From the NCBI RefSeq assembly GCF_000513995.1, contig NZ_AZVB01000008.1:62001-126000 (forward strand): DNA of 64,000 bases, given 5' to 3'. Below are positions 1-64,000 of this stretch, piece after piece (the first letter of the stretch is position 1; every line of letters begins with the position of its first letter). The stretch is from Pseudoxanthomonas sp. J35. GTDB lineage: Bacteria > Pseudomonadota > Gammaproteobacteria > Xanthomonadales > Xanthomonadaceae. The translations under genes and the position numbers were made by a program. Below the pieces are notes generated by a model. It saw only the letters and a list, made by a program, of their open reading frames with translations, was not told the DNA's origin and made no database searches.

Positions 1-1312
1 CTATCTGCTGCGCGAGCAGGCCGAGCAGGCCATCGCCGCCGAACGCGGCGGCGCCGAACCGGGCCTGGCGCTGCTGCTGGTGGACCTGGACGGCTTCAAG
101 AGCATCAACGATTCCTTCGGGCACGCCGCCGGCGACGCCATGCTCAAGGCCGCGGCCGGGCGCATGCACCACACCCTGAAGGCCGAGGACCTGTTCGGAC
201 GCTTGGGCGGGGACGAGTTCCTGGTGGCGCTGCGCGGCCCGGCCCGCGCGGCCGAGGCCGAGACCGCGGCACGGCGGCTGATCGCGGTCCTGTCCGAGCC
301 GCTGGCGTTCGGAAACGACAACCTCAAGGTGGGCGCCAGCGTCGGCATCGCGCTGCTGGGCCGCGACGGCCAGGCCTTCGACGAGCTGCTGCGCGCGGCC
401 CACGCCGCGCTGCGCGTGGCGCGCGAGCGCGGCCGCAACGGCTGGCAGGTCCACAACGACGAGATCCAGCGCCGCACCCGGCGGCGGATGGAGATCGAGT
501 ACGCGCTGCGCGGCGCACTGGAGCGCGAGGAATTCACCCTGGTCTACCAGCCGCAGGTCGGAGTCCGCGACGGCCAGCCGCCGGGCATCGAGGCGCTGCT
601 GCGCTGGCACTGGCCCGGCGGTCCCTGCCATCCGAGCGAGTTCATCCCCATCGCAGAGGAATGCGGCGAGATCGTCCGGCTCGGCGACTGGGTCATCAGC
701 GAGGCTTGCCGCCAGGCCGTGGCCTGGCACGCGGCGGGCCTGAACTTCGGCCGCATCGCGGTCAACGTCTCGGGCGTGCAGCTGCGCGACCGCGGCTTCG
801 GCGACCGCGTGGTGGCGCTGTGCCAGCGCGCCGGCTGGCCGCCCGGGCGCCTGGAGCTGGAGCTGACCGAGTCGTCGCTGATCCTGGACAGCGAGGGCCT
901 GCGGCAGTGCTTCCAGGTGCTGGAACGGCACGGCGTGCAGCTGGCCGTGGACGATTTCGGCACCGGTTTCTCCAACCTGCATTACCTCAACCGCTTCCCG
1001 GTTCAGCGGCTGAAGATCGACCGCAGCTTCATCTCCGACATGCTCCGCGACGCCAGCGCCGGGGAGGTCACCCAGGCCATCATCCACCTCGGCCATGCGC
1101 TGGGCATGCGGGTGGTGGCCGAAGGGGTGGAAACCGCGGAGGAACAGGCCCAGCTGCGCGCGTGGGGATGCGACGAAGTCCAGGGCTACCTGCACACGCG
1201 GCCGCTGCCGCCGCGCGAACTGGCGCAGTGGCTGCGCGCGGCCAACGAGGCCGGCGCGCCCCTGGGCGGGGCCGCCTGGCAGGGGCTGAAGTCCCGCGCT
1301 TCCTCGCACTGA
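1..1312 (+). CDS. GGDEF-EAL cyclic-di-GMP protein (5' end outside window)
   Basis: The reading frame enters at base 2 and is open to the stop at 1312, so the N-terminal sensory part is missing. A GGDEF domain comes first: the active-site motif GGDEF near base 210 is intact, in the context RLGGDEFLVAL, so diguanylate cyclase activity is possible. An EAL domain follows, with EALLRW near base 590 and DDFGTGFSNL near base 950, both metal-binding signatures of c-di-GMP phosphodiesterases. Bifunctional or one-way activity cannot be decided from sequence. The protein would set cellular c-di-GMP and so motility or biofilm. The next gene is a chemotaxis transducer on the other strand, so the two are not an operon. 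Confidence 0.93.
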   Translation, partial: YLLREQAEQAIAAERGGAEPGLALLLVDLDGFKSINDSFGHAAGDAMLKAAAGRMHHTLKAEDLFGRLGGDEFLVALRGPARAAEAETAARRLIAVLSEPLAFGNDNLKVGASVGIALLGRDGQAFDELLRAAHAALRVARERGRNGWQVHNDEIQRRTRRRMEIEYALRGALEREEFTLVYQPQVGVRDGQPPGIEALLRWHWPGGPCHPSEFIPIAEECGEIVRLGDWVISEACRQAVAWHAAGLNFGRIAVNVSGVQLRDRGFGDRVVALCQRAGWPPGRLELELTESSLILDSEGLRQCFQVLERHGVQLAVDDFGTGFSNLHYLNRFPVQRLKIDRSFISDMLRDASAGEVTQAIIHLGHALGMRVVAEGVETAEEQAQLRAWGCDEVQGYLHTRPLPPRELAQWLRAANEAGAPLGGAAWQGLKSRASSH

Positions 1313-1344
1313 CGCCGCGCCGGCCACGGCGGCGGCCGACGCCC

Positions 1345-1623
1345 TCAATCGCCCTGCCGGGCACCGCTCGCGGCCAGGCCCGGCGACGCCAGGTCCCAGC
1401 CGATGCAGGCGTCGACCGGGTCCACCCCGCAGGGGACGGGCGCGGTCTGCCGCAGCGTCTCCAACTCACGCAGGGCCAGCGTCTCCAGGCGCGCCAGCGC
1501 CGGCACGGAGACCGCCTCGGCGCCCGGGCCTGTGCCCGATGCCGGTTCCGCACACGGCGCGGCCCCGGGACGGGCGCCGGGGCCGGGAAGGGGCGGGCGA
1601 TGTCCGGGGCCGGCCGCAGACAC
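1345..1623 (-). CDS. Possible small protein downstream of the chemotaxis transducer
   Basis: A GTG at 1623 lies five bases beyond the stop of the transducer gene and opens a 92-codon frame ending at 1345. The first half is proline and glycine rich. The second half looks more protein-like (RLETLALRELETLRQT, then CGVDPVDACIGWDL). I do not recognise a family. The position would allow translational coupling, but high GC makes spurious frames common here. This is the only candidate gene in the 316-base gap between 1313 and 1628. Confidence 0.25.
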   Translation of the reverse strand: MSAAGPGHRPPLPGPGARPGAAPCAEPASGTGPGAEAVSVPALARLETLALRELETLRQTAPVPCGVDPVDACIGWDLASPGLAASGARQGD

Positions 1624-1628
1624 GGGAG

Positions 1629-2819
1629 TCAGAACAGTTCCACGGTGCCCGCGCTCATGGTCTGCTGCGTCACCGGCTTGTGCGGCGGCTGCTCCCATTC
1701 CCCGCACAGGTCGCGCAGGCGCTGGCCCAGCCGCTGCAGCGCGCGCAGCAGTTCCTCGTCGCTGGCCCCGTTGCTGCGGTGGAGCAGGTCCTGCAGGGCC
1801 AGCGCCTCGCGGTTGATCGCGTCCAGCCGGTCCAGGTGCACGTGGGCCCCGCCCAGCGCCTGGGTGGCGATGTCCTCGAACTGCAAGGCGCGCACCGCTT
1901 CGGCGACGCTGCCGTCGATGGCGCGGCCGCACTCGGATATCTCGCGCATCCCTTCGCCCAGCGAGGCGTTGATCGCGGCCACGTTCTGCAGCATGGCCGC
2001 GGCCTCGGCGCGCGCCTCGCGCGAACGGTCCAGGTCGCGCGAGGCCATCTGCGACACCGTCTCGCGCACCTTGGCGATGGCGTCCTTGGAGCTGTGGGCC
2101 AGCTTGCGGATCTGCTCGTTGAAGGTGGTCGAGCGTTCGGACAGGTTGCGCACCTCGTCGGCAACGACCGCGAAGCCGCGCCCGGCCTCGCCGGCGCGGG
2201 CGGCCTCGATGGCCGCGTTCAACGCCAGCAGGTTGGTCTGGTCGGCGATGGATTTCACGTCCTCCAGCAGCGCGAAGATGCCGTCCAGGTGCTGGGCCAT
2301 CTGGTCGATGTGCTGCACCGTGGTCGTGCTCTGGCCGGCCACCTGCTCCAGCGCCTCCACCAGCTGTTCCATGCGCTGGCTGGCGTGCTGGGCGAAGCGG
2401 GCCACGTCCACCCCGCCGGCGCCGTCCTGGTCGGCGACGATCCGGGCCATGGCCTGGCTCTGCAGGCGCGACTTGCGGTTCATCGCCTCGAAACTGCCGC
2501 CCAGCCCCGCCACCGCCTGGCGGATCAGTTCGCGGGCACGGTCGATCTCGTGGCGCGAGCCCTCGATCTCCTTGCCGACGAAGCTGCGCAGGTCCGCGAG
2601 CAGTTGCTCCTGCTCGCGGACCACCCGCAGGTGCTCGGCCGAGCGCGGCGCCGGGACGCCGCGCAGCAACAGCCAGGCGGCGAAACCGAACCAGCTCAGG
2701 GTCAGCGTGGTCAGGATCGCCCAGCGCACCGGAGCGGGCCAGTCGAAGCCGACGGCGATGGGAGCCAGGAGGGTCAGCACCAGCGGTGCGGCCATGCGGA
2801 AGAGCAAGCGGGAGTCCAT
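1629..2819 (-). CDS. Methyl-accepting chemotaxis protein
   Basis: This 396-residue transducer has two hydrophobic helices near the N-terminus (about residues 6-45) with almost no periplasmic loop between them, then a long cytoplasmic coiled coil. The hallmark signalling tip is present: an [20 protein letters not shown] stretch near residues 200-220. There is no HAMP or recognisable ligand domain, so it probably senses something in the membrane or cytoplasm. I chose the ATG at 2819 rather than the one seven codons upstream because the protein then begins just before the first helix; neither start has a strong ribosome site. It would signal to CheA/CheW, which are not in the window. Confidence 0.9.
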
Positions 2820-2882
2820 GGGCGATCTCTGCGGAACCACGTCCGCAGTATCGGCCGCCCGCCGAGGGGCTTTAGCCGCGGC

Positions 2883-3059
2883 TCAGCGCAACTGCCGCCC
2901 GATCGCCTCGAGCATGGGCCGCCGCCCGAGCAGGAACTGCCACTGGCTGCCGCCCACCTGCCGCCACAGCATCGCCGAGCGCACCGCCGCCAGCAGCGGC
3001 GCGCGGATCTCGGAGACCACGCCGGCCTGGCCCAGGTAGTGGGGATTGCCCTGGACCAT
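2883..3059 (-). pseudogene. hflD: hflD C-terminal remnant
   Basis: The minus-strand frame ending at 2883 encodes a 58-residue piece that matches the C-terminal end of HflD (YcfC), the membrane-associated regulator usually found between mnmA and purB. The diagnostic stretch is [16 protein letters not shown] followed by a basic FLLGRRPML segment. HflD is normally about 200 residues, but an in-frame TGA lies about 17 codons upstream of the ATG at 3059, and no N-terminal two-thirds is present. Neither mnmA nor purB is nearby. I read this as a gene cut by a deletion whose other end lies near 3060-3120, next to the broken RidA gene. Confidence 0.65.
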
Positions 3060-3196
3060 TCCGTTTGCCGCGGCCCGGTGTGCCGGTCCGGCCCCCGGCT
3101 TTCGTCATGGGCGGCGCAGACAGCGGGGTGCTATGAAAGTGCGACCGGGGAGAACGCCGCCATGGGCGGCGGCCCCGTCGTCCTCCGGGGACCGCC

Positions 3197-3474
3197 ATGC
3201 CCCTACGTCGCGACCTGTTGAAGCTCGGCGCACTCGCCGCCGCTGCCGCCGCCATTCCTTCGCCGCCATCGGCCGCGGCCCCCGTGCCGGCGCCGACAAG
3301 ACCCGGATCCTGCGTGCGCAGGTCTTCCTGGCCGACATCGCCGACATCGCGGGCATGAACGAGGCGTGGGACGCCTGGGGGGCGCCCGGCCACGCGCCGC
3401 CGCGTGCCACGGCGGAAGCCCGGCTGGCCCGGCCCGAGTGGAAGGTCGAGATCGTGGTCACGACCACGGTCTAG
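3197..3474 (+). pseudogene. RidA/YjgF-family gene with Tat leader, internally deleted
   Basis: An ATG at 3197 starts a twin-arginine-like leader (MPLRRDLLKLGALAAAAAA) in frame 2. From about 3295 a different frame (frame 1) encodes the C-terminal half of a RidA-family enamine deaminase: ILRAQVFLADIADIAG, then RATAEARLARPEWKVEI and a stop at 3474. The two halves are out of frame, and the first half of the RidA fold is absent; the family is about 110-130 residues and only about 55 remain. The simplest reading is a deletion that joined the exported leader to the tail. RidA proteins hydrolyse reactive imines; a Tat-exported version would act in the periplasm. Confidence 0.6.
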
Positions 3475-3487
3475 CACGGGGGGAGCG

Positions 3488-4075
3488 ATGTCCGGGATGG
3501 CCGAGGACCTGTTCGGAACGCCCGCCGGGCACCACAGCCTGTTCCTGGCCCTGCTGCCCGACGCAGCCACGGTCCAGGCCCTGCGGGCCGCGCAACGCGC
3601 GCTGGAGGCCGGCCTGCCGCCGCAGCGTGGCCCGGGCGTGCCGGACGAACGGCTGCACCTGACCCTGCATTGGCTGGGGGAATGGCCGCAGTTGCCGGAA
3701 CTGACGGTGGACGCCGCCCGTGCCGCGGCCGCGTCGGTGCGCCAGGCGCCCTTCGTTGCGCGCCTGGACATGGCCGATTGTTTCGGCCGCGGCGAAGCGG
3801 TCTGGGTGCTGCGCTGCGCCGCCCCGCCGCCGGATCTGCATGCCCTGTACGATCGCTTGGCGACGGCGCTGGTCCGGCAGCGGATCCGGCTGCCGTCCAC
3901 CAGTCCCTTCGTGCCGCACGCGACGCTGCGCCGACGCGCCAGCATCCGTTTCCCGGCGCGGGCGATTCCGCCAGTGGGCTGGCCCGCGGCCGACTTCGCC
4001 TTGGTGCACAGCCAGCGCGACGCCGCCGGCACGGTGTACCGCGTGCTCGGTCGCTGGCCGCTGCGGGCCGCTTGA
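3488..4075 (+). CDS. thpR: RNA 2',3'-cyclic phosphodiesterase (2'-5' RNA ligase family)
   Basis: A 195-residue two-histidine (2H) phosphoesterase. The two catalytic HxT motifs are both present: HLTLHWLG near residue 57 and HATLRR near residue 144, at the spacing usual for ThpR/LigT. The family hydrolyses 2',3'-cyclic phosphate ends of RNA to 2'-phosphates and can ligate tRNA halves in vitro. I chose the ATG at 3488, which follows a GGGGGGA run at proper distance, over an upstream in-frame ATG at 3404 that lies inside the RidA remnant. The gene is followed convergently by the flavoprotein gene, only eight bases away. Confidence 0.9.
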   Translation: MSGMAEDLFGTPAGHHSLFLALLPDAATVQALRAAQRALEAGLPPQRGPGVPDERLHLTLHWLGEWPQLPELTVDAARAAAASVRQAPFVARLDMADCFGRGEAVWVLRCAAPPPDLHALYDRLATALVRQRIRLPSTSPFVPHATLRRRASIRFPARAIPPVGWPAADFALVHSQRDAAGTVYRVLGRWPLRAA

Positions 4076-4083
4076 CCGCCCGG

Positions 4084-5328
4084 TCAGCCGCACCGCCGCA
4101 GCCGCTGCGCGGCAGCCAGCCCCGCGCGGCGGCCGCTGGCGAAGCAGGCGGTGAGCAGATAGCCGCCGGTCGGGGCTTCCCAGTCCAGCATCTCGCCGGC
4201 GCAGAACACGCCGGGCAGGGCGGCCAGCATCAGGCTCTCGTCCAGCGCTTCCAGGCGCACGCCCCCGCCGCTGCTGATGGCCTCCTCGAGCGGGCGCGGC
4301 CGCCGCAGCACCAGCGGCAAACGCTTGAGTGCGTCGGCCACGCGGTCCATGTCGGCCAATGCGGAGGGATCGAGCGCCTCGCGCAGCAGTGCGGCCTTGA
4401 CCCCGCTCACGCCGGCATGGCGCCGCAGATGCTCGCCCAGGCTGCGACCGTTGCGCGCACGCGCCAGGTCGCGGCGCAGGCGGCCGGCCTCGCGGCCCGG
4501 CACCAGGTCCAGCCAAAGCCGCGCCCGGCCGTCGCGGGCGATCGCCTCGCGCAGCGGCACCGACAGTGCATAGATCAGGCTGCCCTCGATCCCGGTGGCG
4601 GTGGCCACGCATTCGCCCTGCAGCGCATGTTCGCGGCCGTCGGCATCGCGCCAGTGCGCGACCACCGGCTTGAGCGGTGCGCCGGCGTGGCGCTGGGCGA
4701 AGTGCGCGCTCCAGCCGATGTCGAAGCCGCAGTTGGACGGGACCAGCGGCGCCACGTCCACCCCCTGTGCCTGCAGCGCCGGGACCCAGGCGCCATCGGA
4801 ACCGAGCTGCGGCCAGCTGCCGCCGCCCAATGCCAGCACGGTGGCGCCGGCGCGGAAGGCGCGTTCGCCCTCCGGCGTGGCGAAGCGCAGCGCGCCGTCT
4901 TCATCCAAGCCCAGCCAGCGGTGCTGCACATGGAAGCGCACGCCCTGGTCCTTGAGCCGGCGCACCCAGCCGCGCAGCAGCGGGGCGGCCTTGCGGTCCA
5001 GCGGGAACACGCGGTCGGAAGTGCCGACGTAGGTATCCACGCCCAGGCCGCGCGCCCACTCGCGCAGGTCGTCCGCGCCGAAGTCGCGCAGCCAGGCGGC
5101 GACCTCGGCCTCGCGCACGCCATAGCGCCGGGCGAAGCCGGGCATGGGTTCGGCGTGGGTCAGGTTGAGGCCGCCCTTGCCGGCGATCAGGAACTTGCGC
5201 CCGACCGAGCCCTTGGCCTCGAACAGGTCCACTTCCAGGCCGGAAGCGCGCGCGGTTTCGGCGGCCATCAGGCCGGCCGGGCCACCGCCGACGACGGCCA
5301 GGCCGGGGAGTGCGGTTGCAGGAGACAT
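4084..5328 (-). CDS. HI0933/YhiN-type FAD-dependent oxidoreductase (TIGR03862-like)
   Basis: A 414-residue flavoprotein. The N-terminal dinucleotide-binding motif GGGPAGLMAAETA lies near residue 13, followed by an acidic end to the second strand (VDLFEAK). A conserved KFLIAGKGGLNLTH segment near residue 47 and a C-terminal FAD-contact motif CAGEMLDWEAPTGGYL are typical of the BaiN/HI0933 group. The substrate is not known for this branch. It shares its direction with the FKBP gene, whose 3' end lies seven bases from this gene's start, so the two are likely co-transcribed with FKBP first. Confidence 0.9.
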   Translation of the reverse strand: MSPATALPGLAVVGGGPAGLMAAETARASGLEVDLFEAKGSVGRKFLIAGKGGLNLTHAEPMPGFARRYGVREAEVAAWLRDFGADDLREWARGLGVDTYVGTSDRVFPLDRKAAPLLRGWVRRLKDQGVRFHVQHRWLGLDEDGALRFATPEGERAFRAGATVLALGGGSWPQLGSDGAWVPALQAQGVDVAPLVPSNCGFDIGWSAHFAQRHAGAPLKPVVAHWRDADGREHALQGECVATATGIEGSLIYALSVPLREAIARDGRARLWLDLVPGREAGRLRRDLARARNGRSLGEHLRRHAGVSGVKAALLREALDPSALADMDRVADALKRLPLVLRRPRPLEEAISSGGGVRLEALDESLMLAALPGVFCAGEMLDWEAPTGGYLLTACFASGRRAGLAAAQRLRRCG

Positions 5329-5335
5329 GGCCGGC

Positions 5336-5776
5336 TCAGCGCGGCTTGACGTCCAGCAGCTCGACCTCGAACACCAGCGATGCGTTGGGCGGGATCACCC
5401 GGCCGGCGCCGCGGCGGCCGTAGGCGTAATCGGAGGGGATGAGCAGGGTGCGCTTGCCGCCCACGCGCATGCCCGCCACGCCGTCGTCCCAGCCGCGGAT
5501 CACCTGGCCGGCGCCGAGCAGGAAGGTGAACGGTTCGCCGCGGTCGCGCGAACTGTCGAACTTGCGGCCGCGCCGGTCCGGCGCGCTCTCGTCGTACAAC
5601 CAGCCGGTGTAGTGCACGGTGACGTCGCTGCCGCTGGTGGCGATCGCGCCATCGCCGACCTGCTCGTCGATCCGCTGCAGTTCGGCGACGCTGCCGCCGG
5701 GCGGAATGCCCGGTTCGCCGGCGCACCCGGCCAGGAACAGGAAGGACGACAGCAGCAGGACGGTCAGGCGGCGCAT
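5336..5776 (-). CDS. FKBP-type peptidyl-prolyl isomerase, lipoprotein
   Basis: A 146-residue protein with a lipoprotein signal: a short basic start, a hydrophobic core and the lipobox LAGC at residues 15-18. The rest is a single FKBP domain: [45 protein letters not shown] and IPSDYAYG are all standard motifs around the proline-binding pocket. It should assist folding of envelope proteins from a membrane anchor. It lies seven bases upstream of the flavoprotein gene in the same direction. Confidence 0.93.
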
Positions 5777-5849
5777 GGCGGGCGGGGAGAGAAGACGCGG
5801 GCGGCAAGGGTAACCGATGCGGCCTTGCCGGCCGCCGTATCATGCGCGC

Positions 5850-6203
5850 ATGGCGAGGCTGCTGTTCCCCCTGCGCAACGTGCCCGAGGACGAGGCCGAC
5901 GAGGTCCGCGCCCTGCTGACCCGGCACGGCATGGACTGGTACGAAACCCGCCCCGGGCCCTGGGGCATCTCCGCCGGCGGCCTGTGGCTGCGCGATCCCG
6001 CTGCCTATCCCGAGGCGCGTCGCCTCCTCGACGAGTACCAGCAGGCGCGCCGCGAGCGCGTCCGCGCGGAGCTGCGCGAACACGGCCAGCCCGGCTTCCT
6101 CGACCTGCTGCGCGAGCGCCCCGGCTACGTCGTGCCGCGACTGCTGGCGATGATCGCCATCATCGCGCTGATGCTTGCGCTGCCCTGGCTGCTGCTGCGC
6201 TGA
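5850..6203 (+). CDS. Small membrane-anchored protein (DUF6164-like)
   Basis: A 117-residue protein starting at the ATG at 5850. It has a soluble N-terminal region with LFPLRNVPEDEADEVR and WYETRPGPWGISAGGLW, an acidic-basic helix around residues 55-85, and one C-terminal hydrophobic helix (about residues 98-115) rich in Ile and Leu. This layout fits the DUF6164 family of xanthomonads and relatives, with no known function. The first half resembles signal-transducing DUF2007-type folds, but that is a guess. It is followed at 37 bases by trhO in the same direction. Confidence 0.8.
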   Translation: MARLLFPLRNVPEDEADEVRALLTRHGMDWYETRPGPWGISAGGLWLRDPAAYPEARRLLDEYQQARRERVRAELREHGQPGFLDLLRERPGYVVPRLLAMIAIIALMLALPWLLLR

Positions 6204-6239
6204 ACCGTCGCGCCGCGGCCGGCCGCCTACAATAGGCGG

Positions 6240-6977
6240 ATGCTGAACGTTGCCGCTTACCACTTCTTCGCCGTGGACGATCCGACGGAGCTGGCCCGCA
6301 CCCTGCGTGAGGCCGCCACCGCAGCCGCCCTGAAGGGCACCGTCCTGGTTGCCCCGGAGGGGCTCAACCTGTTCCTCGCCGGCGAGGAACCGCTCCTGCG
6401 CAAGTTCATGAAGATGCTCGCCGGGCTCCCGGGCGTGGAAGGCCTGCAGGCCAAATACAGCCACAGCCGCCGCGCCCCGTTCGGCCGGCTGCGGGTGAAG
6501 GTGAAGCCGGAGATCATCAGCTTCCGCCGTCCGCAGGCCACGCCGCTGGCCACCGGCGAGCGCGCCCCCGTGGTGAACCCGCCGACCCTCGCGCGCTGGC
6601 TGGGGCAGGGTGGCCGCGACGACCAGGGCAGGCCGGTGGTGCTGCTCGACACCCGCAACGCGCAGGAAGTGGAGTACGGCACCTTCGCCGGCGCGCTGAC
6701 CCTGCCGATCACGCGCTTCACCGAGTTGCCAGCCGCCCTGGAACCGCACCGCGAGGCGCTGCGCGACGCCACCGTGGTCAGCTTCTGTACCGGCGGCATC
6801 CGCTGCGAGAAGGCCGCACTGTGGATGCGCCAGGACGGCATGGACAACGTGCTGCAGCTGGACGGCGGGATCCTGGGTTACTTCGAGCAGGTCGGCGGGC
6901 TCGGCTACGACGGCCGCTGCTTCGTGTTCGACGAGCGGGTGGCGCTGGACCCGGCCCTGCGGCCGCTGACGGACTGA
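6240..6977 (+). CDS. trhO: tRNA uridine(34) hydroxylase
   Basis: A 245-residue member of the TrhO (YceA) family, which makes 5-hydroxyuridine at the wobble position of tRNAs using oxygen. The N-terminal domain contains KGTVLVAPEGLNLFLAG, and the C-terminal rhodanese domain carries the catalytic loop CTGGIRCEKA with Cys near residue 183. Both are diagnostic. The length is somewhat shorter than E. coli TrhO (about 350) but agrees with the shorter bacterial form. It is fittingly just upstream of a tRNA cluster, though that may be chance. A short 3' region separates it from the tRNA promoter at 7018. Confidence 0.93.
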   Translation: MLNVAAYHFFAVDDPTELARTLREAATAAALKGTVLVAPEGLNLFLAGEEPLLRKFMKMLAGLPGVEGLQAKYSHSRRAPFGRLRVKVKPEIISFRRPQATPLATGERAPVVNPPTLARWLGQGGRDDQGRPVVLLDTRNAQEVEYGTFAGALTLPITRFTELPAALEPHREALRDATVVSFCTGGIRCEKAALWMRQDGMDNVLQLDGGILGYFEQVGGLGYDGRCFVFDERVALDPALRPLTD

Positions 6978-7017
6978 GTGCCGCGGACGGCTTCCTGAAA
7001 AATCTTTCACGGAAGGC

Positions 7018-7046
7018 TTGCGCGGGGCGGAAAGCCTGAATACAAT
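7018..7046 (+). promoter_or_regulatory. Promoter of the first tRNA pair
   Basis: TTGCGC at 7018-7023 and TACAAT at 7041-7046 are separated by exactly 17 bases. The -10 box is followed by a discriminator and then tRNA-Ala at 7065. The second copy has the same TACAAT box at 7476-7481, but its -35 region (GTTTTC at 7453-7458) is much weaker. Confidence 0.7.
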
Positions 7047-7064
7047 TTCGCTCCTCAGCTTCGT

Positions 7065-7140
<76 letters not shown>

Positions 7141-7178
7141 AACTCTTCGTCACCCGACGCGAGTTGCGACAGTTCCAA

Positions 7179-7254
7179 GTCCCCATCGTCTAGAGGCCTA
7201 GGACATTACCCTTTCACGGTAGCGACCGGGGTTCGAATCCCCGTGGGGACGCCA
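7179..7254 (+). tRNA. tRNA-Glu(TTC), copy 1
   Basis: A 76-base cloverleaf with encoded CCA. The acceptor stem is GTCCCCA paired with TGGGGAC, the anticodon loop CTTTCAC gives TTC, and the T loop is GGTTCGAATCC. The first pair of the anticodon stem is T-G in this copy, against C-G in the second copy. Confidence 0.97.
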
Positions 7255-7261
7255 TCTACAC

Positions 7262-7293
7262 CACCGAGGGCTGCCGCAAGGCGGCCCTCGGTG
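7262..7293 (+). terminator. Terminator-like hairpin after first tRNA pair
   Basis: CACCGAGGGC pairs with GCCCTCGGTG around a GC-rich inner stem and a CAAG loop, followed by only three T residues. It ends the first tRNA transcript. Confidence 0.65.
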
Positions 7294-7362
7294 TTTCTGC
7301 GCCAGGTGTATCGGTGGTGCATCATCGGCACGCGGAGCACAGGTCGGATTGATCGATCGCCC

Positions 7363-7412
7363 GTGCGACGCACATGCCAAAGGTCGAGTGCGACGCACAT
7401 GCCAAAGGTCGA
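7363..7412 (+). repeat. Perfect 25-bp tandem repeat, two units
   Basis: Two identical 25-base units at 7363-7387 and 7388-7412 begin GTGCGACGCACATG and end in CAAAGGTCGA. They lie in the 245-base spacer between the two tRNA pairs. No gene is seen in this spacer. Confidence 0.85.
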
Positions 7413-7499
7413 GCCACGCCCGGTCCGGTAACTGGCACCTGATGGACCCCCTGTTTTCCTGACCCCGGCTTCCTATACAATCTCGCGCCTCAGCTTCGT

Positions 7500-7575
<76 letters not shown>

Positions 7576-7613
7576 AACTCTTCGTCACCCGACGCGAGTT
7601 GCGACAGTTCCAA

Positions 7614-7689
7614 GTCCCCATCGTCTAGAGGCCTAGGACACTACCCTTTCACGGTAGCGACCGGGGTTCGAATCCCCGTGGGGACGCCA
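7614..7689 (+). tRNA. tRNA-Glu(TTC), copy 2
   Basis: Differs from copy 1 by one base: the anticodon stem starts C rather than T, turning a T-G wobble into a C-G pair. The 38-base spacer from tRNA-Ala is identical in the two copies, so the pair was duplicated as a unit. Confidence 0.97.
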
Positions 7690-7696
7690 ACTGCAT

Positions 7697-7730
7697 ACAC
7701 GAAGGGCCGCCGGAAGGCGGCCCTTCGTGT
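7697..7730 (+). terminator. Terminator-like hairpin after second tRNA pair
   Basis: A 15-base stem: ACACGAAGGGCCGCC pairs with GGCGGCCCTTCGTGT around a GGAA loop. It sits seven bases after the second tRNA-Glu and may also end the copA transcript coming from the other strand. Confidence 0.75.
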
Positions 7731-7822
7731 TCCTGCGCCGGAACATCCGCGCCGTGTCATCACGTACGCAGGAAGTGGCGGCCCGCTTCGATTGCGTGGC
7801 CGGCCCGGTCGCACCGCGGCGC

Positions 7823-10225
7823 TCATCCCCGGGCAACCGGGCGCAAGCGCAGGCGCAGCGCGTTGCCGACCACCGAGACCGAGCTGAGGCTCATTGCCAG
7901 CGCCGCCAGCATCGGCGACATCACCAGGCCGGTGAACGGGTACAGCACGCCCGCCGCGACCGGCACGCCAAGCGCGTTGTAGAACAGGGCGAAGCCCAGG
8001 TTCTGGCGCATGTTGCGCACGGTCGCGCGCGAGACCCCGATGGCGTCGGCGATGCCGCGCAGGTCGCCACGCACCAGGGTGACCTGGGCGCTGGACATGG
8101 CCACGTCGGTGCCGGTGCCCATGGCGATGCCGACGTCCGCCGCGGCCAGCGCGGGCGCGTCGTTGATGCCGTCGCCGGCCATCGCCACGCGCCGGCCTTC
8201 GCGCTGCAGGCGCGAAACCAGTTCGACCTTGGCGGCCGGGGTCATCTCGCCGTGAGCCTCGTCGATGCCCAAGCGCGCGGCGGTCCAGCGCACCGTGGCC
8301 TCGCCGTCGCCGCTGGCAACGATGATGCGCAGGCCGGCCGCGTGGAGGCGTGCAAGGGCCGCGGCCGTGGTCTCCTTGATCGTGTCGGCGACCGCGAGCA
8401 GGCCCGCCGCTGCGCCGTCGATCGCCAGGAACACGACGCTGGCGCCTTCGCTGCGCAGCGCTTCAGCGCGGGCCTGCAGGGACTGCACGTCGACGCGTGC
8501 CTCCTGCATCAACGCCGCCGAGCCGAGCAACAGCGCGCTTCCATCGACCCGGCCACGCACGCCGGCACCGGTATCCGCTTCGAACTCCTGTGTCGGCAGC
8601 AGGGCGATGCCGCGGCGTCGGGCCTCGGCGACGATCGCGATCGCCAACGGATGCTCGCTGCCGGCCTCCAGGCTGGCGGCCAGTTGCAGCACGCGGTCTT
8701 CCGCGTGCGCTGCGATAACGACGAGTTCTCGGAACGCGGGGCGGCCTTCGGTGAGGGTACCGGTCTTGTCGACCACCACGGTGTCCACCTGCTGCAGGCG
8801 TTCGAGCGCCTCGGCGTCGCGGAACAGCACGCCCAGCCGCGCGGCGCGGCCGGTGGCCACCATCACCGACATCGGCGTGGCTAAGCCCAGCGCACACGGG
8901 CAGGCGATGATCAGGACCGAGACGGCGCTGAGGATGGCGCGGCTCCAGGCCGGGTCCGGTCCGAACAGGCCCCAGGCCAGCAGGCTGGCCACGGCCACGA
9001 CGGCCACGCCCAGCACGAACCAGCGCGCCACCCGGTCGGCCAGCTTCTGCATCGGCGCGCGCGAACGCTGCGCCTGCGCCACCAGCTGCACGATGCGGGC
9101 CAGCACCGTATCCGCGCCGACCCGGGTCGCGCGCACCACCAGCGCGCCGGTGCCGTTGAGGGTCGCGCCGACCACGGCATCGCCCGGTGCCTTCGCCACC
9201 GGCATCGGTTCGCCGCTGAGCATGGATTCGTCCACGTGCGAGCGGCCCTCCAGGACCACCGCGTCGACCGGCACCTTCTCGCCGGGGCGCACGCGCAGGC
9301 GGTCGCCGGGCCGCAGCTCGGCCACGGACACGTCCTCCTCGCTGCCGTCGTCGCGCAGCCGGCGCGCGGTGGCCGGCGCCAGCTCCAGCAGCTCGCGCAG
9401 CGCCGAGGAGGTGCGCGAGCGCGCGCCCAGTTCCAGCAGCTGCCCGAGCAGGGTGAGCGAGACGATGGTCGCGGCCGCCTCGAAGTAGACGCCGGCGCGG
9501 CCATGCTCGTGGAAGGCGGCCGGGAACCAGCTCGGCGCCAGCGTGGCGACGACGCTGTAGCCGTACGCGGCCAGCACGCCGGTGCCGATCAGCGTCCACA
9601 TGTTCGGGGTGCGCGTGGCCAGCGACGTGGCCCAGCGCTGCAGGAACGGCCAGCCGCACCACAGCACCACCGGCGTGGCCAGGACCAGCTCGATCCAGCT
9701 GCGCGTCGCCGCGCCCACGCCGGGCAGCAGCTGGTGTCCCCACATCGCCAGCAGCATGGTCGCCGCGGTCAGCGGCAGCGAGACGATGAAGCGGCGGCGG
9801 AAGTCGGTGCGTTCCGGATTCTCGCCTTCGTCGAGCGAGGGCATCATCGGCTCCAGCGCCATGCCGCAGACCGGGCAGGTCCCGGGGCCATCGCGCACGA
9901 TTTCCGGATCCATCGGACAGGTGTACAGCGTGCCGGCGGGCGCCGGTTCCGGCGTTGGCGCCGGCTTCTCGCCGGTGTAGCGCGCCGGGTCGGCCAGGAA
10001 ACGTTCGCGGCAGCGCGCCGCGCAGAAGTACCAAGTGCGGCCACGATGCGCGACATGGTGCGGAGTGCGTTCCGGGTCCACGCTCATCCCGCAGACCGGG
10101 TCGATCTCGCGGCGCCCGGACGGCGGGGCAGCATGCGCGGCCGCGGCTGCCTCGTGGCCCTTCGGAGCGCCGTGCTGGCAGCAGCAGCTGCGGGCGGGGG
10201 AGGGGGCTGCGTCGTGGCCGTTCAT
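7823..10225 (-). CDS. copA: Cu(I)-exporting P1B-type ATPase, copy 1
   Basis: An 800-residue copper pump. In place of HMA domains, the N-terminus has a His/Cys-rich stretch, a YHS-like domain ([10 protein letters not shown], then [10 protein letters not shown]) and a heavy-metal-binding HMBD segment ([20 protein letters not shown]). The transmembrane copper motif CPC lies in [13 protein letters not shown] near residue 442, the phosphorylation site DKTGTLTEG near 485, then SEHPLA and GDGIND. These place it among Cu(I) exporters of the inner membrane. The start overlaps the cueR stop (ATGA, 10222-10225), so translation is coupled. A close paralogue lies at 36510 with the same layout. Confidence 0.95.
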
Positions 10226-10620
10226 TCGCGCTCTCCGGCCAGGGCGGACATGATCGGGCACTCGCTCAGCGAGCCGTGCCCGGGGCAGGCCGCGACCAGT
10301 TCCTGCAGCGCGTTGCGGACGCGCTGCAGCTCCTCGATGCGCTGCTCGATCAGCTGCAGTTTCTCCCACGCCGTGGTGCGGACCGCCGCCATGTCGCCGC
10401 TGCGGTTGTCGCTGAGGGCGAGCAGGCCGCGGATCTCGTCCAGGCCGAAGCCCAGCTCCTTGGCGCGGCGGATGAAGCGCAGCCGGCGCACGTCGTCCGG
10501 TCCGTATTCGCGGTAGCCGTTGGCGGCGCGGCGCGGAGGCGGGAGCACCTGCTCGCGTTCGTAGTAGCGGATGGTGTCGATGGCGACCCGGGTCTGCCGG
10601 GCAAGCTGGCCGATGTTCAT
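10222..10620 (-). CDS. cueR: CueR-type copper-responsive MerR regulator, copy 1
   Basis: A 132-residue MerR-family activator. The N-terminal winged helix ([20 protein letters not shown]) is followed by a dimerisation coiled coil and a metal loop with Cys112 and Cys121 ([12 protein letters not shown]), the two-thiolate pattern of Cu(I)/Ag(I)/Au(I) sensors. It should bind and distort its own promoter (dyad at 10654-10675) and switch on itself and copA, whose start overlaps its stop by four bases. Regulator before target in the same transcript differs from E. coli, where cueR diverges. Confidence 0.92.
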
Positions 10621-10644
10621 GGCGGCACCAATGGAGAGGGAGCC

Positions 10645-10678
10645 CTATTGTCGACCCTGGACCTTGCTCAAGGGTCAA
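10645..10678 (-). promoter_or_regulatory. CueR operator/promoter of cueR-copA copy 1
   Basis: On the minus strand, TTGACC (10678-10673) and GACAAT (10652-10647) are 20 bases apart, the stretched spacing activated by MerR-type regulators. The spacer is centred on a dyad: ACCCTGGA (10654-10661) and TCAAGGGT (10668-10675) on the plus strand around six bases. A closely similar dyad precedes the second cueR at 36058. Confidence 0.8.
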
Positions 10679-10911
10679 GGGTCGCCAGCTCTGCTCGCAT
10701 CACTTCAAGTTGTCGACATACGTAATTGATATAAAGTGAAATTGCTGATTCCCTGGTTCTGCAATCCGGAGAGCTCCCGGCCCCCCGGCCTCGCCATCCA
10801 GGGCCGGAAGCGGCGCCGACGGGCGCGCGACCTTTCATGCGCCCATAACAGGCGGGCGAAGCAGCATGGTCCCCGGCCAGCCCCGGTGCGGGCGGGGCAG
10901 CGGAGCGAGCC

Positions 10912-11400
10912 ATGGCATCCGATATCAAGATCTCCAGGCTCCACCTCACCGCGATGGTCGTCGGCAGCATGGTCGGTGCCGGCATCTTCGCCCTCCCGAG
11001 TACCTTCGCCGGCGCCACCGGCCCGCTGGGTGCGCTGATCGCCTGGGTGATCGCCGGCACCGGCATGTTCATGCTGGCGCGGGTGTTCCAGTTCCTCGCC
11101 GAGCGCAAGCCGGACCTGGACGCCGGCGTGTTCGCCTACGCGCGGGAAGGCTACGGCGACTACCCCGGCTTCCTGTCCGCGTTCGGCTACTGGATGGGCA
11201 GCTGCATCGGCAACGTGTCCTACTGGGTACTGATCAAGTCCACCCTCGGCGCCTTCTTCCCGGTGTTCGGCGACGGCAACACGGTGGTCGCCATCCTGGT
11301 CGCCTCGGTGGGCATTTGGCTGTTCCACTTCATGATCCTGCGCGGGGTGAAGCAGGCCGCGGCGATCAACTACGTGGTGACGATCGCCAAGGTGGTACCG
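10912..11400 (+). pseudogene. APC-family amino-acid permease, N-terminal fragment
   Basis: The ATG at 10912 begins a clear permease of the amino acid-polyamine-organocation superfamily, resembling arginine/ornithine antiporters: MVVGSMVGAGIFALPS in the first helix, then about four helices up to VVTIAKVVPI near 11400. The family has about 12 helices and 450-480 residues; here only about 163 residues remain. After about 11400 the sequence turns into the C-terminal tail of a helicase in another frame, so the gene is cut by a deletion. A product, if made, would be membrane-embedded and inactive. Confidence 0.8.
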
Positions 11401-11805
11401 ATCTCGGCGCCGGCTACGCGCTGCACGTGGTGGCCAAGGTCGCGGTCATGGCCGATTCGGCCGACCTGCAGAAGGCGGTCGGCAGCGGCGACGGTGCCTG
11501 GTCCGCCACCGCCGACGGGCGGGGCAGGGGACAGCTGCGCGGGCTGGATGGCAGCGCCGTCGACCCGGACCGCCACGACAGCTTCCTGCCCACGGTCTAC
11601 CTCTACGACAACTATCCCGGCGGCATGGGCCAGAGCGAGCCGCTGTGGCACCGCCAGCGCGAACTGGTCAAGCGCGCCCGCGAACTGGTCGAAGCCTGCG
11701 GCTGCAAGGGTGGCTGCCCGGCCTGTGTCGGCCACGCAGGAAGATGCCGAAACCACACCGCGTGCCCTGGCGCTGCGCGTGCTGGCCGCGCTGGAGGCTG
11801 CGTGA
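11397..11805 (+). pseudogene. C-terminal remnant of a YprA/MrfA-like DEAD helicase
   Basis: From about 11400 a frame reads GAGYALHVVAKVAVMAD and then FLPTVYLYDNYPGGMG and CGCKGGCPACVG. These are typical of the C-terminal DUF1998 zinc-cysteine region of YprA/MrfA helicases. A frameshift near 11735 moves the end (EDAETTPRALALRVLAALEAA, stop 11803-11805) to the next frame; one base seems lost after CPACVG. All helicase motifs are gone. In many proteobacteria this helicase is followed by a YprB-like RNase H-fold gene, which is exactly what follows here, overlapping its stop. Confidence 0.75.
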
Positions 11806-12626
11806 GCGTTTCCCTGGCCAAGCTGCAGCAGCTCAAACGCCAGGCCGGCGCGGCACCAGCGCGCCCGCCGCGGCCGGCGCAGGCAACCGGAGCGGACCTC
11901 TCGCTGGACCACTTGCGCAGCCTGCTGCGCGTGCGTGGCCGCGGGCCGGAGCCCGTGGTCCGCGGCGACCGCAGCCTTCCCGGCACCGAGATCGCGCCCG
12001 GCCTGTTCTTCGTCGAAGAGTTCCTGCCGGATCCGGAGGTGCCGCCGGTACTCGACGGAAGCTTCGACCGGGGCGAACCGGTCGCGACCGGCGACGTGCT
12101 GTTCTTCGACACCGAAAGCACCGGCCTGGCCGGTGGCACCGGTACCCGCGCATTCATGATCGGCGCAGCCGACTGGTGCGGCCCGCGCCTGCGCATCCGC
12201 CAGCTCACCCTGGCGAGCATGGGCGCCGAGCGGGACATGCTCGACGCCTTCGCCGGCTGGCTGCAGCCGCACACCGTCCTGTGCAGCTACAACGGCAAGT
12301 GCTACGACGCGCCGCTGCTCAACACCCGCTACCGGCTGGCCCGGCGCACCAGTCCGCTGCCCGGCCTGCGCCACGTCGACCTGCTGTACCCGACCCGCCG
12401 CAGCTACCGCGGCGTCTACGAGAACTGCCGCCTGGCCACCATCGAACGCCATGTGCTGAAGATCGTGCGCGAGGACGACCTGCCGGGTTCGGAAGCGCCG
12501 GCGGCATGGCTGGGCTACATCCGTGGTGGCGGCAGCGCACTGCTGCGGCGGGTGCTGGTGCACAACCGGCAGGACGTGATCACGCTGTCGCGGCTGCTGG
12601 GGTGGCTGGCAGCGGCCGCGGACTGA
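11802..12626 (+). CDS. YprB-like ribonuclease H-fold exonuclease
   Basis: A 274-residue protein starting at GTG 11802, which overlaps the stop of the helicase remnant (GTGA). After a basic N-terminal arm it has an RNase H-like DEDD domain: FFDTESTGLAGGTGTRAF near residue 104 carries the first D and E, CSYNGKCYDAPLLNTRY carries the second D, and HNRQDVITLSRLL near the end carries the last. The YprB family is predicted to work with the YprA helicase on nucleic acids. Here the partner is reduced to a fragment, so this gene may be orphaned or may have lost its promoter. Confidence 0.85.
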   Translation: MSVSLAKLQQLKRQAGAAPARPPRPAQATGADLSLDHLRSLLRVRGRGPEPVVRGDRSLPGTEIAPGLFFVEEFLPDPEVPPVLDGSFDRGEPVATGDVLFFDTESTGLAGGTGTRAFMIGAADWCGPRLRIRQLTLASMGAERDMLDAFAGWLQPHTVLCSYNGKCYDAPLLNTRYRLARRTSPLPGLRHVDLLYPTRRSYRGVYENCRLATIERHVLKIVREDDLPGSEAPAAWLGYIRGGGSALLRRVLVHNRQDVITLSRLLGWLAAAAD

Positions 12627-12750
12627 GCCCATCGCGCAGTGCCAGCCGTGTTCGCGGGGAACCGGAGCGTGCGCATGCGACCGACGGGTCGTGATCGTCA
12701 TGGGCCGTTGTTCGCTTCCTGCGCGGGCGCGGCTGAAGCATGATGGGCCC

Positions 12751-14607
12751 ATGACCCTGATCGCCCCGAGGTGGAAACGGTCCGGCGCGCTCGTCGCCGC
12801 GTTGTCGATGTCGGTCGCCGTCGGCGCCGGTCATGCAAAGGCTCCGGAATGGCCGGTCCAGCAGCTCGAGGCCGCGCCGATACCGGCTCCCGTGGACCGC
12901 GGCTTCGCCGGGGTCATCGAGCTCGATGTCGATGCGACCGACGTGGACAGGATGCTGTTCAACGTCCGCCTGCGCCTGCCGGTGCAGCAGCCGGGGACGG
13001 TCACGCTGCTGTATCCGCGCTGGGAGACCAGCAGCCATGGTCCCAGCCTCACGGTGACCGATCTCGCCGGGCTGGTGGTGTCGGTCGACGGGCAGCCGCT
13101 GCGCTGGCGGCGCGATCCGGTCGAGCCGCATGCCTTCCATCTCGATATCCCGGCCGGTGCACGGACGATCGAGGCGAAGTACCAGGTCGTGGCCGGCGCC
13201 GACGTGCTGGCCCCGGACCTGGTCGTGGTGCCATGGCAGCGCCTGGTGGTGTACCCGGCAGGCTGGTACGCGCGGAACCTGCCGGTGCGTGCGAGCGTGG
13301 CACTGCCTCCCGGGTTGCAGGCGGTCTCGGCACTGGATGCGGCCGCGGGGCAGGGCGGGGTCGTGGTGCTCCCGGACACCCCGCTGGAGACGCTGCTCGA
13401 TTCGCCGCTCTACGCGGCGCGTCACATCACGCAGGTCGCGCTGGACTTCCCCGGCGCGGAAGCAGCGAGCTTCGACCTGATGGCCGCCCGCGCGTCGGAC
13501 CTCGCGATACCGCCGGGCCAGATGGCTGCATTGCAGCGGCTCCTCGACGAGACCGCTGCGGTGTTCGGTCCGCCACCGTTCCGCCGTTACCGCTTCCTCG
13601 CGCGGATGGAGGACGACGCCGCAAACGGCGGCAGCGAGCATCGCAGCTCCAGCGAGCTGTCGTTGCCCACCGGTTACTTCAGCGACTGGGCCAGCCAGCT
13701 CAACGGACGAGACATCATCGCCCACGAGCTGGTCCATGCCTGGAACGGCCTCTACCGCGTGCCCGCCGACCTGTGGACGCCCACGCCGAACAGCCCGCAA
13801 GGCGGCAGCCTGCTCTGGGCCTACGAGGGACAGAGCGAGTTCTGGGCGCGGATCCTCGCCGCGCGTGCCGGGCTCCGCAACCACCAGGAGACGCTGGACC
13901 AGCTGGCCCTCGACGCCGTGCTGGTCTCCGCCCGGCCCGGGCGCACCTGGCGGAGCCTGTCCGACGACGTGAACTATCCGGCCTTCATGCTGCGCAAGCC
14001 GGTCCCCTGGCAGGACTGGCAGCGGCGCAAGGACTACTACCCGGAAGGCGTGATGCTCTGGCTGGCCGTGGATGCACGGCTGCGCGAGCTCAGCGAGGGA
14101 GCCAAAGGCATCGACGATTTCGCGCGCGCCTTCTTCGCGGGGGCGGCTGCCGATGCACCGGCGAGGACGTACACCTTCGACAGCCTGTGCGACGCGCTCG
14201 AGTCCATCGTTCCCGGCGACTGGAGCACCTACCTGCGTGGCTGGATCGACGGCCACGGCGAATTCGACACCCTGGCCGGACTGCGCCAGCACGGCTGGGC
14301 GCTGGCATACGCCGAGACGCCGACGGCCACCTTCCGCCAGCACGAGGCGGAGGAAGGCATCACCGATCTCTCCTACTCGCTGGGACTGAAGGTGAACGGC
14401 AACGGCGTGGTCCGCGCCGTGTCCTGGGAGGGACCGGCCTTCCAGGCGCGGCTCGCGCCCGGCAGCCGGATCCTCGAGGTCCACGGTGAGCCTTTCAGCA
14501 ACGCACGCCTTGCAGCCTGGACGACATCGAGGGGCCGCGGGGTGGTGTGCCCGCGCCCGGCCCGCACGCCCTCGCAGCAGTGTGGACGGCGCGCAGCGGT
14601 TTGCTAG
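12751..14607 (+). CDS. M61-family metallopeptidase with PDZ domain
   Basis: A 618-residue exported protease. The start at 12751 gives a short signal peptide ending near AGHAKA. The zinc-binding site HELVH in IIAHELVHAWNG lies near residue 325, with the downstream SLLWAYEGQSEFW glutamate region typical of M61 glycyl aminopeptidase relatives. A PDZ-like domain (LGLKVNGNGVVRAVSW, GSRILEVHGEPF) begins near residue 540. The last about 30 residues (from AAWTTSRGRG, rich in Arg and Pro) do not look like a PDZ end, so the 3' part may be altered by a deletion or frameshift. It probably degrades peptides in the periplasm. Confidence 0.85.
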   Translation: MTLIAPRWKRSGALVAALSMSVAVGAGHAKAPEWPVQQLEAAPIPAPVDRGFAGVIELDVDATDVDRMLFNVRLRLPVQQPGTVTLLYPRWETSSHGPSLTVTDLAGLVVSVDGQPLRWRRDPVEPHAFHLDIPAGARTIEAKYQVVAGADVLAPDLVVVPWQRLVVYPAGWYARNLPVRASVALPPGLQAVSALDAAAGQGGVVVLPDTPLETLLDSPLYAARHITQVALDFPGAEAASFDLMAARASDLAIPPGQMAALQRLLDETAAVFGPPPFRRYRFLARMEDDAANGGSEHRSSSELSLPTGYFSDWASQLNGRDIIAHELVHAWNGLYRVPADLWTPTPNSPQGGSLLWAYEGQSEFWARILAARAGLRNHQETLDQLALDAVLVSARPGRTWRSLSDDVNYPAFMLRKPVPWQDWQRRKDYYPEGVMLWLAVDARLRELSEGAKGIDDFARAFFAGAAADAPARTYTFDSLCDALESIVPGDWSTYLRGWIDGHGEFDTLAGLRQHGWALAYAETPTATFRQHEAEEGITDLSYSLGLKVNGNGVVRAVSWEGPAFQARLAPGSRILEVHGEPFSNARLAAWTTSRGRGVVCPRPARTPSQQCGRRAAVC

Positions 14608-14647
14608 CATCCGCCCCAGGAGAACCACCCACGGTCAAGGAGAGACC

Positions 14648-15094
14648 ATGGCATCCTGCAGGCTTGCTGCGTCCAGTCTGTTCGTCACCTTGCTGGCAAT
14701 GGGGCCGGCCTTCGGCCAGGCCATCAACAAGTGCACGCATCCGGTCACCGGCAAGGTGGCGTACTCCTCTTCGCCATGCCCGACCACGGCCGAGGAATGG
14801 CGACGCGAGTTCGATGGCACCGGGAACCCGAATGATCGGGACCGGATGTCGGCGGCCGAGGCCAATGCCCGCATCGCGTCCTACGAACGCCAGGCCAGGC
14901 CTGCGCAGGCAGTACGTGTGCCGGCCGCCGGTCGCAGCGCCTCCCAGGGCGGCGTGATCCCGGTAACCGGCGGCAGCCAATGCCGGGACGCGAAGGCCCG
15001 CCGGGACCGGCTGCTGTACGAAGCCGGCCCACGCCCGTCGATCGAGTACCGCCGTGCCCTCGACAAGGAAGTGCAGGCCGCCTGCAAGTTCTAG
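14648..15094 (+). CDS. Exported DUF4124-like protein
   Basis: A 148-residue protein with an AAGGAGAG ribosome site before the ATG at 14648 and a cleavable signal peptide (hydrophobic core to residue 22, AFGQ). The mature part opens with KCTHPVTGKVAYSSSPCP, the two-cysteine pattern seen in DUF4124 proteins, then a charged middle and a C-terminal segment with CRDAKARRDRLLYE and a last Cys. Function unknown. It stands alone between the peptidase gene and the AraC gene. Confidence 0.8.
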   Translation: MASCRLAASSLFVTLLAMGPAFGQAINKCTHPVTGKVAYSSSPCPTTAEEWRREFDGTGNPNDRDRMSAAEANARIASYERQARPAQAVRVPAAGRSASQGGVIPVTGGSQCRDAKARRDRLLYEAGPRPSIEYRRALDKEVQAACKF

Positions 15095-15148
15095 CTGCAG
15101 GCAGACGCGAGAACCGGACACCGCCTGACTGGGGGAACTGTTCCCGGC

Positions 15149-16219
15149 TCAGACGCCCAACGCGGAAGCGCCTTCCGTCCGCTCTTTCCGGCTTGCCTCG
15201 AACGGGTCCAGATGTGTCTCTTCCTGCTCCTGCAAACCAGCTCCGGCGCTGCGCGCGTAGCGCGCCGGCGGACTCCCGACATGCCGCGAGAAAGCGACGC
15301 TGAAGGTGCTGGCCGAACTGTAGCCCACGCGCTGGGCGACCTCGGCTATGCCGATGTCGCCGTGCCGCAGGAGGTCCCTGGCCAGCGCCATGCGCCAGGC
15401 CAGCAGGTACTCCATCGGCGGCATGCCCATCACCCGGTTGAAGCGGTCGAAGAAGGCGGAGCGGGAGAGGGCGGCTTCCCTGGCCAGCTCGTTGATGGTC
15501 CAGCCTCGTGCAGGTTCCGCATGCATCGCCCGGATCGCCGCGGCCAGGCGCGGATCCGACAGCGCCTGGACCAGGCCGCGGTCCACGCCCGATCCGCTGG
15601 CCGAACGCAGCGCCTCGATGAACAGCACGTCCAGCAGGCGCGCCAGCACGAGGTCGCGCGCGGGCCTGCTGTCGCGCGACTCCTCGCCCAGCATGCGCAC
15701 CAGCGTGGCCAGCCGGTGCTCACCGCGGATATGGATCAGCTGCGGCATCAGCGGGACCAGCAGGGCCGCGTCTGGCGAATCGAAGCTGCAATGCCCGGCC
15801 AGGATGCGCATGTCGGTCGGTCCGTGCTGCACCCCGATGCGGTAGAAGCCCTTGTCCAGTTCGACCGGAATCGAGTGGGTCGTGGAGTCCACCTCGTGCA
15901 CGCTGGACATGGTGACGCCGTAGGCGGCCGGGACCAGCACGAAATCCCCGGCCTGCAGGACCACCGTGTCGCTACCTTCGAGCATCAGCCGGCAGCCGCC
16001 CTCGATGACGACGCAATAGAACGGGTCCCCGCCATCCGAACGGCTGACCCGCCACGGCCCGGCGCCGACCACCTGCTTGGAAAAGCGGGCGGTGGGCTTG
16101 AGGAGCAGGACGATCTCCGCCAGTGGATCGACTATTGCCGGACCCCTGCAAACGGAAAAAGGACTTTCGATTGTAGGCAGTACGGGCTCCGTCGCATACC
16201 TTGGTGACTCGCCCACCAC
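15149..16219 (-). CDS. AraC-family regulator with cupin sensor domain
   Basis: A 356-residue regulator. Residues 30-215 form an AraC-type cupin domain of the Cupin_6 kind (PFYCVVIEGGCRLML, AGDFVLVPAAYGVTM). The C-terminal two helix-turn-helix units include INELAREAALSRSAFFDRF and IGIAEVAQRVGYSSASTF. The start is a GTG at 16219 (two GTG codons in a row); a later start is possible because the usual family start corresponds to VDPLAEIVLLL. The SDR gene diverges 14 bases away, and family members commonly control such a neighbour, so SDR expression is the likely target. Confidence 0.9.
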   Translation of the reverse strand: MVGESPRYATEPVLPTIESPFSVCRGPAIVDPLAEIVLLLKPTARFSKQVVGAGPWRVSRSDGGDPFYCVVIEGGCRLMLEGSDTVVLQAGDFVLVPAAYGVTMSSVHEVDSTTHSIPVELDKGFYRIGVQHGPTDMRILAGHCSFDSPDAALLVPLMPQLIHIRGEHRLATLVRMLGEESRDSRPARDLVLARLLDVLFIEALRSASGSGVDRGLVQALSDPRLAAAIRAMHAEPARGWTINELAREAALSRSAFFDRFNRVMGMPPMEYLLAWRMALARDLLRHGDIGIAEVAQRVGYSSASTFSVAFSRHVGSPPARYARSAGAGLQEQEETHLDPFEASRKERTEGASALGV

Positions 16220-16233
16220 TCGCGAGACCCCGC

Positions 16234-16981
16234 ATGAAGACCGTACTGATCACCGGCTGCTCCTCCGGCTTCGGGCTGGACACCGCCCGTTACTTCCTGG
16301 AACGGGACTGGCGCGTCGTCGCCACCATGCGCACCCCGCGCGATGACCTGCTGCCGGCCTCCCCGAACCTGTGGGTGATTCCGCTGGATGTCGCCGACCC
16401 GCAGGGCATCCAGGCCGCGGTCGCCGGGGCAGGGGAGGTCGATGTGCTCGTCAACAACGCCGGCTTCGGCGCCCGGCGCCGTTCGAGCTGATGGACATGG
16501 AGACCGTTCGGGGCCTGTTCGAGACCAATATCTTCGGCACCATCGCCATGGCCCAGGCCGTGCTCCCGAGATGCGCGAGCGCGGGTCGGGCGTCATCATC
16601 AACGTGACCTCCAGCGCGATCTACAAGCCGCTGCCGCTGAGCGGCGCCTACCGCGCCTCCAAGGCGGCGGTGAACGCCACCACCGAATCGCTGGCCGCCG
16701 AGATCGCCCAGTTCGGCCTGCGCGCGCACCTGGTCCTGCCCGGATCCTCCGGCGAGACCCGCTTCCGCGAGTCCGCGCGGAGCGGCCTGCGCGGTTTCGA
16801 CGACCCGGTGTACGGCCAGTTCATGCAGCACACCATCGCCCGCATGGCCAACTCCGTCGGCCCAGGGACGCGTTCCCGGGACGTCGCCGAAGCGGTCTGG
16901 CGCGCGGCGACCGATCCGGCCGCGCCGCTCTACATCCCGGCCGGTGCGGACGCGGAGCAGTGGGCAGCCGAGGCGAAGTGA
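16234..16981 (+). pseudogene. Short-chain dehydrogenase/reductase with two frameshifts
   Basis: The ATG at 16234 begins a good SDR: LITGCSSGFGLDTA (cofactor motif) and VDVLVNNAGFG. Near 16470 the frame shifts; FELMDMETVRGLFETNIFG then continues in another frame. Near 16570 a second shift leads to SGVIINVTSSAIYKPLPLSG and the catalytic YRASKAA, ending at 16981. Each shift fits loss of one base in a short run (a C near 16471, a G near 16569). Either the gene is dead or the assembly has two base errors; if corrected, the protein is about 249 residues and complete. Confidence 0.8.
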
Positions 16982-17293
16982 GCCGCGCATGCTGGGCCCA
17001 TGCGCCAGGCTTTCGTGGACGCGGCCGCACAGCGGAGCAGCCGCGCTTCCAGCTGGCTGCGGCCGACGAGCCCACCGGTTTCGATACGCGCCAACCGTGC
17101 CCGGACGGCTGTGCAGAACGCCAGGACTGTCCGAACCGCATCGCAAAGCCATCGGGGGAAGCCGTGCCGCTGCATGCCCCAAGGGCCCACCGTCGAGCGG
17201 GAACACCATGCGACAGGCCGTCAGGGGAGCTGGCAACCCTGGAAACCAGCGGCGATGGGGCGCAGCAGATATCGCCCTCCGCACCCATCCTTA
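16982..17293 (+). other. Gene-poor stretch before the island
   Basis: This 312-base stretch between the SDR stop and the dif-like site has high GC and no frame that I can support as a gene. Short open frames exist on both strands but share no recognisable motif. It may be debris at the island boundary. Confidence 0.4.
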
Positions 17294-17321
17294 ATTTCGC
17301 ATAATGCACATTATGTCAACG
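17294..17321 (+). repeat. dif-like XerCD recombination site
   Basis: A 28-base site built as 11 + 6 + 11. The left arm ATTTCGCATAA (17294-17304) agrees with the XerC arm of xanthomonad and E. coli dif sites. The centre is TGCACA. The right arm TTATGTCAACG (17311-17321) matches the XerD arm consensus TTATGTTAAAT at eight of eleven positions. It lies at the start of the lower-GC island. It could be the chromosomal dif, or an attachment site of a Xer-exploiting element. Confidence 0.65.
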
Positions 17322-17378
17322 CGGCTGGGCTACTACTGGAACCTGCTGTCGGTGCTACCCAAACTCTGTCGTCTGCTC

Positions 17379-17537
17379 CTTAACCATGACGTGACCCGTA
17401 ACCATGTCGTCGTCCGACAATCACTCCCATGTAGATCAATGACATAGAGCCTCCATGCAGTGACCTTTGTCGTAGCCGATTCGAGCGCCTTGCCCCCCTT
17501 AACCGTGTCGTGCTCCGATACGATGTCGCGCCCCGAC
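17379..17537 (+). repeat. Pair of 40-bp imperfect direct repeats
   Basis: Units at 17379-17418 and 17498-17537 share 29 of 40 bases. Both start CTTAACC, both contain ATGTCG near the middle, and both end CCGAC. They lie just downstream of the tnpT-like gene and beyond the dif-like site. The 230 bases from 17322 to 17551 hold no supported gene. They could be binding sites for TnpT or transposase, or worn ends of an element. Confidence 0.5.
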
Positions 17538-17551
17538 ACCTTGAGAATAGA

Positions 17552-18541
17552 TCAATCGGCCACTTTCGCACGACGCCGGCGTGCCGGCTGGCTGGATTGC
17601 TTCGTAGCTTTGGTCTGCTTCGAGGGCGCAACTTTGCTCCGGCTGCGCGACTTCCGAGCCGCGGACCCAGGGGCAGCCTGGGGGAATGCCGCTCTGAGCG
17701 CCGCGGGCAGATCCCGCAGCACGCCCAGCTGACCCTCAAGCGCGTCCGCGCGGGCCCGTTGCGCCGAGGCCTCGCGAGAAGCTTCAACCGCCTTGGTGTT
17801 CGCCTGGTCGATCAGTTCACGTAGCGACTTCTCGGCAGCAGCCGATTGGCGCACGGCGGCCGTCAGTCTCCCTTGCAGTTCCTTTGTCTCCTGACGAGCT
17901 CGGTCGATCTCTTTGAGGGCTCGATCCTCCACCGCACGGACATGCTGACCGAGTGACTCGCGTTCAGCCAGGGCGGCATCCTGCAACGAGCGGACCCTGG
18001 CCTCCAGGGCGTCGCGGGTGCTTACGCCGTCTGCTGCGTGGGCGACGGCCGCATCGCGCTGGCGGCCGACTTCTTCAACCTGCTCCTCAAGCCTGTCGAC
18101 CAAGCGCTGGAGCTCTGCGGCCCGGGTGGTAGCCAGCTCCGCCTTGTGGCCTGCGGCCGCCACCTGTTCCCGCAAAGTGGCAGCTTCCGCCAGAAAGGCC
18201 TCGCGATCACTTTCAAGCGCTTGGATCTCACGCCCCAGAGCTGCGCGGTCAGCCCTCAACGCATCGTCCGCAATGCTTTGAGCGTGCCTCATAGCCGACG
18301 CCCACAATTCGCTCGCCAAGCGCGCGACCGCATCTGGGGCGTCTGGAACGGCGACGCTGCGGTGATGCGCGTCCAGCCGCCTTCCGAGTCCTTGCCACCA
18401 AGTTTCCAGCCACCGCGTAACCGTGTTCGGCGAGCCGGTACCTAAGTGCGCACGGACGCGCTCCACAGTCGGCCGTTCGCCCAAGCCGACGATCTCGTCG
18501 GCAGCGGTGTGCACGTCGGATTCGGTGATGCCTCGGGCCAT
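17552..18541 (-). CDS. TnpT-like coiled-coil protein with KfrA N-terminal DNA-binding domain
   Basis: A 329-residue protein. Residues 1-60 form a KfrA_N helix-turn-helix (ITESDVHTAADEIVGLGE, VRAHLGTGSPNTVTRWL). Residues 80-290 are a long coiled coil rich in Ala, Glu and Arg. The tail is very basic (RSRSK, ARRRRAK). KfrA itself is a plasmid protein, but a KfrA_N coiled-coil gene placed divergently from a tyrosine recombinase across a short palindromic gap is the hallmark of TnpT in Tn4651-type Tn3 transposons, where TnpT assists TnpS in cointegrate resolution. I prefer that reading because of the neighbour at 18646. Confidence 0.8.
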   Translation of the reverse strand: MARGITESDVHTAADEIVGLGERPTVERVRAHLGTGSPNTVTRWLETWWQGLGRRLDAHHRSVAVPDAPDAVARLASELWASAMRHAQSIADDALRADRAALGREIQALESDREAFLAEAATLREQVAAAGHKAELATTRAAELQRLVDRLEEQVEEVGRQRDAAVAHAADGVSTRDALEARVRSLQDAALAERESLGQHVRAVEDRALKEIDRARQETKELQGRLTAAVRQSAAAEKSLRELIDQANTKAVEASREASAQRARADALEGQLGVLRDLPAALRAAFPQAAPGSAARKSRSRSKVAPSKQTKATKQSSQPARRRRAKVAD

Positions 18542-18594
18542 GGAAGTGCCTCCTACTCGGTCGCCCTACTCTGTTGATTCCGTACTGGTGATAA

Positions 18595-18660
18595 GTGATG
18601 ATTATCGCGTGTATACGGTCTATACCGTAGTGGATACTACATATTATGAATGATAATCAC
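18595..18660 (+). promoter_or_regulatory. rst-like recombination site and divergent promoter region
   Basis: The 104-base gap between the divergent tnpT-like and tnpS-like genes holds nested palindromes. TGATTATC (18599-18606) is inverted as GATAATCA (18652-18659), and TACGGT (18614-18619) is inverted as ACCGTA (18624-18629) around CTAT. Local GC is far lower than around it. By analogy with Tn4651 and relatives this is the crossover site bound by TnpS and TnpT, and must also carry both promoters. Confidence 0.6.
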
Positions 18661-19731
18661 GCACTTCCGGTCCTCGTGCAACCGGCGTCTGGCATGGTCC
18701 TCCCCGACCAGCTCGCCGAACAGGCCGCCGATGCCGTGCGCGAGCTGTTGGCCGAAGCGGCCGCCGAGAACACGACCCGCAGTTACGCCACGGCCTTGCG
18801 CTACTGGGCCGGCTGGCATGCGGCGCGCTACGGCGTCGAACTGGCACTCCCGGTTTCGGAAGCGGCCGTGCTGCAGTTCGTGGTCGACCACGTCCAGCGG
18901 CGATCTGCCGATGGTGACCTGGCGTGGGAACTGCCGCTGGCCGTCGACAAGGCGCTGGTGGCCGCCGGTCTCAAAGCCAAGCCAGGCCCGTGGACGCTGG
19001 CCACGGTCCGGCACCGGGTTGCGGTCCTGTCCACGGCGCACCGGCTCAAGCAGGTCCCGAATCCCTGCGAGCAGCCAGCGATCCGGACCGTGCTGAGCCG
19101 CGCTGCCCGGGCGGCGGTCAAGCGCGGCGAGCGCCCCCGTAAGAAGACCGCGATCACCCTGACTGAGCTGGAGGCCATGCTGGCCACCTGTGACGACAGC
19201 CTGGAAGGCCTGCGCGATCGCGCCCTCCTCTGCTTCGGGTTCGCTAGCGGTGGACGCCGCCGGAGTGAAATCGCCGCCGCGGACATGCGGGACCTGCGCC
19301 GGATCGGTGACACCGGCTACATCTACCGGCTCGAACACAGCAAGACCCAGCAGGCGGGGGTTACCGCGTCCTCGACCCCGGACAAGCCGGTGCTGGATCG
19401 GGCCGCGCTGGCACTGGAGGATTGGTTGGAGGCGTCCGGGATCACCGAGGGCGCGATCTTCCGGCGGCTCTGGAAACAGCGCATGGGCCCTGCCCTCTCC
19501 CCCGCCGCGGTCGGCGAGATCGTGCAGCGGCGGGCGCGCCTGGCAGGGCTGGAGGGGGATTTTGGGGGGCACAGCCTGCGCTCGGGGTTCGTGACCGAGG
19601 CGAGCCGTCAGGGCGTTGCGTTGCCAGCGATCATGCAGCTGACCGAGCACCGGGCGGTGTCGAGCGTGATTGGGTACTTCCAGACAGGCGGAGCTGCAGA
19701 CAATCCCGCCGCGCGCCTGCTCGAAGACTAG
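18646..19731 (+). CDS. TnpS-like tyrosine recombinase
   Basis: A 361-residue tyrosine recombinase. The N-terminal SAM-like core-binding domain spans about residues 35-150 (NTTRSYATALRYWAGWHAAR). The catalytic domain has the first Arg in FASGGRRRSEIAAADM, the HxxR box in GHSLRSGFVTEA, a second His in LTEHRAVSS and the nucleophile Tyr in VIGYFQTG, so all key residues are present. It diverges from the KfrA_N coiled-coil gene over a palindromic gap, as TnpS does in Tn3-family transposons that resolve cointegrates with TnpS/TnpT. A stand-alone island integrase is the alternative. Confidence 0.85.
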   Translation: MNDNHALPVLVQPASGMVLPDQLAEQAADAVRELLAEAAAENTTRSYATALRYWAGWHAARYGVELALPVSEAAVLQFVVDHVQRRSADGDLAWELPLAVDKALVAAGLKAKPGPWTLATVRHRVAVLSTAHRLKQVPNPCEQPAIRTVLSRAARAAVKRGERPRKKTAITLTELEAMLATCDDSLEGLRDRALLCFGFASGGRRRSEIAAADMRDLRRIGDTGYIYRLEHSKTQQAGVTASSTPDKPVLDRAALALEDWLEASGITEGAIFRRLWKQRMGPALSPAAVGEIVQRRARLAGLEGDFGGHSLRSGFVTEASRQGVALPAIMQLTEHRAVSSVIGYFQTGGAADNPAARLLED

Positions 19732-19758
19732 GCGCGGATAAAAAGACGGATTGCAAAA

Positions 19759-21525
19759 CTACTGCCGCGACACGGCTGCCAGAACACCCATCAAACTCGA
19801 GCGAGCCCGCCGACGCTCTGCGTTCTCGTGCAATTTATCAACACCCAGCTTGCCCAGCATCGCTACCCCCGCGGCCAGTGGCGGAGCTGGCCCGAATGCA
19901 GAAAGCATTGGCAGGAGCATCGCTCCGAAACCGAGCCCAATTCCGGCGGCTCCGGTCCATTGGGTCGCCGCATACTTCGGCGCATACTTTGCGTCGATCT
20001 CACCGATCGTCTTGTCGTGCGATTGCGCCATCGCATTGATCGCGTGGCAGACCTCGCGTACAACACGATCTAGTTCAGCAGGACCTGCGAGCGAAAGCGC
20101 TCTCGTGTGCTCGCCGAGTTGCCTGCGGAACGCCAGGTTTTCCTGGTTAGCGAGTAGTTCCACCAGTACCGGCATCGGAATATCTCCCAGCCAAGCTAAA
20201 CGCGCGTGTTGAAGCGCCTGCAGCGCCTTGAGACCGCCTTCCGAGAGGATGTCCTGCCGATGGAGGTCGACCGCGCTGGCAGCGGATGCCCTCTCGAAGA
20301 AATGCCAGTGCGTTCGCTGCGTCAGCATCGGTTGGGCCGACAGTTCGCTGGCGTTCTCCAGGAGGTGATACTGGGGCGCGAAGCGCTCGGCGATGCCGGT
20401 AAGCAGTACCCGCGGCAGCGGCGCCTCTGCCAGCGCCCGCACCGACTCGGGTCGGCGGTACTCGGCGATCTCGTCGAGATAGCGTTTCACGGCTACGCGG
20501 GGATCCATGATCTCGCCTGGAACGACGCCAGGCGGCAGGAAGAGTTGCGCGCGCATCACGTCGGTCACGAATCGCTCCGGATTCTCGCGAACGAACGCCT
20601 GCAGTTCGTCGAGTTCAGAGAACGTAGCGTCGCACGCGGCGCCTACCGCCTGCAGCACGAGATCACCGATTCCCACTTGGGTATAGACGTCAAGGTCCTC
20701 CAGGCCCTTCTCGAAGCTGGGGAACACCAGCACCGGAGGCACCGGCAGCCCTGCCTCCACCAACGGCGTGAGCTGCAACAACTGGTACAGCTGCCGGAGC
20801 AGCTCCACATGTTCCGCACCGAGATCGAGATCGCGTTCGAAGAAGGGGTACACCGGGTCGGCCACCAGCTGCGTGTCGGCGTACAGTGCCATCCTGCGTA
20901 GGCCGGAGAACGCGGATGAGCCGAACTGCCGCTGACCGCCGAGCACTAGCTTGAGTCCGCCGAGTTCGCGCGCGTAGTTCCACAGAGTGCGCGCATGCGC
21001 TTGGTAGAACCCGGCCAAGCCATTACAGGCATTCTCGTAGTTACGCGCTAACGTTGCTGAGCTCCCCCGAGCGCGCTTACGTACCGCCGTCGCCAAGTCG
21101 TCTATGGTGGCGAAAGCGTGATAGGGCCTGCCCGCAACCGCGACGAACACCTCGGAGAAGTGGCGGAACAGCTCAACCTGTGCGTCTGCAAGCTTGATCG
21201 GCGCTCGACTGTCTCCCTCACCGGCACACCGCTCGGCATCGTATGTCAGCGCCATGGCGGCGGTGCGCACCATGCCGAATGCTTCGGGCGACAACGCATT
21301 GCGATTGATCAGCTGCCCCGGCTGCAGGCTGATTGCCATGATCTCGTCCACCACGCCGGCCAGGGATTCAGGAAAGCGCATCTGCCCATCGCGGATGGCC
21401 CGCTGAAGCGTATGCAGACGCTGGGTAGTTTCGATTCGCCATGGTCGCTCGCCGCGAACATCGGCACCAGGCGTTGCAAAATCCGCCTCTCTGGCACGTT
21501 GGTCTCCTGAGCTAGTCGTCGTCAT
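19759..21525 (-). CDS. Unknown 588-residue protein next to the recombinase
   Basis: I do not recognise this protein. The ATG at 21525 has GAGG eight bases ahead and is better than the in-frame start 16 codons upstream. The protein is mostly helical, Ala/Leu/Arg-rich and soluble-looking, with a segment of repeated aromatic residues (ARNYENACNGLAGFYQAH), and one or two hydrophobic helices near the C-terminus (about residues 530-575: GAAGIGLGFGAMLLPML). Its stop is 28 bases from the tnpS-like stop, tail to tail. Its place between a recombinase module and a helicase-nuclease gene suggests a passenger, possibly defence, function; that is inference only. Confidence 0.7.
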   Translation of the reverse strand: MTTTSSGDQRAREADFATPGADVRGERPWRIETTQRLHTLQRAIRDGQMRFPESLAGVVDEIMAISLQPGQLINRNALSPEAFGMVRTAAMALTYDAERCAGEGDSRAPIKLADAQVELFRHFSEVFVAVAGRPYHAFATIDDLATAVRKRARGSSATLARNYENACNGLAGFYQAHARTLWNYARELGGLKLVLGGQRQFGSSAFSGLRRMALYADTQLVADPVYPFFERDLDLGAEHVELLRQLYQLLQLTPLVEAGLPVPPVLVFPSFEKGLEDLDVYTQVGIGDLVLQAVGAACDATFSELDELQAFVRENPERFVTDVMRAQLFLPPGVVPGEIMDPRVAVKRYLDEIAEYRRPESVRALAEAPLPRVLLTGIAERFAPQYHLLENASELSAQPMLTQRTHWHFFERASAASAVDLHRQDILSEGGLKALQALQHARLAWLGDIPMPVLVELLANQENLAFRRQLGEHTRALSLAGPAELDRVVREVCHAINAMAQSHDKTIGEIDAKYAPKYAATQWTGAAGIGLGFGAMLLPMLSAFGPAPPLAAGVAMLGKLGVDKLHENAERRRARSSLMGVLAAVSRQ

Positions 21526-21664
21526 CACATGCCTCGTGGGTCGGCCTACGCGATCCCCGCAATTATCCCCCACCCGCGGTCAGCGCGGGGCGCTCCGCAT
21601 GATCTCGTCTGCCTGTCCGTTCCGGGGGACAGGTCATTACATGGAGTGCTGGATTCGATCTGTC

Positions 21665-22141
21665 CTAGTCATGAAGCGACGTCTCCTCGAAAGCGTCGGC
21701 AGCTCGTGACTCCAACGTTAGCTTCGGATTCCCCCAAGCACTGGCGGGCCCTTCTTGATCCACGAAGCCGAGTGCCCGCCAGAATCCTTCGGAACTCCTC
21801 GGGGCGCATTCCAGATCAATTCGCGGAGCCCCTTGGGACACGAGCATCCGGACGATGTGCGCGGCTAGATGACGACCGAATCCGCGGCCGCGATACCCGG
21901 GCCGGACTTCTAGGATGTCGACCTTCGCACGGCCCTGGCCGAGGGTGACGACCGCGAACCCAATGATTGTCTTGCCGTCGCGCAGGCACGTCATCTCGCC
22001 ATTTCGGGCGGCCTGCCGAATGATCGATCGGTTGTGGTAGAACCCGGCGCCGTCAGGGTTGCCGACCCACTCTCTCTTGAGCCAACGGATGACGGTCTCC
22101 GCTTGCGGTGGCCCGCCAACGACGATGCTGGTTTCTATCAT
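21665..22141 (-). CDS. GNAT-family N-acetyltransferase
   Basis: A 158-residue GCN5-related acetyltransferase. The acetyl-CoA pyrophosphate loop appears as RPGYRGRGFGRHLAAH (near residue 80), after the strand KVDILEV; a C-terminal GFWRALGFVDQEG is the usual final strand-turn. The substrate is unknown. I start it at the ATG at 22141, since the longer upstream frame (to 22315) has no protein-like content. It points away from the helicase gene at 22506 and towards the unknown 588-residue gene. Confidence 0.85.
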   Translation of the reverse strand: MIETSIVVGGPPQAETVIRWLKREWVGNPDGAGFYHNRSIIRQAARNGEMTCLRDGKTIIGFAVVTLGQGRAKVDILEVRPGYRGRGFGRHLAAHIVRMLVSQGAPRIDLECAPRSSEGFWRALGFVDQEGPASAWGNPKLTLESRAADAFEETSLHD

Positions 22142-22505
22142 GACGCCATAGTAAACGAGACAGGAGAACCTCCTTACCAGCTTTGCCGGCAAACAAGCGG
22201 CCCGCAGACGGATGCTGCGCGATCGGGCTGCCGCGCCGCATTGAAAGCAGATTTCGTCCTCAAACGGACAGACATGACTTACAACTACTCCACCTTTCGC
22301 GTGGCTCTGGGTCACTACATGTCAAAAGTCTCAGCAGATGCGAACCCTCGCAAATACAGTGGCTCAGACTCTTCTGCGGGCCAAGGAAGCTCGCAATCAG
22401 ACTATTCCTAATCCACAATCCACTGGCAGAATGGGAGTCCGGTGCGGCTCGCCTCCGTCGAGACGGGTGGTCGGCGACCGGAAGACGCTTCACAGGGGGA
22501 AAGCG
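22142..22505 (+). other. Intergenic region upstream of the helicase gene
   Basis: A 364-base gap with lower GC, between divergent GNAT and helicase genes. It contains a 45-codon frame at 22274-22411 (MTYNYSTFRVALGHYMS, Ser-rich end) without a convincing ribosome site, which I do not call. The promoters of both flanking genes must lie here, but no clear -35/-10 pair stood out. Confidence 0.4.
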
Positions 22506-25451
22506 ATGGACGTTGACGTCGAGTTTTACCGGGAGAACGTGGTTTACCGCAGTTGGGCCGACCACGCTGTCAATTTCGCTATCGAAGGACCAGCCAATGG
22601 GTTCGCCGGATTTCGGAAGCCCCAGCGCGCTGCTGCATTTGCTGTTTTTTCCCACCTCGATTCCGATGCCGACGTGTCAGCGACCGTTGTGATGCCCACC
22701 GGCACGGGAAAAACGGACACCATCTTCGCAATCATCATAGCGGGTCGATTCCGACGCACGCTGATGATCGTGCCGTCCGATGCGCTCCGTACCCAGATAG
22801 GCGATCGACTGGCCAGCTTGCAGCGCCTACGAGCCATCAATGCGATTTCCGACGATATTCTTTCACCGATCGTCCATCGCATCGATGGTCGCGATGCTGC
22901 AATCGACGCGCAAGCCATCGAAGCTTCAAATGTCACTATTGCGACGCCTGCCGCCCTGGCCCAATTGGATGACGACGAACTGGAGACCTTTGCAGCCCAC
23001 TTCAGTCACCTCATCTTTGACGAGGCTCACCACGTTGCCGCCATGACGTGGGGACGTATTCGAAATGCTTTCGGCTCCAAACCAGCCATCTACTTCACTG
23101 CCACACCGTTCCGTCTCGACCAGCAACGGCTCGACGGCAAGATCATCTTCAACTATACCCTGAGCCAGGCGCAGCGAGACAATTACTTCCAGAAGATCGA
23201 TTTCTTTCCTGTGCGCGAGTATGTGACTAGCGAGATTGATCGGACCATCGCCACCAAAGCCGTTGAGCTGCTAGCTACCGATTTGGAAGCAGGCTTCGAT
23301 CACATTCTCATGGCGCGATGCGCCAAGATATCCAAGGCTAACCAGATCTTCGAGCTGTACCGTGAGTTGGGACCCGAATTTGAGCCAGTCGTCATCCACA
23401 GCAAGAGCAAAAGAACGAAGGAGCGGGATCTCGACCGCATCCGAAGCCGGCAAAGTCGCATCGTAGTTTGCGTCGACATGTTCGGCGAAGGCTTTGACCT
23501 GCCTGAGCTAAAGATAGCCGCGATCCACGATCAGCATCAAAGCCCGGCCGTCACACTCCAGTTTATTGGTCGCCTGACCCGAACGGACGCGCGCCTGGGA
23601 ACCGCGAAGTTCGTCGCCAACGTTGCTAACCAGCGTGCGGACAGCCCCATGAAGCGCCTCTTTGAGGAAAGCGCGGACTGGAGTTTGATCATTCGCGAGG
23701 TAAGCACTGAGCGCATCGGCCGCGAGCTCCAACGTCAGGAATTCGAATCACGATTCGAAGGAGATTCTGAGGGCGCGAGGATCGCCGCACTCAACCCAAC
23801 GCCTAACATCAGCTGCCTGGCCTACCGCCTAACCAGATCGAATTGGAGTCCCCACGCCGTAAATAAGCTAGGGTCAGCGAAGGAGAAGCTTGAGCTGCAT
23901 TCGGTAAGCGACGACGGCTGGATTGTTATGGCTGTTTCCCATGAAACTTCTCCCGTTGCCTGGGCGCGTAGCGAGTCGATCTATGGCTCGACTTGGAACC
24001 TCTACCTGGCCTACTACCGACAAAGCGATTCGACCCTCTTTATCTCGTGCACCGGAGACGAGCGGCAGACGTCGCGCTTCCAAACCCTCGTTGCCCCCTC
24101 GGCACGTCGTATCAATGGCGACGACGTATTTCGCATCATGCACGGGATCAACCGACTGAAGCTACAGAATGTGGGCCTCAGTCGATCCGGCCGTGACGTA
24201 CGTTTCACCATGCACGTTGGGCAAGACGTCAATCGGGTCATGGACGACCTCGAGAGTGGCCGGTCCATCAAGTCCAACATTTTTGGCGTCGGCCACGCCG
24301 ACGGGGAAAGTACCACCGCAGGCTGCTCGGCCAAGGGCAAGCTCTGGAAAATGGATTCCGGCGCCATTGACGAATGGGTGCGCTGGTGCGATGTCGTCGC
24401 CTCGAAGATCAACAACTCTTCTATCGATACGGCCGCCATACTTCGAAACGTCATGCGGGCGGAGAAGCTGAGCGGACGCTGGCCGGACGGAATCTTCTTC
24501 GCTGACTGGCCGGATGCCATAGGTGTTGAAACCGAAAGGCGCTGCGCGATCACCCTCAATGGGGTGTCCTATCCATTGCTCGACACCAAACTTGGGCAGC
24601 CAGTTAAGGAGAGTGATGACACCCTAGCCATTGCATTGTCGGCTATTTCAGTCAGCGGCGACGAACAGATACTGACTACCATTCGAATCCGTCTTGAGAC
24701 TGATGGCTACCGATACTCATGCGGTCGTGCAACTTTGCTTATCGGCAGTCAGGAGCACGAGCTCAGCGAGTATCTAGATCGTGAACGCATGCGATTGCTT
24801 CAGGCCGATGGTTCCATACTTATTGGCGACTATCGCTACTTCACCCACGCGGCGCTCAACGTACCGCTCCCGGCCACTCTCCTGTCGACCTGGGATTGGG
24901 GCACTACCAACATACATAAGGAATCGATGGCCCATCCTGAGGATTTCGATTCAGTCCAAGGCTTCACACTCCAGAAGATTTCCGATAGCTACGACATTGT
25001 CTTCAACGACGACGGTGCTGGTGAAATTGCCGATCTTGTCGCGATCCGGGAAGCACCCGATCACATTGTGGTGGACCTCTATCACTGCAAGTACTGCGGT
25101 AGTGGTCAACGACCGGGGTCGCGCGTGGACGATGCCTACGTGGTGGCGGGGCAAGCAAGTCGGTCTGCAAAATGGCTCCATAAAGGTCCCGCACTCTTCC
25201 AGCGTCTGTTGGAACGCTATAGCACGGGCAACGGTGCTGGAACGCAACGACTGCTTAAAGGTACTCCGCAGCAAATCGACATCTTGAGGTTCAAAGCGCA
25301 AGATATCGAAATGCGAATGGGGTTCTTCATCGTCCAGCCTGCTTTTTCGGCCGTTAACATTACGGATAGTGTCATGACGGTGCTCGGTACCAGTTACATG
25401 TATCTGCGTGACATAGCAAACGTCGACCTGCGCGTAATTGCCAGTCATTGA
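22506..25451 (+). CDS. Superfamily 2 helicase with probable C-terminal nuclease domain
   Basis: A 981-residue protein; the ATG at 22506 follows AGGGGGAA. Residues 40-400 are a DEAD/DEAH helicase of the type III restriction (ResIII) kind: Walker A PTGTGKTDTIF near residue 64, LIFDEAHHVAA near 170, FTATPFRLD near 198 and QFIGRLTRTDA near 350. The long middle has no known motif. Near residue 840-870 comes EIADLVAIR followed by VVDLYHCKYCG, which I read as a PD-(D/E)XK-like nuclease core (strand-Asp, then Asp...Lys). Single-chain helicase-nucleases occur in phage defence. Composition is poorer in GC than the core chromosome, a sign of transfer. Confidence 0.85.
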   Translation: MDVDVEFYRENVVYRSWADHAVNFAIEGPANGFAGFRKPQRAAAFAVFSHLDSDADVSATVVMPTGTGKTDTIFAIIIAGRFRRTLMIVPSDALRTQIGDRLASLQRLRAINAISDDILSPIVHRIDGRDAAIDAQAIEASNVTIATPAALAQLDDDELETFAAHFSHLIFDEAHHVAAMTWGRIRNAFGSKPAIYFTATPFRLDQQRLDGKIIFNYTLSQAQRDNYFQKIDFFPVREYVTSEIDRTIATKAVELLATDLEAGFDHILMARCAKISKANQIFELYRELGPEFEPVVIHSKSKRTKERDLDRIRSRQSRIVVCVDMFGEGFDLPELKIAAIHDQHQSPAVTLQFIGRLTRTDARLGTAKFVANVANQRADSPMKRLFEESADWSLIIREVSTERIGRELQRQEFESRFEGDSEGARIAALNPTPNISCLAYRLTRSNWSPHAVNKLGSAKEKLELHSVSDDGWIVMAVSHETSPVAWARSESIYGSTWNLYLAYYRQSDSTLFISCTGDERQTSRFQTLVAPSARRINGDDVFRIMHGINRLKLQNVGLSRSGRDVRFTMHVGQDVNRVMDDLESGRSIKSNIFGVGHADGESTTAGCSAKGKLWKMDSGAIDEWVRWCDVVASKINNSSIDTAAILRNVMRAEKLSGRWPDGIFFADWPDAIGVETERRCAITLNGVSYPLLDTKLGQPVKESDDTLAIALSAISVSGDEQILTTIRIRLETDGYRYSCGRATLLIGSQEHELSEYLDRERMRLLQADGSILIGDYRYFTHAALNVPLPATLLSTWDWGTTNIHKESMAHPEDFDSVQGFTLQKISDSYDIVFNDDGAGEIADLVAIREAPDHIVVDLYHCKYCGSGQRPGSRVDDAYVVAGQASRSAKWLHKGPALFQRLLERYSTGNGAGTQRLLKGTPQQIDILRFKAQDIEMRMGFFIVQPAFSAVNITDSVMTVLGTSYMYLRDIANVDLRVIASH

Positions 25452-25835
25452 GACAACTGAATCGGTCAGGTAGGTATAGACATCCAATGCCCGAAATGTT
25501 TGAAGATCACCCTCCCTACCCCTGATAAATCAATCTAATCCCCTCAGGGAGGGGTGATAGGGCGCGTGAGCATGTAGTGGTGCTCGGATGAAGGGCGCCG
25601 GACGTCGAGAAGGCGGCAGAGGTCGACTAGAACGACGAGCGTTGTAGAGAGCTCGGTAGGGACAGTAGCCTGACAGCGCGCAATCAATCCTCTCTGCGTA
25701 GTTGGACCATGACGCCGTGTTCCGCTTGCCGCGAGTACGCCATGAGGCGACACTGCAACGTGCGCTAAAGGCTCCGCCCAACCATCAATGGTCTCCCTTG
25801 TCACCCAAAAGGCTACCAACCGCGCACGGCGAGAC
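25452..25835 (+). other. Gap between helicase and HEPN-like genes, with direct repeat copy 1
   Basis: A 384-base gap. It contains direct repeat copy 1 (25517-25544) and right after it a small hairpin (CCCCTC / GAGGGG). A 100-codon minus-strand frame (25544-25846) crosses into the next gene and has no recognisable motif, so I do not call it. Nothing else was found. Confidence 0.4.
25517..25544 (+). repeat. 28-bp direct repeat, copy 1 (flanks HEPN-like gene)
   Basis: TACC, one variable base, CTGATAAA, six variable bases, then TAATCCCCT. Copy 2 at 27295-27322 has the same blocks at the same spacing; only the central six bases and one flank base differ. The pattern of conserved arms around a variable core resembles recombinase sites. 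Confidence 0.7.
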
Positions 25836-27257
25836 ATGGCGTTCATCTTTCGGCAGCTAGTCCGATTCGCAAGAATGACGACCAGCGAACGAAAGAGTCA
25901 TTACGACAGGAACCCCATGGACGTTTTTCGGCAACTTCCTCATCCCGAGGGGAGGGGCCACATCCCAGTTGGAGATCTTGGGTGGGCCAGGATGGGCGCA
26001 CTTGCGGATCTCGCCTTGGACCTGGATCGCCCTCTCGCGCTCCGTATCAGTCGCCAACTTGCTCGAAGTGCGGTGTCGGACTCGTTCGTAAGGCTCGTGC
26101 TGCAGGAGGAGCGTCCGATTGACCAAGAAACAGCAGCCCTACTGCTCGAGGACGCACTGAACTCGTTGAGGAAATCCCTCGTCGTGACGGAACACCACAT
26201 TCCATGCGTGCTGTTCTCGGATGGCGAAGCCGAGGAGTTCATGGTGGGACCGGTCACCTTCACAAGAAGGAGGAGGTTCTTTAATGAGCAGCGATCAGCG
26301 CTGAGAAGGAGCGTTGACGCGGGCACCCGCAACCACGTAGATCTCGTTTCCACGGCGGTAGAGAAAGGTTTCCCGCGCGAGAGAGCGTACACTAGGGATG
26401 AATCACGGCAGCTAATCCGTCACCTTCATGCTGGCGCAATCGCTACATATCGACGCTATCCTTGGGTTGCGAGCGTCCACGTGACTGATTGTGAGGAGGA
26501 GTTTTCTCGACAGCGGGCGGCTGAAGCAGTCGAGATGGCGCTTCACGTCGTTCGTGTTCTTTTGGGATCCGAGCCAACTCGCAAACTGCGGGTCGCATGG
26601 GCCAAGAGTGATGCATTGCAAACGGCACACCTCTTCGCTGATGCCGACGGAGTTATTCACGCGAGTGTTGGCAGAAGTGCAATGGGGGCGGTAGGGACGA
26701 AGAACTGGTACGAGGCACTTCGACAGAGCAATTACTATCTTGAAGTGCTGGGCTCTGCGGTGAGATCGATCGTAAACCCCATTGACATCCATCACCTGCA
26801 TCAACGACTACTAGATGCTATACGCTGGTTCGGTGACGCCGCTACTGACTCAAACCCTTCGTCAAGCATCGCAAAGTACGTATCAGCGATCGAGCGCTTG
26901 TTCTTTGGGACGTTTCAGCGGGACCGCACGAAGCATTTCGCTCGTCGCATTAGTGGCATTCTAATTTCCTTTGAGTGCGATGACGATGTAAGAGAATACG
27001 AACAGGTTTTGGGCGTTTATCGTATCCGTTCCGAGCTATTGCACGGAGAGATCTCCCCCATCGACACCAGCGTTCATGAAGCTGCTCATCGCGCAGCACG
27101 GTTAAGTCGGTTGTGTATTTTGTGCGCAGCGCAGTTGTACCCACTCCTGATCCGCGTTTTCGGGAGCATCACACCCTCTACTCTTGAAGAAGTGATGGAA
27201 CGGACGACAATCGAGGGGTTGAATTGGCTTGAGGATTGCAAAGAAGGAGAGGGGTAG
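25836..27257 (+). CDS. HEPN-domain-like protein (candidate defence effector)
   Basis: A 473-residue protein of unknown family. The first 300 residues have no motif I know. The C-terminal about 150 residues are helical and carry YRIRSELLHGEISP near residue 405, which fits the HEPN Rx4-6H ribonuclease motif and resembles the Apea-like HEPN group (RSxxxHG). HEPN proteins are often toxin-like RNases in abortive phage defence. I start at 25836 because GGCGAGA lies just ahead; an in-frame ATG at 25788 is the alternative. The gene has lower GC than the core and is bracketed by 28-bp direct repeats 1.75 kb apart. Confidence 0.7.
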   Translation: MAFIFRQLVRFARMTTSERKSHYDRNPMDVFRQLPHPEGRGHIPVGDLGWARMGALADLALDLDRPLALRISRQLARSAVSDSFVRLVLQEERPIDQETAALLLEDALNSLRKSLVVTEHHIPCVLFSDGEAEEFMVGPVTFTRRRRFFNEQRSALRRSVDAGTRNHVDLVSTAVEKGFPRERAYTRDESRQLIRHLHAGAIATYRRYPWVASVHVTDCEEEFSRQRAAEAVEMALHVVRVLLGSEPTRKLRVAWAKSDALQTAHLFADADGVIHASVGRSAMGAVGTKNWYEALRQSNYYLEVLGSAVRSIVNPIDIHHLHQRLLDAIRWFGDAATDSNPSSSIAKYVSAIERLFFGTFQRDRTKHFARRISGILISFECDDDVREYEQVLGVYRIRSELLHGEISPIDTSVHEAAHRAARLSRLCILCAAQLYPLLIRVFGSITPSTLEEVMERTTIEGLNWLEDCKEGEG

Positions 27258-27619
27258 TCTGACCCCGTTACGAGCTCCCGTGCTGTGTCTGACGTACCGC
27301 TGATAAACATCCCTAATCCCCTGCCCTATCGATGTTCGCTTCCGGCCAAAGCGGCCTACGATCACGGCGCCGGTATCGTTTACTCGGCGCCCCAACGGCT
27401 AGCTGTTGCTGAGCGATTTCAGGTCAGCGACGAACTGCTCGGGATGCGGTGGGTGTGGTAGACCATGACCAACGGGGGCATCCTCCGCCGCGCGAGGAAA
27501 TCGCCCGGCGCGCGCCGCAATGACAACGTGTACGTACGGGCCACGTGGAGATTCCGGGCGACCCTGGTGATCGTAAGGCGACAGGCTTCGGCTGGCCGGA
27601 CTCGCGCGCACAGCAGACA
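27258..27619 (+). other. Right edge of the island, with direct repeat copy 2
   Basis: A 362-base gap holding repeat copy 2 (27295-27322). On the minus strand, bases 27399 to about 27480 encode HPEQFVADLKSLSNS and a stop, which looks like the tail of an alpha/beta hydrolase cut off upstream; this is tentative. GC rises sharply after about 27400, which suggests the island ends here. No other gene is seen before the CDF gene. Confidence 0.4.
27295..27322 (+). repeat. 28-bp direct repeat, copy 2
   Basis: Same arms as copy 1 (TACC, CTGATAAA, TAATCCCCT) and same orientation. The central six bases are CATCCC here and TCAATC in copy 1. It lies 37 bases after the stop of the HEPN-like gene. Confidence 0.7.
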
Positions 27620-28549
27620 ATGGTCGCCATGAAACCCCGCGACAGACCGGCCGAAGCCACGCCGGACCTGAGGAAATACGCCTGGCTGGCCATCGTGACC
27701 GCGGTGCTGACGGTGCTGCTCAAGGGCAGCGCCTGGGCGATCACCGGCTCGGTGGGCCTGCTGTCGGACGCCGCCGAATCGATGGTCAACCTGGTGGCCG
27801 CCATCGTCGCCCTGGTCTCGCTGACCATCGCCGCCCGGCCGGCCGACGACGACCACCACTTCGGCCACAGCAAGGCGGAGTATTTCTCCGCCGCGCTGGA
27901 AGGGATCATGATCTTCGTCGCCGCGGCCTCGATCATCTACCTGGGCATCGATCGCCTGCTCAACCCCCGGCCGCTGGGATCGCTCGGCATCGGCCTCGCT
28001 GTTTCGATCATGGCCGCCGTCCTCAACGGCATCGTCGGGCGGATCCTGATCAAGGTCGGCACGCGCCACCGCTCCATCACCCTGCGCGCCGACGGCAAGC
28101 ACCTGATGGCCGACGTGTACACCTCGGTCGGGGTCGTGGTGGGCCTGGGGTTGGCGTGGCTGACAGGCTGGAACTGGCTGGATCCGGTGATCGCGATCCT
28201 GGTGGGCGTGAATATCCTGGTTGTCGGCTACCGGCTGATGTCCGAATCCGCCTCCGGCCTGATGGACGCGACCCTGTCCCCCGAGGACAACGCCCGGATC
28301 CAGGCCATCCTGGACGCGCACGCCGAACCGGGCCGGATCGAATTCCACGCCGTGCGCACGCGCGAGTCCGGGGCCCGCCAGTTCATGGAGATGCACATGC
28401 TGGTGCCCGGCGACTGGACGGTGCTGCGCGGGCATGACGCCATGGAAGACCTGGTGGAGAAGATCGTGGCGGAGTTTCCCGCCATGCGCGTGACCGGGCA
28501 CCTGGAACCGGTCTCCGATCCCCGCAGCTACGAAGACATGGCCCTGTAG
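27620..28549 (+). CDS. Cation diffusion facilitator (FieF-like) exporter
   Basis: A 309-residue CDF transporter with six predicted helices. The first helices carry GSVGLLSDAAESMVN, the metal-site helix, followed by the loop DDDHHFGHSKAEYFSAALEG; helix five has HLMADVYTSVGVVVG. The cytoplasmic C-terminal domain (from about residue 215) ends EFPAMRVTGHLEPV. It exports Zn, Fe, Cd or Co in exchange for protons; the metal cannot be set from sequence. The start at 27620 or 27629 is uncertain, as neither has a clear ribosome site. It opens the metal resistance region. Confidence 0.9.
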   Translation: MVAMKPRDRPAEATPDLRKYAWLAIVTAVLTVLLKGSAWAITGSVGLLSDAAESMVNLVAAIVALVSLTIAARPADDDHHFGHSKAEYFSAALEGIMIFVAAASIIYLGIDRLLNPRPLGSLGIGLAVSIMAAVLNGIVGRILIKVGTRHRSITLRADGKHLMADVYTSVGVVVGLGLAWLTGWNWLDPVIAILVGVNILVVGYRLMSESASGLMDATLSPEDNARIQAILDAHAEPGRIEFHAVRTRESGARQFMEMHMLVPGDWTVLRGHDAMEDLVEKIVAEFPAMRVTGHLEPVSDPRSYEDMAL

Positions 28550-28615
28550 CCGAAAAGCGGGAGGCGACGTTGGGTCAGGCAGGCGACGAAGACCCGCGGC
28601 TCGATCCCCCGTGCG

Positions 28616-28644
28616 TTGTCACTGTATTCATCCGGAGTTTATAT
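28616..28644 (+). promoter_or_regulatory. Probable promoter of the copLAB operon
   Basis: TTGTCA at 28616-28621 and TTATAT at 28639-28644 are 17 bases apart, ending 20 bases before the copL ATG. The local sequence is strikingly AT-rich. A TATACT at 28652 is an alternative -10. Confidence 0.55.
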
Positions 28645-28664
28645 CCGCACGTATACTAAGGCGC

Positions 28665-29081
28665 ATGCCTTTCCGCGCGCTCCTGATGCGGTTGTTCCTG
28701 GTCGTTGCCTTGCTCGCCAACGGTCCGGGCATCGCTGGCGCGTCCATGCACATGGAGCACGTGCGCGACTCCGCCGGTGACGTCACCTCGGCACCGACAG
28801 CAGCCGAGGCCATGGCGGCCTGCCATGGAGGAGCAGCGGCTGCTACGGGGGCCAATGAACACCATCACCCCCAGGCCACTGACGAGGCCGGAGCGGTATC
28901 GCCGTTGGACGACTGCTGTCAGTCAGGCGATTGCGATGCGTGCATGCACCATTGCTCCGCGGCACTTGCCGGGTCGGCACTCGCCGACTTCACCGTCCGG
29001 TACCGGCAGACCGCCGAACCCTTCCTGTCGGTTCACGCGTCCGCGGCACTGAGAAATCTCTTCCGACCTCCGATCGGCTAA
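28665..29081 (+). CDS. copL: CopL-family metal-binding regulatory protein
   Basis: A 138-residue protein with a signal peptide (LLMRLFLVVALLANGPG), a His/Met/Cys-rich mature part (MHMEHVRD, HGG, NEHHHPQ, DDCCQSGDCDACMHHC) and a short C-terminal piece. This fits CopL, required in Xanthomonas for copper-inducible expression of copAB; how it acts is not settled. It stands immediately upstream of copA and copB in the same order as in Xanthomonas. The start is the ATG at 28665 just ahead of the hydrophobic stretch. Confidence 0.85.
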   Translation: MPFRALLMRLFLVVALLANGPGIAGASMHMEHVRDSAGDVTSAPTAAEAMAACHGGAAAATGANEHHHPQATDEAGAVSPLDDCCQSGDCDACMHHCSAALAGSALADFTVRYRQTAEPFLSVHASAALRNLFRPPIG

Positions 29082-29184
29082 GTGTCCCTGCGCGCCTTCC
29101 GAGGCGCTGATGGATCCTGTCCGCTGCTCCGCACTGACAGGGTAACGCTCGTCCCGCGAGCCTTCGACCTTTCCCGGAGTTCCC

Positions 29185-31071
29185 ATGTCATCCGATTCTT
29201 TCGGCCGTGCCGAGGGGCTGTCTGCCCCGTCGCGCCGCCGCTTCGTCCAGGGCCTTGCTGTTGGCGGGGCCGTCGCAACCTTGGGCCTGTGGCCCCGTTC
29301 CAGCTGGGCCGTCAAGGCCGAGGGCCTGCCCAACGTGCTCTCGGGCACCGAGTTCGACCTGACCATCGGCGAGACGCCGATGAACTTCACCGGCGCCACG
29401 CGCCCCGCGATCACGGTCAACGGATCGATTCCCGCACCCTTGCTGCGCTGGCGGGAAGGCGCCACCGTCAACCTGCGGGTCCGCAATGCCCTGCCCCGCG
29501 GCTCGATCCATGGCGAGCAGGCGTCGATCCACTGGCACGGCATCCTGCTGCCAGCCAACATGGACGGCGTGCCCGGGCTGAGCTTCAACGGCATCGACCG
29601 TGGCGAGACCTACCAGTACCGCTTCAACGTCGTGCAGGGCGGCACCTACTGGTACCACAGCCACTCCGGTTTCCAGGAGCAGGCCGGCCTCTACGGGCCG
29701 CTGGTGATTGAGCCGCTGGAGCCCGAGCCCTTCGCCTATGACCGCGATTACGTGGTCATGCTCAGCGACTGGACCGACCTCGATCCGAAGCGCCTGTTTG
29801 CCCGGCTCAAGAAGCGGTCGGATTTCGACAACTTCTCCAAGCGGACGGTTGGCGACTTCTTCGCCGACGTGAAACAGCACGGCCTGGCCGCCACGGTCGA
29901 AGACCGCAAGATGTGGGGCCGGATGCGGATGACGCCGACCGACCTGTCGGACGTCAACGGCAACACCTACACCTACCTCATGAACGGCATGACCTCGCTC
30001 GGCAACTGGACCGGGCTGTTCCGGTCGGGCGAGAAGGTCCGCCTCCGCTTCATCAACGGCTCCGCGATGACCTACTTCGACGTGCGGATCCCGGGCCTGA
30101 AGATGACCGTGGTCGCAGCCGATGGCCAGTACGTGCATCCGGTCACGGTCGACGAATTCCGCATCGCCACCGCCGAGACCTTCGACGTCATTGTCGAACC
30201 GACCGGGCAGGATGCGTTCACCATCTTTGCCCAGGACAGTGGCCGTACCGGCTACATCAGCGGCACGCTCGCCGTCAGGCAAGGGCTGCGGGCTCCCGTG
30301 CCCAACGTCGATCCCAAGCCGATTCTCACCATGGACGACATGGGCCACGGCGGAATGGGGGGCGGCGGCCATGACATGTCTTCGATGTCTCACAGCGCAA
30401 TGGCCGGTGGTGCAACCGGCGGCATGGATCACAGCGGTCACGACATGTCGGCGATGGCTGGAGGCGCAATGGCCGGCGGAAGCATGGCCGGCATGGATCA
30501 TGGCACCGGCGGGAGCATGGCCGGGATGGACCACGGTGCCGGCGGCATGCAGGAACACCCTGCCACCGAAACCGGCAACCCCCTGGTCGACATGCAGACG
30601 ATGGCGCCCGCGCCCAGGCTGGATGACCCGGGCATCGGCTTACGCGACAACGGCCGCCGCGTGCTGACCTACTCCGACCTGCGCAGCACGTTCAGCGACC
30701 CGGACGGGCGTGAGCCCGGTCGCACGGTCGAGCTGCACCTGACCGGGCACATGGAGCGTTTCGCCTGGTCGTTCAACGGAGTGAAGTTCGCTGATGCCGA
30801 ACCGCTGCGCCTGAACTACGGCGAGCGCATGCGGATCGTGCTGGTCAACGACACGATGATGTCGCACCCGATCCACCTCCACGGCCTGTGGAGCGACCTC
30901 GAGGACGAATCGGGCAACTTCATGGTGCGCAAGCACACCATCGACATGCCGCCGGGCACCAAGCGCAGCTACCGCGTGCGTGCGGATGCCCTTGGCCGCT
31001 GGGCCTACCACTGCCACCTGCTCTACCACATGGAAGCCGGCATGTTCCGCGAAGTGCGGGTGGAGGAATGA
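29185..31071 (+). CDS. copA: Periplasmic multicopper oxidase CopA (PcoA-like)
   Basis: A 628-residue Tat-exported multicopper oxidase: SRRRFVQGLAVGGAVA is the twin-arginine signal. Copper ligands are complete: HWHG near residue 115, WYHSH near 155, HPIHLHG near 561 and HCHLLYHMEAGM near 609. Between the second and third cupredoxin domains (about residues 385-455) lies a Met/His-rich insert of MDHSGHDMS and MAGMDHG units that would bind extra Cu(I). It oxidises Cu(I) to Cu(II) in the periplasm. This is not the P-type ATPase of the same symbol. The stop overlaps or abuts the copB start. Confidence 0.96.
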   Translation: MSSDSFGRAEGLSAPSRRRFVQGLAVGGAVATLGLWPRSSWAVKAEGLPNVLSGTEFDLTIGETPMNFTGATRPAITVNGSIPAPLLRWREGATVNLRVRNALPRGSIHGEQASIHWHGILLPANMDGVPGLSFNGIDRGETYQYRFNVVQGGTYWYHSHSGFQEQAGLYGPLVIEPLEPEPFAYDRDYVVMLSDWTDLDPKRLFARLKKRSDFDNFSKRTVGDFFADVKQHGLAATVEDRKMWGRMRMTPTDLSDVNGNTYTYLMNGMTSLGNWTGLFRSGEKVRLRFINGSAMTYFDVRIPGLKMTVVAADGQYVHPVTVDEFRIATAETFDVIVEPTGQDAFTIFAQDSGRTGYISGTLAVRQGLRAPVPNVDPKPILTMDDMGHGGMGGGGHDMSSMSHSAMAGGATGGMDHSGHDMSAMAGGAMAGGSMAGMDHGTGGSMAGMDHGAGGMQEHPATETGNPLVDMQTMAPAPRLDDPGIGLRDNGRRVLTYSDLRSTFSDPDGREPGRTVELHLTGHMERFAWSFNGVKFADAEPLRLNYGERMRIVLVNDTMMSHPIHLHGLWSDLEDESGNFMVRKHTIDMPPGTKRSYRVRADALGRWAYHCHLLYHMEAGMFREVRVEE

Positions 31072-31076
31072 ACGCC

Positions 31077-32225
31077 ATGATCCTTTCAAGTCGTCATCCC
31101 CTGGCCGTCGGCCTGGCCTCCGCATTGTCTCTCGCAGCGGGCTTCGCGCCGGCGTGGGCGCAGGAGACGGACCACGCCTCGCACCACCCGGAAGCGAAGC
31201 CCGCTGCGACACCATCGTCACCCAAACCTGTTGACCCACACGCCGGACATCAGCCGACTCCGACAGACAAAAGCTCCAATGATCACGGGACCATGGACCA
31301 CGGAAACATGGACCACGGCGCCATGAAACACGGGGCTACGGACACTGCCGGCAGCGATCACTCCACGATGGATCACTCCACGATGGATCACTCCACGATG
31401 GATCACTCCACGATGGATCACTCCGGAATGGATGACTCCGGCATGGACCACGCGTCCATGGGCCATCAGCCTGGTGCCAGCCAGGATCTCCCGGCGAACG
31501 CGGAGCCGCACGAGCCCATTCCTGCCATCACGCCGGCCGATCGGGCCGCGGCGTTCCAGGACCTCGATGCGCACGTAATGCACGGCGAATCGATCAACTC
31601 CTACTGGTCGCTTGACCGGCTTGAGGCCTGGGACGCGGATGAGGACGGCACCGGCATGGCCTGGGAAGCGAAAGCCTGGGTCGGCTCCGACTTGAACCGG
31701 CTCTGGCTCCGCAGCGAGGGCGAGCGTGCGAGCGGATCCACCGAGTCGGCGGATGTGGAAGTCCTGTACGGTCGGGCCATCGCCCCCTGGTGGGACGCGG
31801 TCGCCGGTGTCCGCCATGACTTCGGTTTCGACGGCGGTCCATCGCGCACCTATGCCGCGCTTGGTGTCATCGGTCTCGCCCCGTACAAGTTCGAAGTCGA
31901 AGCGACCGCCTACGTGGGCGAGTCCGGCCAGGTCGGGCTTGGGGCGGAAGCCGAATACGAAATGCTGTTCACCAACCGGCTGATCGGCCAGTGGCTCGTC
32001 GAGGGCGAAGCCTGGAGCAAGGACGATCCGGCGGTTGGAATCGGCAGCGGACTGAGCAAGGTCGAAGCCGGTTTCCGCCTGCGCTACGAGTTCCATCGGC
32101 AGTTCGCTCCCTATGTCGGCGTCGTCAGGGAGCGTGCCTACGGCGGAACGGCGGACCAGCGTCGCGCACGGTCCGGGGACGTCGACGACACCCGGGTCGT
32201 GGCCGGCGTCCGAATCTGGTTCTGA
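31077..32225 (+). CDS. copB: Copper resistance outer-membrane protein CopB (PcoB-like)
   Basis: A 382-residue protein with a signal peptide (to AWAQ). Residues 50-125 are a Met/His-rich copper-binding region built of DHxxMDH units, including a tandem array encoded at 31356-31430. The remainder is a beta-barrel typical of the PcoB/CopB family, with alternating aromatic strands and a C-terminal VVAGVRIWF ending in Phe. I prefer the ATG at 31077, ten bases after GGAGG, over the ATG at 31068 that overlaps the copA stop (ATGA) but sits too close to the ribosome site. Confidence 0.92.
   Translation: MILSSRHPLAVGLASALSLAAGFAPAWAQETDHASHHPEAKPAATPSSPKPVDPHAGHQPTPTDKSSNDHGTMDHGNMDHGAMKHGATDTAGSDHSTMDHSTMDHSTMDHSTMDHSGMDDSGMDHASMGHQPGASQDLPANAEPHEPIPAITPADRAAAFQDLDAHVMHGESINSYWSLDRLEAWDADEDGTGMAWEAKAWVGSDLNRLWLRSEGERASGSTESADVEVLYGRAIAPWWDAVAGVRHDFGFDGGPSRTYAALGVIGLAPYKFEVEATAYVGESGQVGLGAEAEYEMLFTNRLIGQWLVEGEAWSKDDPAVGIGSGLSKVEAGFRLRYEFHRQFAPYVGVVRERAYGGTADQRRARSGDVDDTRVVAGVRIWF
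31356..31430 (+). repeat. 15-bp coding tandem repeat in copB, five units
   Basis: Four identical units GATCACTCCACGATG from 31356 to 31415 and a fifth variant unit to 31430 encode DHSTM repeats. In-frame change in copy number would alter the number of metal-binding side chains without breaking the gene. Confidence 0.95.
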
Positions 32226-32238
32226 TGGGAGAACACAC

Positions 32239-33009
32239 ATGCAACCAAAGACACGCAAGCGTGTTTGGTTGATCGGGGTTCCGCTGGTTGTCGTGGCCGG
32301 TACGGCGGGCTTCATCTGGGGCGGCGTGTACAACGTCGCCGCCGATGACATGCACACGAAGCCCGTGTATTTCCTGCTCGAGACCGCACGCGAGCGCTCC
32401 ATCCTGGCGCGTGCGGGAAGGTTGGACGTCCCGCCGGGCCTGGACGATCCAGCGAGAATCGTGCAGGGCGCGGGCAACTACGCAGCGATGTGCGCCGGGT
32501 GCCACCTGGCTCCATCGATGGCCGAAACAGAGATGAGCCAAGGCCTGTATCCAGCCCCGCCCAACCTCAGCCAGTACGGGGTCGATGCGCCAAAAGCGTT
32601 CTGGGTGATCAAGCACGGGATCAAAGCAAGCGGCATGCCCGCCTGGGGCAAGAACATGGAGGACGAGTACATATGGAACATGGCCGCGTTCCTGCAGGTG
32701 CTGCCCACGCTCGACGCGGCTGCATACAGGGAACTGGTCGACAGCAGCGAAGGCCACGCGCATGGCGGCGGCGAGACACACGACGACGACCATGACGAGG
32801 CGGCGACGGAGGATCACCCTGCCCAGCCCACAGCTGGGAGCGACGCGATGCCGCACGCGCAGTCGCCGGGTATGGACGATGACCACGGAACGCGTGTCAC
32901 CGACACAGAAGTCCGCGCGGTAGAGCATCGCCATGCCGACGGCAAAGTGCAGTCTCCACCTTCACCCCATATGACCGAGGCCGAAGACGGCCCTGCGCAC
33001 ACTCACTGA
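32239..33009 (+). CDS. Membrane-anchored c-type cytochrome with His-rich tail
   Basis: A 256-residue protein. An N-terminal helix (VWLIGVPLVVVAGTAGFIWGG) anchors or exports it. The heme-binding motif CAGCH lies near residue 84, and the distal ligand is probably the Met in SGMPAWGK near 132, giving a class I cytochrome c fold. After about residue 170 comes a long tail rich in His and Asp (HAHGGGETHDDDHDE and more), likely metal-binding. It sits inside the cop operon, 13 bases after copB, and could take electrons from CopA-driven copper oxidation; that role is inference. Confidence 0.85.
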   Translation: MQPKTRKRVWLIGVPLVVVAGTAGFIWGGVYNVAADDMHTKPVYFLLETARERSILARAGRLDVPPGLDDPARIVQGAGNYAAMCAGCHLAPSMAETEMSQGLYPAPPNLSQYGVDAPKAFWVIKHGIKASGMPAWGKNMEDEYIWNMAAFLQVLPTLDAAAYRELVDSSEGHAHGGGETHDDDHDEAATEDHPAQPTAGSDAMPHAQSPGMDDDHGTRVTDTEVRAVEHRHADGKVQSPPSPHMTEAEDGPAHTH

Positions 33010-33026
33010 AAACCTGGAGTTGAACA

Positions 33027-33536
33027 ATGAATGCAACAGCAATTTCGTCTGGCCTCGCGCTGATGCTGGCAATGGTGTCGCCCGCAATGGCGCAGACGGC
33101 ACAGTCGCATGCACATCACCCCGCCGCTGCGGCAGCGGCGGACGTAGACGTGCCGGCCGCCGCGAAGGCCGCCGTCGACGTGGCGGAGCGCTTCAACGCC
33201 GCCCTCTCCAGCGGCGACCTGGCCACGGTCGAAGCCCTGCTCGCTGCCGACGTTCTCATCCTCGAGTCCGGAGGTGCAGAACGCAGCCGCGAGGAATACA
33301 TGGGCCATCACGCAGTCAGCGATGCGGCGTTCCTCAAGGGCGCCCATCGCCAGCTGCTCCGTCAGCGTGCACGAACCGCTGGCGAGTTCGCGTGGGTCGG
33401 AACCGAAAGCGAGCTGCACGCCCAGAAGGACGGCAAGCCACTGACCGTCCAGAGCACCGAAACGATGGTGCTGAAGCAGACCGCCGACGGCTGGCGGATC
33501 GTCCACATCCACTGGTCCTCGCGGACCAGGCGCTGA
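33027..33536 (+). CDS. Exported NTF2-like (SnoaL/DUF4440) protein
   Basis: A 169-residue protein with signal peptide (ALMLAMVSPAMAQ), a short His/Ala linker, and one NTF2-like cone fold: VAERFNAALSSGDLATVEALLA, then SREEYMGHH, and a C-terminal DGWRIVHIHWSSR. Such proteins bind small ligands or act as enzymes of many kinds; the family name gives no specific function. It is co-directional with the cytochrome gene 17 bases upstream and the DUF411 gene 14 bases downstream, so belongs to the copper operon. Confidence 0.8.
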   Translation: MNATAISSGLALMLAMVSPAMAQTAQSHAHHPAAAAAADVDVPAAAKAAVDVAERFNAALSSGDLATVEALLAADVLILESGGAERSREEYMGHHAVSDAAFLKGAHRQLLRQRARTAGEFAWVGTESELHAQKDGKPLTVQSTETMVLKQTADGWRIVHIHWSSRTRR

Positions 33537-33550
33537 GCGGAGAACCGGAA

Positions 33551-34075
33551 ATGAAAGCCTGCAGATTGAACCGACTGGCGTGGGCGGCTTTTGCGGTCGC
33601 CGGCCTGGGTGCCTGTACCCAGGCGGCGACACCCGCGCAGTCCACCATCGCGCCCGCTGTACAGGTCGTCCCGGAAACAGCCGACACCACTCCCGCTGCC
33701 CTGCCACGCATGACCGTCCACAAGACCCCGACCTGCGGGTGTTGCGGTAGCTGGGTTGACCACGTGCTGAAGGCGGGCTTCACCGTGGATGTGCACGACA
33801 TGGATGACCTGGGTCCGGTCAAGGAACGGCTGGGTGTCCCCTATGCAAAGGGCTCCTGCCACACGGCCGAGATCGGTGGATACCTCATCGAAGGCCATGT
33901 CCCGGCCGCGGACATCAAGCGCCTCCTCGAAGCGAAGCCGGACGCACGCGGCCTGGTCCTGCCGGGAATGCCGCTCGGCTCGCCGGGCATGGAGGTCCCT
34001 GCCGGGCGACAACAGCCGTACACGGTCGAGCTGGTCCGTCACGACGGAACCACTGAACCGTTCGCACAGCACTGA
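33551..34075 (+). CDS. DUF411 copper-resistance lipoprotein (CopG-like)
   Basis: A 174-residue protein with a lipoprotein signal (AGLGACTQ) and a DUF411 domain from about residue 55. The domain starts with MTVHKTPTCGCCGSWVDH, whose CxCC cysteines are the likely copper site, then GVPYAKGSCHTAEIGGYLIEGHVP. It ends in a Met-rich VLPGMPLGSPGME loop. DUF411/CopG proteins are commonly found in copper and silver resistance clusters and are thought to handle periplasmic Cu. It fits the operon context here. Confidence 0.88.
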   Translation: MKACRLNRLAWAAFAVAGLGACTQAATPAQSTIAPAVQVVPETADTTPAALPRMTVHKTPTCGCCGSWVDHVLKAGFTVDVHDMDDLGPVKERLGVPYAKGSCHTAEIGGYLIEGHVPAADIKRLLEAKPDARGLVLPGMPLGSPGMEVPAGRQQPYTVELVRHDGTTEPFAQH

Positions 34076-34145
34076 TCCGGTGCAGGAACAGGGGGCGGTG
34101 TTGCGGGCGCGCCGATTCTCGTCCGCGAGGAAGAAGGAGAACCAC

Positions 34146-34496
34146 ATGACTCACCATTCCGCGGCACACCGGTCCCAGGCCATGAACGAGTGCATCGACA
34201 ACTGCACGCAATGCCATGCGATCTGCTTGGAGACCATCAACTATTGCCTGACCAAAGGAGGTGCCCACGCGGCCCCGGAGCACATCGCACTCCTTGCGAC
34301 GTGTGCCGATATCTGCGCAACCAGTGCCGACGCGATGCTGCGCGGTACGAGCGTTCATAACGTCATTTGCGGTGCCTGCGCGGAGATCTGCCGCCAGTGC
34401 GCGGATGCATGCGATGCCATGAACGACCCCGAGATGACGCGTTGCGCTGAAGCGTGTCGTCGATGCGCGGAAAGCTGCAGCGCCATGGCGGCTTGA
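34146..34496 (+). CDS. Four-helix-bundle copper storage protein (Csp-like)
   Basis: A 116-residue protein with 16 cysteines lying in CxxxC and related spacings along four helices (NECIDNCTQCHAIC, CADICATSADAM, ICGACAEICRQCADAC, RCAEACRRCAESC). This is the pattern of Csp proteins, in which Cys side chains lining a four-helix bundle bind many Cu(I) ions. No signal peptide is present, so it resembles cytosolic Csp3. It would buffer excess Cu(I) in the cytoplasm until export by CopA ATPases. It is the last gene before a terminator. Confidence 0.88.
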   Translation: MTHHSAAHRSQAMNECIDNCTQCHAICLETINYCLTKGGAHAAPEHIALLATCADICATSADAMLRGTSVHNVICGACAEICRQCADACDAMNDPEMTRCAEACRRCAESCSAMAA

Positions 34497-34502
34497 CGCG
34501 TC

Positions 34503-34531
34503 GAGGATCCCGCCTGAGCGGCGGGATCCTC
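34503..34531 (+). terminator. Rho-independent-type hairpin after csp
   Basis: A perfect 12-base stem: GAGGATCCCGCC (34503-34514) pairs with GGCGGGATCCTC (34520-34531) around TGAGC, six bases after the csp stop. No strong T-run follows. Confidence 0.7.
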
Positions 34532-34658
34532 ATCTCCAATATCAAAAGCCGACCAACCGTGGTTTCGGTGACAGCCCGACACCTAACGCTTGTCGGATCC
34601 AACACAGCACGGCGCCGAACGGGGCTTTGCATCACATTCGCAATGAGGATTTATCCCT

Positions 34659-35042
34659 ATGAAATCATCAAACGTCCTTCGCTCCTTCGCGCTCGTCCTC
34701 GCGATTGCGGCTGGGCAGTTCTCCCTGCAGATCGCGCACGCCCACGCCGCGCTGCAGCAGTCCACACCGGCGGCAAATGCGGTGGTGGCTTCGCCGGGCC
34801 AGATCGATCTCGTGTTCAACGAAACATTGATTCCGCGGGCGTCGCGTCTCAAGTTGCTCATGAAGCACGGGAGTTCCACCATGCCGATCGAGAATTTCAC
34901 GACCGAGATCGTCAACAACGGTAAGACCCTGCGTGCCAAGTTGCCCCAGCCGCTGACTCCGGGCGTCTATACCGTGGAATACCGCGCCGTGGGAGGCGAC
35001 AACCACCCCATGACCGGCAATTTCAGTTTCACGGTGCGCTGA
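34659..35042 (+). CDS. copC: Periplasmic copper-binding protein CopC
   Basis: A 127-residue CopC with a signal peptide whose cleavage after AHA leaves HAALQQSTPAA at the mature N-terminus; the terminal His is a known Cu(II) ligand in CopC. Near the C-terminus GGDNHPMTGNFSFTV supplies the Asp and His ligands. It lacks the Met-rich Cu(I) site of PcoC, so is probably a Cu(II)-only form. copD follows after ten bases. Confidence 0.93.
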   Translation: MKSSNVLRSFALVLAIAAGQFSLQIAHAHAALQQSTPAANAVVASPGQIDLVFNETLIPRASRLKLLMKHGSSTMPIENFTTEIVNNGKTLRAKLPQPLTPGVYTVEYRAVGGDNHPMTGNFSFTVR

Positions 35043-35052
35043 GGAGCAACAA

Positions 35053-35982
35053 ATGCTCGACCTGTCGGCTTATGCAGTGAGGTTCCTGGAATACCTAGTC
35101 CTCATGGTTCTTTTCGGGGTCCCATTGCTCGGGTGGTACGGTTCGCGTCGAGCGGCACTCACCGATGCCCTGGCCGGATGGCCACTTATGGGCATTCTAT
35201 TGGCAAGTGCCGCTGTCGGTATCGTGCTCACCGGCGCCGATGTGGTCTTCAAGACCGCGGGCATCATGGGGATGCCGCTTGCCGACGTTGATCGCGCATC
35301 GCTTGGCTGGTATCTGCTCGAGACGTCCGCGGGCCGGGCAGCGATGGCGAGAGGCGCGCTGCTGCTCGCCCTGATGTTTGTGCTTGGATGGCATCGTCGC
35401 CGCGGGAAGGTGGAGCCCGCCTTCCCGCTGGCGGTGACGCTGGCGGGCGGCGCACTCGCTTCTCTGGCATGGAACGGCCACGCGGCCGCTGGTGAGGGCG
35501 TGGCAGGCGCGGTCCGGCTTGCTGCGGGCCTTGTCCATCTTCTTGCGGCAGGCGGCTGGATCGCAGCGGTCCTGATGTTCCTGGGGATGCTCCTGCGCGG
35601 CAAGGAGGCCTCCGGCAGCGGGCGTCTGCGATCAACGCATGACTTTCTGCATGGATTTTCGACGCTGGGAACGATTTTCGTTGCTGCGCTCGTCGTGTCC
35701 GGCATCGTGCACTACGGGGATCTCACCGCGTGGTCGTTTTCGGCCCTGTTTCAGAGCACCTACGGGAAGTTCCTGCTGTTCAAACTGGCTCTGTTCGGCG
35801 GAATGCTGGGCCTAGGGGCGCTGCACCGATGGACGCTGGTGCCGCGCCTGGGACGGGCGCTGACCAGCGGAGAACCTGCACAGGAGGCGCGTGCTTTGCG
35901 GCAAAGTGTTACGGCTGAGGCCGCGCTAGCCATCTTGATCCTGATTGTTGTTTCAGTGCTCGGGACGCTCAGTCCTGTGTAG
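35053..35982 (+). CDS. copD: Copper resistance membrane protein CopD
   Basis: A 309-residue integral membrane protein with about eight hydrophobic helices, matching the CopD domain (C-terminal half with FSTLGTIFVAALVVSGIVHYG and KFLLFKLALFGGMLGLGALHRW). It works with CopC; in Pseudomonas the pair brings copper across the inner membrane, in others its role is less clear. It lies ten bases after copC. Downstream, 72 bases later, is the CueR promoter of the next operon. Confidence 0.9.
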   Translation: MLDLSAYAVRFLEYLVLMVLFGVPLLGWYGSRRAALTDALAGWPLMGILLASAAVGIVLTGADVVFKTAGIMGMPLADVDRASLGWYLLETSAGRAAMARGALLLALMFVLGWHRRRGKVEPAFPLAVTLAGGALASLAWNGHAAAGEGVAGAVRLAAGLVHLLAAGGWIAAVLMFLGMLLRGKEASGSGRLRSTHDFLHGFSTLGTIFVAALVVSGIVHYGDLTAWSFSALFQSTYGKFLLFKLALFGGMLGLGALHRWTLVPRLGRALTSGEPAQEARALRQSVTAEAALAILILIVVSVLGTLSPV

Positions 35983-36054
35983 CGGTTGCAATCCATACGG
36001 CAGCTCGAGGCTGGCACCGAAGGCAACGGGCATCAGCGCGAGGGCCACCACCAC

Positions 36055-36086
36055 TTGACTCTGGACCATGGTCAAGGGCACACACT
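36055..36086 (+). promoter_or_regulatory. CueR operator/promoter of cueR-copA copy 2
   Basis: TTGACT (36055-36060) and CACACT (36081-36086) lie 20 bases apart. The dyad ACTCTGGA (36058-36065) and TCAAGGGC (36072-36079) shares most bases with the operator at 10654, including CTGGACC and TCAAGGG. Confidence 0.75.
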
Positions 36087-36114
36087 CGGAATCTGGTCTA
36101 GCGGAGCGCCCACC

Positions 36115-36509
36115 ATGCAGATAGGTCAACTCGCCAAGCGGACACACGTGCCCATCGACACGATCCGCTACTACGAGAGCCACGGCATCCTGCCCGCCCC
36201 TGCCCGTCGCAATTCGGGATATCGATCCTACGGCGACGCCGACGTGGCGCGCCTGCATTTCGTGCGTCGCGCCAAGGCGCTCGGCTTCACGCTGCGCGAG
36301 ATCAGCGAGCTGCTGCAGCTCTCCGGGCGGTCTGGCGAGGACATGGCGGCGGTGCGCGCGTCGGCGGCGGCACGCCTCGCCGACGTCGAGCGCAAGCTGG
36401 ATGAACTCACACGCATTCGCGATGGGCTACGCCAACTGGTCACTGCCTGCCCGGGTCACGGCGGCATCCAGGACTGCCCGATCCTGGGTGCCTTGTCGAA
36501 GGAAGACGC

Positions 36510-36513
<4 letters not shown>
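36115..36513 (+). CDS. cueR: CueR-type copper-responsive MerR regulator, copy 2
   Basis: A 132-residue paralogue of the CueR at 10222, with the same length and key parts: [20 protein letters not shown], a coiled coil, and the metal loop with Cys112 and Cys121 ([12 protein letters not shown]). The DNA-reading helices are nearly identical, so both proteins probably bind both operators. Its stop overlaps the copA start (ATGA, 36510-36513), as in copy 1. The conserved arrangement suggests that the whole cassette was duplicated or acquired twice. Confidence 0.92.
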
Positions 36514-38959
<2,446 letters not shown>

Positions 38960-38963
<4 letters not shown>

Positions 38964-38973
38964 CTTGAGTCAA
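38960..38973 (+). promoter_or_regulatory. Dyad upstream of the cus-type operon
   Basis: TTGACT and AGTCAA form a six-base inverted repeat separated by TG, overlapping the copA stop. TTGACT may serve as a -35. A matching TCAAGTC lies at 39001-39007. The -10 is not clear, so this is only a candidate operator. Confidence 0.35.
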
Positions 38974-39007
38974 TTGCATCGGTCCTGGTAAGAGGTAAGC
39001 TCAAGTC

Positions 39008-39430
39008 ATGGTCCGCATCCGCCATCGGAATTGGTTCCAGCGCACCGCCCTCCTCGCGATGGCGGCGCTGCTCTGGTCCCAGTTCGCTTTGGCCGGCCAT
39101 GGCGAGTGCCTGGATCTCCCAGGTACGCCGGCGGCTTGTGTCGCTGCCGCCAGTGACACCCGTCACGACCATGGCCACGCTTGCGATGCCGAGCTCCCCT
39201 CGGCGAGCAAGGCCCTGTGCGACGCGCACTGCACCGAGGGTGGCATCTCGGCGGACAGTGGGCGCATCCCCTCGATTCCGCCGCTCCTTGTCGGAGCATG
39301 GTTCTCCTGGTTCGCAGTCGCCGAGAGTGGGGATGGTGCACCGGGTGTCACGTCCACATGGGTAGATTCGCCACCCAGGCCCGCCTGGCACCGCCCCACC
39401 GCTCATCCCGCGGCACTCCTGCTGATCTGA
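39008..39430 (+). CDS. Small exported Cys/His protein at head of the RND operon
   Basis: A 140-residue protein with an N-terminal hydrophobic helix (ALLAMAALLWSQFALA) and a mature part containing GHGEC, DTRHDHGHAC and LCDAHC, a spacing suited to metal binding. A second hydrophobic stretch (PPLLVGAWFSWFAVAE) follows, and the C-terminus is PAALLLI. I do not recognise a named family with certainty, but small proteins of this layout (CzcI-like) often precede czcCBA or cusCBA genes. Likely exported and metal-linked by context. Confidence 0.7.
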   Translation: MVRIRHRNWFQRTALLAMAALLWSQFALAGHGECLDLPGTPAACVAAASDTRHDHGHACDAELPSASKALCDAHCTEGGISADSGRIPSIPPLLVGAWFSWFAVAESGDGAPGVTSTWVDSPPRPAWHRPTAHPAALLLI

Positions 39431-39556
39431 TGCCCGGACGCTGACTGCTCCGCACACCGGTGCGGCGCAGTGCTGTGCGTTCGTGCCGTGCGCGTCACGG
39501 CATGTGTTCCTGCCTCGTCCGAGCGACCTGCGTCGCGTCGGCCCAAGGACACTGAT

Positions 39557-40879
39557 ATGGCATCCCTGTTCGACCCGATGCAGGCCAGGCGCCTGCACCC
39601 TTACCCGCTGTTCCGCCGTCGGCCACTGCTCCGGCACCTGCTTGCCTGCGTGTTCGCCGGCGGCTTGTGGACGCTGGCGCTGCCCGCGACCGCCACCGAA
39701 CCCATCCCGGGGCACAGCCTCGAGTCGATCCGCACCTGGGTTCTGGAACACAACCCCGAGCTGCGGGCCATGGACTTCGAAACCCAGGCCGCCGAAGCGA
39801 GGATCCTTCCCGCAGGTGCCCTGCCCGATCCGATGGCCTCGGTTGGATTCCGCGGCCTCGATCCGGACAAGCCCTGGCGCACCGCCGGTGCCGAGCGCGA
39901 GGTGAACTACGCGCTGCGCCAGCGCTTCCCGCTCTGGGGCAAGCGTGGTCTGGCGCGGACCGCGGCCAGCCAGGACGCGGTCGCGGTCGGGCTTGACCGC
40001 ATCACCGCGGCGCGCGACCTGCTGGCAGAGGCTGAAGCGGCGTACGTGCGCTACTGGCATGCCGATCAGGCCGTGGCCGTGCTCGACCGCCGCATCGCCC
40101 TGCTCCGCCAGGTCGAGGAAATAGCCGGCGTGCGCTACGCCCTGGGTCGCGCGGCGCAGCAGGATGCCATCCGCGCCCAGGTCGAGCAGACCAGCCTACA
40201 GCGCGAGCGGATCGAACGCCTCGCGACCAAGCAGGAGGCGGCCGCCACCTTGAACGCGGTGCTGGGGCGCCGGTCCGATGCACCGCTGGCGACTCCCGGC
40301 GAGGCGCCGCGCCTCGCCGTCCACAGCGCCTCGCTTGCCGAGGCACTGGATGACGCCGATGCGCATCCCGCGGTGCGCTCGCAGCAGGCCCGCGCCGAGG
40401 CGGCGCGCACGAACGTGGTGCTGCAGCGTCGCAACCGCTTTCCGGACATCACCCTGGGCGTGGGTGCGATGCAGCTCGGCAACGGCCTCGAAAGCACCGA
40501 GCTGATGCTCGAGGTCGAGATCCCGTTCCAGCAGCGTGCACGCCGCGAACGCGAGCGCGAATCGCGCCTGCTCGAAGAAGCGGCGCTGGCGCGGATGGAC
40601 GCCACGCTGCGGGCCGTCGAGGAACGCGGCGCCTCTGCCTGGGCGCAGTGGACCAGCGCACGCGAGCGCCGCGAGCTGATCGAGAACACGCTGCTGCCGC
40701 AGGCCGACGCCACCTGGCAGTCCGCGCTGGCCAGCTACCAGGTCGGCGAAGTCGACTTCGGGACGCTGCTGGAAGCACTCAATGAATGGCAGGGCGCCGA
40801 CCTCGCACGGCTCGATGCACTGCGTGACGAACTGTTGGGCGCCGCCGCCGTGCGCGCCATCGAAGGAGAGATCCGATGA
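39557..40879 (+). CDS. TolC-family outer-membrane efflux protein (CusC/CzcC type)
   Basis: A 440-residue outer-membrane factor. A long N-terminal region with LRHLLACVFAGGLWTLAL is the signal peptide; the mature part is two TolC repeats rich in Ala and heptads (HNPELRAMDFETQAAEARI, then HPAVRSQQARAEAARTNV). RQRFPLWGKRGLA near residue 130 is typical of metal RND outer-membrane proteins. It forms the exit duct for the pump at 42371. I start at the ATG at 39557, which follows AAGGA, rather than at 39470. Its stop overlaps the adaptor start (ATGA at 40876-40879). Confidence 0.9.
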   Translation: MASLFDPMQARRLHPYPLFRRRPLLRHLLACVFAGGLWTLALPATATEPIPGHSLESIRTWVLEHNPELRAMDFETQAAEARILPAGALPDPMASVGFRGLDPDKPWRTAGAEREVNYALRQRFPLWGKRGLARTAASQDAVAVGLDRITAARDLLAEAEAAYVRYWHADQAVAVLDRRIALLRQVEEIAGVRYALGRAAQQDAIRAQVEQTSLQRERIERLATKQEAAATLNAVLGRRSDAPLATPGEAPRLAVHSASLAEALDDADAHPAVRSQQARAEAARTNVVLQRRNRFPDITLGVGAMQLGNGLESTELMLEVEIPFQQRARRERERESRLLEEAALARMDATLRAVEERGASAWAQWTSARERRELIENTLLPQADATWQSALASYQVGEVDFGTLLEALNEWQGADLARLDALRDELLGAAAVRAIEGEIR

Positions 40880-42369
40880 CCCGTGTCCAGACCCTGTCGC
40901 TCGCCATCGGCGTCGCACTCGCCGCCCTCGCCGTCGGCTGGATGGCCGGCCGCGCGACGAACGATGCTCCGAGCGCAGCCACGTCCGCCGAAGCGCCGGC
41001 CGCGGAACGCAAGGTGCTCTATTACCGCAATCCCATGGGCCTTCCGGACACCTCGCCGGTGCCGAAGAAGGACCCGATGGGCATGGACTACATTCCGGTC
41101 TACGCCGGCGACGCGCCTGCCGCGGCGCCGGGAACGGTGGTGATGCCACCCGACAAGGTGCAGGCGCTGGGCGTGCGCACCGAAGCGGTCAAGCGCGGCG
41201 CCCTGTCCGCCACCGTGCGCACCAGCGGCACGGTCGAAGTCGACGAGACCCGGCAGTACGCGATCGCGCCGCGCTTCGAAGGCTGGGTGGAGCGGCTGTA
41301 CGCGAACCAGACCGGAATGCGGGTCCGCGCGGGGCAACCGCTGCTGTCCGTCTACAGCCCGCAGCTGGCCGCGGCGCAGCAGGAATACCGACTGGCCGAC
41401 GAGACCGCCCGCAGGCTGGCGGCGTCCGACCCCGCGAGCGCGGCGTCAATGATCCGGCTGCGCGATGCCGCCCGCACCCGCCTGCGCAACTGGGAAATCA
41501 GCGACGCGCAACTCGGCAAGACGGGGCTGGTGCTCACCGCGCCCGCGGACGGGGTCGTGATCGAGAAGCCGGTGGTCCAGGGCGCACGCTTCGAGCCCGG
41601 CGAAACCATCCTGCGCCTGGCGGACCTGTCGACGGTGTGGGTGATCGCGAAGGTCCCGGCGGCGCAGGCCGCGGGCATCCAGCCCGGCCAGCCCGCACGA
41701 TTTGAAACCGTGGCCCTGCCTGGCCAGGTGGCCGAGGGCGAAGTCGCCTTCGTGCACCCCGTCATCGATGCGATGACGCGCACCGTGGATGTGCGCATCG
41801 CCCTGCCCAACCCCGACGGCGACCTCCGGCCGGGGCTCTACGGGACGGTGCTGCTCGAGGAGCCGGGGTCCGGACCGGTCCTGACCGTTCCGCGCTCGGC
41901 CGTGCTCGACAGCGGCACGCGCCAGGTGGTGCTGGTCGAGACCGGCCCCGGCCGGTTCGCACCGCGCGACGTCACCCTGGGTCGCCGTGGCGGCGATCGC
42001 ATCGAAGTGCTCGACGGGATCGCCGAAGGCGAACAGGTCGTGGTCTCCGCCAACTTCCTGATCGACGCCGAAAGCAACCTGCAGTCGGCACTCCAGGGGC
42101 TTGAGGGTCATGCAGGACACGGCGCGCCTTCGGGCACCACTGAGGATCCACACGCCGGGCACGGTGAGGACGCCGTCGATCCGCACGCAGGTCATGTTGA
42201 CGAGGTCGCTGATCCCCACGCAGGCCATGCCATACCGGCGACATCGGGAGATCCACCGGCTGCCGCCAGCGATCCTGGCGCGTCCGACGGCCATGACAGC
42301 CATGGCGACCATGGAACGATGAACGACCACGGCACACCTGCTCCCGCCACCAGCCACGAGGGGCACTGA
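40876..42369 (+). CDS. cusB: RND periplasmic adaptor, CusB type, with HMBD and His-rich tail
   Basis: A 497-residue membrane-fusion protein. After a membrane anchor near residues 8-25 it has a heavy-metal-binding segment (YYRNPMGLPDTS, KKDPMGMDYIPVY) like that of CusB and CusF, with Met ligands for Cu(I)/Ag(I). Barrel-sandwich and beta-barrel domains follow. The last about 90 residues repeat DPHAGH, which should bind more metal; such a tail is not found in E. coli CusB. It links the outer-membrane channel to CusA. Overlap of its ATG with the previous stop, and two bases to cusA, show a single operon. Confidence 0.92.
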   Translation: MTRVQTLSLAIGVALAALAVGWMAGRATNDAPSAATSAEAPAAERKVLYYRNPMGLPDTSPVPKKDPMGMDYIPVYAGDAPAAAPGTVVMPPDKVQALGVRTEAVKRGALSATVRTSGTVEVDETRQYAIAPRFEGWVERLYANQTGMRVRAGQPLLSVYSPQLAAAQQEYRLADETARRLAASDPASAASMIRLRDAARTRLRNWEISDAQLGKTGLVLTAPADGVVIEKPVVQGARFEPGETILRLADLSTVWVIAKVPAAQAAGIQPGQPARFETVALPGQVAEGEVAFVHPVIDAMTRTVDVRIALPNPDGDLRPGLYGTVLLEEPGSGPVLTVPRSAVLDSGTRQVVLVETGPGRFAPRDVTLGRRGGDRIEVLDGIAEGEQVVVSANFLIDAESNLQSALQGLEGHAGHGAPSGTTEDPHAGHGEDAVDPHAGHVDEVADPHAGHAIPATSGDPPAAASDPGASDGHDSHGDHGTMNDHGTPAPATSHEGH

Positions 42370-42370
42370 C

Positions 42371-45300
42371 ATGCTTGGCCGTCTCGTTGAATGGTCGGTG
42401 CGCAACGTCTTCCTGGTGCTGCTGATGGCGCTGGCGATTGTCGCCGGTGGCATCTACGCACTGATGAACACGCCGCTGGACGCACAACCGGATCTGTCGG
42501 ACGTGCAGGTGATCGTGTTCACGGAGTACCCGGGGCAGGCGCCCCAGGTGGTCGAGGACCAGGTCACCTATCCGCTGACCAGCGCCCTGCTCGCGACGCC
42601 GAAGTCGAAGGACGTCCGCGGCTTCTCGTTCTTCGGCGCCTCCTTCATCTACGTCATCTTCGAAGAAGGCACGGACCTGTACTGGGCGCGCTCGCGCGTG
42701 CTCGAGAACCTCAACGTCGCGTCGAAAAACCTGCCGGCTGGCGTGGCACCGGCACTGGGACCCGACGCGTCCGGCGTGGGCTGGGTCTACCAGTACGTGC
42801 TGCAGAGCGACCGCCACTCGCTGGACGAGCTGCGCGCGATGCAGGACTGGTACCTGCGTTACCAGCTCACCACCGCGCCCGGCGTGGCCGAGGTCGCCAG
42901 CGTCGGCGGCTTCGTGCGCCAGTACTCGATCACCGTCGATCCGGTCCGGCTGCGCGAGTTCGACATCCCGATTTCACGCGTGTCCGAGGTGATCGCCGAG
43001 AGCAACCGCGACGTCGGCGGCCGCGTGATCGAGCTGGCCGAGACCGAGTACATGGTGCGGGGCCGCGGCTACCTGCGCGGTATCGAGGATATCGAGAGCC
43101 TGGTTCTGCGCGCCGAAGGGGGCGCACCGGTGCTGATCGGCGACGTCGCCCGGGTCGAACTGGTACCCGATGAGCGCCGTGGCATCGCCGACCTGGACGG
43201 CGAAGGCGACGTTGTGGGCGGGATCGCCATTGCGCGCTTCGGCGAAAACGCCCTGGCCGTGATCGGGGGGGTGAAGGAAAAGATCGCCCAGCTTGCGAGT
43301 GGACTCCCCGAGGGCGTCAGCGTCCAGGCGGTCTACGACCGCTCCGATCTCATCGTGCGCGCGATCAAGACGCTACGCACGACGCTGCTCGAGGAGAGCC
43401 TGATCGTCGCACTGGTGTGCCTAGTATTCCTGTTCCATGCGCGCAGCGCGCTGGTCGCGATCGTCATGCTGCCCGTCGGCGTGCTGATCGCGGTGATCGC
43501 GATGCGCATGCTGGGCATGAACTCCAACATCATGAGCCTGGGCGGCATCGCGATCTCGATTGGCGTGATGGTCGACGCGGCGATCGTGATGATCGAGAAC
43601 GCGCACAAGCACATCGAGCGCTCCGACGGCTCCCGCAGCCGGACCCAGCTGATCATCGATGCCTGTCGCGAGGTCGGGCCGGCGCTGTTCTTCAGCCTGA
43701 TGATCATCACCGTCTCGTTCCTGCCCGTGTTCGCCCTGGAGGCTCAGGAAGGTCGCCTGTTCAAGCCGCTGGCCTTCACCAAGACCTTCGCGATGGCCGG
43801 TGGCGCGCTGTTGTCGATCACGCTGGTACCGGTACTCATGCTGCTGTTCGTGCGCGGCAAGATCGTGCCCGAGCACAAGAATCCGGTGAACCGGTTCCTG
43901 GTTGCGGCCTATCGGCCGGTGATCAACGTCGTTCTGCGGCATCGCATGGCCACAATCATGTTTGCGTTGGTCGCCCTGTTTGCAAGCCTGTGGCCTGCAT
44001 CGCGGCTGGGCAGCGAGTTCATGCCAACCCTCAACGAAGGCACGCTGCTGTACATGCCCGCGTCGCTTCCGGGCATGTCGGTGACCAAGGCCTCGGAGCT
44101 GCTGCAGCAGCAGGACCGGATCATCAAGGGCTTCCCGGAAGTGGAGTCGGTGTTCGGCAAGGCGGGCCGTGCCCTGACGGCCACCGATCCCGCACCGCTG
44201 GAGATGTTCGAGACCGTCATCAACCTCAAGCCCGAGGACGAATGGCGGGACGGCATGACCACCGACAAGCTCATCGCCGAGATGGACGCGGCGCTGAAGT
44301 TCCCGGGCGTCGCCAACTCCTGGACGATGCCGATCAAGGCGCGCACCGACATGCTGGCCACCGGCATCCGCACGCCCGTGGGCATCAAACTCTTCGGCAC
44401 GGACCTTGAGCAACTCGACGCGCTGGCCACCGAGATCGAAGCCGTGGTGCGCGAAGTGCCGGGCACGACCAGCGCGTTCGCCGAACGCCTGACCGGCGCC
44501 TACTACCTCGACATCACCCCCGACCTTGGCAGCCTGGCCCAGTACGGCGTCACCCTGGGCGAGGTGCAGAACGTGGTGGCCGCCGCGCTGGGCGGCGAGA
44601 TCGTCACCACCATCCTCCAGGGCCGCGAACGCTTCAGCGCGATCGTGCGCTATCCCCGCGAACTCCGCGACGATCCGCACCGGATAGGCAGCCAAGTCCT
44701 TGTGCCGGTGCCCGGCGGCGCCCAGGTGCCGCTGGGCGAACTGGCGCGGATTGAGGTCAGGAAGGGTGCGCCGAGCATCCGCACCGAGAACGCGATGCTG
44801 GCGGCGTACATCTACATCGACACCCGAGAGAGCGATCTCGGCCGCTACGTGAAGGCTGCGCAGGAAGCGGTCACCGAGCAGGTGCAGTTCCCGCCTGGCT
44901 ACTACGTGACCTGGAGTGGACAGTACGAATACATGCAGCGCGCCGCCGACAAGATGCGCGTTGTCATCCCCGTGACGCTGGCGCTGATCTTCCTGCTGCT
45001 GTACCTCAACTTCCGCCGGGTCACCGAGTCGTTGATCGTGATGCTGTCGGTGCCCTTCGCACTGGTCGGCGGCGTGTGGTTGATGTGGCTGCTCGACTAC
45101 AACACCAGCGTCGCGGTAATCGTCGGCTTCATCGCGCTGGCCGGCGTCGCAGCTGAAACCGGCGTGGTCATGCTGATCTACCTCGACCACGCGCTGGAGG
45201 CGCGCGCCGCGCAGAGGCAGGCCGAAGGCCGCTCGCTGGATGCTGGCGACCTGCGCGAAGCGATCATCGAAGGCGCGGTCGACCGTGTACGTCCGAAGAT

Positions 45301-45523
45301 GATGACCGTGGTGGCGATCATGGCTGGCCTGCTGCCGATCATGTGGAGCAGCGGCACCGGCTCCGAGGTCATGCGTCGTATCGCCGCGCCGATGGTGGGC
45401 GGCATGGTGTCGTCCACGGTGCTGACCCTGGTCGTGATCCCGGCGCTGTACTCGCTGATCAAGCAGCGGCAACTGGCCAGGAAGCCGCCGGCACCCACTG
45501 CGCTGCCCGTGGAGATGCGGTGA
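42371..45523 (+). CDS. cusA: CusA/CzcA-type heavy-metal efflux RND transporter
   Basis: A 1050-residue inner-membrane proton antiporter with 12 predicted helices and two large periplasmic loops. Diagnostic stretches are DVQVIVFTEYPGQAPQ near residue 42, the helix-4 proton relay region SIGVMVDAAIVMIENAHKH near 400, and the repeated TM set after residue 870 (LIFLLLYLNF, AETGVVMLIYLDHALE). Met-rich sites in the porter domain and the CusB-type adaptor favour Cu(I)/Ag(I) as substrate. With the adaptor and the TolC-like protein it moves metal out of the cell. Confidence 0.95.
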   Translation: MLGRLVEWSVRNVFLVLLMALAIVAGGIYALMNTPLDAQPDLSDVQVIVFTEYPGQAPQVVEDQVTYPLTSALLATPKSKDVRGFSFFGASFIYVIFEEGTDLYWARSRVLENLNVASKNLPAGVAPALGPDASGVGWVYQYVLQSDRHSLDELRAMQDWYLRYQLTTAPGVAEVASVGGFVRQYSITVDPVRLREFDIPISRVSEVIAESNRDVGGRVIELAETEYMVRGRGYLRGIEDIESLVLRAEGGAPVLIGDVARVELVPDERRGIADLDGEGDVVGGIAIARFGENALAVIGGVKEKIAQLASGLPEGVSVQAVYDRSDLIVRAIKTLRTTLLEESLIVALVCLVFLFHARSALVAIVMLPVGVLIAVIAMRMLGMNSNIMSLGGIAISIGVMVDAAIVMIENAHKHIERSDGSRSRTQLIIDACREVGPALFFSLMIITVSFLPVFALEAQEGRLFKPLAFTKTFAMAGGALLSITLVPVLMLLFVRGKIVPEHKNPVNRFLVAAYRPVINVVLRHRMATIMFALVALFASLWPASRLGSEFMPTLNEGTLLYMPASLPGMSVTKASELLQQQDRIIKGFPEVESVFGKAGRALTATDPAPLEMFETVINLKPEDEWRDGMTTDKLIAEMDAALKFPGVANSWTMPIKARTDMLATGIRTPVGIKLFGTDLEQLDALATEIEAVVREVPGTTSAFAERLTGAYYLDITPDLGSLAQYGVTLGEVQNVVAAALGGEIVTTILQGRERFSAIVRYPRELRDDPHRIGSQVLVPVPGGAQVPLGELARIEVRKGAPSIRTENAMLAAYIYIDTRESDLGRYVKAAQEAVTEQVQFPPGYYVTWSGQYEYMQRAADKMRVVIPVTLALIFLLLYLNFRRVTESLIVMLSVPFALVGGVWLMWLLDYNTSVAVIVGFIALAGVAAETGVVMLIYLDHALEARAAQRQAEGRSLDAGDLREAIIEGAVDRVRPKMMTVVAIMAGLLPIMWSSGTGSEVMRRIAAPMVGGMVSSTVLTLVVIPALYSLIKQRQLARKPPAPTALPVEMR

Positions 45524-45634
45524 TGCGGCCGTTCAACACATGCACGGACGGATCGTCCGCGCACGCGCGGACGTGGACTTGCGCCCGTTGGCGACAGTCT
45601 CGGGCGTTTGTGACTGCGACCACGCTCATGCAGG

Positions 45635-45665
45635 TTGACCTGTGTGCGAGACACAGGTCTAGCCT
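45635..45665 (+). promoter_or_regulatory. MerR-type operator/promoter
   Basis: TTGACC (45635-45640) and TAGCCT (45660-45665) are 19 bases apart, the spacing for MerR-family activation. The spacer contains a perfect dyad, ACCTGTGT (45638-45645) and ACACAGGT (45651-45658), around GCGAG. It sits 27 bases upstream of the regulator gene at 45693. Confidence 0.78.
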
Positions 45666-45692
45666 GACCTACACCCTGCCGGGAGTGCGCCA

Positions 45693-46205
45693 ATGACGGT
45701 CACCGACAAAGCAGTACCGCCGCTGATGACGGTCCGCCAGCTGGCCCGACAGGGCGACGTCACGGTGCATGTGGTGCGCAACTATCTGCGGCGCGGCCTG
45801 CTGCAGGCGGCGAGGCACACCGAGAGTGGCTACCAACTGTTCTCGGCTTCGGAGCTCCAGCGCCTGCACTTCATTCGCACCGCCCAACAGCTCGGCTTCA
45901 CGCTGGCGGAGATCGAGGAGATCATCCGCCACAGCCTGCTGCGACATAGTCCCTGCCCGTTTGTGCGGGACATCATCCGACGCCGACTCGACGACACCCG
46001 CCAGCAACTGGACAACCTGCTCGCCATGCACGCGCGGATGGAACATGCCGTCCACGCCTGGTCTTCGCTGCCGGATTCCATCCCGACTGGCAACGATGTC
46101 TGCGCATTGATCGAATCCGTTGCCGCCGCTGAGGGCGGCGGGTTCGTCAGGTCCACCCCGCGGCGCCTCCTTGGACGCCGCCCCACTCAGGAGAATTTGC
46201 CATGA
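45693..46205 (+). CDS. MerR-family metal(?) regulator
   Basis: A 170-residue MerR-family protein with the usual N-terminal helix-turn-helix (LMTVRQLARQGDVTVHVVRNYLRRGLL, read as two parts) and a coiled coil. Cysteines are at about positions 88 (HSPCPF) and 137 (NDVCAL), not matching CueR, MerR or PbrR exactly, so the inducer is not predicted. The C-terminus is longer than usual, basic and Gly-rich. It probably controls its own operon via the dyad at 45638. The next gene overlaps its stop (ATGA at 46202-46205). Confidence 0.8.
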   Translation: MTVTDKAVPPLMTVRQLARQGDVTVHVVRNYLRRGLLQAARHTESGYQLFSASELQRLHFIRTAQQLGFTLAEIEEIIRHSLLRHSPCPFVRDIIRRRLDDTRQQLDNLLAMHARMEHAVHAWSSLPDSIPTGNDVCALIESVAAAEGGGFVRSTPRRLLGRRPTQENLP

Positions 46206-46507
46206 CTGTCCCCGGTCCTGCCACCTCGGGGTCCCGACGTTGGGTCTTCTGGATCTTCCTGGCGCTGGCCTTGTTCTATCTCGGCTTCGAGCACCGCGCC
46301 CACCTTGCGGGAACGCTCCGCTGGCTGCCGCTGGCGATCCTGCTGCTATGCCCCCTGTTGCAGGTGTTCATGCACAAGGGGCATGGCGGTCACGGCGGTC
46401 ATGGGCGCGACAGCAATGCCGACGACACACCTCACGGCCAGCATGAGAGCCGGCGCACGCGGACGCTGGATGACGAAACGTCCGGCCCCTCGAACGGAGG
46501 ACGATGA
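46202..46507 (+). CDS. DUF2933 small membrane protein
   Basis: A 101-residue protein with two helices (WVFWIFLALALFYLGFEH and WLPLAILLLCPLLQVFMH), then HKGHGGHGGHGRD, a His/Gly metal-like tail. This is the DUF2933 family, which recurs in metal-resistance regions without a known activity. The start overlaps the regulator's stop by four bases, and the next gene begins two bases after its stop. Confidence 0.85.
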   Translation: MTVPGPATSGSRRWVFWIFLALALFYLGFEHRAHLAGTLRWLPLAILLLCPLLQVFMHKGHGGHGGHGRDSNADDTPHGQHESRRTRTLDDETSGPSNGGR

Positions 46508-46508
46508 C

Positions 46509-47174
46509 ATGCACGCACCTGACTCCGGCTACGGTCTTTGGCTCCTCGCCGCCATCGACGCCGCGTTCTTCATCTTCTTCGCCTGGAGCTTCTACAAACC
46601 GCTGACCCGGTGGGACTGGCGTGGGTTCGGGATGTTCTCCGCATTCGTCGTGGCCCTGTTCGCGGAAATGTATGGCTTCCCGCTGACGCTGTACGTCCTG
46701 GGCGGGTGGCTCAGCGCCAACTATCCGCAGGTCAACTGGCTCAGCCACGACGCCGGCCATCTGCTGGAGATGTGGTTCGGCTGGCGCGCCAATCCGCATT
46801 TCGGTCCATTCCACCTCGCGAGTTTCGTCCTGATCGGCGGCGGCTTCTGGCTGCTGTCGGCAGCTTGGCCCGTGCTGTATCGGGCACAGCGTGAGGGTCG
46901 GCTTGCCCGGGAGGGCGTCTATGCGCGCTTGCGTCACCCGCAGTACGTCGCCTTCGTATTCGTACTGACCGGTTTCCTCCTGCAGTGGCCCACGCTGCTC
47001 ACGCTCGTCAGCTATCCGGTGCTGGTGTGGGCCTATGCCCGCCTCGCGCGTCGTGAGGAGAGGGATTGCCTGAGCCGCTTCGGCGAGGACTACGTGAGCT
47101 ATATGCAGGAGGTGCCGGCCTTCATACCGCGACGCCGGCGCGGTCCTGTCCGATCGGCGGGGGAAGCCCGATGA
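46509..47174 (+). CDS. Isoprenylcysteine carboxyl methyltransferase-like membrane protein
   Basis: A 221-residue membrane protein with about five helices. The C-terminal core has REGRLAREGVYARLRHPQYVAFV and ARREERDCLSRFGEDYVSYM, motifs of the ICMT/PEMT-like methyltransferase fold that bind S-adenosylmethionine. The bacterial substrates are not known; relatives occur beside metal-resistance genes. The ATG at 46509 follows GGAGG; the ATG five bases earlier is in the wrong frame. Confidence 0.85.
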   Translation: MHAPDSGYGLWLLAAIDAAFFIFFAWSFYKPLTRWDWRGFGMFSAFVVALFAEMYGFPLTLYVLGGWLSANYPQVNWLSHDAGHLLEMWFGWRANPHFGPFHLASFVLIGGGFWLLSAAWPVLYRAQREGRLAREGVYARLRHPQYVAFVFVLTGFLLQWPTLLTLVSYPVLVWAYARLARREERDCLSRFGEDYVSYMQEVPAFIPRRRRGPVRSAGEAR

Positions 47175-47254
47175 AGGCCGACCGTCGTGTTCCATCCCTT
47201 CGTGCTCTAGCAGTCTCGCTGTTTCGCCTCACATCCATGCAAGGAGTCCACACA

Positions 47255-47674
47255 ATGAACAACGTCACACATGCCGCCTGTTTTTCTGGCCCACGCACCA
47301 ATCCCAATCGCTGGTTCGCCGCGCTGGCGCTGGCGGGCGCCTTCGCCTTCTCCTTCGCACTGCCGGGGGTTGCTTCCGCGAGCGAAGGCGGGTTCCGCCA
47401 CAACGTGTTGATGCGCGGCCAGGTTCTGGAGACGCAGGACGACACACTGGTGGTCTGCGTCGGCAAGGCCGACGGAGCCCAGGTCGACCAGGTGCTGGAT
47501 GTGATCCGGCACAAGCGCCGTAACCGCGGTCCTCGGGATATCGGGCCGCGCTTTCGCCGGGAAGCCGTCGGTCAGGTGCGCATTACCGGGCTGTTCGACG
47601 ACCACTACGCAGAGGCTGAAGTGATCTCCGGAAAGCCCAAGGTCAATGACATCGTCGAGCTGATTCGACCGTGA
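47255..47674 (+). CDS. Exported small beta protein of unknown function
   Basis: A 139-residue protein. AAGGAG precedes the ATG at 47255, and a signal peptide runs to VASASE. The mature 90 residues read as a small beta-rich domain (HNVLMRGQVLETQDDTLVV, GQVRITGLFDDHYAEAEVI, VNDIVELIRP), which reminds me of flagellar FlgT-like or OB-like folds; this is weak. An upstream in-frame ATG at 47171 would overlap the previous stop but gives a poor signal peptide. It ends the MerR-regulated group. Confidence 0.7.
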   Translation: MNNVTHAACFSGPRTNPNRWFAALALAGAFAFSFALPGVASASEGGFRHNVLMRGQVLETQDDTLVVCVGKADGAQVDQVLDVIRHKRRNRGPRDIGPRFRREAVGQVRITGLFDDHYAEAEVISGKPKVNDIVELIRP

Positions 47675-47755
47675 GCAAGCCACGCGTCCGGCGCGATCTG
47701 CGCCGGACGTGCGCCCGCTCTCCGCCATCACTTCCTGCCAGAACCGGAGCTCATC

Positions 47756-49141
47756 ATGACCTCGACTTCCCGCCCGACGCTGCAGTTCCTCGGTGCCGCC
47801 GGCACCGTCACCGGATCGCGCTACCTGGTCGAGGCCAATGGCCAGCGCGTGCTGGTCGACTGCGGTCTCTTCCAGGGCTACAAGCAGCTGCGCGACCGCA
47901 ACCGGGCACCGTTCCCAGTCGATCCGGCGTCCATCGACGCGGTGGTCCTGACCCATGCCCATCTGGATCATTCGGGCTACCTGCCGGCGCTGGTCAAGCA
48001 GGGATTCCGCGGCCGGATCCACTGCACCCACGGCAGCGTGGCCCTGTGCGGACTGCTGCTTCCCGACAGCGGGCACCTGCTGGAAGAAGAGGCGAAGTAC
48101 GCCGCGCGCAAGGGCTACTCGAAGCACAAGGAGCCGCGACCGCTCTATACGGAAGAGGACGCCCGTCGCAGCCTGAAGCAGCTGCAGGGACATGACCATG
48201 AACGCGACATCGAGGTCGCGCCCGGCTTCACGGTGCGCTTCCACCCCGCAGGCCACATCCTGGGCGCCGCCCACGTCAGCCTGGATGTCCAGGGGCAGCG
48301 CCTGCACTTCAGCGGCGACTTGGGACGGCAGCAGGAATCGCTGATGAATCCGCCGACGCCCCTGCCCGCCTGCGACGTACTGGTCTGCGAGTCCACATAT
48401 GGCAATCGCGAACACGTCCCGATCGACCAGGAAGCGGAATTGGCCCCGATCATCCGCCGTGTTGCCGCGCGCGGGGGCGTGATCGTCATCCCCGCCTTTG
48501 CCATCGGCCGCGCCCAGGCGCTCATGCTTCACATCGCCCGGCTGCGTGAGCGGCAGGAGATTCCCCGCGTCCCGGTCTACCTCAACAGCCCGATGGCGAT
48601 CAACGCGACCCGGCACTACCACGCCCACCATTCCGAGCACCACGTGTCCGAAGAGGACTGCCAGCGGATGTTCGACGTGGCCACCTTCGTCAACACGGTG
48701 GAAGAGTCGAAGGCGCTCAACCGCCAGCGCGGGCCGATGATCATCATCTCCGCCAGCGGGATGGCGACCGGGGGGCGCGTGTTGCACCACATCGAAGCGT
48801 TCGGCCCCGATGACCGCAACGCGATCCTCCTCGCGGGCTACCAGGCCGGCGGAACACGCGGTGCCGCGCTGGCGGCAGGAAAGCGAACCTTGCGCATGTT
48901 TGGCCGCGAGGTCCCCATCCGCGCCGAGGTCGTGCAGCTGGAAGGCTTCTCCGGCCACGCCGACGCCGGGGAACTGCTGGACTGGATGCGCACCGCGCCG
49001 TCCGCGCCGCGCGTCGTCTACCTCACCCACGGCGAGCCCGATGCAGCCGACACGTTGCGCGGGCGCGTGCAGCGTGAGCTGGGCTGGCGCGCGCGCGTTC
49101 CGGAGCACCTGGAGCGCGTTGGACTGGAGGATGCGCGATGA
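47756..49141 (+). CDS. Metallo-beta-lactamase / beta-CASP ribonuclease
   Basis: A 461-residue protein. The N-terminal metallo-beta-lactamase core has LTHAHLDHSGYLP near residue 65 (HxHxDH zinc motif) and FHPAGHILGAAHV. The beta-CASP part includes VCESTYGNREH, RVAARGGVIVIPAFAIGRAQ and IIISASGMATGGRVLHH, with a final FSGHADAGELLDW, as in archaeal and bacterial Ysh1/CPSF-like RNases. It should cut or trim RNA. It heads an operon in which the next four genes overlap by ATGA, or nearly so, and is a common partner of phosphoketolase-AMP phosphorylase clusters. Confidence 0.9.
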   Translation: MTSTSRPTLQFLGAAGTVTGSRYLVEANGQRVLVDCGLFQGYKQLRDRNRAPFPVDPASIDAVVLTHAHLDHSGYLPALVKQGFRGRIHCTHGSVALCGLLLPDSGHLLEEEAKYAARKGYSKHKEPRPLYTEEDARRSLKQLQGHDHERDIEVAPGFTVRFHPAGHILGAAHVSLDVQGQRLHFSGDLGRQQESLMNPPTPLPACDVLVCESTYGNREHVPIDQEAELAPIIRRVAARGGVIVIPAFAIGRAQALMLHIARLRERQEIPRVPVYLNSPMAINATRHYHAHHSEHHVSEEDCQRMFDVATFVNTVEESKALNRQRGPMIIISASGMATGGRVLHHIEAFGPDDRNAILLAGYQAGGTRGAALAAGKRTLRMFGREVPIRAEVVQLEGFSGHADAGELLDWMRTAPSAPRVVYLTHGEPDAADTLRGRVQRELGWRARVPEHLERVGLEDAR

Positions 49142-50655
49142 GCGAGCTGGCCGCTGGTCACACCCTGCTGCGCGTCACCCGTGCCGGCATCGACACCTAC
49201 CAGCAGCCGGTGGTCTATATGCACCGTGACTGCGAAGTCTGCCGCTCGGAAGGCTTTGCCGCGATGACGCGCGTGAGGCTGGACGTCGGCGCGCGCACGC
49301 TGGTGGCGACGCTGAACGTGGTCGTGGACGATCGGCTCGGCCTGGACGAGGTGGCGCTCTCGGAGACCGCGTGGACGCTCCTCGAACCCATGCCGGATGC
49401 ACTGGCCCGGGTTCGGCACGCGGAACCCGCGGCGTCGGCAGGCGCGCTCCGCGCCAAGGTGTTCGGGGCACGGCTGGACGACGCGCAGTACCTCGCCCTG
49501 GTGCAGGACGTGATGGAAAGCAGGCTGTCGGACCTGGAGCTTGCCGCCTTCGTCACGGCCAGCGCGGGCGACCGCCTCGACAACGTCGAGACGACCGCGC
49601 TGACGCGGGCCATGATCGCGGTTGGCCAGCGCCTGGACTGGGGCGATGGGCCGGTGCTGGACAAGCACTGCGTCGGCGGCCTGCCGGGCAATCGCACCAC
49701 CCCGATCGTGGTGGCCATCGTGGCCGCGCTTGGCTACCGCATTCCGAAGACCTCGTCGCGCGCGATCACGTCGCCCGCGGGCACCGCCGACACCATGGAG
49801 GTCATGGCGCCGGTGGCGCTCGACCTGGCGGCGATGCGGCGGGTGGTGGAGCGCGAGGGCGGCTGCATCGTCTGGGGCGGCAACGTGCGCCTGAGCCCGG
49901 CCGACGACATCCTGATCCGGGTCCAACGGCCACTCGACTTCGACAGCGACGGCCAACTGGTTGCCAGCGTGCTGTCGAAGAAGATCGCGGCGGGCTCCAC
50001 CCACGTGCTGATCGACATGCCGGTGGGTCCGACCGCCAAGGTGCGCAGTGAGGCTGCGGCGGACAGCCTCGGCTCGCGGCTTGCACACACCGCCAGCGCG
50101 CTTGGATTGCAGCTGGCCATCCATCGCTCCGACGGCACCCAGCCGGTGGGTCGGGGCATCGGCCCGGCGCTCGAGGCGCACGATGTGCTCAAGGTGCTGC
50201 GCAATGCAGCCGATGCACCCGCCGACCTTCGCGAACGCGCACTTGCGCTGTCCGCGGCGCTGCTGGACATGGCACCGGGCAGCAACGCCGGCACCGGACT
50301 GGAGCGCGCGCGCGGCGTGCTGGATTCCGGGGCGGCGCTGGCCAAGTTCCTGGCGATCTGCGAGGCCCAGGGAGGCTTCCGCGAACCGCCACGGGCGGCG
50401 TTCACCGCCGACGTCCCGGCGCCTGCATCGGGCCGCATCGCGGCGATCGACAACCGCAGGCTGGCCAAACTGGCCAAGCTGGCCGGCGCCCCGACATCCC
50501 CCACCGCCGGCCTCGAAACCGGTCTGCGGATCGGCGATACGGTCGAGCGCGGACAGCCCATGATGACCCTGCATGCGGAGTCGCCGGGAGAACTGGCCTA
50601 CGCCCTGGAGCACGCCGCGACGCTGCAACCCTTTGTGCTTGGAGAGGTTCCATGA
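49138..50655 (+). CDS. AMP phosphorylase / thymidine phosphorylase-family enzyme
   Basis: A 505-residue protein of the nucleoside phosphorylase class II family in its longer form, like archaeal AMP phosphorylase and the bacterial 'putative thymidine phosphorylase'. An N-terminal extension of about 85 residues (HTLLRVTRAGIDTYQQP) precedes the standard fold. Motifs: KHCVGGLPGNRTTPIVV near 175, TSSRAITSPAGTADTMEV near 205 and GTQPVGRGIGPALEA near 335. It would split AMP or a pyrimidine nucleoside with phosphate, giving base plus ribose (1,5-bis)phosphate. Overlaps both neighbours by four bases. Confidence 0.88.
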   Translation: MSELAAGHTLLRVTRAGIDTYQQPVVYMHRDCEVCRSEGFAAMTRVRLDVGARTLVATLNVVVDDRLGLDEVALSETAWTLLEPMPDALARVRHAEPAASAGALRAKVFGARLDDAQYLALVQDVMESRLSDLELAAFVTASAGDRLDNVETTALTRAMIAVGQRLDWGDGPVLDKHCVGGLPGNRTTPIVVAIVAALGYRIPKTSSRAITSPAGTADTMEVMAPVALDLAAMRRVVEREGGCIVWGGNVRLSPADDILIRVQRPLDFDSDGQLVASVLSKKIAAGSTHVLIDMPVGPTAKVRSEAAADSLGSRLAHTASALGLQLAIHRSDGTQPVGRGIGPALEAHDVLKVLRNAADAPADLRERALALSAALLDMAPGSNAGTGLERARGVLDSGAALAKFLAICEAQGGFREPPRAAFTADVPAPASGRIAAIDNRRLAKLAKLAGAPTSPTAGLETGLRIGDTVERGQPMMTLHAESPGELAYALEHAATLQPFVLGEVP

Positions 50656-51566
50656 CCCGTGTGCTGATGCCTTTCCCGGCCGATGCAGCATTGGCCAGCA
50701 CCATGAACCAGGCTATGCAGGCGCGCATTGCACCTGTGGCTTGGCGGCACTTTCCCGATGGCGAGTCGCTGGTCACCCTGGACGACGCGCTGGCTGGCGC
50801 GGATGTGGCCATCCTGGCCAGCCTGCGCCACGCCGATGCTTTGGCCCTCCCGTTGCGTTTCGCCGCCCGAACGGCGCGCGAGTTCGGAGCGCGCTCGGTC
50901 GGCCTGATCGCGCCCTACCTGGGGTACATGCGCCAGGACACCCGCTTCCATCACGGCGAGGCGGTCAGTACACCGCTGTTTGCGCAATTCCTCGAAGAGG
51001 CTTTCGACTGGCTGGTGACCGTGGACCCGCACCTGCACCGCGTCGAGCGCCTGCAGTCGCTCTACCGCATTCCGACGGTCCACGTGTCGGCGACGCCGGC
51101 CGTGGCCCGCTGGATCGCGGAGACGGTCCCAGACGCGGTGCTGATCGGCCCTGACAGCGAGAGCGAGCAGTGGGTAGCGGACATCGCCGCCCTGTCCGGC
51201 ATGCCCTACCAGGTGCTGGCCAAGGAGCGGCACGGCGACTACGACGTGCGCGTCAGCCTGCCCGACCCGGCAGCCGTGGCTGGTCGGACTCCGGTGCTGA
51301 TCGACGACATCGTGTCGTCCGGCCACACGATCCTGGAGACCCTCGCACACCTGCGCCGGTTGTCGTTGCCGTCGCCGTTGCTGGTCGCCATCCATCCGGT
51401 GTTCGCAGGCGACGCCTACGCCCGCCTGCAGGAGGCGGGCCTGGCCCGCATCGTCAGCACTGACACCATCTCCCACCCCTCCAACGCCATCGCGCTGGGT
51501 GCGGACCTCGCCGCCGCGGCATCGACCCTGATGACCGCTTCGACCGATTCCCCGGAGGACCCATGA
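50652..51566 (+). CDS. Ribose-phosphate pyrophosphokinase-like protein
   Basis: A 304-residue PRPP synthetase-family protein. The C-terminal PRPP-binding loop VLIDDIVSSGHTILET lies near residue 214, and the catalytic flap region has YMRQDTRFHHGEAV and VDPHLHRVERL. It is shorter and more divergent than housekeeping Prs (about 315), so may have a special substrate, such as ribose 1,5-bisphosphate from the preceding phosphorylase. That is inference. Both ends overlap neighbours by four bases (ATGA), so the enzymes are made in step. Confidence 0.85.
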   Translation: MTRVLMPFPADAALASTMNQAMQARIAPVAWRHFPDGESLVTLDDALAGADVAILASLRHADALALPLRFAARTAREFGARSVGLIAPYLGYMRQDTRFHHGEAVSTPLFAQFLEEAFDWLVTVDPHLHRVERLQSLYRIPTVHVSATPAVARWIAETVPDAVLIGPDSESEQWVADIAALSGMPYQVLAKERHGDYDVRVSLPDPAAVAGRTPVLIDDIVSSGHTILETLAHLRRLSLPSPLLVAIHPVFAGDAYARLQEAGLARIVSTDTISHPSNAIALGADLAAAASTLMTASTDSPEDP

Positions 51567-54025
51567 ACCTGCATCTCAACTGCTGCACCGCCGACCAGCT
51601 GTCGGCCGCCGAGCGCCAGCGGATCCTTGAACTCGCCGACGCCCACCGGCAGGCCGATCCGGCGTTCGCCCATTGGGCGGCCGGCTACGGCGTGATCCGG
51701 CATGACCCGCTCACCCAGCTGCGCGTCCGCCAGATGGTGGACGAGCTGGTGGCCCTGGGCCGCACACCCGATGCCGGCACCGCCTGGCAGCGGCTCGCCG
51801 CGGCCGACCGCGTTACCAGCGCCGGCATGTGGCTGGTGGCGCACATGACCTACAGCCAGCGGGTCCGCACCGACGGCGCGGCCCTCGAGGCCGATGACTT
51901 CAAGGCCACGCCCGAAGGCCACACCGGCGGGTCCCTCAACATGGTGCCCGCCTACGCCGGCTACCTGCTGATGGATTCCCTGGATGGCGTCACCCGCGCG
52001 TGGATGATGGGCCAGGGGCACTGCGTGGCCGCCATCGACGCGCTGAACGTGCTGGTTGGCAACATGACCGACCGGCACGCTGAACGTTACGACCGCACCG
52101 ACGAAGGGCTGAGCCGGTTCGTAAGCGACTTCTATGCCTACACCCTCAATCCGGACGGAACGCCGGCGTCGCCCCTCGGCTCCCACGTCAATGCGCACAC
52201 CGCCGGGGGCGTGATGGAAGGTGGCTATCTCGGCTTTGCCGAGCTTCAGTACGTGCATGCGCCGCTCAAGGACGAACGCCTGGTGGCGTTCCTCAGCGAC
52301 GGTGCGTTCGAAGAACAGCGCGGCAGCGACTGGGCGCCGCGCTGGTGGCGTGCCGAAGACAGCGGGCTGGTCAGCCCGATCATCATCCTCAACGGGCGGC
52401 GTATCGAACAGCGCAGCCAGATCACCCAGCAAGGCGGCGAGCGGTGGTTGGACCGGCACCTGCGCCTGAACGGCTTTGATCCGATCGCGCTGGACGGGCG
52501 CGATCCGGCCAGCATCGCGTGGGGCATCCACGTGATGGAGTCGCGCCTGCAAGCGGGCGCCGCTGTTCCCGCCGACGTGCGGCTGCCCTATGGCATCGCC
52601 GAAACCGTCAAGGGCTTCGGCTTCCCCGGCGCCGGGACCAACGCCTCGCACAACTTGCCGCTGCCGGGGAATCCGGCGAAGGATGCCGCGGCGCGCACGC
52701 TCTTCAATGAAGGCGCAGCGGCGCTGTTCGTGGCCGCGTCCGAACTGGATGAGGCCATTGCCGCACTCAACAGCCACGACCTGCAGCAGCGTGTGCGCGA
52801 GCGCGACCATGCGCTCGCCGATCGCCAGATAGACCCGCCCCGCGTTCCAGCCATTGCCGATCGCGGCGTCGGCGGCAAGAGCTCGCCGATGACCGCGCTC
52901 GACGAGCAGTTTATCGCCATCGCCGAAGCGAACCCCGGGCTGCGCGTACGCGTGGGCAATCCCGACGAGCTGCGCAGCAACAAGCTCGACCGTACCCTGG
53001 ACACCATGAAGCACCGGGTGCACGAGCCCGAGCCCGGCGTCGCCGAATCGACCACCGGCACGGTCATCACCGCGCTCAACGAGGAGGCCGTGGTCTGCGC
53101 CGCGCTGGGCAACAAGGGCGGGCTGAACCTGGTGGTGACCTACGAAGCGTTCGCACCGAAGATGCTCGGCGCCGTGTGCCAGGAACTGATCTTCGCCCGT
53201 CACCAGGCACAGGCGGGGCGACCGCCCGGCTGGCTGGGCGTGCCCCTGGTGCTGACCTCGCACACGTGGGAGAACGCGAAGAACGAGCAGTCCCATCAGG
53301 ATCCGACCATGGCCGAGGCGCTCCTGGGCGAAATGGCCGACATATCGCGCGTGGTGTTTCCCCCGGACGCCAACGGCGCCGCCGCGGCCCTCGCCCACGC
53401 CTACGCGCAACGGGGCACGGTCACCACACTGGTCGTTCCCAAGCGTCCGGTGCCTCATGAGCTGACCCCGCAGCAGGCCCAGGCACTGGCCGAGACCGGC
53501 GCAACATGCCTCGCCGGCGATCCGGAGACGGCGGCGATCCTGCTGGTGGCCACCGGCGCGTACCAGCTGCAGGAAGTGCGCCGCGCACAGGCGCGTCTGG
53601 CCGCACGCGGAATGTCGGCCGCGATCGTCTATCTCGCCGAACCCGGCCGGTTCCGCGCGCCCCGCGATCCGGAGGAGGCAAGGTACGTGCACTCCGACAG
53701 TGCGGTCCAAGCGCTGTTTCCGGTGGGCCGGCCGCGCGTATTCGTTACCCACACCCGTCCGGAGCCCTTCCTCGGCGCGCTGCGCCGCATCGACACCGGC
53801 CCGGCCACGACCGCGGCGCTGGGCTTCGTCAACCGGGGCGGCACACTGGACGTGCCGGGCCTGCTGTTCGCCAACCGCAGCACCTGGGCGCACGTGGTTG
53901 ACGCGGCTGCGGGCGTCCTCGGCGAGTCCCGCGACAACCTGCTGTCCGAAGCGGAACTGGCGGCCGTGGATGGTCGCGGCGATCCGACCGCCATCCTGCG
54001 CGCGGAAGCGGGGCCGGCATCGTGA
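51563..54025 (+). CDS. Xylulose-5-phosphate/fructose-6-phosphate phosphoketolase
   Basis: An 820-residue thiamine-diphosphate enzyme, the normal length for phosphoketolase. Typical stretches are PEGHTGGSLNMVPAYAGYL near residue 113, SHVNAHTAGGVMEGGYLGF near 205, FLSDGAFEEQRGSDW near 243, and FPGAGTNASHNLP near 353. It splits xylulose 5-phosphate with phosphate into acetyl phosphate and glyceraldehyde 3-phosphate. Acetate kinase at 57802 can turn the acetyl phosphate into ATP. Its start overlaps the Prs stop. Confidence 0.95.
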   Translation: MNLHLNCCTADQLSAAERQRILELADAHRQADPAFAHWAAGYGVIRHDPLTQLRVRQMVDELVALGRTPDAGTAWQRLAAADRVTSAGMWLVAHMTYSQRVRTDGAALEADDFKATPEGHTGGSLNMVPAYAGYLLMDSLDGVTRAWMMGQGHCVAAIDALNVLVGNMTDRHAERYDRTDEGLSRFVSDFYAYTLNPDGTPASPLGSHVNAHTAGGVMEGGYLGFAELQYVHAPLKDERLVAFLSDGAFEEQRGSDWAPRWWRAEDSGLVSPIIILNGRRIEQRSQITQQGGERWLDRHLRLNGFDPIALDGRDPASIAWGIHVMESRLQAGAAVPADVRLPYGIAETVKGFGFPGAGTNASHNLPLPGNPAKDAAARTLFNEGAAALFVAASELDEAIAALNSHDLQQRVRERDHALADRQIDPPRVPAIADRGVGGKSSPMTALDEQFIAIAEANPGLRVRVGNPDELRSNKLDRTLDTMKHRVHEPEPGVAESTTGTVITALNEEAVVCAALGNKGGLNLVVTYEAFAPKMLGAVCQELIFARHQAQAGRPPGWLGVPLVLTSHTWENAKNEQSHQDPTMAEALLGEMADISRVVFPPDANGAAAALAHAYAQRGTVTTLVVPKRPVPHELTPQQAQALAETGATCLAGDPETAAILLVATGAYQLQEVRRAQARLAARGMSAAIVYLAEPGRFRAPRDPEEARYVHSDSAVQALFPVGRPRVFVTHTRPEPFLGALRRIDTGPATTAALGFVNRGGTLDVPGLLFANRSTWAHVVDAAAGVLGESRDNLLSEAELAAVDGRGDPTAILRAEAGPAS

Positions 54026-54050
54026 GCCGGCCGGCCAGGACCTCGCGCTG

Positions 54051-55643
54051 ATGGCGGGCACGGTGCGGCGCGGAGGGCAGATCGCCTGGGCCGGACTGAA
54101 GCTCGGGGCCGCCGTGCTGCGCCTGCGCCGGCGCGCACCCGATCGGCTTCCCGCATACGTCAGCACCACCCTGGTGGGGCTGGGTACCACCTTCGTCAAG
54201 CTGGGCCAAGGCTTGAGCCTGCGCTGGGACCTGCTGCCGGCGCCCTATCGCGATGCGCTGTCGCGGTTGCACAGCGACGTGCCGGCGTTTCCGGCGGACG
54301 AGGCGAGACGCATGGTTGAACAGGCGTTCGGCGCGCCGGTGGACGCGCTCTTCGCCCGCTTCGATGACAAGCCGTTGGCCGCGGCGTCGGTGGCCCAGAT
54401 CCATCCGGCGCGCATGCATGATGGTCGCGATGTGGTCGTCAAGATCACCCGCCCCGGTATCCATGCCCAGGTGCAGGCCGACCTGCGGCTCCTGCGGCGC
54501 ACGATGCGCGTCGCCCAGTGGCTCTGGCCACCACTCAAGCGACACCGCCCGCTCGAACTCGTGGACGAACTGGGCGCATTCCTGCGCGACGAGATCGACA
54601 TGCGTCACGAGGCGCAGAACATGCGGCGCATGGCCCGGGTGCTTGATGCGCTGCCCGGCATCACCCAGCCCCACGTCGTCGAGCCCTATGCCACCCGCGA
54701 CGTGCTGGTCCAGGATCGAAGCCACGGCACCCGTCTGGAAGCCGCCTACGGGACAGCGGCCGCTCCCGCGCTGGCGAGCGCGCTGCTCGATGCCTACGTG
54801 CATCAGCTCTTCGGCGCCGGCGTGTTCCATGCCGATCCGCATCCGGGAAACCTGTTCTTCTTCGACGACGGTCGCCTGTGCCTGCATGACTTCGGCTCGA
54901 TCGGCGTGCTCGACCCGGCATCCCGGCTCGCGCTGGGCGGCATGGTCGAGGCCATCGCCGCCGACGACGCCGAAGGCGTGCTGGATGCGGCAATCGCCTT
55001 GGGCTTCTTCCCGCCGCAGGTCGAGCGACGCTCGCATGTGCGCGAGATCCACCTGATCCTGGCCGAGATGGCCAGCCGTCCGCTGGCGCAGTGGTCCATT
55101 GCCGAGGCGATCTGGCGCGTGGCACGCATTGGGCAGGGCGCAGGATTCCGGCTTCCGGCCCACCTGCTGTCCCTGATCCGGACGCTGTTCCTGGTCGAGA
55201 ACACGCTGCGGGCGCTGGATCCGGATCTGGACCTGCTGGGGACGCTGTCCGCGCAGGCGGCCGCGATCGCCGACATTGCCGATGCCAGCCGCCCCGGCGG
55301 CAACAGGCCGCTTGCCATGCGGCTGGCCCGCACTGCGCGCCAATTGCCACAGATCGCCACCGACCTGTTGCGGCAGGCGCAACTGAGCGACGGACGACCC
55401 GCCTTCTCCGTACACCACCATGGCCTGAGTTCCACGCAGGAGGCAATCGCGCGCACGGGCAACCGGCTGGCGTTGGCCCTGGTCACCTTGGGCCTGTACG
55501 TAAGCGGTGCGCTGTTGAGCCTGCATTCCGACGGCCCGCAAGTGTTCGGTCACATGCCTTTCCTGGCTATGGTGGCTTTCGCTGCTGCGGGATTGCTCTC
55601 GCTGCGGCTGGTGATGGCCATCGCCAGATCGGGACACTTGTAA
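54051..55643 (+). CDS. AarF/UbiB-family atypical kinase-like membrane protein
   Basis: A 530-residue protein. The N-terminal signature LGTTFVKLGQGLSLRWDLLP near residue 45 is the KxGQ motif of the ABC1/AarF/UbiB family; AAASVAQIHPA is the unusual Ala-rich ATP loop, VFHADPHPGNLFF near 258 and LHDFGSIG near 277 the catalytic parts. Two C-terminal helices (LALALVTLGLYVSGALL and later) anchor it. UbiB supports ubiquinone synthesis, but this paralogue sits in a metal/phosphoketolase operon; its target is unknown. Confidence 0.9.
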   Translation: MAGTVRRGGQIAWAGLKLGAAVLRLRRRAPDRLPAYVSTTLVGLGTTFVKLGQGLSLRWDLLPAPYRDALSRLHSDVPAFPADEARRMVEQAFGAPVDALFARFDDKPLAAASVAQIHPARMHDGRDVVVKITRPGIHAQVQADLRLLRRTMRVAQWLWPPLKRHRPLELVDELGAFLRDEIDMRHEAQNMRRMARVLDALPGITQPHVVEPYATRDVLVQDRSHGTRLEAAYGTAAAPALASALLDAYVHQLFGAGVFHADPHPGNLFFFDDGRLCLHDFGSIGVLDPASRLALGGMVEAIAADDAEGVLDAAIALGFFPPQVERRSHVREIHLILAEMASRPLAQWSIAEAIWRVARIGQGAGFRLPAHLLSLIRTLFLVENTLRALDPDLDLLGTLSAQAAAIADIADASRPGGNRPLAMRLARTARQLPQIATDLLRQAQLSDGRPAFSVHHHGLSSTQEAIARTGNRLALALVTLGLYVSGALLSLHSDGPQVFGHMPFLAMVAFAAAGLLSLRLVMAIARSGHL

Positions 55644-55706
55644 CAGAACACTGATCTATCTCCCCGCTGGTGCCCGGCGCATCAGTGCATCCACGAAGGC
55701 AGACCC

Positions 55707-57782
55707 ATGACGCAACACAATCATCATCATCAAGATCATCAGGCGCACGGCGAGCAACCGCCGCATCCCCGCACGGGTGCTGAAGGTGACGTCCATGCCG
55801 GGCACGACAAGCACGCCGGCCACAGCGTGGCGAGCTTCCGCGACAAGTTCTGGCTCACGCTGCTGCTGACCATCCCCACTCTGATCTGGAGCGGGATGAT
55901 CCAGCATTGGTTCGACTACACCGCACCACAGTTCCCGGGGTCGGCGTACATCCCGGCGGTGTTCGGCACGATCGTGTACTTCTACGGCGGCTCGCCGTTC
56001 GTCCGCGGCGGATACCACGAGCTGAGAAATCGCCTGCCGGGCATGATGACGCTGATCTCGCTTGCGATCACCGTCGCCTTCCTTTACAGCGCGTTGGTCA
56101 CGCTCGGCGTTGTCGAGGGCTTGGACCTGTGGTGGGAGCTGGCGACGCTGGTGGCGATCATGTTGCTCGGCCACTGGATCGAGATGCGTTCGATCAACCA
56201 GGCACAGGGCGCTCTCAAGGAACTCGCGAAGCTGCTGCCTGATATGGCGGTGCGGTTGGATGAGGCCGGTACCGCGAAGGAAGTCCCTGTCGCGGAACTG
56301 AAGCGCGGCGACCTGCTGCTCATCAGGCCCGGCGCGAGCATTCCCGCCGACGGCGTCGTGAAGGAAGGGAGCAGCGCCGTCAACGAAGCGATGATCACCG
56401 GTGAGTCCAAGCCGATGAACAAGGCGGCGGGCGACCGGGTGATCGCCGGCACCGTCAACGGACAGGGCTCGTTGCGTGTCGAGGTGACGGGAACCGGCGA
56501 CGAGACCGCGCTCGCGGGCATCATGCGGCTCGTCGCGCAGGCCCAGACGTCGCGCTCGCGCGCCCAGGCCCTGGCCGACCGGGCGGCGTTCTACCTCACG
56601 ATCATCGCCATCGTCTCCGCCGCGGTTACCGCCATTGTCTGGCCACTCCTCGGTCGACCGTGGAGCTTCACGATCGAGCGCGTAGTGACCGTGCTCGTGA
56701 TCGCCTGCCCCCATGCGCTGGGTCTGGCCATCCCGCTGGTGACCGCCATCTCGACCACGATTGGCGCACGGAACGGCCTGCTCGTGCGCGATCGACGCGG
56801 CCTGGAAGAGGCCCGTTTGCTGAACACGGTCGTGTTCGACAAGACAGGCACGCTCACCCTCGGTTCGCACCGCGTCGTGAAGACCACTGCCGCCGATGGA
56901 CTCACCGACGACGAGGTGCTTCGCGTGGCCGCGGCGGTCCAGCGCGACGCTGAACATCCGATCGCGCAGGCGCTGATGACCAGCGCCAAGGAACATGGCA
57001 TCGACGTTCCGATGTCGCAGGGCTTCGAGTCCATGCCGGGACGCGGCGTGCGCGCAGTCGTGGAGGAGCGCTCGCTTCACGTTGGCGGGCCGGGTCTGTT
57101 GAGAATGCTCGCCGTCGAACCGCCGGAGACCCTTCGGCGGGCCGCCGAATCAGCGGCAGCCGATGGTCAGTCTGCAACCTACCTGGTGGAAGGCGACCGG
57201 GTGCTCGCCGTATTTGCGATCGCGGATGCCATCCGTCCCGAATCGTTCGACGCGGTCAAGCGGCTGCACGACGAAGGACTGGAGGTTGTCCTGCTGACGG
57301 GTGATTCCACGGCGGTCGCAAACGCGGTCGCGAAGGAACTCAACATCGACACCGTCTTCGCCGAGGTATTGCCCGAGGACAAGGTGGCAAAGATCGAGGA
57401 GCTGCAGGCCCAGGGCAAGCGCGTCGCGATGGTGGGTGACGGCGTCAATGACGCGCCGGCGCTGCTCACAGCCGACGTCGGCATCGCCATCGGCACAGGC
57501 ACGGACGTCGCGGTCGAAGCCGGCGACGTCGTACTCGTGCGCAGCGACCCGCGCGACGTCCCTGCGATCATTGCATTGAGCAAGGCGACCTATCGCAAGA
57601 TGATCCAGAACCTGTGGTGGGCCGCCGGGTACAACATCGTCGCCATCCCGCTCGCTGCCGGCGTTCTCTCTGCATGGGGGATCATGCTGCAACCCGCGCT
57701 TGGTGCAGTGCTCATGTCGCTGAGCACCATCGTGGTGGCGATCAATGCGCAGCTGTTGCGCCGGGCGGTACGGTCCCCATGA
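55707..57782 (+). CDS. copB: P1B-type heavy-metal ATPase, CopB (CPH) type
   Basis: A 691-residue pump. The N-terminus is His-rich (TQHNHHHQDHQAH, HAGHDKHAGHS) in place of HMA domains. The metal motif is CPH, in IACPHALGLAIPL near residue 333, which marks the CopB subgroup exporting Cu(II), Cu(I) or Ag(I), as opposed to CPC in the CopA pumps here. DKTGTLTLG near 378, AEHPIAQA and GDGVNDAPAL near 577 complete the P-type signature. Found here between the AarF gene and acetate kinase, it ties metal export to the energy operon. Unrelated to the outer-membrane protein CopB at 31077. Confidence 0.94.
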   Translation: MTQHNHHHQDHQAHGEQPPHPRTGAEGDVHAGHDKHAGHSVASFRDKFWLTLLLTIPTLIWSGMIQHWFDYTAPQFPGSAYIPAVFGTIVYFYGGSPFVRGGYHELRNRLPGMMTLISLAITVAFLYSALVTLGVVEGLDLWWELATLVAIMLLGHWIEMRSINQAQGALKELAKLLPDMAVRLDEAGTAKEVPVAELKRGDLLLIRPGASIPADGVVKEGSSAVNEAMITGESKPMNKAAGDRVIAGTVNGQGSLRVEVTGTGDETALAGIMRLVAQAQTSRSRAQALADRAAFYLTIIAIVSAAVTAIVWPLLGRPWSFTIERVVTVLVIACPHALGLAIPLVTAISTTIGARNGLLVRDRRGLEEARLLNTVVFDKTGTLTLGSHRVVKTTAADGLTDDEVLRVAAAVQRDAEHPIAQALMTSAKEHGIDVPMSQGFESMPGRGVRAVVEERSLHVGGPGLLRMLAVEPPETLRRAAESAAADGQSATYLVEGDRVLAVFAIADAIRPESFDAVKRLHDEGLEVVLLTGDSTAVANAVAKELNIDTVFAEVLPEDKVAKIEELQAQGKRVAMVGDGVNDAPALLTADVGIAIGTGTDVAVEAGDVVLVRSDPRDVPAIIALSKATYRKMIQNLWWAAGYNIVAIPLAAGVLSAWGIMLQPALGAVLMSLSTIVVAINAQLLRRAVRSP

Positions 57783-57801
57783 ACATGAACTGGCGACACC
57801 T

Positions 57802-58905
57802 ATGACCACGCGCCGGCTTCTGACACTCAACGTTGGCTCGTCCACCCTCAAGGGCGCGTGCTATCTGTTGCACGCTGAGGGGCCAGGCGCGCAGCCACGC
57901 GTCGTGGAGCGCTCCCGGGCCGAGATTGCCGTCGGCGCGGATGCGCAAGAGCGACTTGCCACCCTGCTCGAAATATTGTCGATACCGGCGCCCGGCCCCG
58001 ACGTGGTGGTCCACCGAATCGTACATGGCGGCGACCTGCGCAACGCCAGCGAGCTCGACGAAGATGTACTTGCGAAACTGGATGCCTTGGTGCCATTCGC
58101 ACCCTTGCACCAGCCGGTCGCCCTCGCGTTCGCGCGTGCCGCGCGCCTGCGTTGGCCGCAAGCCCGCCAGGGCGTGGCCTTCGACACGGACTTCCACGTG
58201 ACACTCGCACCCTGGAGCCAGCGCCTGCCCATCCCCGAAGCATGGGATGCGCTGGGCGTCCGCCGCTACGGTTTCCACGGACTCGCCTTCGCCTCTGCAC
58301 TGCGAGTCGTGGCCAGCCAGGACGCCGGAATCCTGCGGAGCCGCGCCGTCTTCGCGCATCTGGGGGGTGGTTGCAGCGTCTGCGCCGTCGAGGACGGTCG
58401 GAGCCGCGACACCACCATGGCGCTCACTCCGCTGGGGGGAATCCCGAGCCCTACCCGCTCCGGGGATCTCGATCCCGGTGCGTTGCTGTACCTGCTCAGG
58501 CACGAACGGCTGGACGCGCAAGCGATTGAAGATGGTTTGTCCCGCACTGCAGGTCTTGCCGGCATCGCCGGGCACGGCGATATGCGCGTGCTGCTTGCCG
58601 ATCCTGGCCCGCAGGCCCAGCTTGCCGTGGACCTCTTCGCAGTCCGGATCGCGCAGTCCATCGCGGCCATGGCCACGGGAATCGGCGGACTCGACCATGT
58701 CGTCTTTTCCGGCGGCATCGGCCACCGCGCGCCGGGTCTGCGGGCGCGGATCATCGCGCGCTTGGGCTGGCTTGGCCTGGCGCTGGCACCTGACGACAAC
58801 GATGCTGGGGCCACGCGGATCGATGCCGCGAGCGGGCCGGCCATCTGGAACGTCGCGATCGATGAGGAACGCGAGCTGGCCGAATCAGCATTGGCCTGGC
58901 TGTAG
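57802..58905 (+). CDS. ackA: Acetate kinase-family protein
   Basis: A 367-residue acetate kinase, slightly shorter than usual (about 400). It has LNVGSSTLKGACY at the N-terminus, the RYGFHGLAF motif near residue 155, and the phosphate loop HLGGGCSVCAVEDGRS. The family usually has HLGNGAS at this loop, so one Asn is Gly here. The later SGDLDPG and VFSGGIGHRAP segments are intact. It should make ATP from the acetyl phosphate produced by the phosphoketolase. It starts 20 bases after the CopB-type ATPase gene. Confidence 0.9.
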   Translation: MTTRRLLTLNVGSSTLKGACYLLHAEGPGAQPRVVERSRAEIAVGADAQERLATLLEILSIPAPGPDVVVHRIVHGGDLRNASELDEDVLAKLDALVPFAPLHQPVALAFARAARLRWPQARQGVAFDTDFHVTLAPWSQRLPIPEAWDALGVRRYGFHGLAFASALRVVASQDAGILRSRAVFAHLGGGCSVCAVEDGRSRDTTMALTPLGGIPSPTRSGDLDPGALLYLLRHERLDAQAIEDGLSRTAGLAGIAGHGDMRVLLADPGPQAQLAVDLFAVRIAQSIAAMATGIGGLDHVVFSGGIGHRAPGLRARIIARLGWLGLALAPDDNDAGATRIDAASGPAIWNVAIDEERELAESALAWL

Positions 58906-58940
58906 TCCAGGGCATACCGCCAGGGCGGCCCCAGCCAGGA

Positions 58941-60242
58941 TTACTCGCCGATCAGTGGCGTCGTGAGCACCGCTGCGAATCCACCACCTGGGGTGCGCAT
59001 GTTCGTAGTCTGGCCCTGATAAAGCCGGGCCGCGAACAACAGCACACCCGCCTCGGACGCGAAGCAGCGCACGTCCGCCTTGAGGGACTGGCCCCCATGC
59101 ACGATCCGCATGCTCGGTGGCGCGAAGGCCTGTGCGATGTAGGTCGCCGACGCCATCGACTCCCACGTTCGCCGGGTGAGCTTGTCGCCCCGATAGCTGC
59201 CACGGCTGCCGAACCCTGCTGCAGGCTTGAAGAAGTAGCCGTTGCGCGCTGCCCACAGCGCATCCCGGTTTCCGGGGACGACTTCAACCGTGGGCGGGAT
59301 CACCTGGGCCAGCAGGGCCGCCGAGCCCGCATCCACCCCGAACCCGCCGATCAAGGTCGGGTCTCCAAGCACCGCAAGGTTGCGCTTGTCGGCGAACAAC
59401 GCGTGCGCACGTGGATGCGGGGTGAATGCGACGTCCCCCGCCAGGTAAGCCTGACGAAGGTCTGCATGCGAAGCTTCCTCGAGCGCGAAATCGGTCAACC
59501 GGTTGTAGACCATGTCGATCCGGCCATGGGCATCTGCAAGCCCGTCCGGGCCAAGGCTCAGTTCCTCGGGTGCGCGTATCACGCAGTCCACCCCATGCTC
59601 CTGGAATGCGTCCGCGTACAGCTCGAACTCCGGGTAAAGGAACTGCTCCCGCGGGGCGCTGTCCACGATCGCCAGACGCGCAGGCGCGCGGCCGAACTGC
59701 TGCCGGGCATCGTCCAGCCAGGCGGCGACAGCCGCGTTGCGGGCCTTCGCCGTCGTTGTCCAGGTGGTCCACGCAGCCGGCGCGCAAGACCGCACGCCAT
59801 CGAGCAGCACTGCATTGAGGAGCAGGCCGCCGGGATTGGTGTTGACCTCGATCAGCCGCGGGCCGTCGACCGTCAGGTGAAAGTCCAGACCCAGGACGCC
59901 CCCCGCAGAACCCGGATCATGGGTTGCAATGTCGGGGGCCCATTGCAGGACCCGTTGGCTATATCCCGGGTTTCCTGCGACGTCGAAGACCGCCGCCGCG
60001 ACTCGTCCCATGGCCTCCAACGCGGGCCGATCAACGAACAAGGCATAGGGTGAAAATAAGTGCGCGTGTACGGCGGGATCAGTCGTGAACTCCGGAAAGG
60101 CACCCCGGATCGACTCGTGCAGACGGAGGATGTCGACCACTTCGCATGCACACCGCTGGTTGAGCGGCGCGCTTTCCAGGGTGGCACAGTCGATCTCGCA
60201 GCCTGTCTGTCCAACTATTATCGGAGTCCGCGGTTCAACCAC
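58941..60242 (-). CDS. ATP-grasp-like protein at the 3' end of the mer-like operon
   Basis: A 433-residue protein that I place, with caution, in the circularly permuted ATP-grasp fold: LIEVNTNPGGLLLNAVL near residue 142 resembles the Mg-binding ENxN strand, and FFKPAAGFGSRGSYRG near 335 the glycine-rich ATP loop; ADVRCFASEAGVLLF lies near the end. Such enzymes join an acid to an amine or thiol using ATP, e.g. glutathionylspermidine synthase-like. I choose GTG 60242, which overlaps the GDCCVxC stop, since a longer frame would overrun that gene. Function within a mercury locus is unknown. Confidence 0.65.
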   Translation of the reverse strand: MVEPRTPIIVGQTGCEIDCATLESAPLNQRCACEVVDILRLHESIRGAFPEFTTDPAVHAHLFSPYALFVDRPALEAMGRVAAAVFDVAGNPGYSQRVLQWAPDIATHDPGSAGGVLGLDFHLTVDGPRLIEVNTNPGGLLLNAVLLDGVRSCAPAAWTTWTTTAKARNAAVAAWLDDARQQFGRAPARLAIVDSAPREQFLYPEFELYADAFQEHGVDCVIRAPEELSLGPDGLADAHGRIDMVYNRLTDFALEEASHADLRQAYLAGDVAFTPHPRAHALFADKRNLAVLGDPTLIGGFGVDAGSAALLAQVIPPTVEVVPGNRDALWAARNGYFFKPAAGFGSRGSYRGDKLTRRTWESMASATYIAQAFAPPSMRIVHGGQSLKADVRCFASEAGVLLFAARLYQGQTTNMRTPGGGFAAVLTTPLIGE

Positions 60243-60447
60243 GACAGGGATTGTTCTGTTGGATCGGTGGACATGGCACTGTTCCGAACGAGCAGAACAC
60301 ACAGCAGTCGCCTTGATGCGGACGCAAAACCGCTCCACAGCCCGTGCACTCATAGAAGAATTGACACGCTGTGATGGGCATTGTCTCGGTCGCCCGATGG
60401 CCGCACTCCGGGCAGGTCAAGACGCTTTCCAGCTTGACGTCACTCAC
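60235..60447 (-). CDS. GDCCVxC-domain protein
   Basis: A 70-residue protein with eight or more cysteines: LTCPECGHRATETMP, FFYECTGCGAVL and GDCCVFCSFGTVPCPP. The GDCCVxC family is a small metal- or selenium-linked group found next to mer genes. I start it at GTG 60447, which overlaps the MerP stop by eight bases; the family usually starts at this KLESVLTCPECG point. Not annotated by longer frames. Likely a zinc-ribbon or Hg-binding protein. Confidence 0.82.
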   Translation of the reverse strand: MSDVKLESVLTCPECGHRATETMPITACQFFYECTGCGAVLRPHQGDCCVFCSFGTVPCPPIQQNNPCRG

Positions 60448-60727
60448 CGCGAGTCCGCACCTTGGCCGGGAAGCCTGCTTCCGTGACTGCACGCGCGATT
60501 CCGGCTGCATCGGTCTGGCTCGATTCGAACGTCACCGTGACTGTTTCAGCCCGGGTGTCCACCTTCACATCGGCCACGCCCGGCACCTTCTCCAGCGCCT
60601 TCCTGATGGTGATGCCGCAGGCGGGACAGGTCATGTTCTCAGCATCGAGCATCACTACGGTTGCGGGCGTCGCAAGAGCGGCACCGACCGACAGAGCAGC
60701 CACCAGGGCCAGTATCCACTTGTGCAT
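60440..60727 (-). CDS. merP: MerP-like periplasmic metal-binding protein
   Basis: A 95-residue protein with a signal peptide (LALVAALSVGAALA) and one HMA domain bearing MTCPACGITIRKAL, the GMTCxxC motif that hands Hg(II) to MerT. GGAGG lies ahead of the ATG at 60727. It follows merT by eight bases in the same direction. Confidence 0.9.
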   Translation of the reverse strand: MHKWILALVAALSVGAALATPATVVMLDAENMTCPACGITIRKALEKVPGVADVKVDTRAETVTVTFESSQTDAAGIARAVTEAGFPAKVRTRGE

Positions 60728-60735
60728 CGCGCCTC

Positions 60736-61092
60736 CTACAGAATCCAGACGATGTAATAGGGAAACAGCAGCAACAGGACGATGAGGGCTGTCGCCAACC
60801 AGAGCCAACGTCGCCTGCGTCGCAGAGCGTCCGGGGCGATGCAACTGCCATCCACACCGCACCGTGCCGCCGGTCGATACAGCATCCAAAACGCCACGGC
60901 CAAGGACAGTACGGCGGCGGCGCTGAACCAGGGCCTCAAGGGATCGAGAGCTGTCAGGGTGCCGATCCAGGCGCCACTGATGCCCAGCAGGACCAGCACC
61001 AGCGGCACGACGCAGCAGACCGATGCGCCAATGGCGGCGATGCTCGCGCCAACGATGGCTGGAACAGACGATTTGGCCGGGGTTGTTTGCAT
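60736..61092 (-). CDS. merT: MerT-like mercuric ion transporter
   Basis: A 118-residue inner-membrane protein with three helices. The first carries the vicinal cysteine pair in ASVCCVVPLVLVLLG; a second cysteine pair (CGVDGSC) lies in the loop, as in MerT, which passes Hg(II) inward. No merA reductase follows in this window, so mercury would enter without detoxification unless merA is elsewhere; the ions may be other soft metals. The predicted transcript start coincides with its ATG. Confidence 0.88.
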   Translation of the reverse strand: MQTTPAKSSVPAIVGASIAAIGASVCCVVPLVLVLLGISGAWIGTLTALDPLRPWFSAAAVLSLAVAFWMLYRPAARCGVDGSCIAPDALRRRRRWLWLATALIVLLLLFPYYIVWIL

Positions 61093-61098
61093 CAGAGT

Positions 61099-61130
61099 AT
61101 ACTAGCCTCTGTACCTAGCTACGGAGTCAA
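61099..61130 (-). promoter_or_regulatory. mer-type promoter/operator between merT and merR
   Basis: On the minus strand TTGACT (61130-61125) and TAGTAT (61104-61099) are 20 bases apart. The spacer reads CCGTAGCTAGGTACAGAGG and keeps the CCGTA / TAC dyad of known mer operators. Expected start of transcription is about base 61092, at the merT ATG itself. Confidence 0.75.
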
Positions 61131-61133
61131 GCC

Positions 61134-61559
61134 GTGCGTCCGAACACGTTTACGATCAGCCGGCTGGCGGCGGCGGCCGATGTGCACGTCGAAACCGTGC
61201 GCTACTACCAGCGACGTAGGCTGCTGCGTCAACCCGAGCGACCCATAGGAGGCGTGCGTCGTTACGACGAAAACGATGTCAATCGGCTTCAGTTCATCCG
61301 GCGCGCTCAGATGATGGGATTCAGCCTCGACGAGATCGCTGGCCTGCTAGAGATCACAGGCGAACGTTCTTGCGAGCAGACCCGTCAGCTGACCGAGCGA
61401 AAGCTCGTCGATGTCCGTCTACGAATCCGCGAGCTGCGACAGCTGGAGAGGGATCTCGAACAGAAGATAGCGCGGTGCGCCCAAGTGCCGGCGGGAGAGT
61501 GCTGCCCAACCCTCGATTTTCTGGAGCGGCCAAGAAAGCCAGCTGCGACAGGCAGTTAG
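61134..61559 (+). CDS. merR: MerR mercury-responsive regulator
   Basis: A 141-residue MerR. The N-terminal helix-turn-helix (FTISRLAAAADVHVETVRYY) reads the operator; Cys80 (ERSCEQTR), Cys115 (ARCAQVP) and Cys123/124 (GECCPTL) match the three Hg(II)-binding cysteines of MerR (82, 117, 126). It starts with GTG at 61134 and diverges from merT. It should repress and, with Hg(II), activate the mer promoter. Confidence 0.92.
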   Translation: MRPNTFTISRLAAAADVHVETVRYYQRRRLLRQPERPIGGVRRYDENDVNRLQFIRRAQMMGFSLDEIAGLLEITGERSCEQTRQLTERKLVDVRLRIRELRQLERDLEQKIARCAQVPAGECCPTLDFLERPRKPAATGS

Positions 61560-61601
61560 CTCACTTTCGGCCCGTTTTTACACGAATCCCTGCCGACCCT
61601 C

Positions 61602-61874
61602 TCATGGCTTGAACCGGCGGTCGAGCTCCGCCTGGGCAAAATACGCTGACGCCTTGCGCAGGATCTCGTTGGCCTGGCGCAGCTCGCGTACTTCCCGCTC
61701 CAACGCCTTTATCCGCGCCTGCTCGTCGGTAGTCGGCCCGCTGCGCAAGCCGCGGTCACGCTCGGCCTGACGGACCCAGCGACGCAGCGACTCGGGCGTG
61801 CACCCTACCTTGCCTGCGATCGAGACAATCGCCGCCCACTGCGATCGGTGCTCGCCCTGATGCTCCAGCACCAT
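61602..61874 (-). pseudogene. IS3-family transposase OrfA, N-terminally truncated
   Basis: The 90-residue frame matches the C-terminal three quarters of an IS3-family OrfA ([31 protein letters not shown], then leucine-zipper-like [28 protein letters not shown] read in parts). The usual start is missing: just upstream an in-frame TAG appears and the next IS begins near 61893. No OrfB follows. It is a fragment of one IS cut by another. Confidence 0.85.
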
Positions 61875-61889
61875 CCGTACCGCGGGGTT

Positions 61890-62710
61890 CTACCCCGAAA
61901 TCACGGACGGCTGTAAAAGAGCTGACAGCTTCCGGTCTTTCCTGGCCACCCTGCGCCGCATCCTCGGGTTGTGGAACCGCTCGATGTATTCGAACACATC
62001 AGCCCTGGCGGCATCGGGTGTCGGATACGTCATGCGGTGGACCCGCTCGCGCTTGAGCAGGCCGAAGAAGCCTTCGCACGCCGCGTTGTCACCGCAATGG
62101 CCCACCGCGCTCATCGAGCACACCAGTTCGTTGGCCGCCAGGTAACGCTGGTAGTCGCCGCTCCGGAACTGGCTGCCGCGATCGGAATGCAGGATCACCG
62201 GGTCGCTGCCCTGACGCTGCCAGACCGCCATCTGCACGGCCCGGATCACCATCTGCCGATCCTGCCGATGGTGCATCGACCAGCCCACCACGCGCTGGTC
62301 GAACAGGTCCAGCACGATGCACAGGCACAGCTTGCCCTGCCGGTCTTGAGTTCGGTGATGTCGGTGACCCACTTGGTCTCCGGCTCCAGCGCAGTGAAGT
62401 CCCGTTCGAGCAGGTTGCGCACGCCCGGCGGCGTCAGCGCGGGCCGGCCACGCTGCCCACGCCGCTTCGGCCGCGGCCAGCCCTGCAGGCCATCTTCAGC
62501 CATCAGGCGCGCCACCCGGTTCAGGCTGACGGGTTCGCCGGCATCGGCCAGATCTTCCTGCATCCGACCGGCGCCCAGCGTGCCCCGGCTGTCTTCATGC
62601 AGCTCACGGATGCGGTCGAGCAAGCGCTCGTTGTCGAGCTGGCGGGTGCTTGGCAGGCGCTTGCTCCAGTCGTAGTAACCACTGGCCGAGACCCGCAGGC
62701 AGCGGCACAT
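61890..62710 (-). pseudogene. IS3-family transposase OrfB with internal frameshift
   Basis: The 5' part (62710-62350) reads [29 protein letters not shown], then [12 protein letters not shown], the first catalytic Asp of the DDE domain. A one-base loss near 62345 (TG-CAG region) shifts the frame; the rest (62345-61890) reads [27 protein letters not shown] with the second Asp, and GHCGDNAACEGFFGLLKRE with the Glu. So all DDE residues exist but not in one frame. The end overlaps the left inverted repeat. Confidence 0.88.
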
Positions 62711-63100
62711 CAGCCGAACCGGGAACTCATCGCGGCAACGTTCGATCGCCTGATACCTCAGGACGATCCCTTGGCAAAGAACGTCGCCGCTTCTCTTAAA
62801 AAATCCCGCTCCTTCTTCACCCGGGCCAGCTCGCGCTTCAGGCGGGCGAGTTCCTCATCCCGGGGCGTGCCGGTGCCGCCGAAGGCCACCTTGCCTTGGC
62901 TCTGGGCCTCTCGCTTCCAGCGGGTCAGCAGCGTGTCCCGGATCCCCAGCTCCCGTGCCACCTGAGCGCAGCTGACGCCCGGCTGGCTCGCCTGCTCAAC
63001 CGCGCCACGCTTGAACTCTGCACTGAACTTCCTTCGCTTCGACATGAACACTCCTCATGGCCTCGATCGGCCTTCTCGTAAGTGTCCGTGAAAACGGGGG
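61893..63100 (-). mobile_element. IS3-family insertion sequence, inactive
   Basis: Imperfect inverted ends, 13 of 16 identical: CCCCGAAATCACGGAC at 61893-61908 and, on the other strand, CCCCGTTTTCACGGAC from 63099 to 63084. The element contains OrfA (63051-62758) and the broken OrfB. I see no target duplication. Left of it lies a truncated OrfA of a different IS, right of it a truncated czcD. Confidence 0.8.
62758..63051 (-). CDS. IS3-family transposase OrfA
   Basis: A 97-residue Orf[19 protein letters not shown] opens the helix-turn-helix, followed by [20 protein letters not shown], and a C-terminal coiled coil ([21 protein letters not shown]). It is complete. The usual IS3 programmed frameshift into OrfB would occur near its end, but OrfB is itself broken further on. 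Confidence 0.9.
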
Positions 63101-63268
63101 TGAACCCTCGGTGGCCATGTGAGCCGCGTCGGACAGCAGCGCCAAGCTGTTGGTGACGAGGCCACCCACCACCTCGGCGACCAGGAAGGCGGCGGTGAGT
63201 CCGAAGGCCCACCACAACGGTTTCTCATGCTGGACTTCGCCCAGCCCGTGATCGTGTCCTGCACCCAT
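63101..63268 (-). pseudogene. czcD-type CDF transporter, N-terminal fragment
   Basis: The ATG at 63268 begins MGAGHDHGLGEVQHEKPLWWAF and continues with the first two CDF helices (EVVGGLVTNSLALLSDAAHM), then ends at the IS3 boundary. About 55 of some 300 residues remain. It lies downstream of the czcA-type gene in the same direction. Confidence 0.8.
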
Positions 63269-63310
63269 GTCTTGTGCTCCTAAGTGGCCGCAGCCTGCAT
63301 GAAGTTTCGA

Positions 63311-64000
<690 letters not shown>

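Follow-up and report, generated by a model that had tools for sequence, protein, structure and literature searches.

A copper-island operon of Pseudoxanthomonas sp. J35 with a candidate route to substrate-level ATP

The phosphoketolase-acetate kinase pathway is characteristic of heterofermentative bacteria, from which xfp-ack operons are also known. The locus described here brings together the same two families, found at one locus in 55 of 80 loci (the best 80 of 236 confirmed relatives of its phosphoketolase, XFP) and with active-site residues kept, but differs from that pathway in three respects: XFP is very divergent (18-20% identical to solved phosphoketolases), the locus closes a copper island, and nucleotide genes lie alongside. 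The island itself resembles known cop/cus copper-resistance islands, with copABCD, a copper ATPase and CusCBA-type genes upstream, except that a central-metabolism operon is carried here.

Two further systems are close to parts of the operon. The archaeal pentose bisphosphate pathway of Thermococcus kodakarensis employs an NMP phosphorylase, an R15P isomerase and RuBisCO (PMC9700705). The phosphorylase-like protein of our operon (TP) is akin to this NMP shunt in that its nearest solved relative is 4ga5 (E 2.6e-90) and that it matches the AMP phosphorylase profile over its full length, whereas its own genome yielded neither RuBisCO nor an R15P isomerase over the cut-off and has a PRPP-synthetase-like partner gene (PRPS) instead. 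In Bradyrhizobium diazoefficiens, the consecutively tagged bll3115-bll3117 bear the same three product names as our nuclease (MBL), PRPS and TP, matched by name rather than by sequence; in the sections of the source covered they are without assigned function and the phosphoketolase lies elsewhere in the genome. In a search of open-licence literature, one paper named all three proteins of the triplet (PMC6515984). No described system joining the operon's parts was found in that literature, among the matches listed, which agrees with what an earlier note on this DNA had supposed.

Gene order and copper-island setting

Seven ORFs of the window (the whole 64,000-nucleotide stretch analysed) form a run from 47756 to 58905, all on the + strand (Table 1). 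The order and tight packing reported in the earlier note were verified, and the ATGA overlaps that it had placed at 49138, 50652 and 51563 are all three exact; the widest intergenic gap is 63 bases (55643 to 55707). Acetate kinase (ACK, AckA) most likely starts at ATG 57802, 19 bases past the ATPase stop, rather than at the listed ORF start of 57745. The upstream copper-resistance block occupies 29185-45523 of the + strand, which places the operon at the island's end. A clear FNR control site was ruled out by a scan of 38000-64000, where no box had fewer than two mismatches.

Our preferred reading, to which we assign a probability of about 0.5, is that this horizontally transferred, copper-island-borne operon gives a substrate-level ATP route to an aerobe whose respiration has failed, the host's family being presumably aerobic. 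It would point to a transferable means, within metal islands, by which aerobes outlast a failure of respiration.

Table 1 Features of the operon and of the surrounding island (window coordinates)
Feature	Coordinates	Strand	Remarks
CopA oxidase	29185-31071	+	Above curated cut-off
CopB	30888-32225	+	Above curated cut-off
CopC	34659-35042	+	Above curated cut-off
CopD	35053-35982	+	Above curated cut-off
Cu P-type ATPase	36510-38963	+	Copper ATPase family, above curated cut-off
TolC/CusB/CusA-type efflux	39470-45523	+	OEP, CusB-type HlyD and CusA/CzcA above curated cut-offs
MerR-family regulator	45693-46205	+	Best MerR model 73.5 bits, cut-off 150.9; metal unassigned
ICMT/PEMT-type methyltransferase	46509-47174	+	Recurrent neighbour, 36/80 loci (best 80 of 236 XFP relatives)
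Small probable exported protein, 139 aa	47255-47674	+	Matches no family; 16 of the fetched loci have homologues
MBL-fold beta-CASP/RMMBL nuclease (MBL)	47756-49141	+	Nearest solved structure TTHA0252
AMP/NMP-phosphorylase-like protein (TP)	49138-50655	+	Has the archaeal enzyme's N-terminal region
PRPP-synthetase-like protein (PRPS), PRK07199 subfamily	50652-51566	+	Ribose-side motif altered
Divergent phosphoketolase (XFP)	51563-54025	+	Sole copy found in search of own genome
AarF/UbiB/ABC1-type protein	54051-55643	+	Frame open 53700-55643, likely ATG 54051
Heavy-metal P1B ATPase	55707-57782	+	His-rich N terminus, CPH motif (read by eye)
Acetate kinase (ACK/AckA)	57802-58905	+	Sole copy found in search of own genome
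Glutathione-synthetase-like ATP-grasp fold gene	58941-60353	-	Convergent; recurrent neighbour, 28/80 loci (best 80 of 236 XFP relatives)

Enzyme families and active sites

The families named in the earlier note agreed with the profiles, except that its "AMP phosphorylase" fell short of the TIGR03327 cut-off, XFP missed every NCBIfam phosphoketolase cut-off and the metal of the ATPase proved ambiguous. XFP exceeded the gathering scores of Pfam XFP and XFP_N, with a best NCBIfam phosphoketolase score of 128 of the 777 bits required, and its structural model matched phosphoketolases best (TMq 0.70-0.74 among the first 20 matches of a structure search). Residues H120, H153, H208, H363, E507, N574 and H578, invariant in 37 sequences, aligned in a profile alignment with 8io6 to H64, H97, H142, H320, E479, N549 and H553 of BbXFP, which we take to be its catalytic residues. 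This fold and active site also ruled out the annotation "xylulose 5-phosphate 3-epimerase" borne by a plasmid-borne XFP relative. AckA scored 211.6 bits against a Pfam gathering cut-off of 22 and, using the longer ORF from 57745, stayed below the NCBIfam cut-offs TIGR00016 (216/293 bits) and PRK07058 (290/486 bits); N10, R72, H103, D128, H159, R219 and E355, presumably its catalytic residues in their usual roles, were near-invariant in 50 sequences. As both enzymes score under the NCBIfam cut-offs, their substrates may differ from those of the named families.

On the strength of these families and kept residues, XFP would convert pentose phosphate and phosphate into acetyl phosphate and glyceraldehyde phosphate, and AckA would turn acetyl phosphate into ATP. 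Judged from sequence, the cluster seems able to make ATP from sugar phosphates, perhaps from salvaged RNA building blocks, when respiration fails. The likeliest role of MBL and of the TP/PRPS pair would be to provide ribose phosphates out of RNA and nucleotides, or to keep their level in balance; the metal ATPase and AarF protein would be island partners, either benefiting or just co-travelling. The ATPase, which we would label CopB-type, scored above cut-off for TIGR01511 (copper) as well as for TIGR01512 (cadmium), so its metal is not fixed as either.

MBL carries Beta-Casp and RMMBL domains above cut-off and an HxHxDH motif, with H67, H69, D71, H72, H167 and D188 near-invariant in 77 sequences. 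TP reached 437 bits against the 535 required by TIGR03327 (AMP/NMP phosphorylase) and is therefore graded only as AMP-phosphorylase-like; it passed the broader TIGR02645 and PRK04350. It spans positions 3-492 of the 500 in TIGR03327, N-terminal region included, and four nucleoside phosphorylase models cover it from residue 104 or later. Alignments with 4ga5, which we take to be the T. kodakarensis AMP phosphorylase, and with 5oln gave TP an SSRAITS.AGTAD-type motif, as opposed to the SGRGLGHTGGTID type of nucleoside phosphorylases, and its motif residues were near-invariant in 103 sequences. The conservation alignments of MBL, TP and ACK held non-duplicate sequences of 75-135% of the window protein's length, at 42% identity or more for TP and 30% or more for ACK.

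PRPS exceeded both PRK07199 (366 bits, cut-off 322) and TIGR01251 (173 bits, cut-off 113). The RQD, His127, Lys191, Arg193, DD and Thr226, which we take to be catalytic, are kept in 96-97 of 97 sequences. At the motif PDxGGxxRA, presumably the ribose-side site, PRPS departs from the expected pattern, with Glu170 and Trp174 in 97/97 sequences as against Gly and Arg in the genome's own PrsA; two solved relatives carry PDKGALEFA and PDRGALDRA there. A housekeeping role as PRPP synthetase was ruled out, an ordinary PrsA, 26% identical, being encoded elsewhere in the genome.

Recurrence, transfer and trigger

The survey of co-occurrence in other genomes proposed in the earlier note was carried out on the 80 loci introduced above, 22 of which measure 20 kb or less, counting tblastn matches of E 1e-8 or better and at least 40% coverage. 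The seven-gene order was identical in 13 of these best 80 of 236 and, in five more, was preceded by a further ATPase gene. MBL, TP, PRPS, XFP and ACK occurred together in 40; since both order and five-gene set recur around XFP relatives, the arrangement is not due to chance. Individually, MBL lay near XFP in 65, PRPS in 52 and TP in 50 loci, and ACK was not found by tblastn in 25, some of them cut by contig ends. TP occurred in 7/10 XFP genomes versus 66/359 others (Fisher p 0.0007, or 0.002 without the own genome, treating genomes as independent with kinship uncorrected). Within the gammaproteobacterial class sample, TP and PRPS were at most 400 bases apart at 71 of 76 TP places, a near-obligate pairing.

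It is possible, if on balance doubtful, that a copper island merely gathered independent low-oxygen or stress modules (the TP-PRPS pair, the nuclease, phosphoketolase/acetate kinase and the metal pump) which have regulation or a vehicle in common without forming a metabolic pathway. The TP-PRPS pair indeed mostly occurs without XFP (66 of 73 TP genomes lack this XFP), four loci (L049-L052) have MBL adjoining XFP with both TP and PRPS absent beside it, and MBL-ACK-XFP without TP was seen in seven of the best 80 of 236, including Curvibacter, Comamonas, Dechloromonas and Thauera. Synonymous divergence likewise points to separate histories: over five comparisons at 55% identity or more, dS was 0.04-0.08 for the ATPase, lower than the 0.11-0.47 of MBL, TP, PRPS, XFP and AarF (ACK, about 0 to 0.35, apart from a non-finite value for L039, the type strain Pseudoxanthomonas kaohsiungensis DSM 17583, which carries the operon). 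Shared transport alone, however, poorly explains why the five partners recur rearranged in alphaproteobacterial loci (Brevundimonas and Caulobacterales, 59% XFP identity; L097, L103, L104) or why parts of the set lie on plasmids of other groups, such as an Acidovorax plasmid island in which operon relatives accompany a type II GAPDH and a hydroxyacid dehydrogenase. The order PRPS-XFP-MBL-TP was also found in two genomes of the host's own order (L118, L122). The dN/dS of 0.04-0.37 in the finite comparisons likewise counts towards the preferred reading. Rearrangement with the same partners favours a shared function, and the operon has probably spread horizontally.

The P-type ATPase and AarF gene are looser partners of the set. 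The ATPase was present in 4/16 loci longer than 20 kb of the most divergent XFP group, and in 7/30 and 1/30 TP regions of two sets, these 60 being a chosen subset of TP places and all counts following the tblastn thresholds given above. It is thus not a deep partner, and of the metal link made in the earlier note only the copper-island setting stands. Nor was evidence found for copper or mercury as inducer; the published condition for the same-named proteins is low oxygen. In the sections of the source covered, protein and RNA of B. diazoefficiens bll3115-bll3117, and likewise phosphoketolase bll2518, are induced at 0.5% oxygen, with no direct FixK2 target mark on any of them (PMC6515984). On this showing, low oxygen would be a better-supported trigger than metal.

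From RNA to acetyl phosphate

The earlier note had phosphoketolase and acetate kinase yielding ATP, which fits the gene recurrence, single genome copies and kept catalytic residues; its feeding of XFP with ribose from RNA or AMP fared less well, as no known TP-to-XFP enzyme was found in the genome and four loci have XFP without TP and PRPS beside it. DeoB and RuBisCO were not found in the own genome, where R15P isomerase and PhnN gave no match over cut-off; the weak TIGR00511 and PhnN matches are presumably MtnA and guanylate kinase. Among 60 TP genomes searched, RuBisCO was present in 31 and TIGR00511 exceeded its cut-off in none.

PRPS, with its invariant changes beside the expected ribose site, is a candidate for bridging the RNA and ATP halves. 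That it is a new enzyme, transferring the anomeric phosphate of ribose 1,5-bisphosphate to AMP/ADP and freeing ribose 5-phosphate, we consider unlikely. Were the bridge real, housekeeping isomerase and epimerase would close a RuBisCO-free bacterial route, from RNA through NMP, ribose 1,5-bisphosphate, ribose 5-phosphate and acetyl phosphate to ATP, almost wholly within one mobile operon, and the TP-PRPS pair would be a general bacterial unit of nucleotide-ribose salvage.

It is quite improbable that PRPS and TP instead act as a valve splitting ribose 5-phosphate between nucleotides and XFP, with ATP gain secondary: the near-obligate pairing and, from a source covered in part, a Methylorubrum PRPP-synthetase mutation that diverts carbon into the phosphoketolase pathway (PMC11252147) would suit this, but the separate ordinary PRPP synthetase and the altered ribose-side residues speak against it. 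The near-obligate pairing of AMP-phosphorylase-like and PRPP-synthetase-like genes in gammaproteobacteria is exposed here, as yet unexplained, and the use that a bacterium lacking R15P isomerase or RuBisCO would make of such a phosphorylase becomes a concrete, assayable question.

Operon layout and copper island

The gene cluster is real and conserved. The tight packing described in the earlier note was borne out: seven genes, all on the + strand, span 47756-58905 of the window (G000:C30:62001-126000 in our genome set; genome size 3.2 Mb), the widest gap is 63 bases, and the three ATGA overlaps (49138, 50652, 51563) are exact. The operon is preceded by copA, copB, copC and copD, a gene for a copper P-type ATPase, genes for CusCBA-type efflux and a MerR regulator gene, and so closes a copper-resistance block on its downstream side. 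Proteins were assigned to families using Pfam and NCBIfam profiles with their cut-offs. For the predicted XFP model (mean pLDDT 84), the 20 best PDB matches were all phosphoketolases, with transketolases next.

Operon genes and other features of the window
Feature	Position	Strand	Assignment	Closest solved relative
MBL	47756-49141	+	beta-CASP/RMMBL nuclease (Pfam/NCBIfam)	TTHA0252
TP	49138-50655	+	TIGR02645/PRK04350 phosphorylase; under AMP phosphorylase cut-off (437/535 bits)	4ga5, the Thermococcus AMP phosphorylase
PRPS	50652-51566	+	PRK07199 PRPP-synthetase subfamily	archaeal-type PRPP synthetases
XFP	51563-54025	+	phosphoketolase over Pfam cut-off, far under NCBIfam cut-offs	phosphoketolases
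AarF	54051-55643	+	ABC1/UbiB
ATPase	55707-57782	+	heavy-metal P1B; exceeds Cu and Cd family cut-offs alike
ACK	57802-58905	+	acetate kinase over Pfam cut-off, under NCBIfam cut-offs; start most likely 57802	propionate/acetate kinases
ORF	58941-60353	-	no Pfam match over cut-off
ORFs	61602-63051	-	resemble IS3-type transposase parts (by eye)
Short ORF	near 63000		CDF-like (by eye), beside the IS3-type ORFs
Helicase	22338-25451		large DEAD/ResIII protein; weak likeness to DpdF and Cas3 helicases
tRNAs	7065-7689		tRNA-Ala/tRNA-Glu pair, tandemly repeated

The helicase gene lies within DNA of low GC content, at about 22-28 kb of the window. The structure predicted for the product of 58941-60353 (mean pLDDT 76) is similar to those of glutathione-synthetase-like ATP-grasp ligases; homologues, with identity down to 44%, occur in 28 of 80 XFP loci.

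Gene partners and spread

The best 80 of 236 relatives of the window XFP were searched for partners by tblastn (E <=1e-8, coverage >=40%; 22 of the 80 loci are 20 kb or shorter), and MBL was found in 65, ACK in 55, PRPS in 52, a P-type ATPase in 51, TP in 50 and AarF in 44. In the most divergent group (XFP identity <62%; 16 loci of >20 kb), MBL was kept in 13 and ACK in 12, with TP, PRPS and the ATPase in four each. The metal pump thus counts as a neighbour on the island, not as a member of the core. In four loci (L049-L052; Proteobacteria MAG, Luteimonas, Thermomonas) MBL lies immediately 5' of XFP, 14-100 bases separating the matches, and neither TP nor PRPS was found within the stretch examined, which speaks against coupling. 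The order PRPS-XFP-MBL-TP was seen in three Brevundimonas/Caulobacterales loci, with ATPase and ACK on the opposite strand; PRPS-XFP-MBL-TP also occurs in L118 and L122, two regions from the taxonomic order to which this genome belongs.

TP and PRPS are themselves closely paired. Among 369 gammaproteobacterial genomes, a sample of the class scored for TP, PRPS and XFP, 73 held TP, 80 PRPS and 70 both, PRPS occurring in 10 of the 296 genomes without TP. PRPS lay <=400 bases from TP at 71 of 76 TP places; at the other five it was 3.9 kb off (one), on another contig (one) or without a match at E 1e-30 (three). Divergent XFP was present in 10 genomes, seven of them with TP, and in three of these seven (G300, G368, G123) the two genes were far apart or on separate contigs.

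The genome is near to Luteimonas and Pseudoxanthomonas, whose XFP relatives share 95-98% identity with the window XFP. Synonymous divergence was calculated for eight loci against the window, using matches of >=55% identity. It was low (dS <=0.47) for six (Luteimonas, Pseudoxanthomonas, Stenotrophomonas, and Neopusillimonas with 0.30-0.42) and high (0.8-1.5) for the remaining two (Rhodanobacter, Lysobacter niastensis), with dN/dS of 0.04-0.37 across finite comparisons. Taken with plasmids of Acidovorax, Ruegeria and Variovorax that bear parts of the gene set, these values suggest horizontal transfer under purifying selection, and the cluster is probably mobile. The Acidovorax plasmid island L032 carries ACK, divergent XFP, type II GAPDH, a hydroxyacid dehydrogenase, AarF, PRPS and TP, possibly a pentose fermentation set.

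Proposed route from ribose to ATP

The earlier note had proposed that RNA or AMP ribose is turned into ATP. The ATP-forming end of this route has support: the only phosphoketolase and the only acetate kinase found in the genome are both inside the operon, which therefore seems to bring the entire acetyl-phosphate ATP step. The XFP/ACK half is likely to yield ATP from pentose phosphate. Acetate kinase was found in 19 of 60 relatives. The feeding of this half by RNA ribose is plausible, with L049-L052 and a missing step counting against it. Searches of the genome for DeoB and RuBisCO found neither; over cut-off, R15P isomerase occurred in none of 60 TP genomes and PhnN in three, this genome not among them. 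Hence no path was identified here from ribose 1-phosphate or ribose 1,5-bisphosphate to xylulose 5-phosphate. Ribose 1-phosphate could be a substrate for a phosphohexomutase of broad specificity. RuBisCO was present in 31 of the 60 TP genomes; strong large-subunit matches occurred in 28 of 31 genomes whose TP is <50% identical to that of the window and in one of 29 (plus two weak) at >=50%.

PRPS is a natural candidate for the missing step between the TP product and xylulose 5-phosphate, as judged from an alignment of 97 sequences: its catalytic residues are retained, and Glu170, Trp174, His129 and Arg130 are present in 97/97, where PrsA of this genome carries Gly, Arg, Asp and Gln.

Inducing condition

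No support was found for copper or mercury as the inducer; the published condition for proteins of the same name is 0.5% oxygen (PMC6515984). In that paper, Bradyrhizobium diazoefficiens bll3115, bll3116, bll3117 and bll2518, which bear the product names of MBL, PRPS, TP and a phosphoketolase, all rose at 0.5% oxygen, with protein log2 changes of 2.9, 4.4, 2.1 and 4.3 and RNA fold changes, from earlier work cited there, of 15.4, 7.7, 5.1 and 8.2, respectively; its passages on these genes flag none of the four as directly controlled by FixK2 or as changed in bacteroids. By analogy, this microoxic rise supports low oxygen as a possible trigger of the operon.
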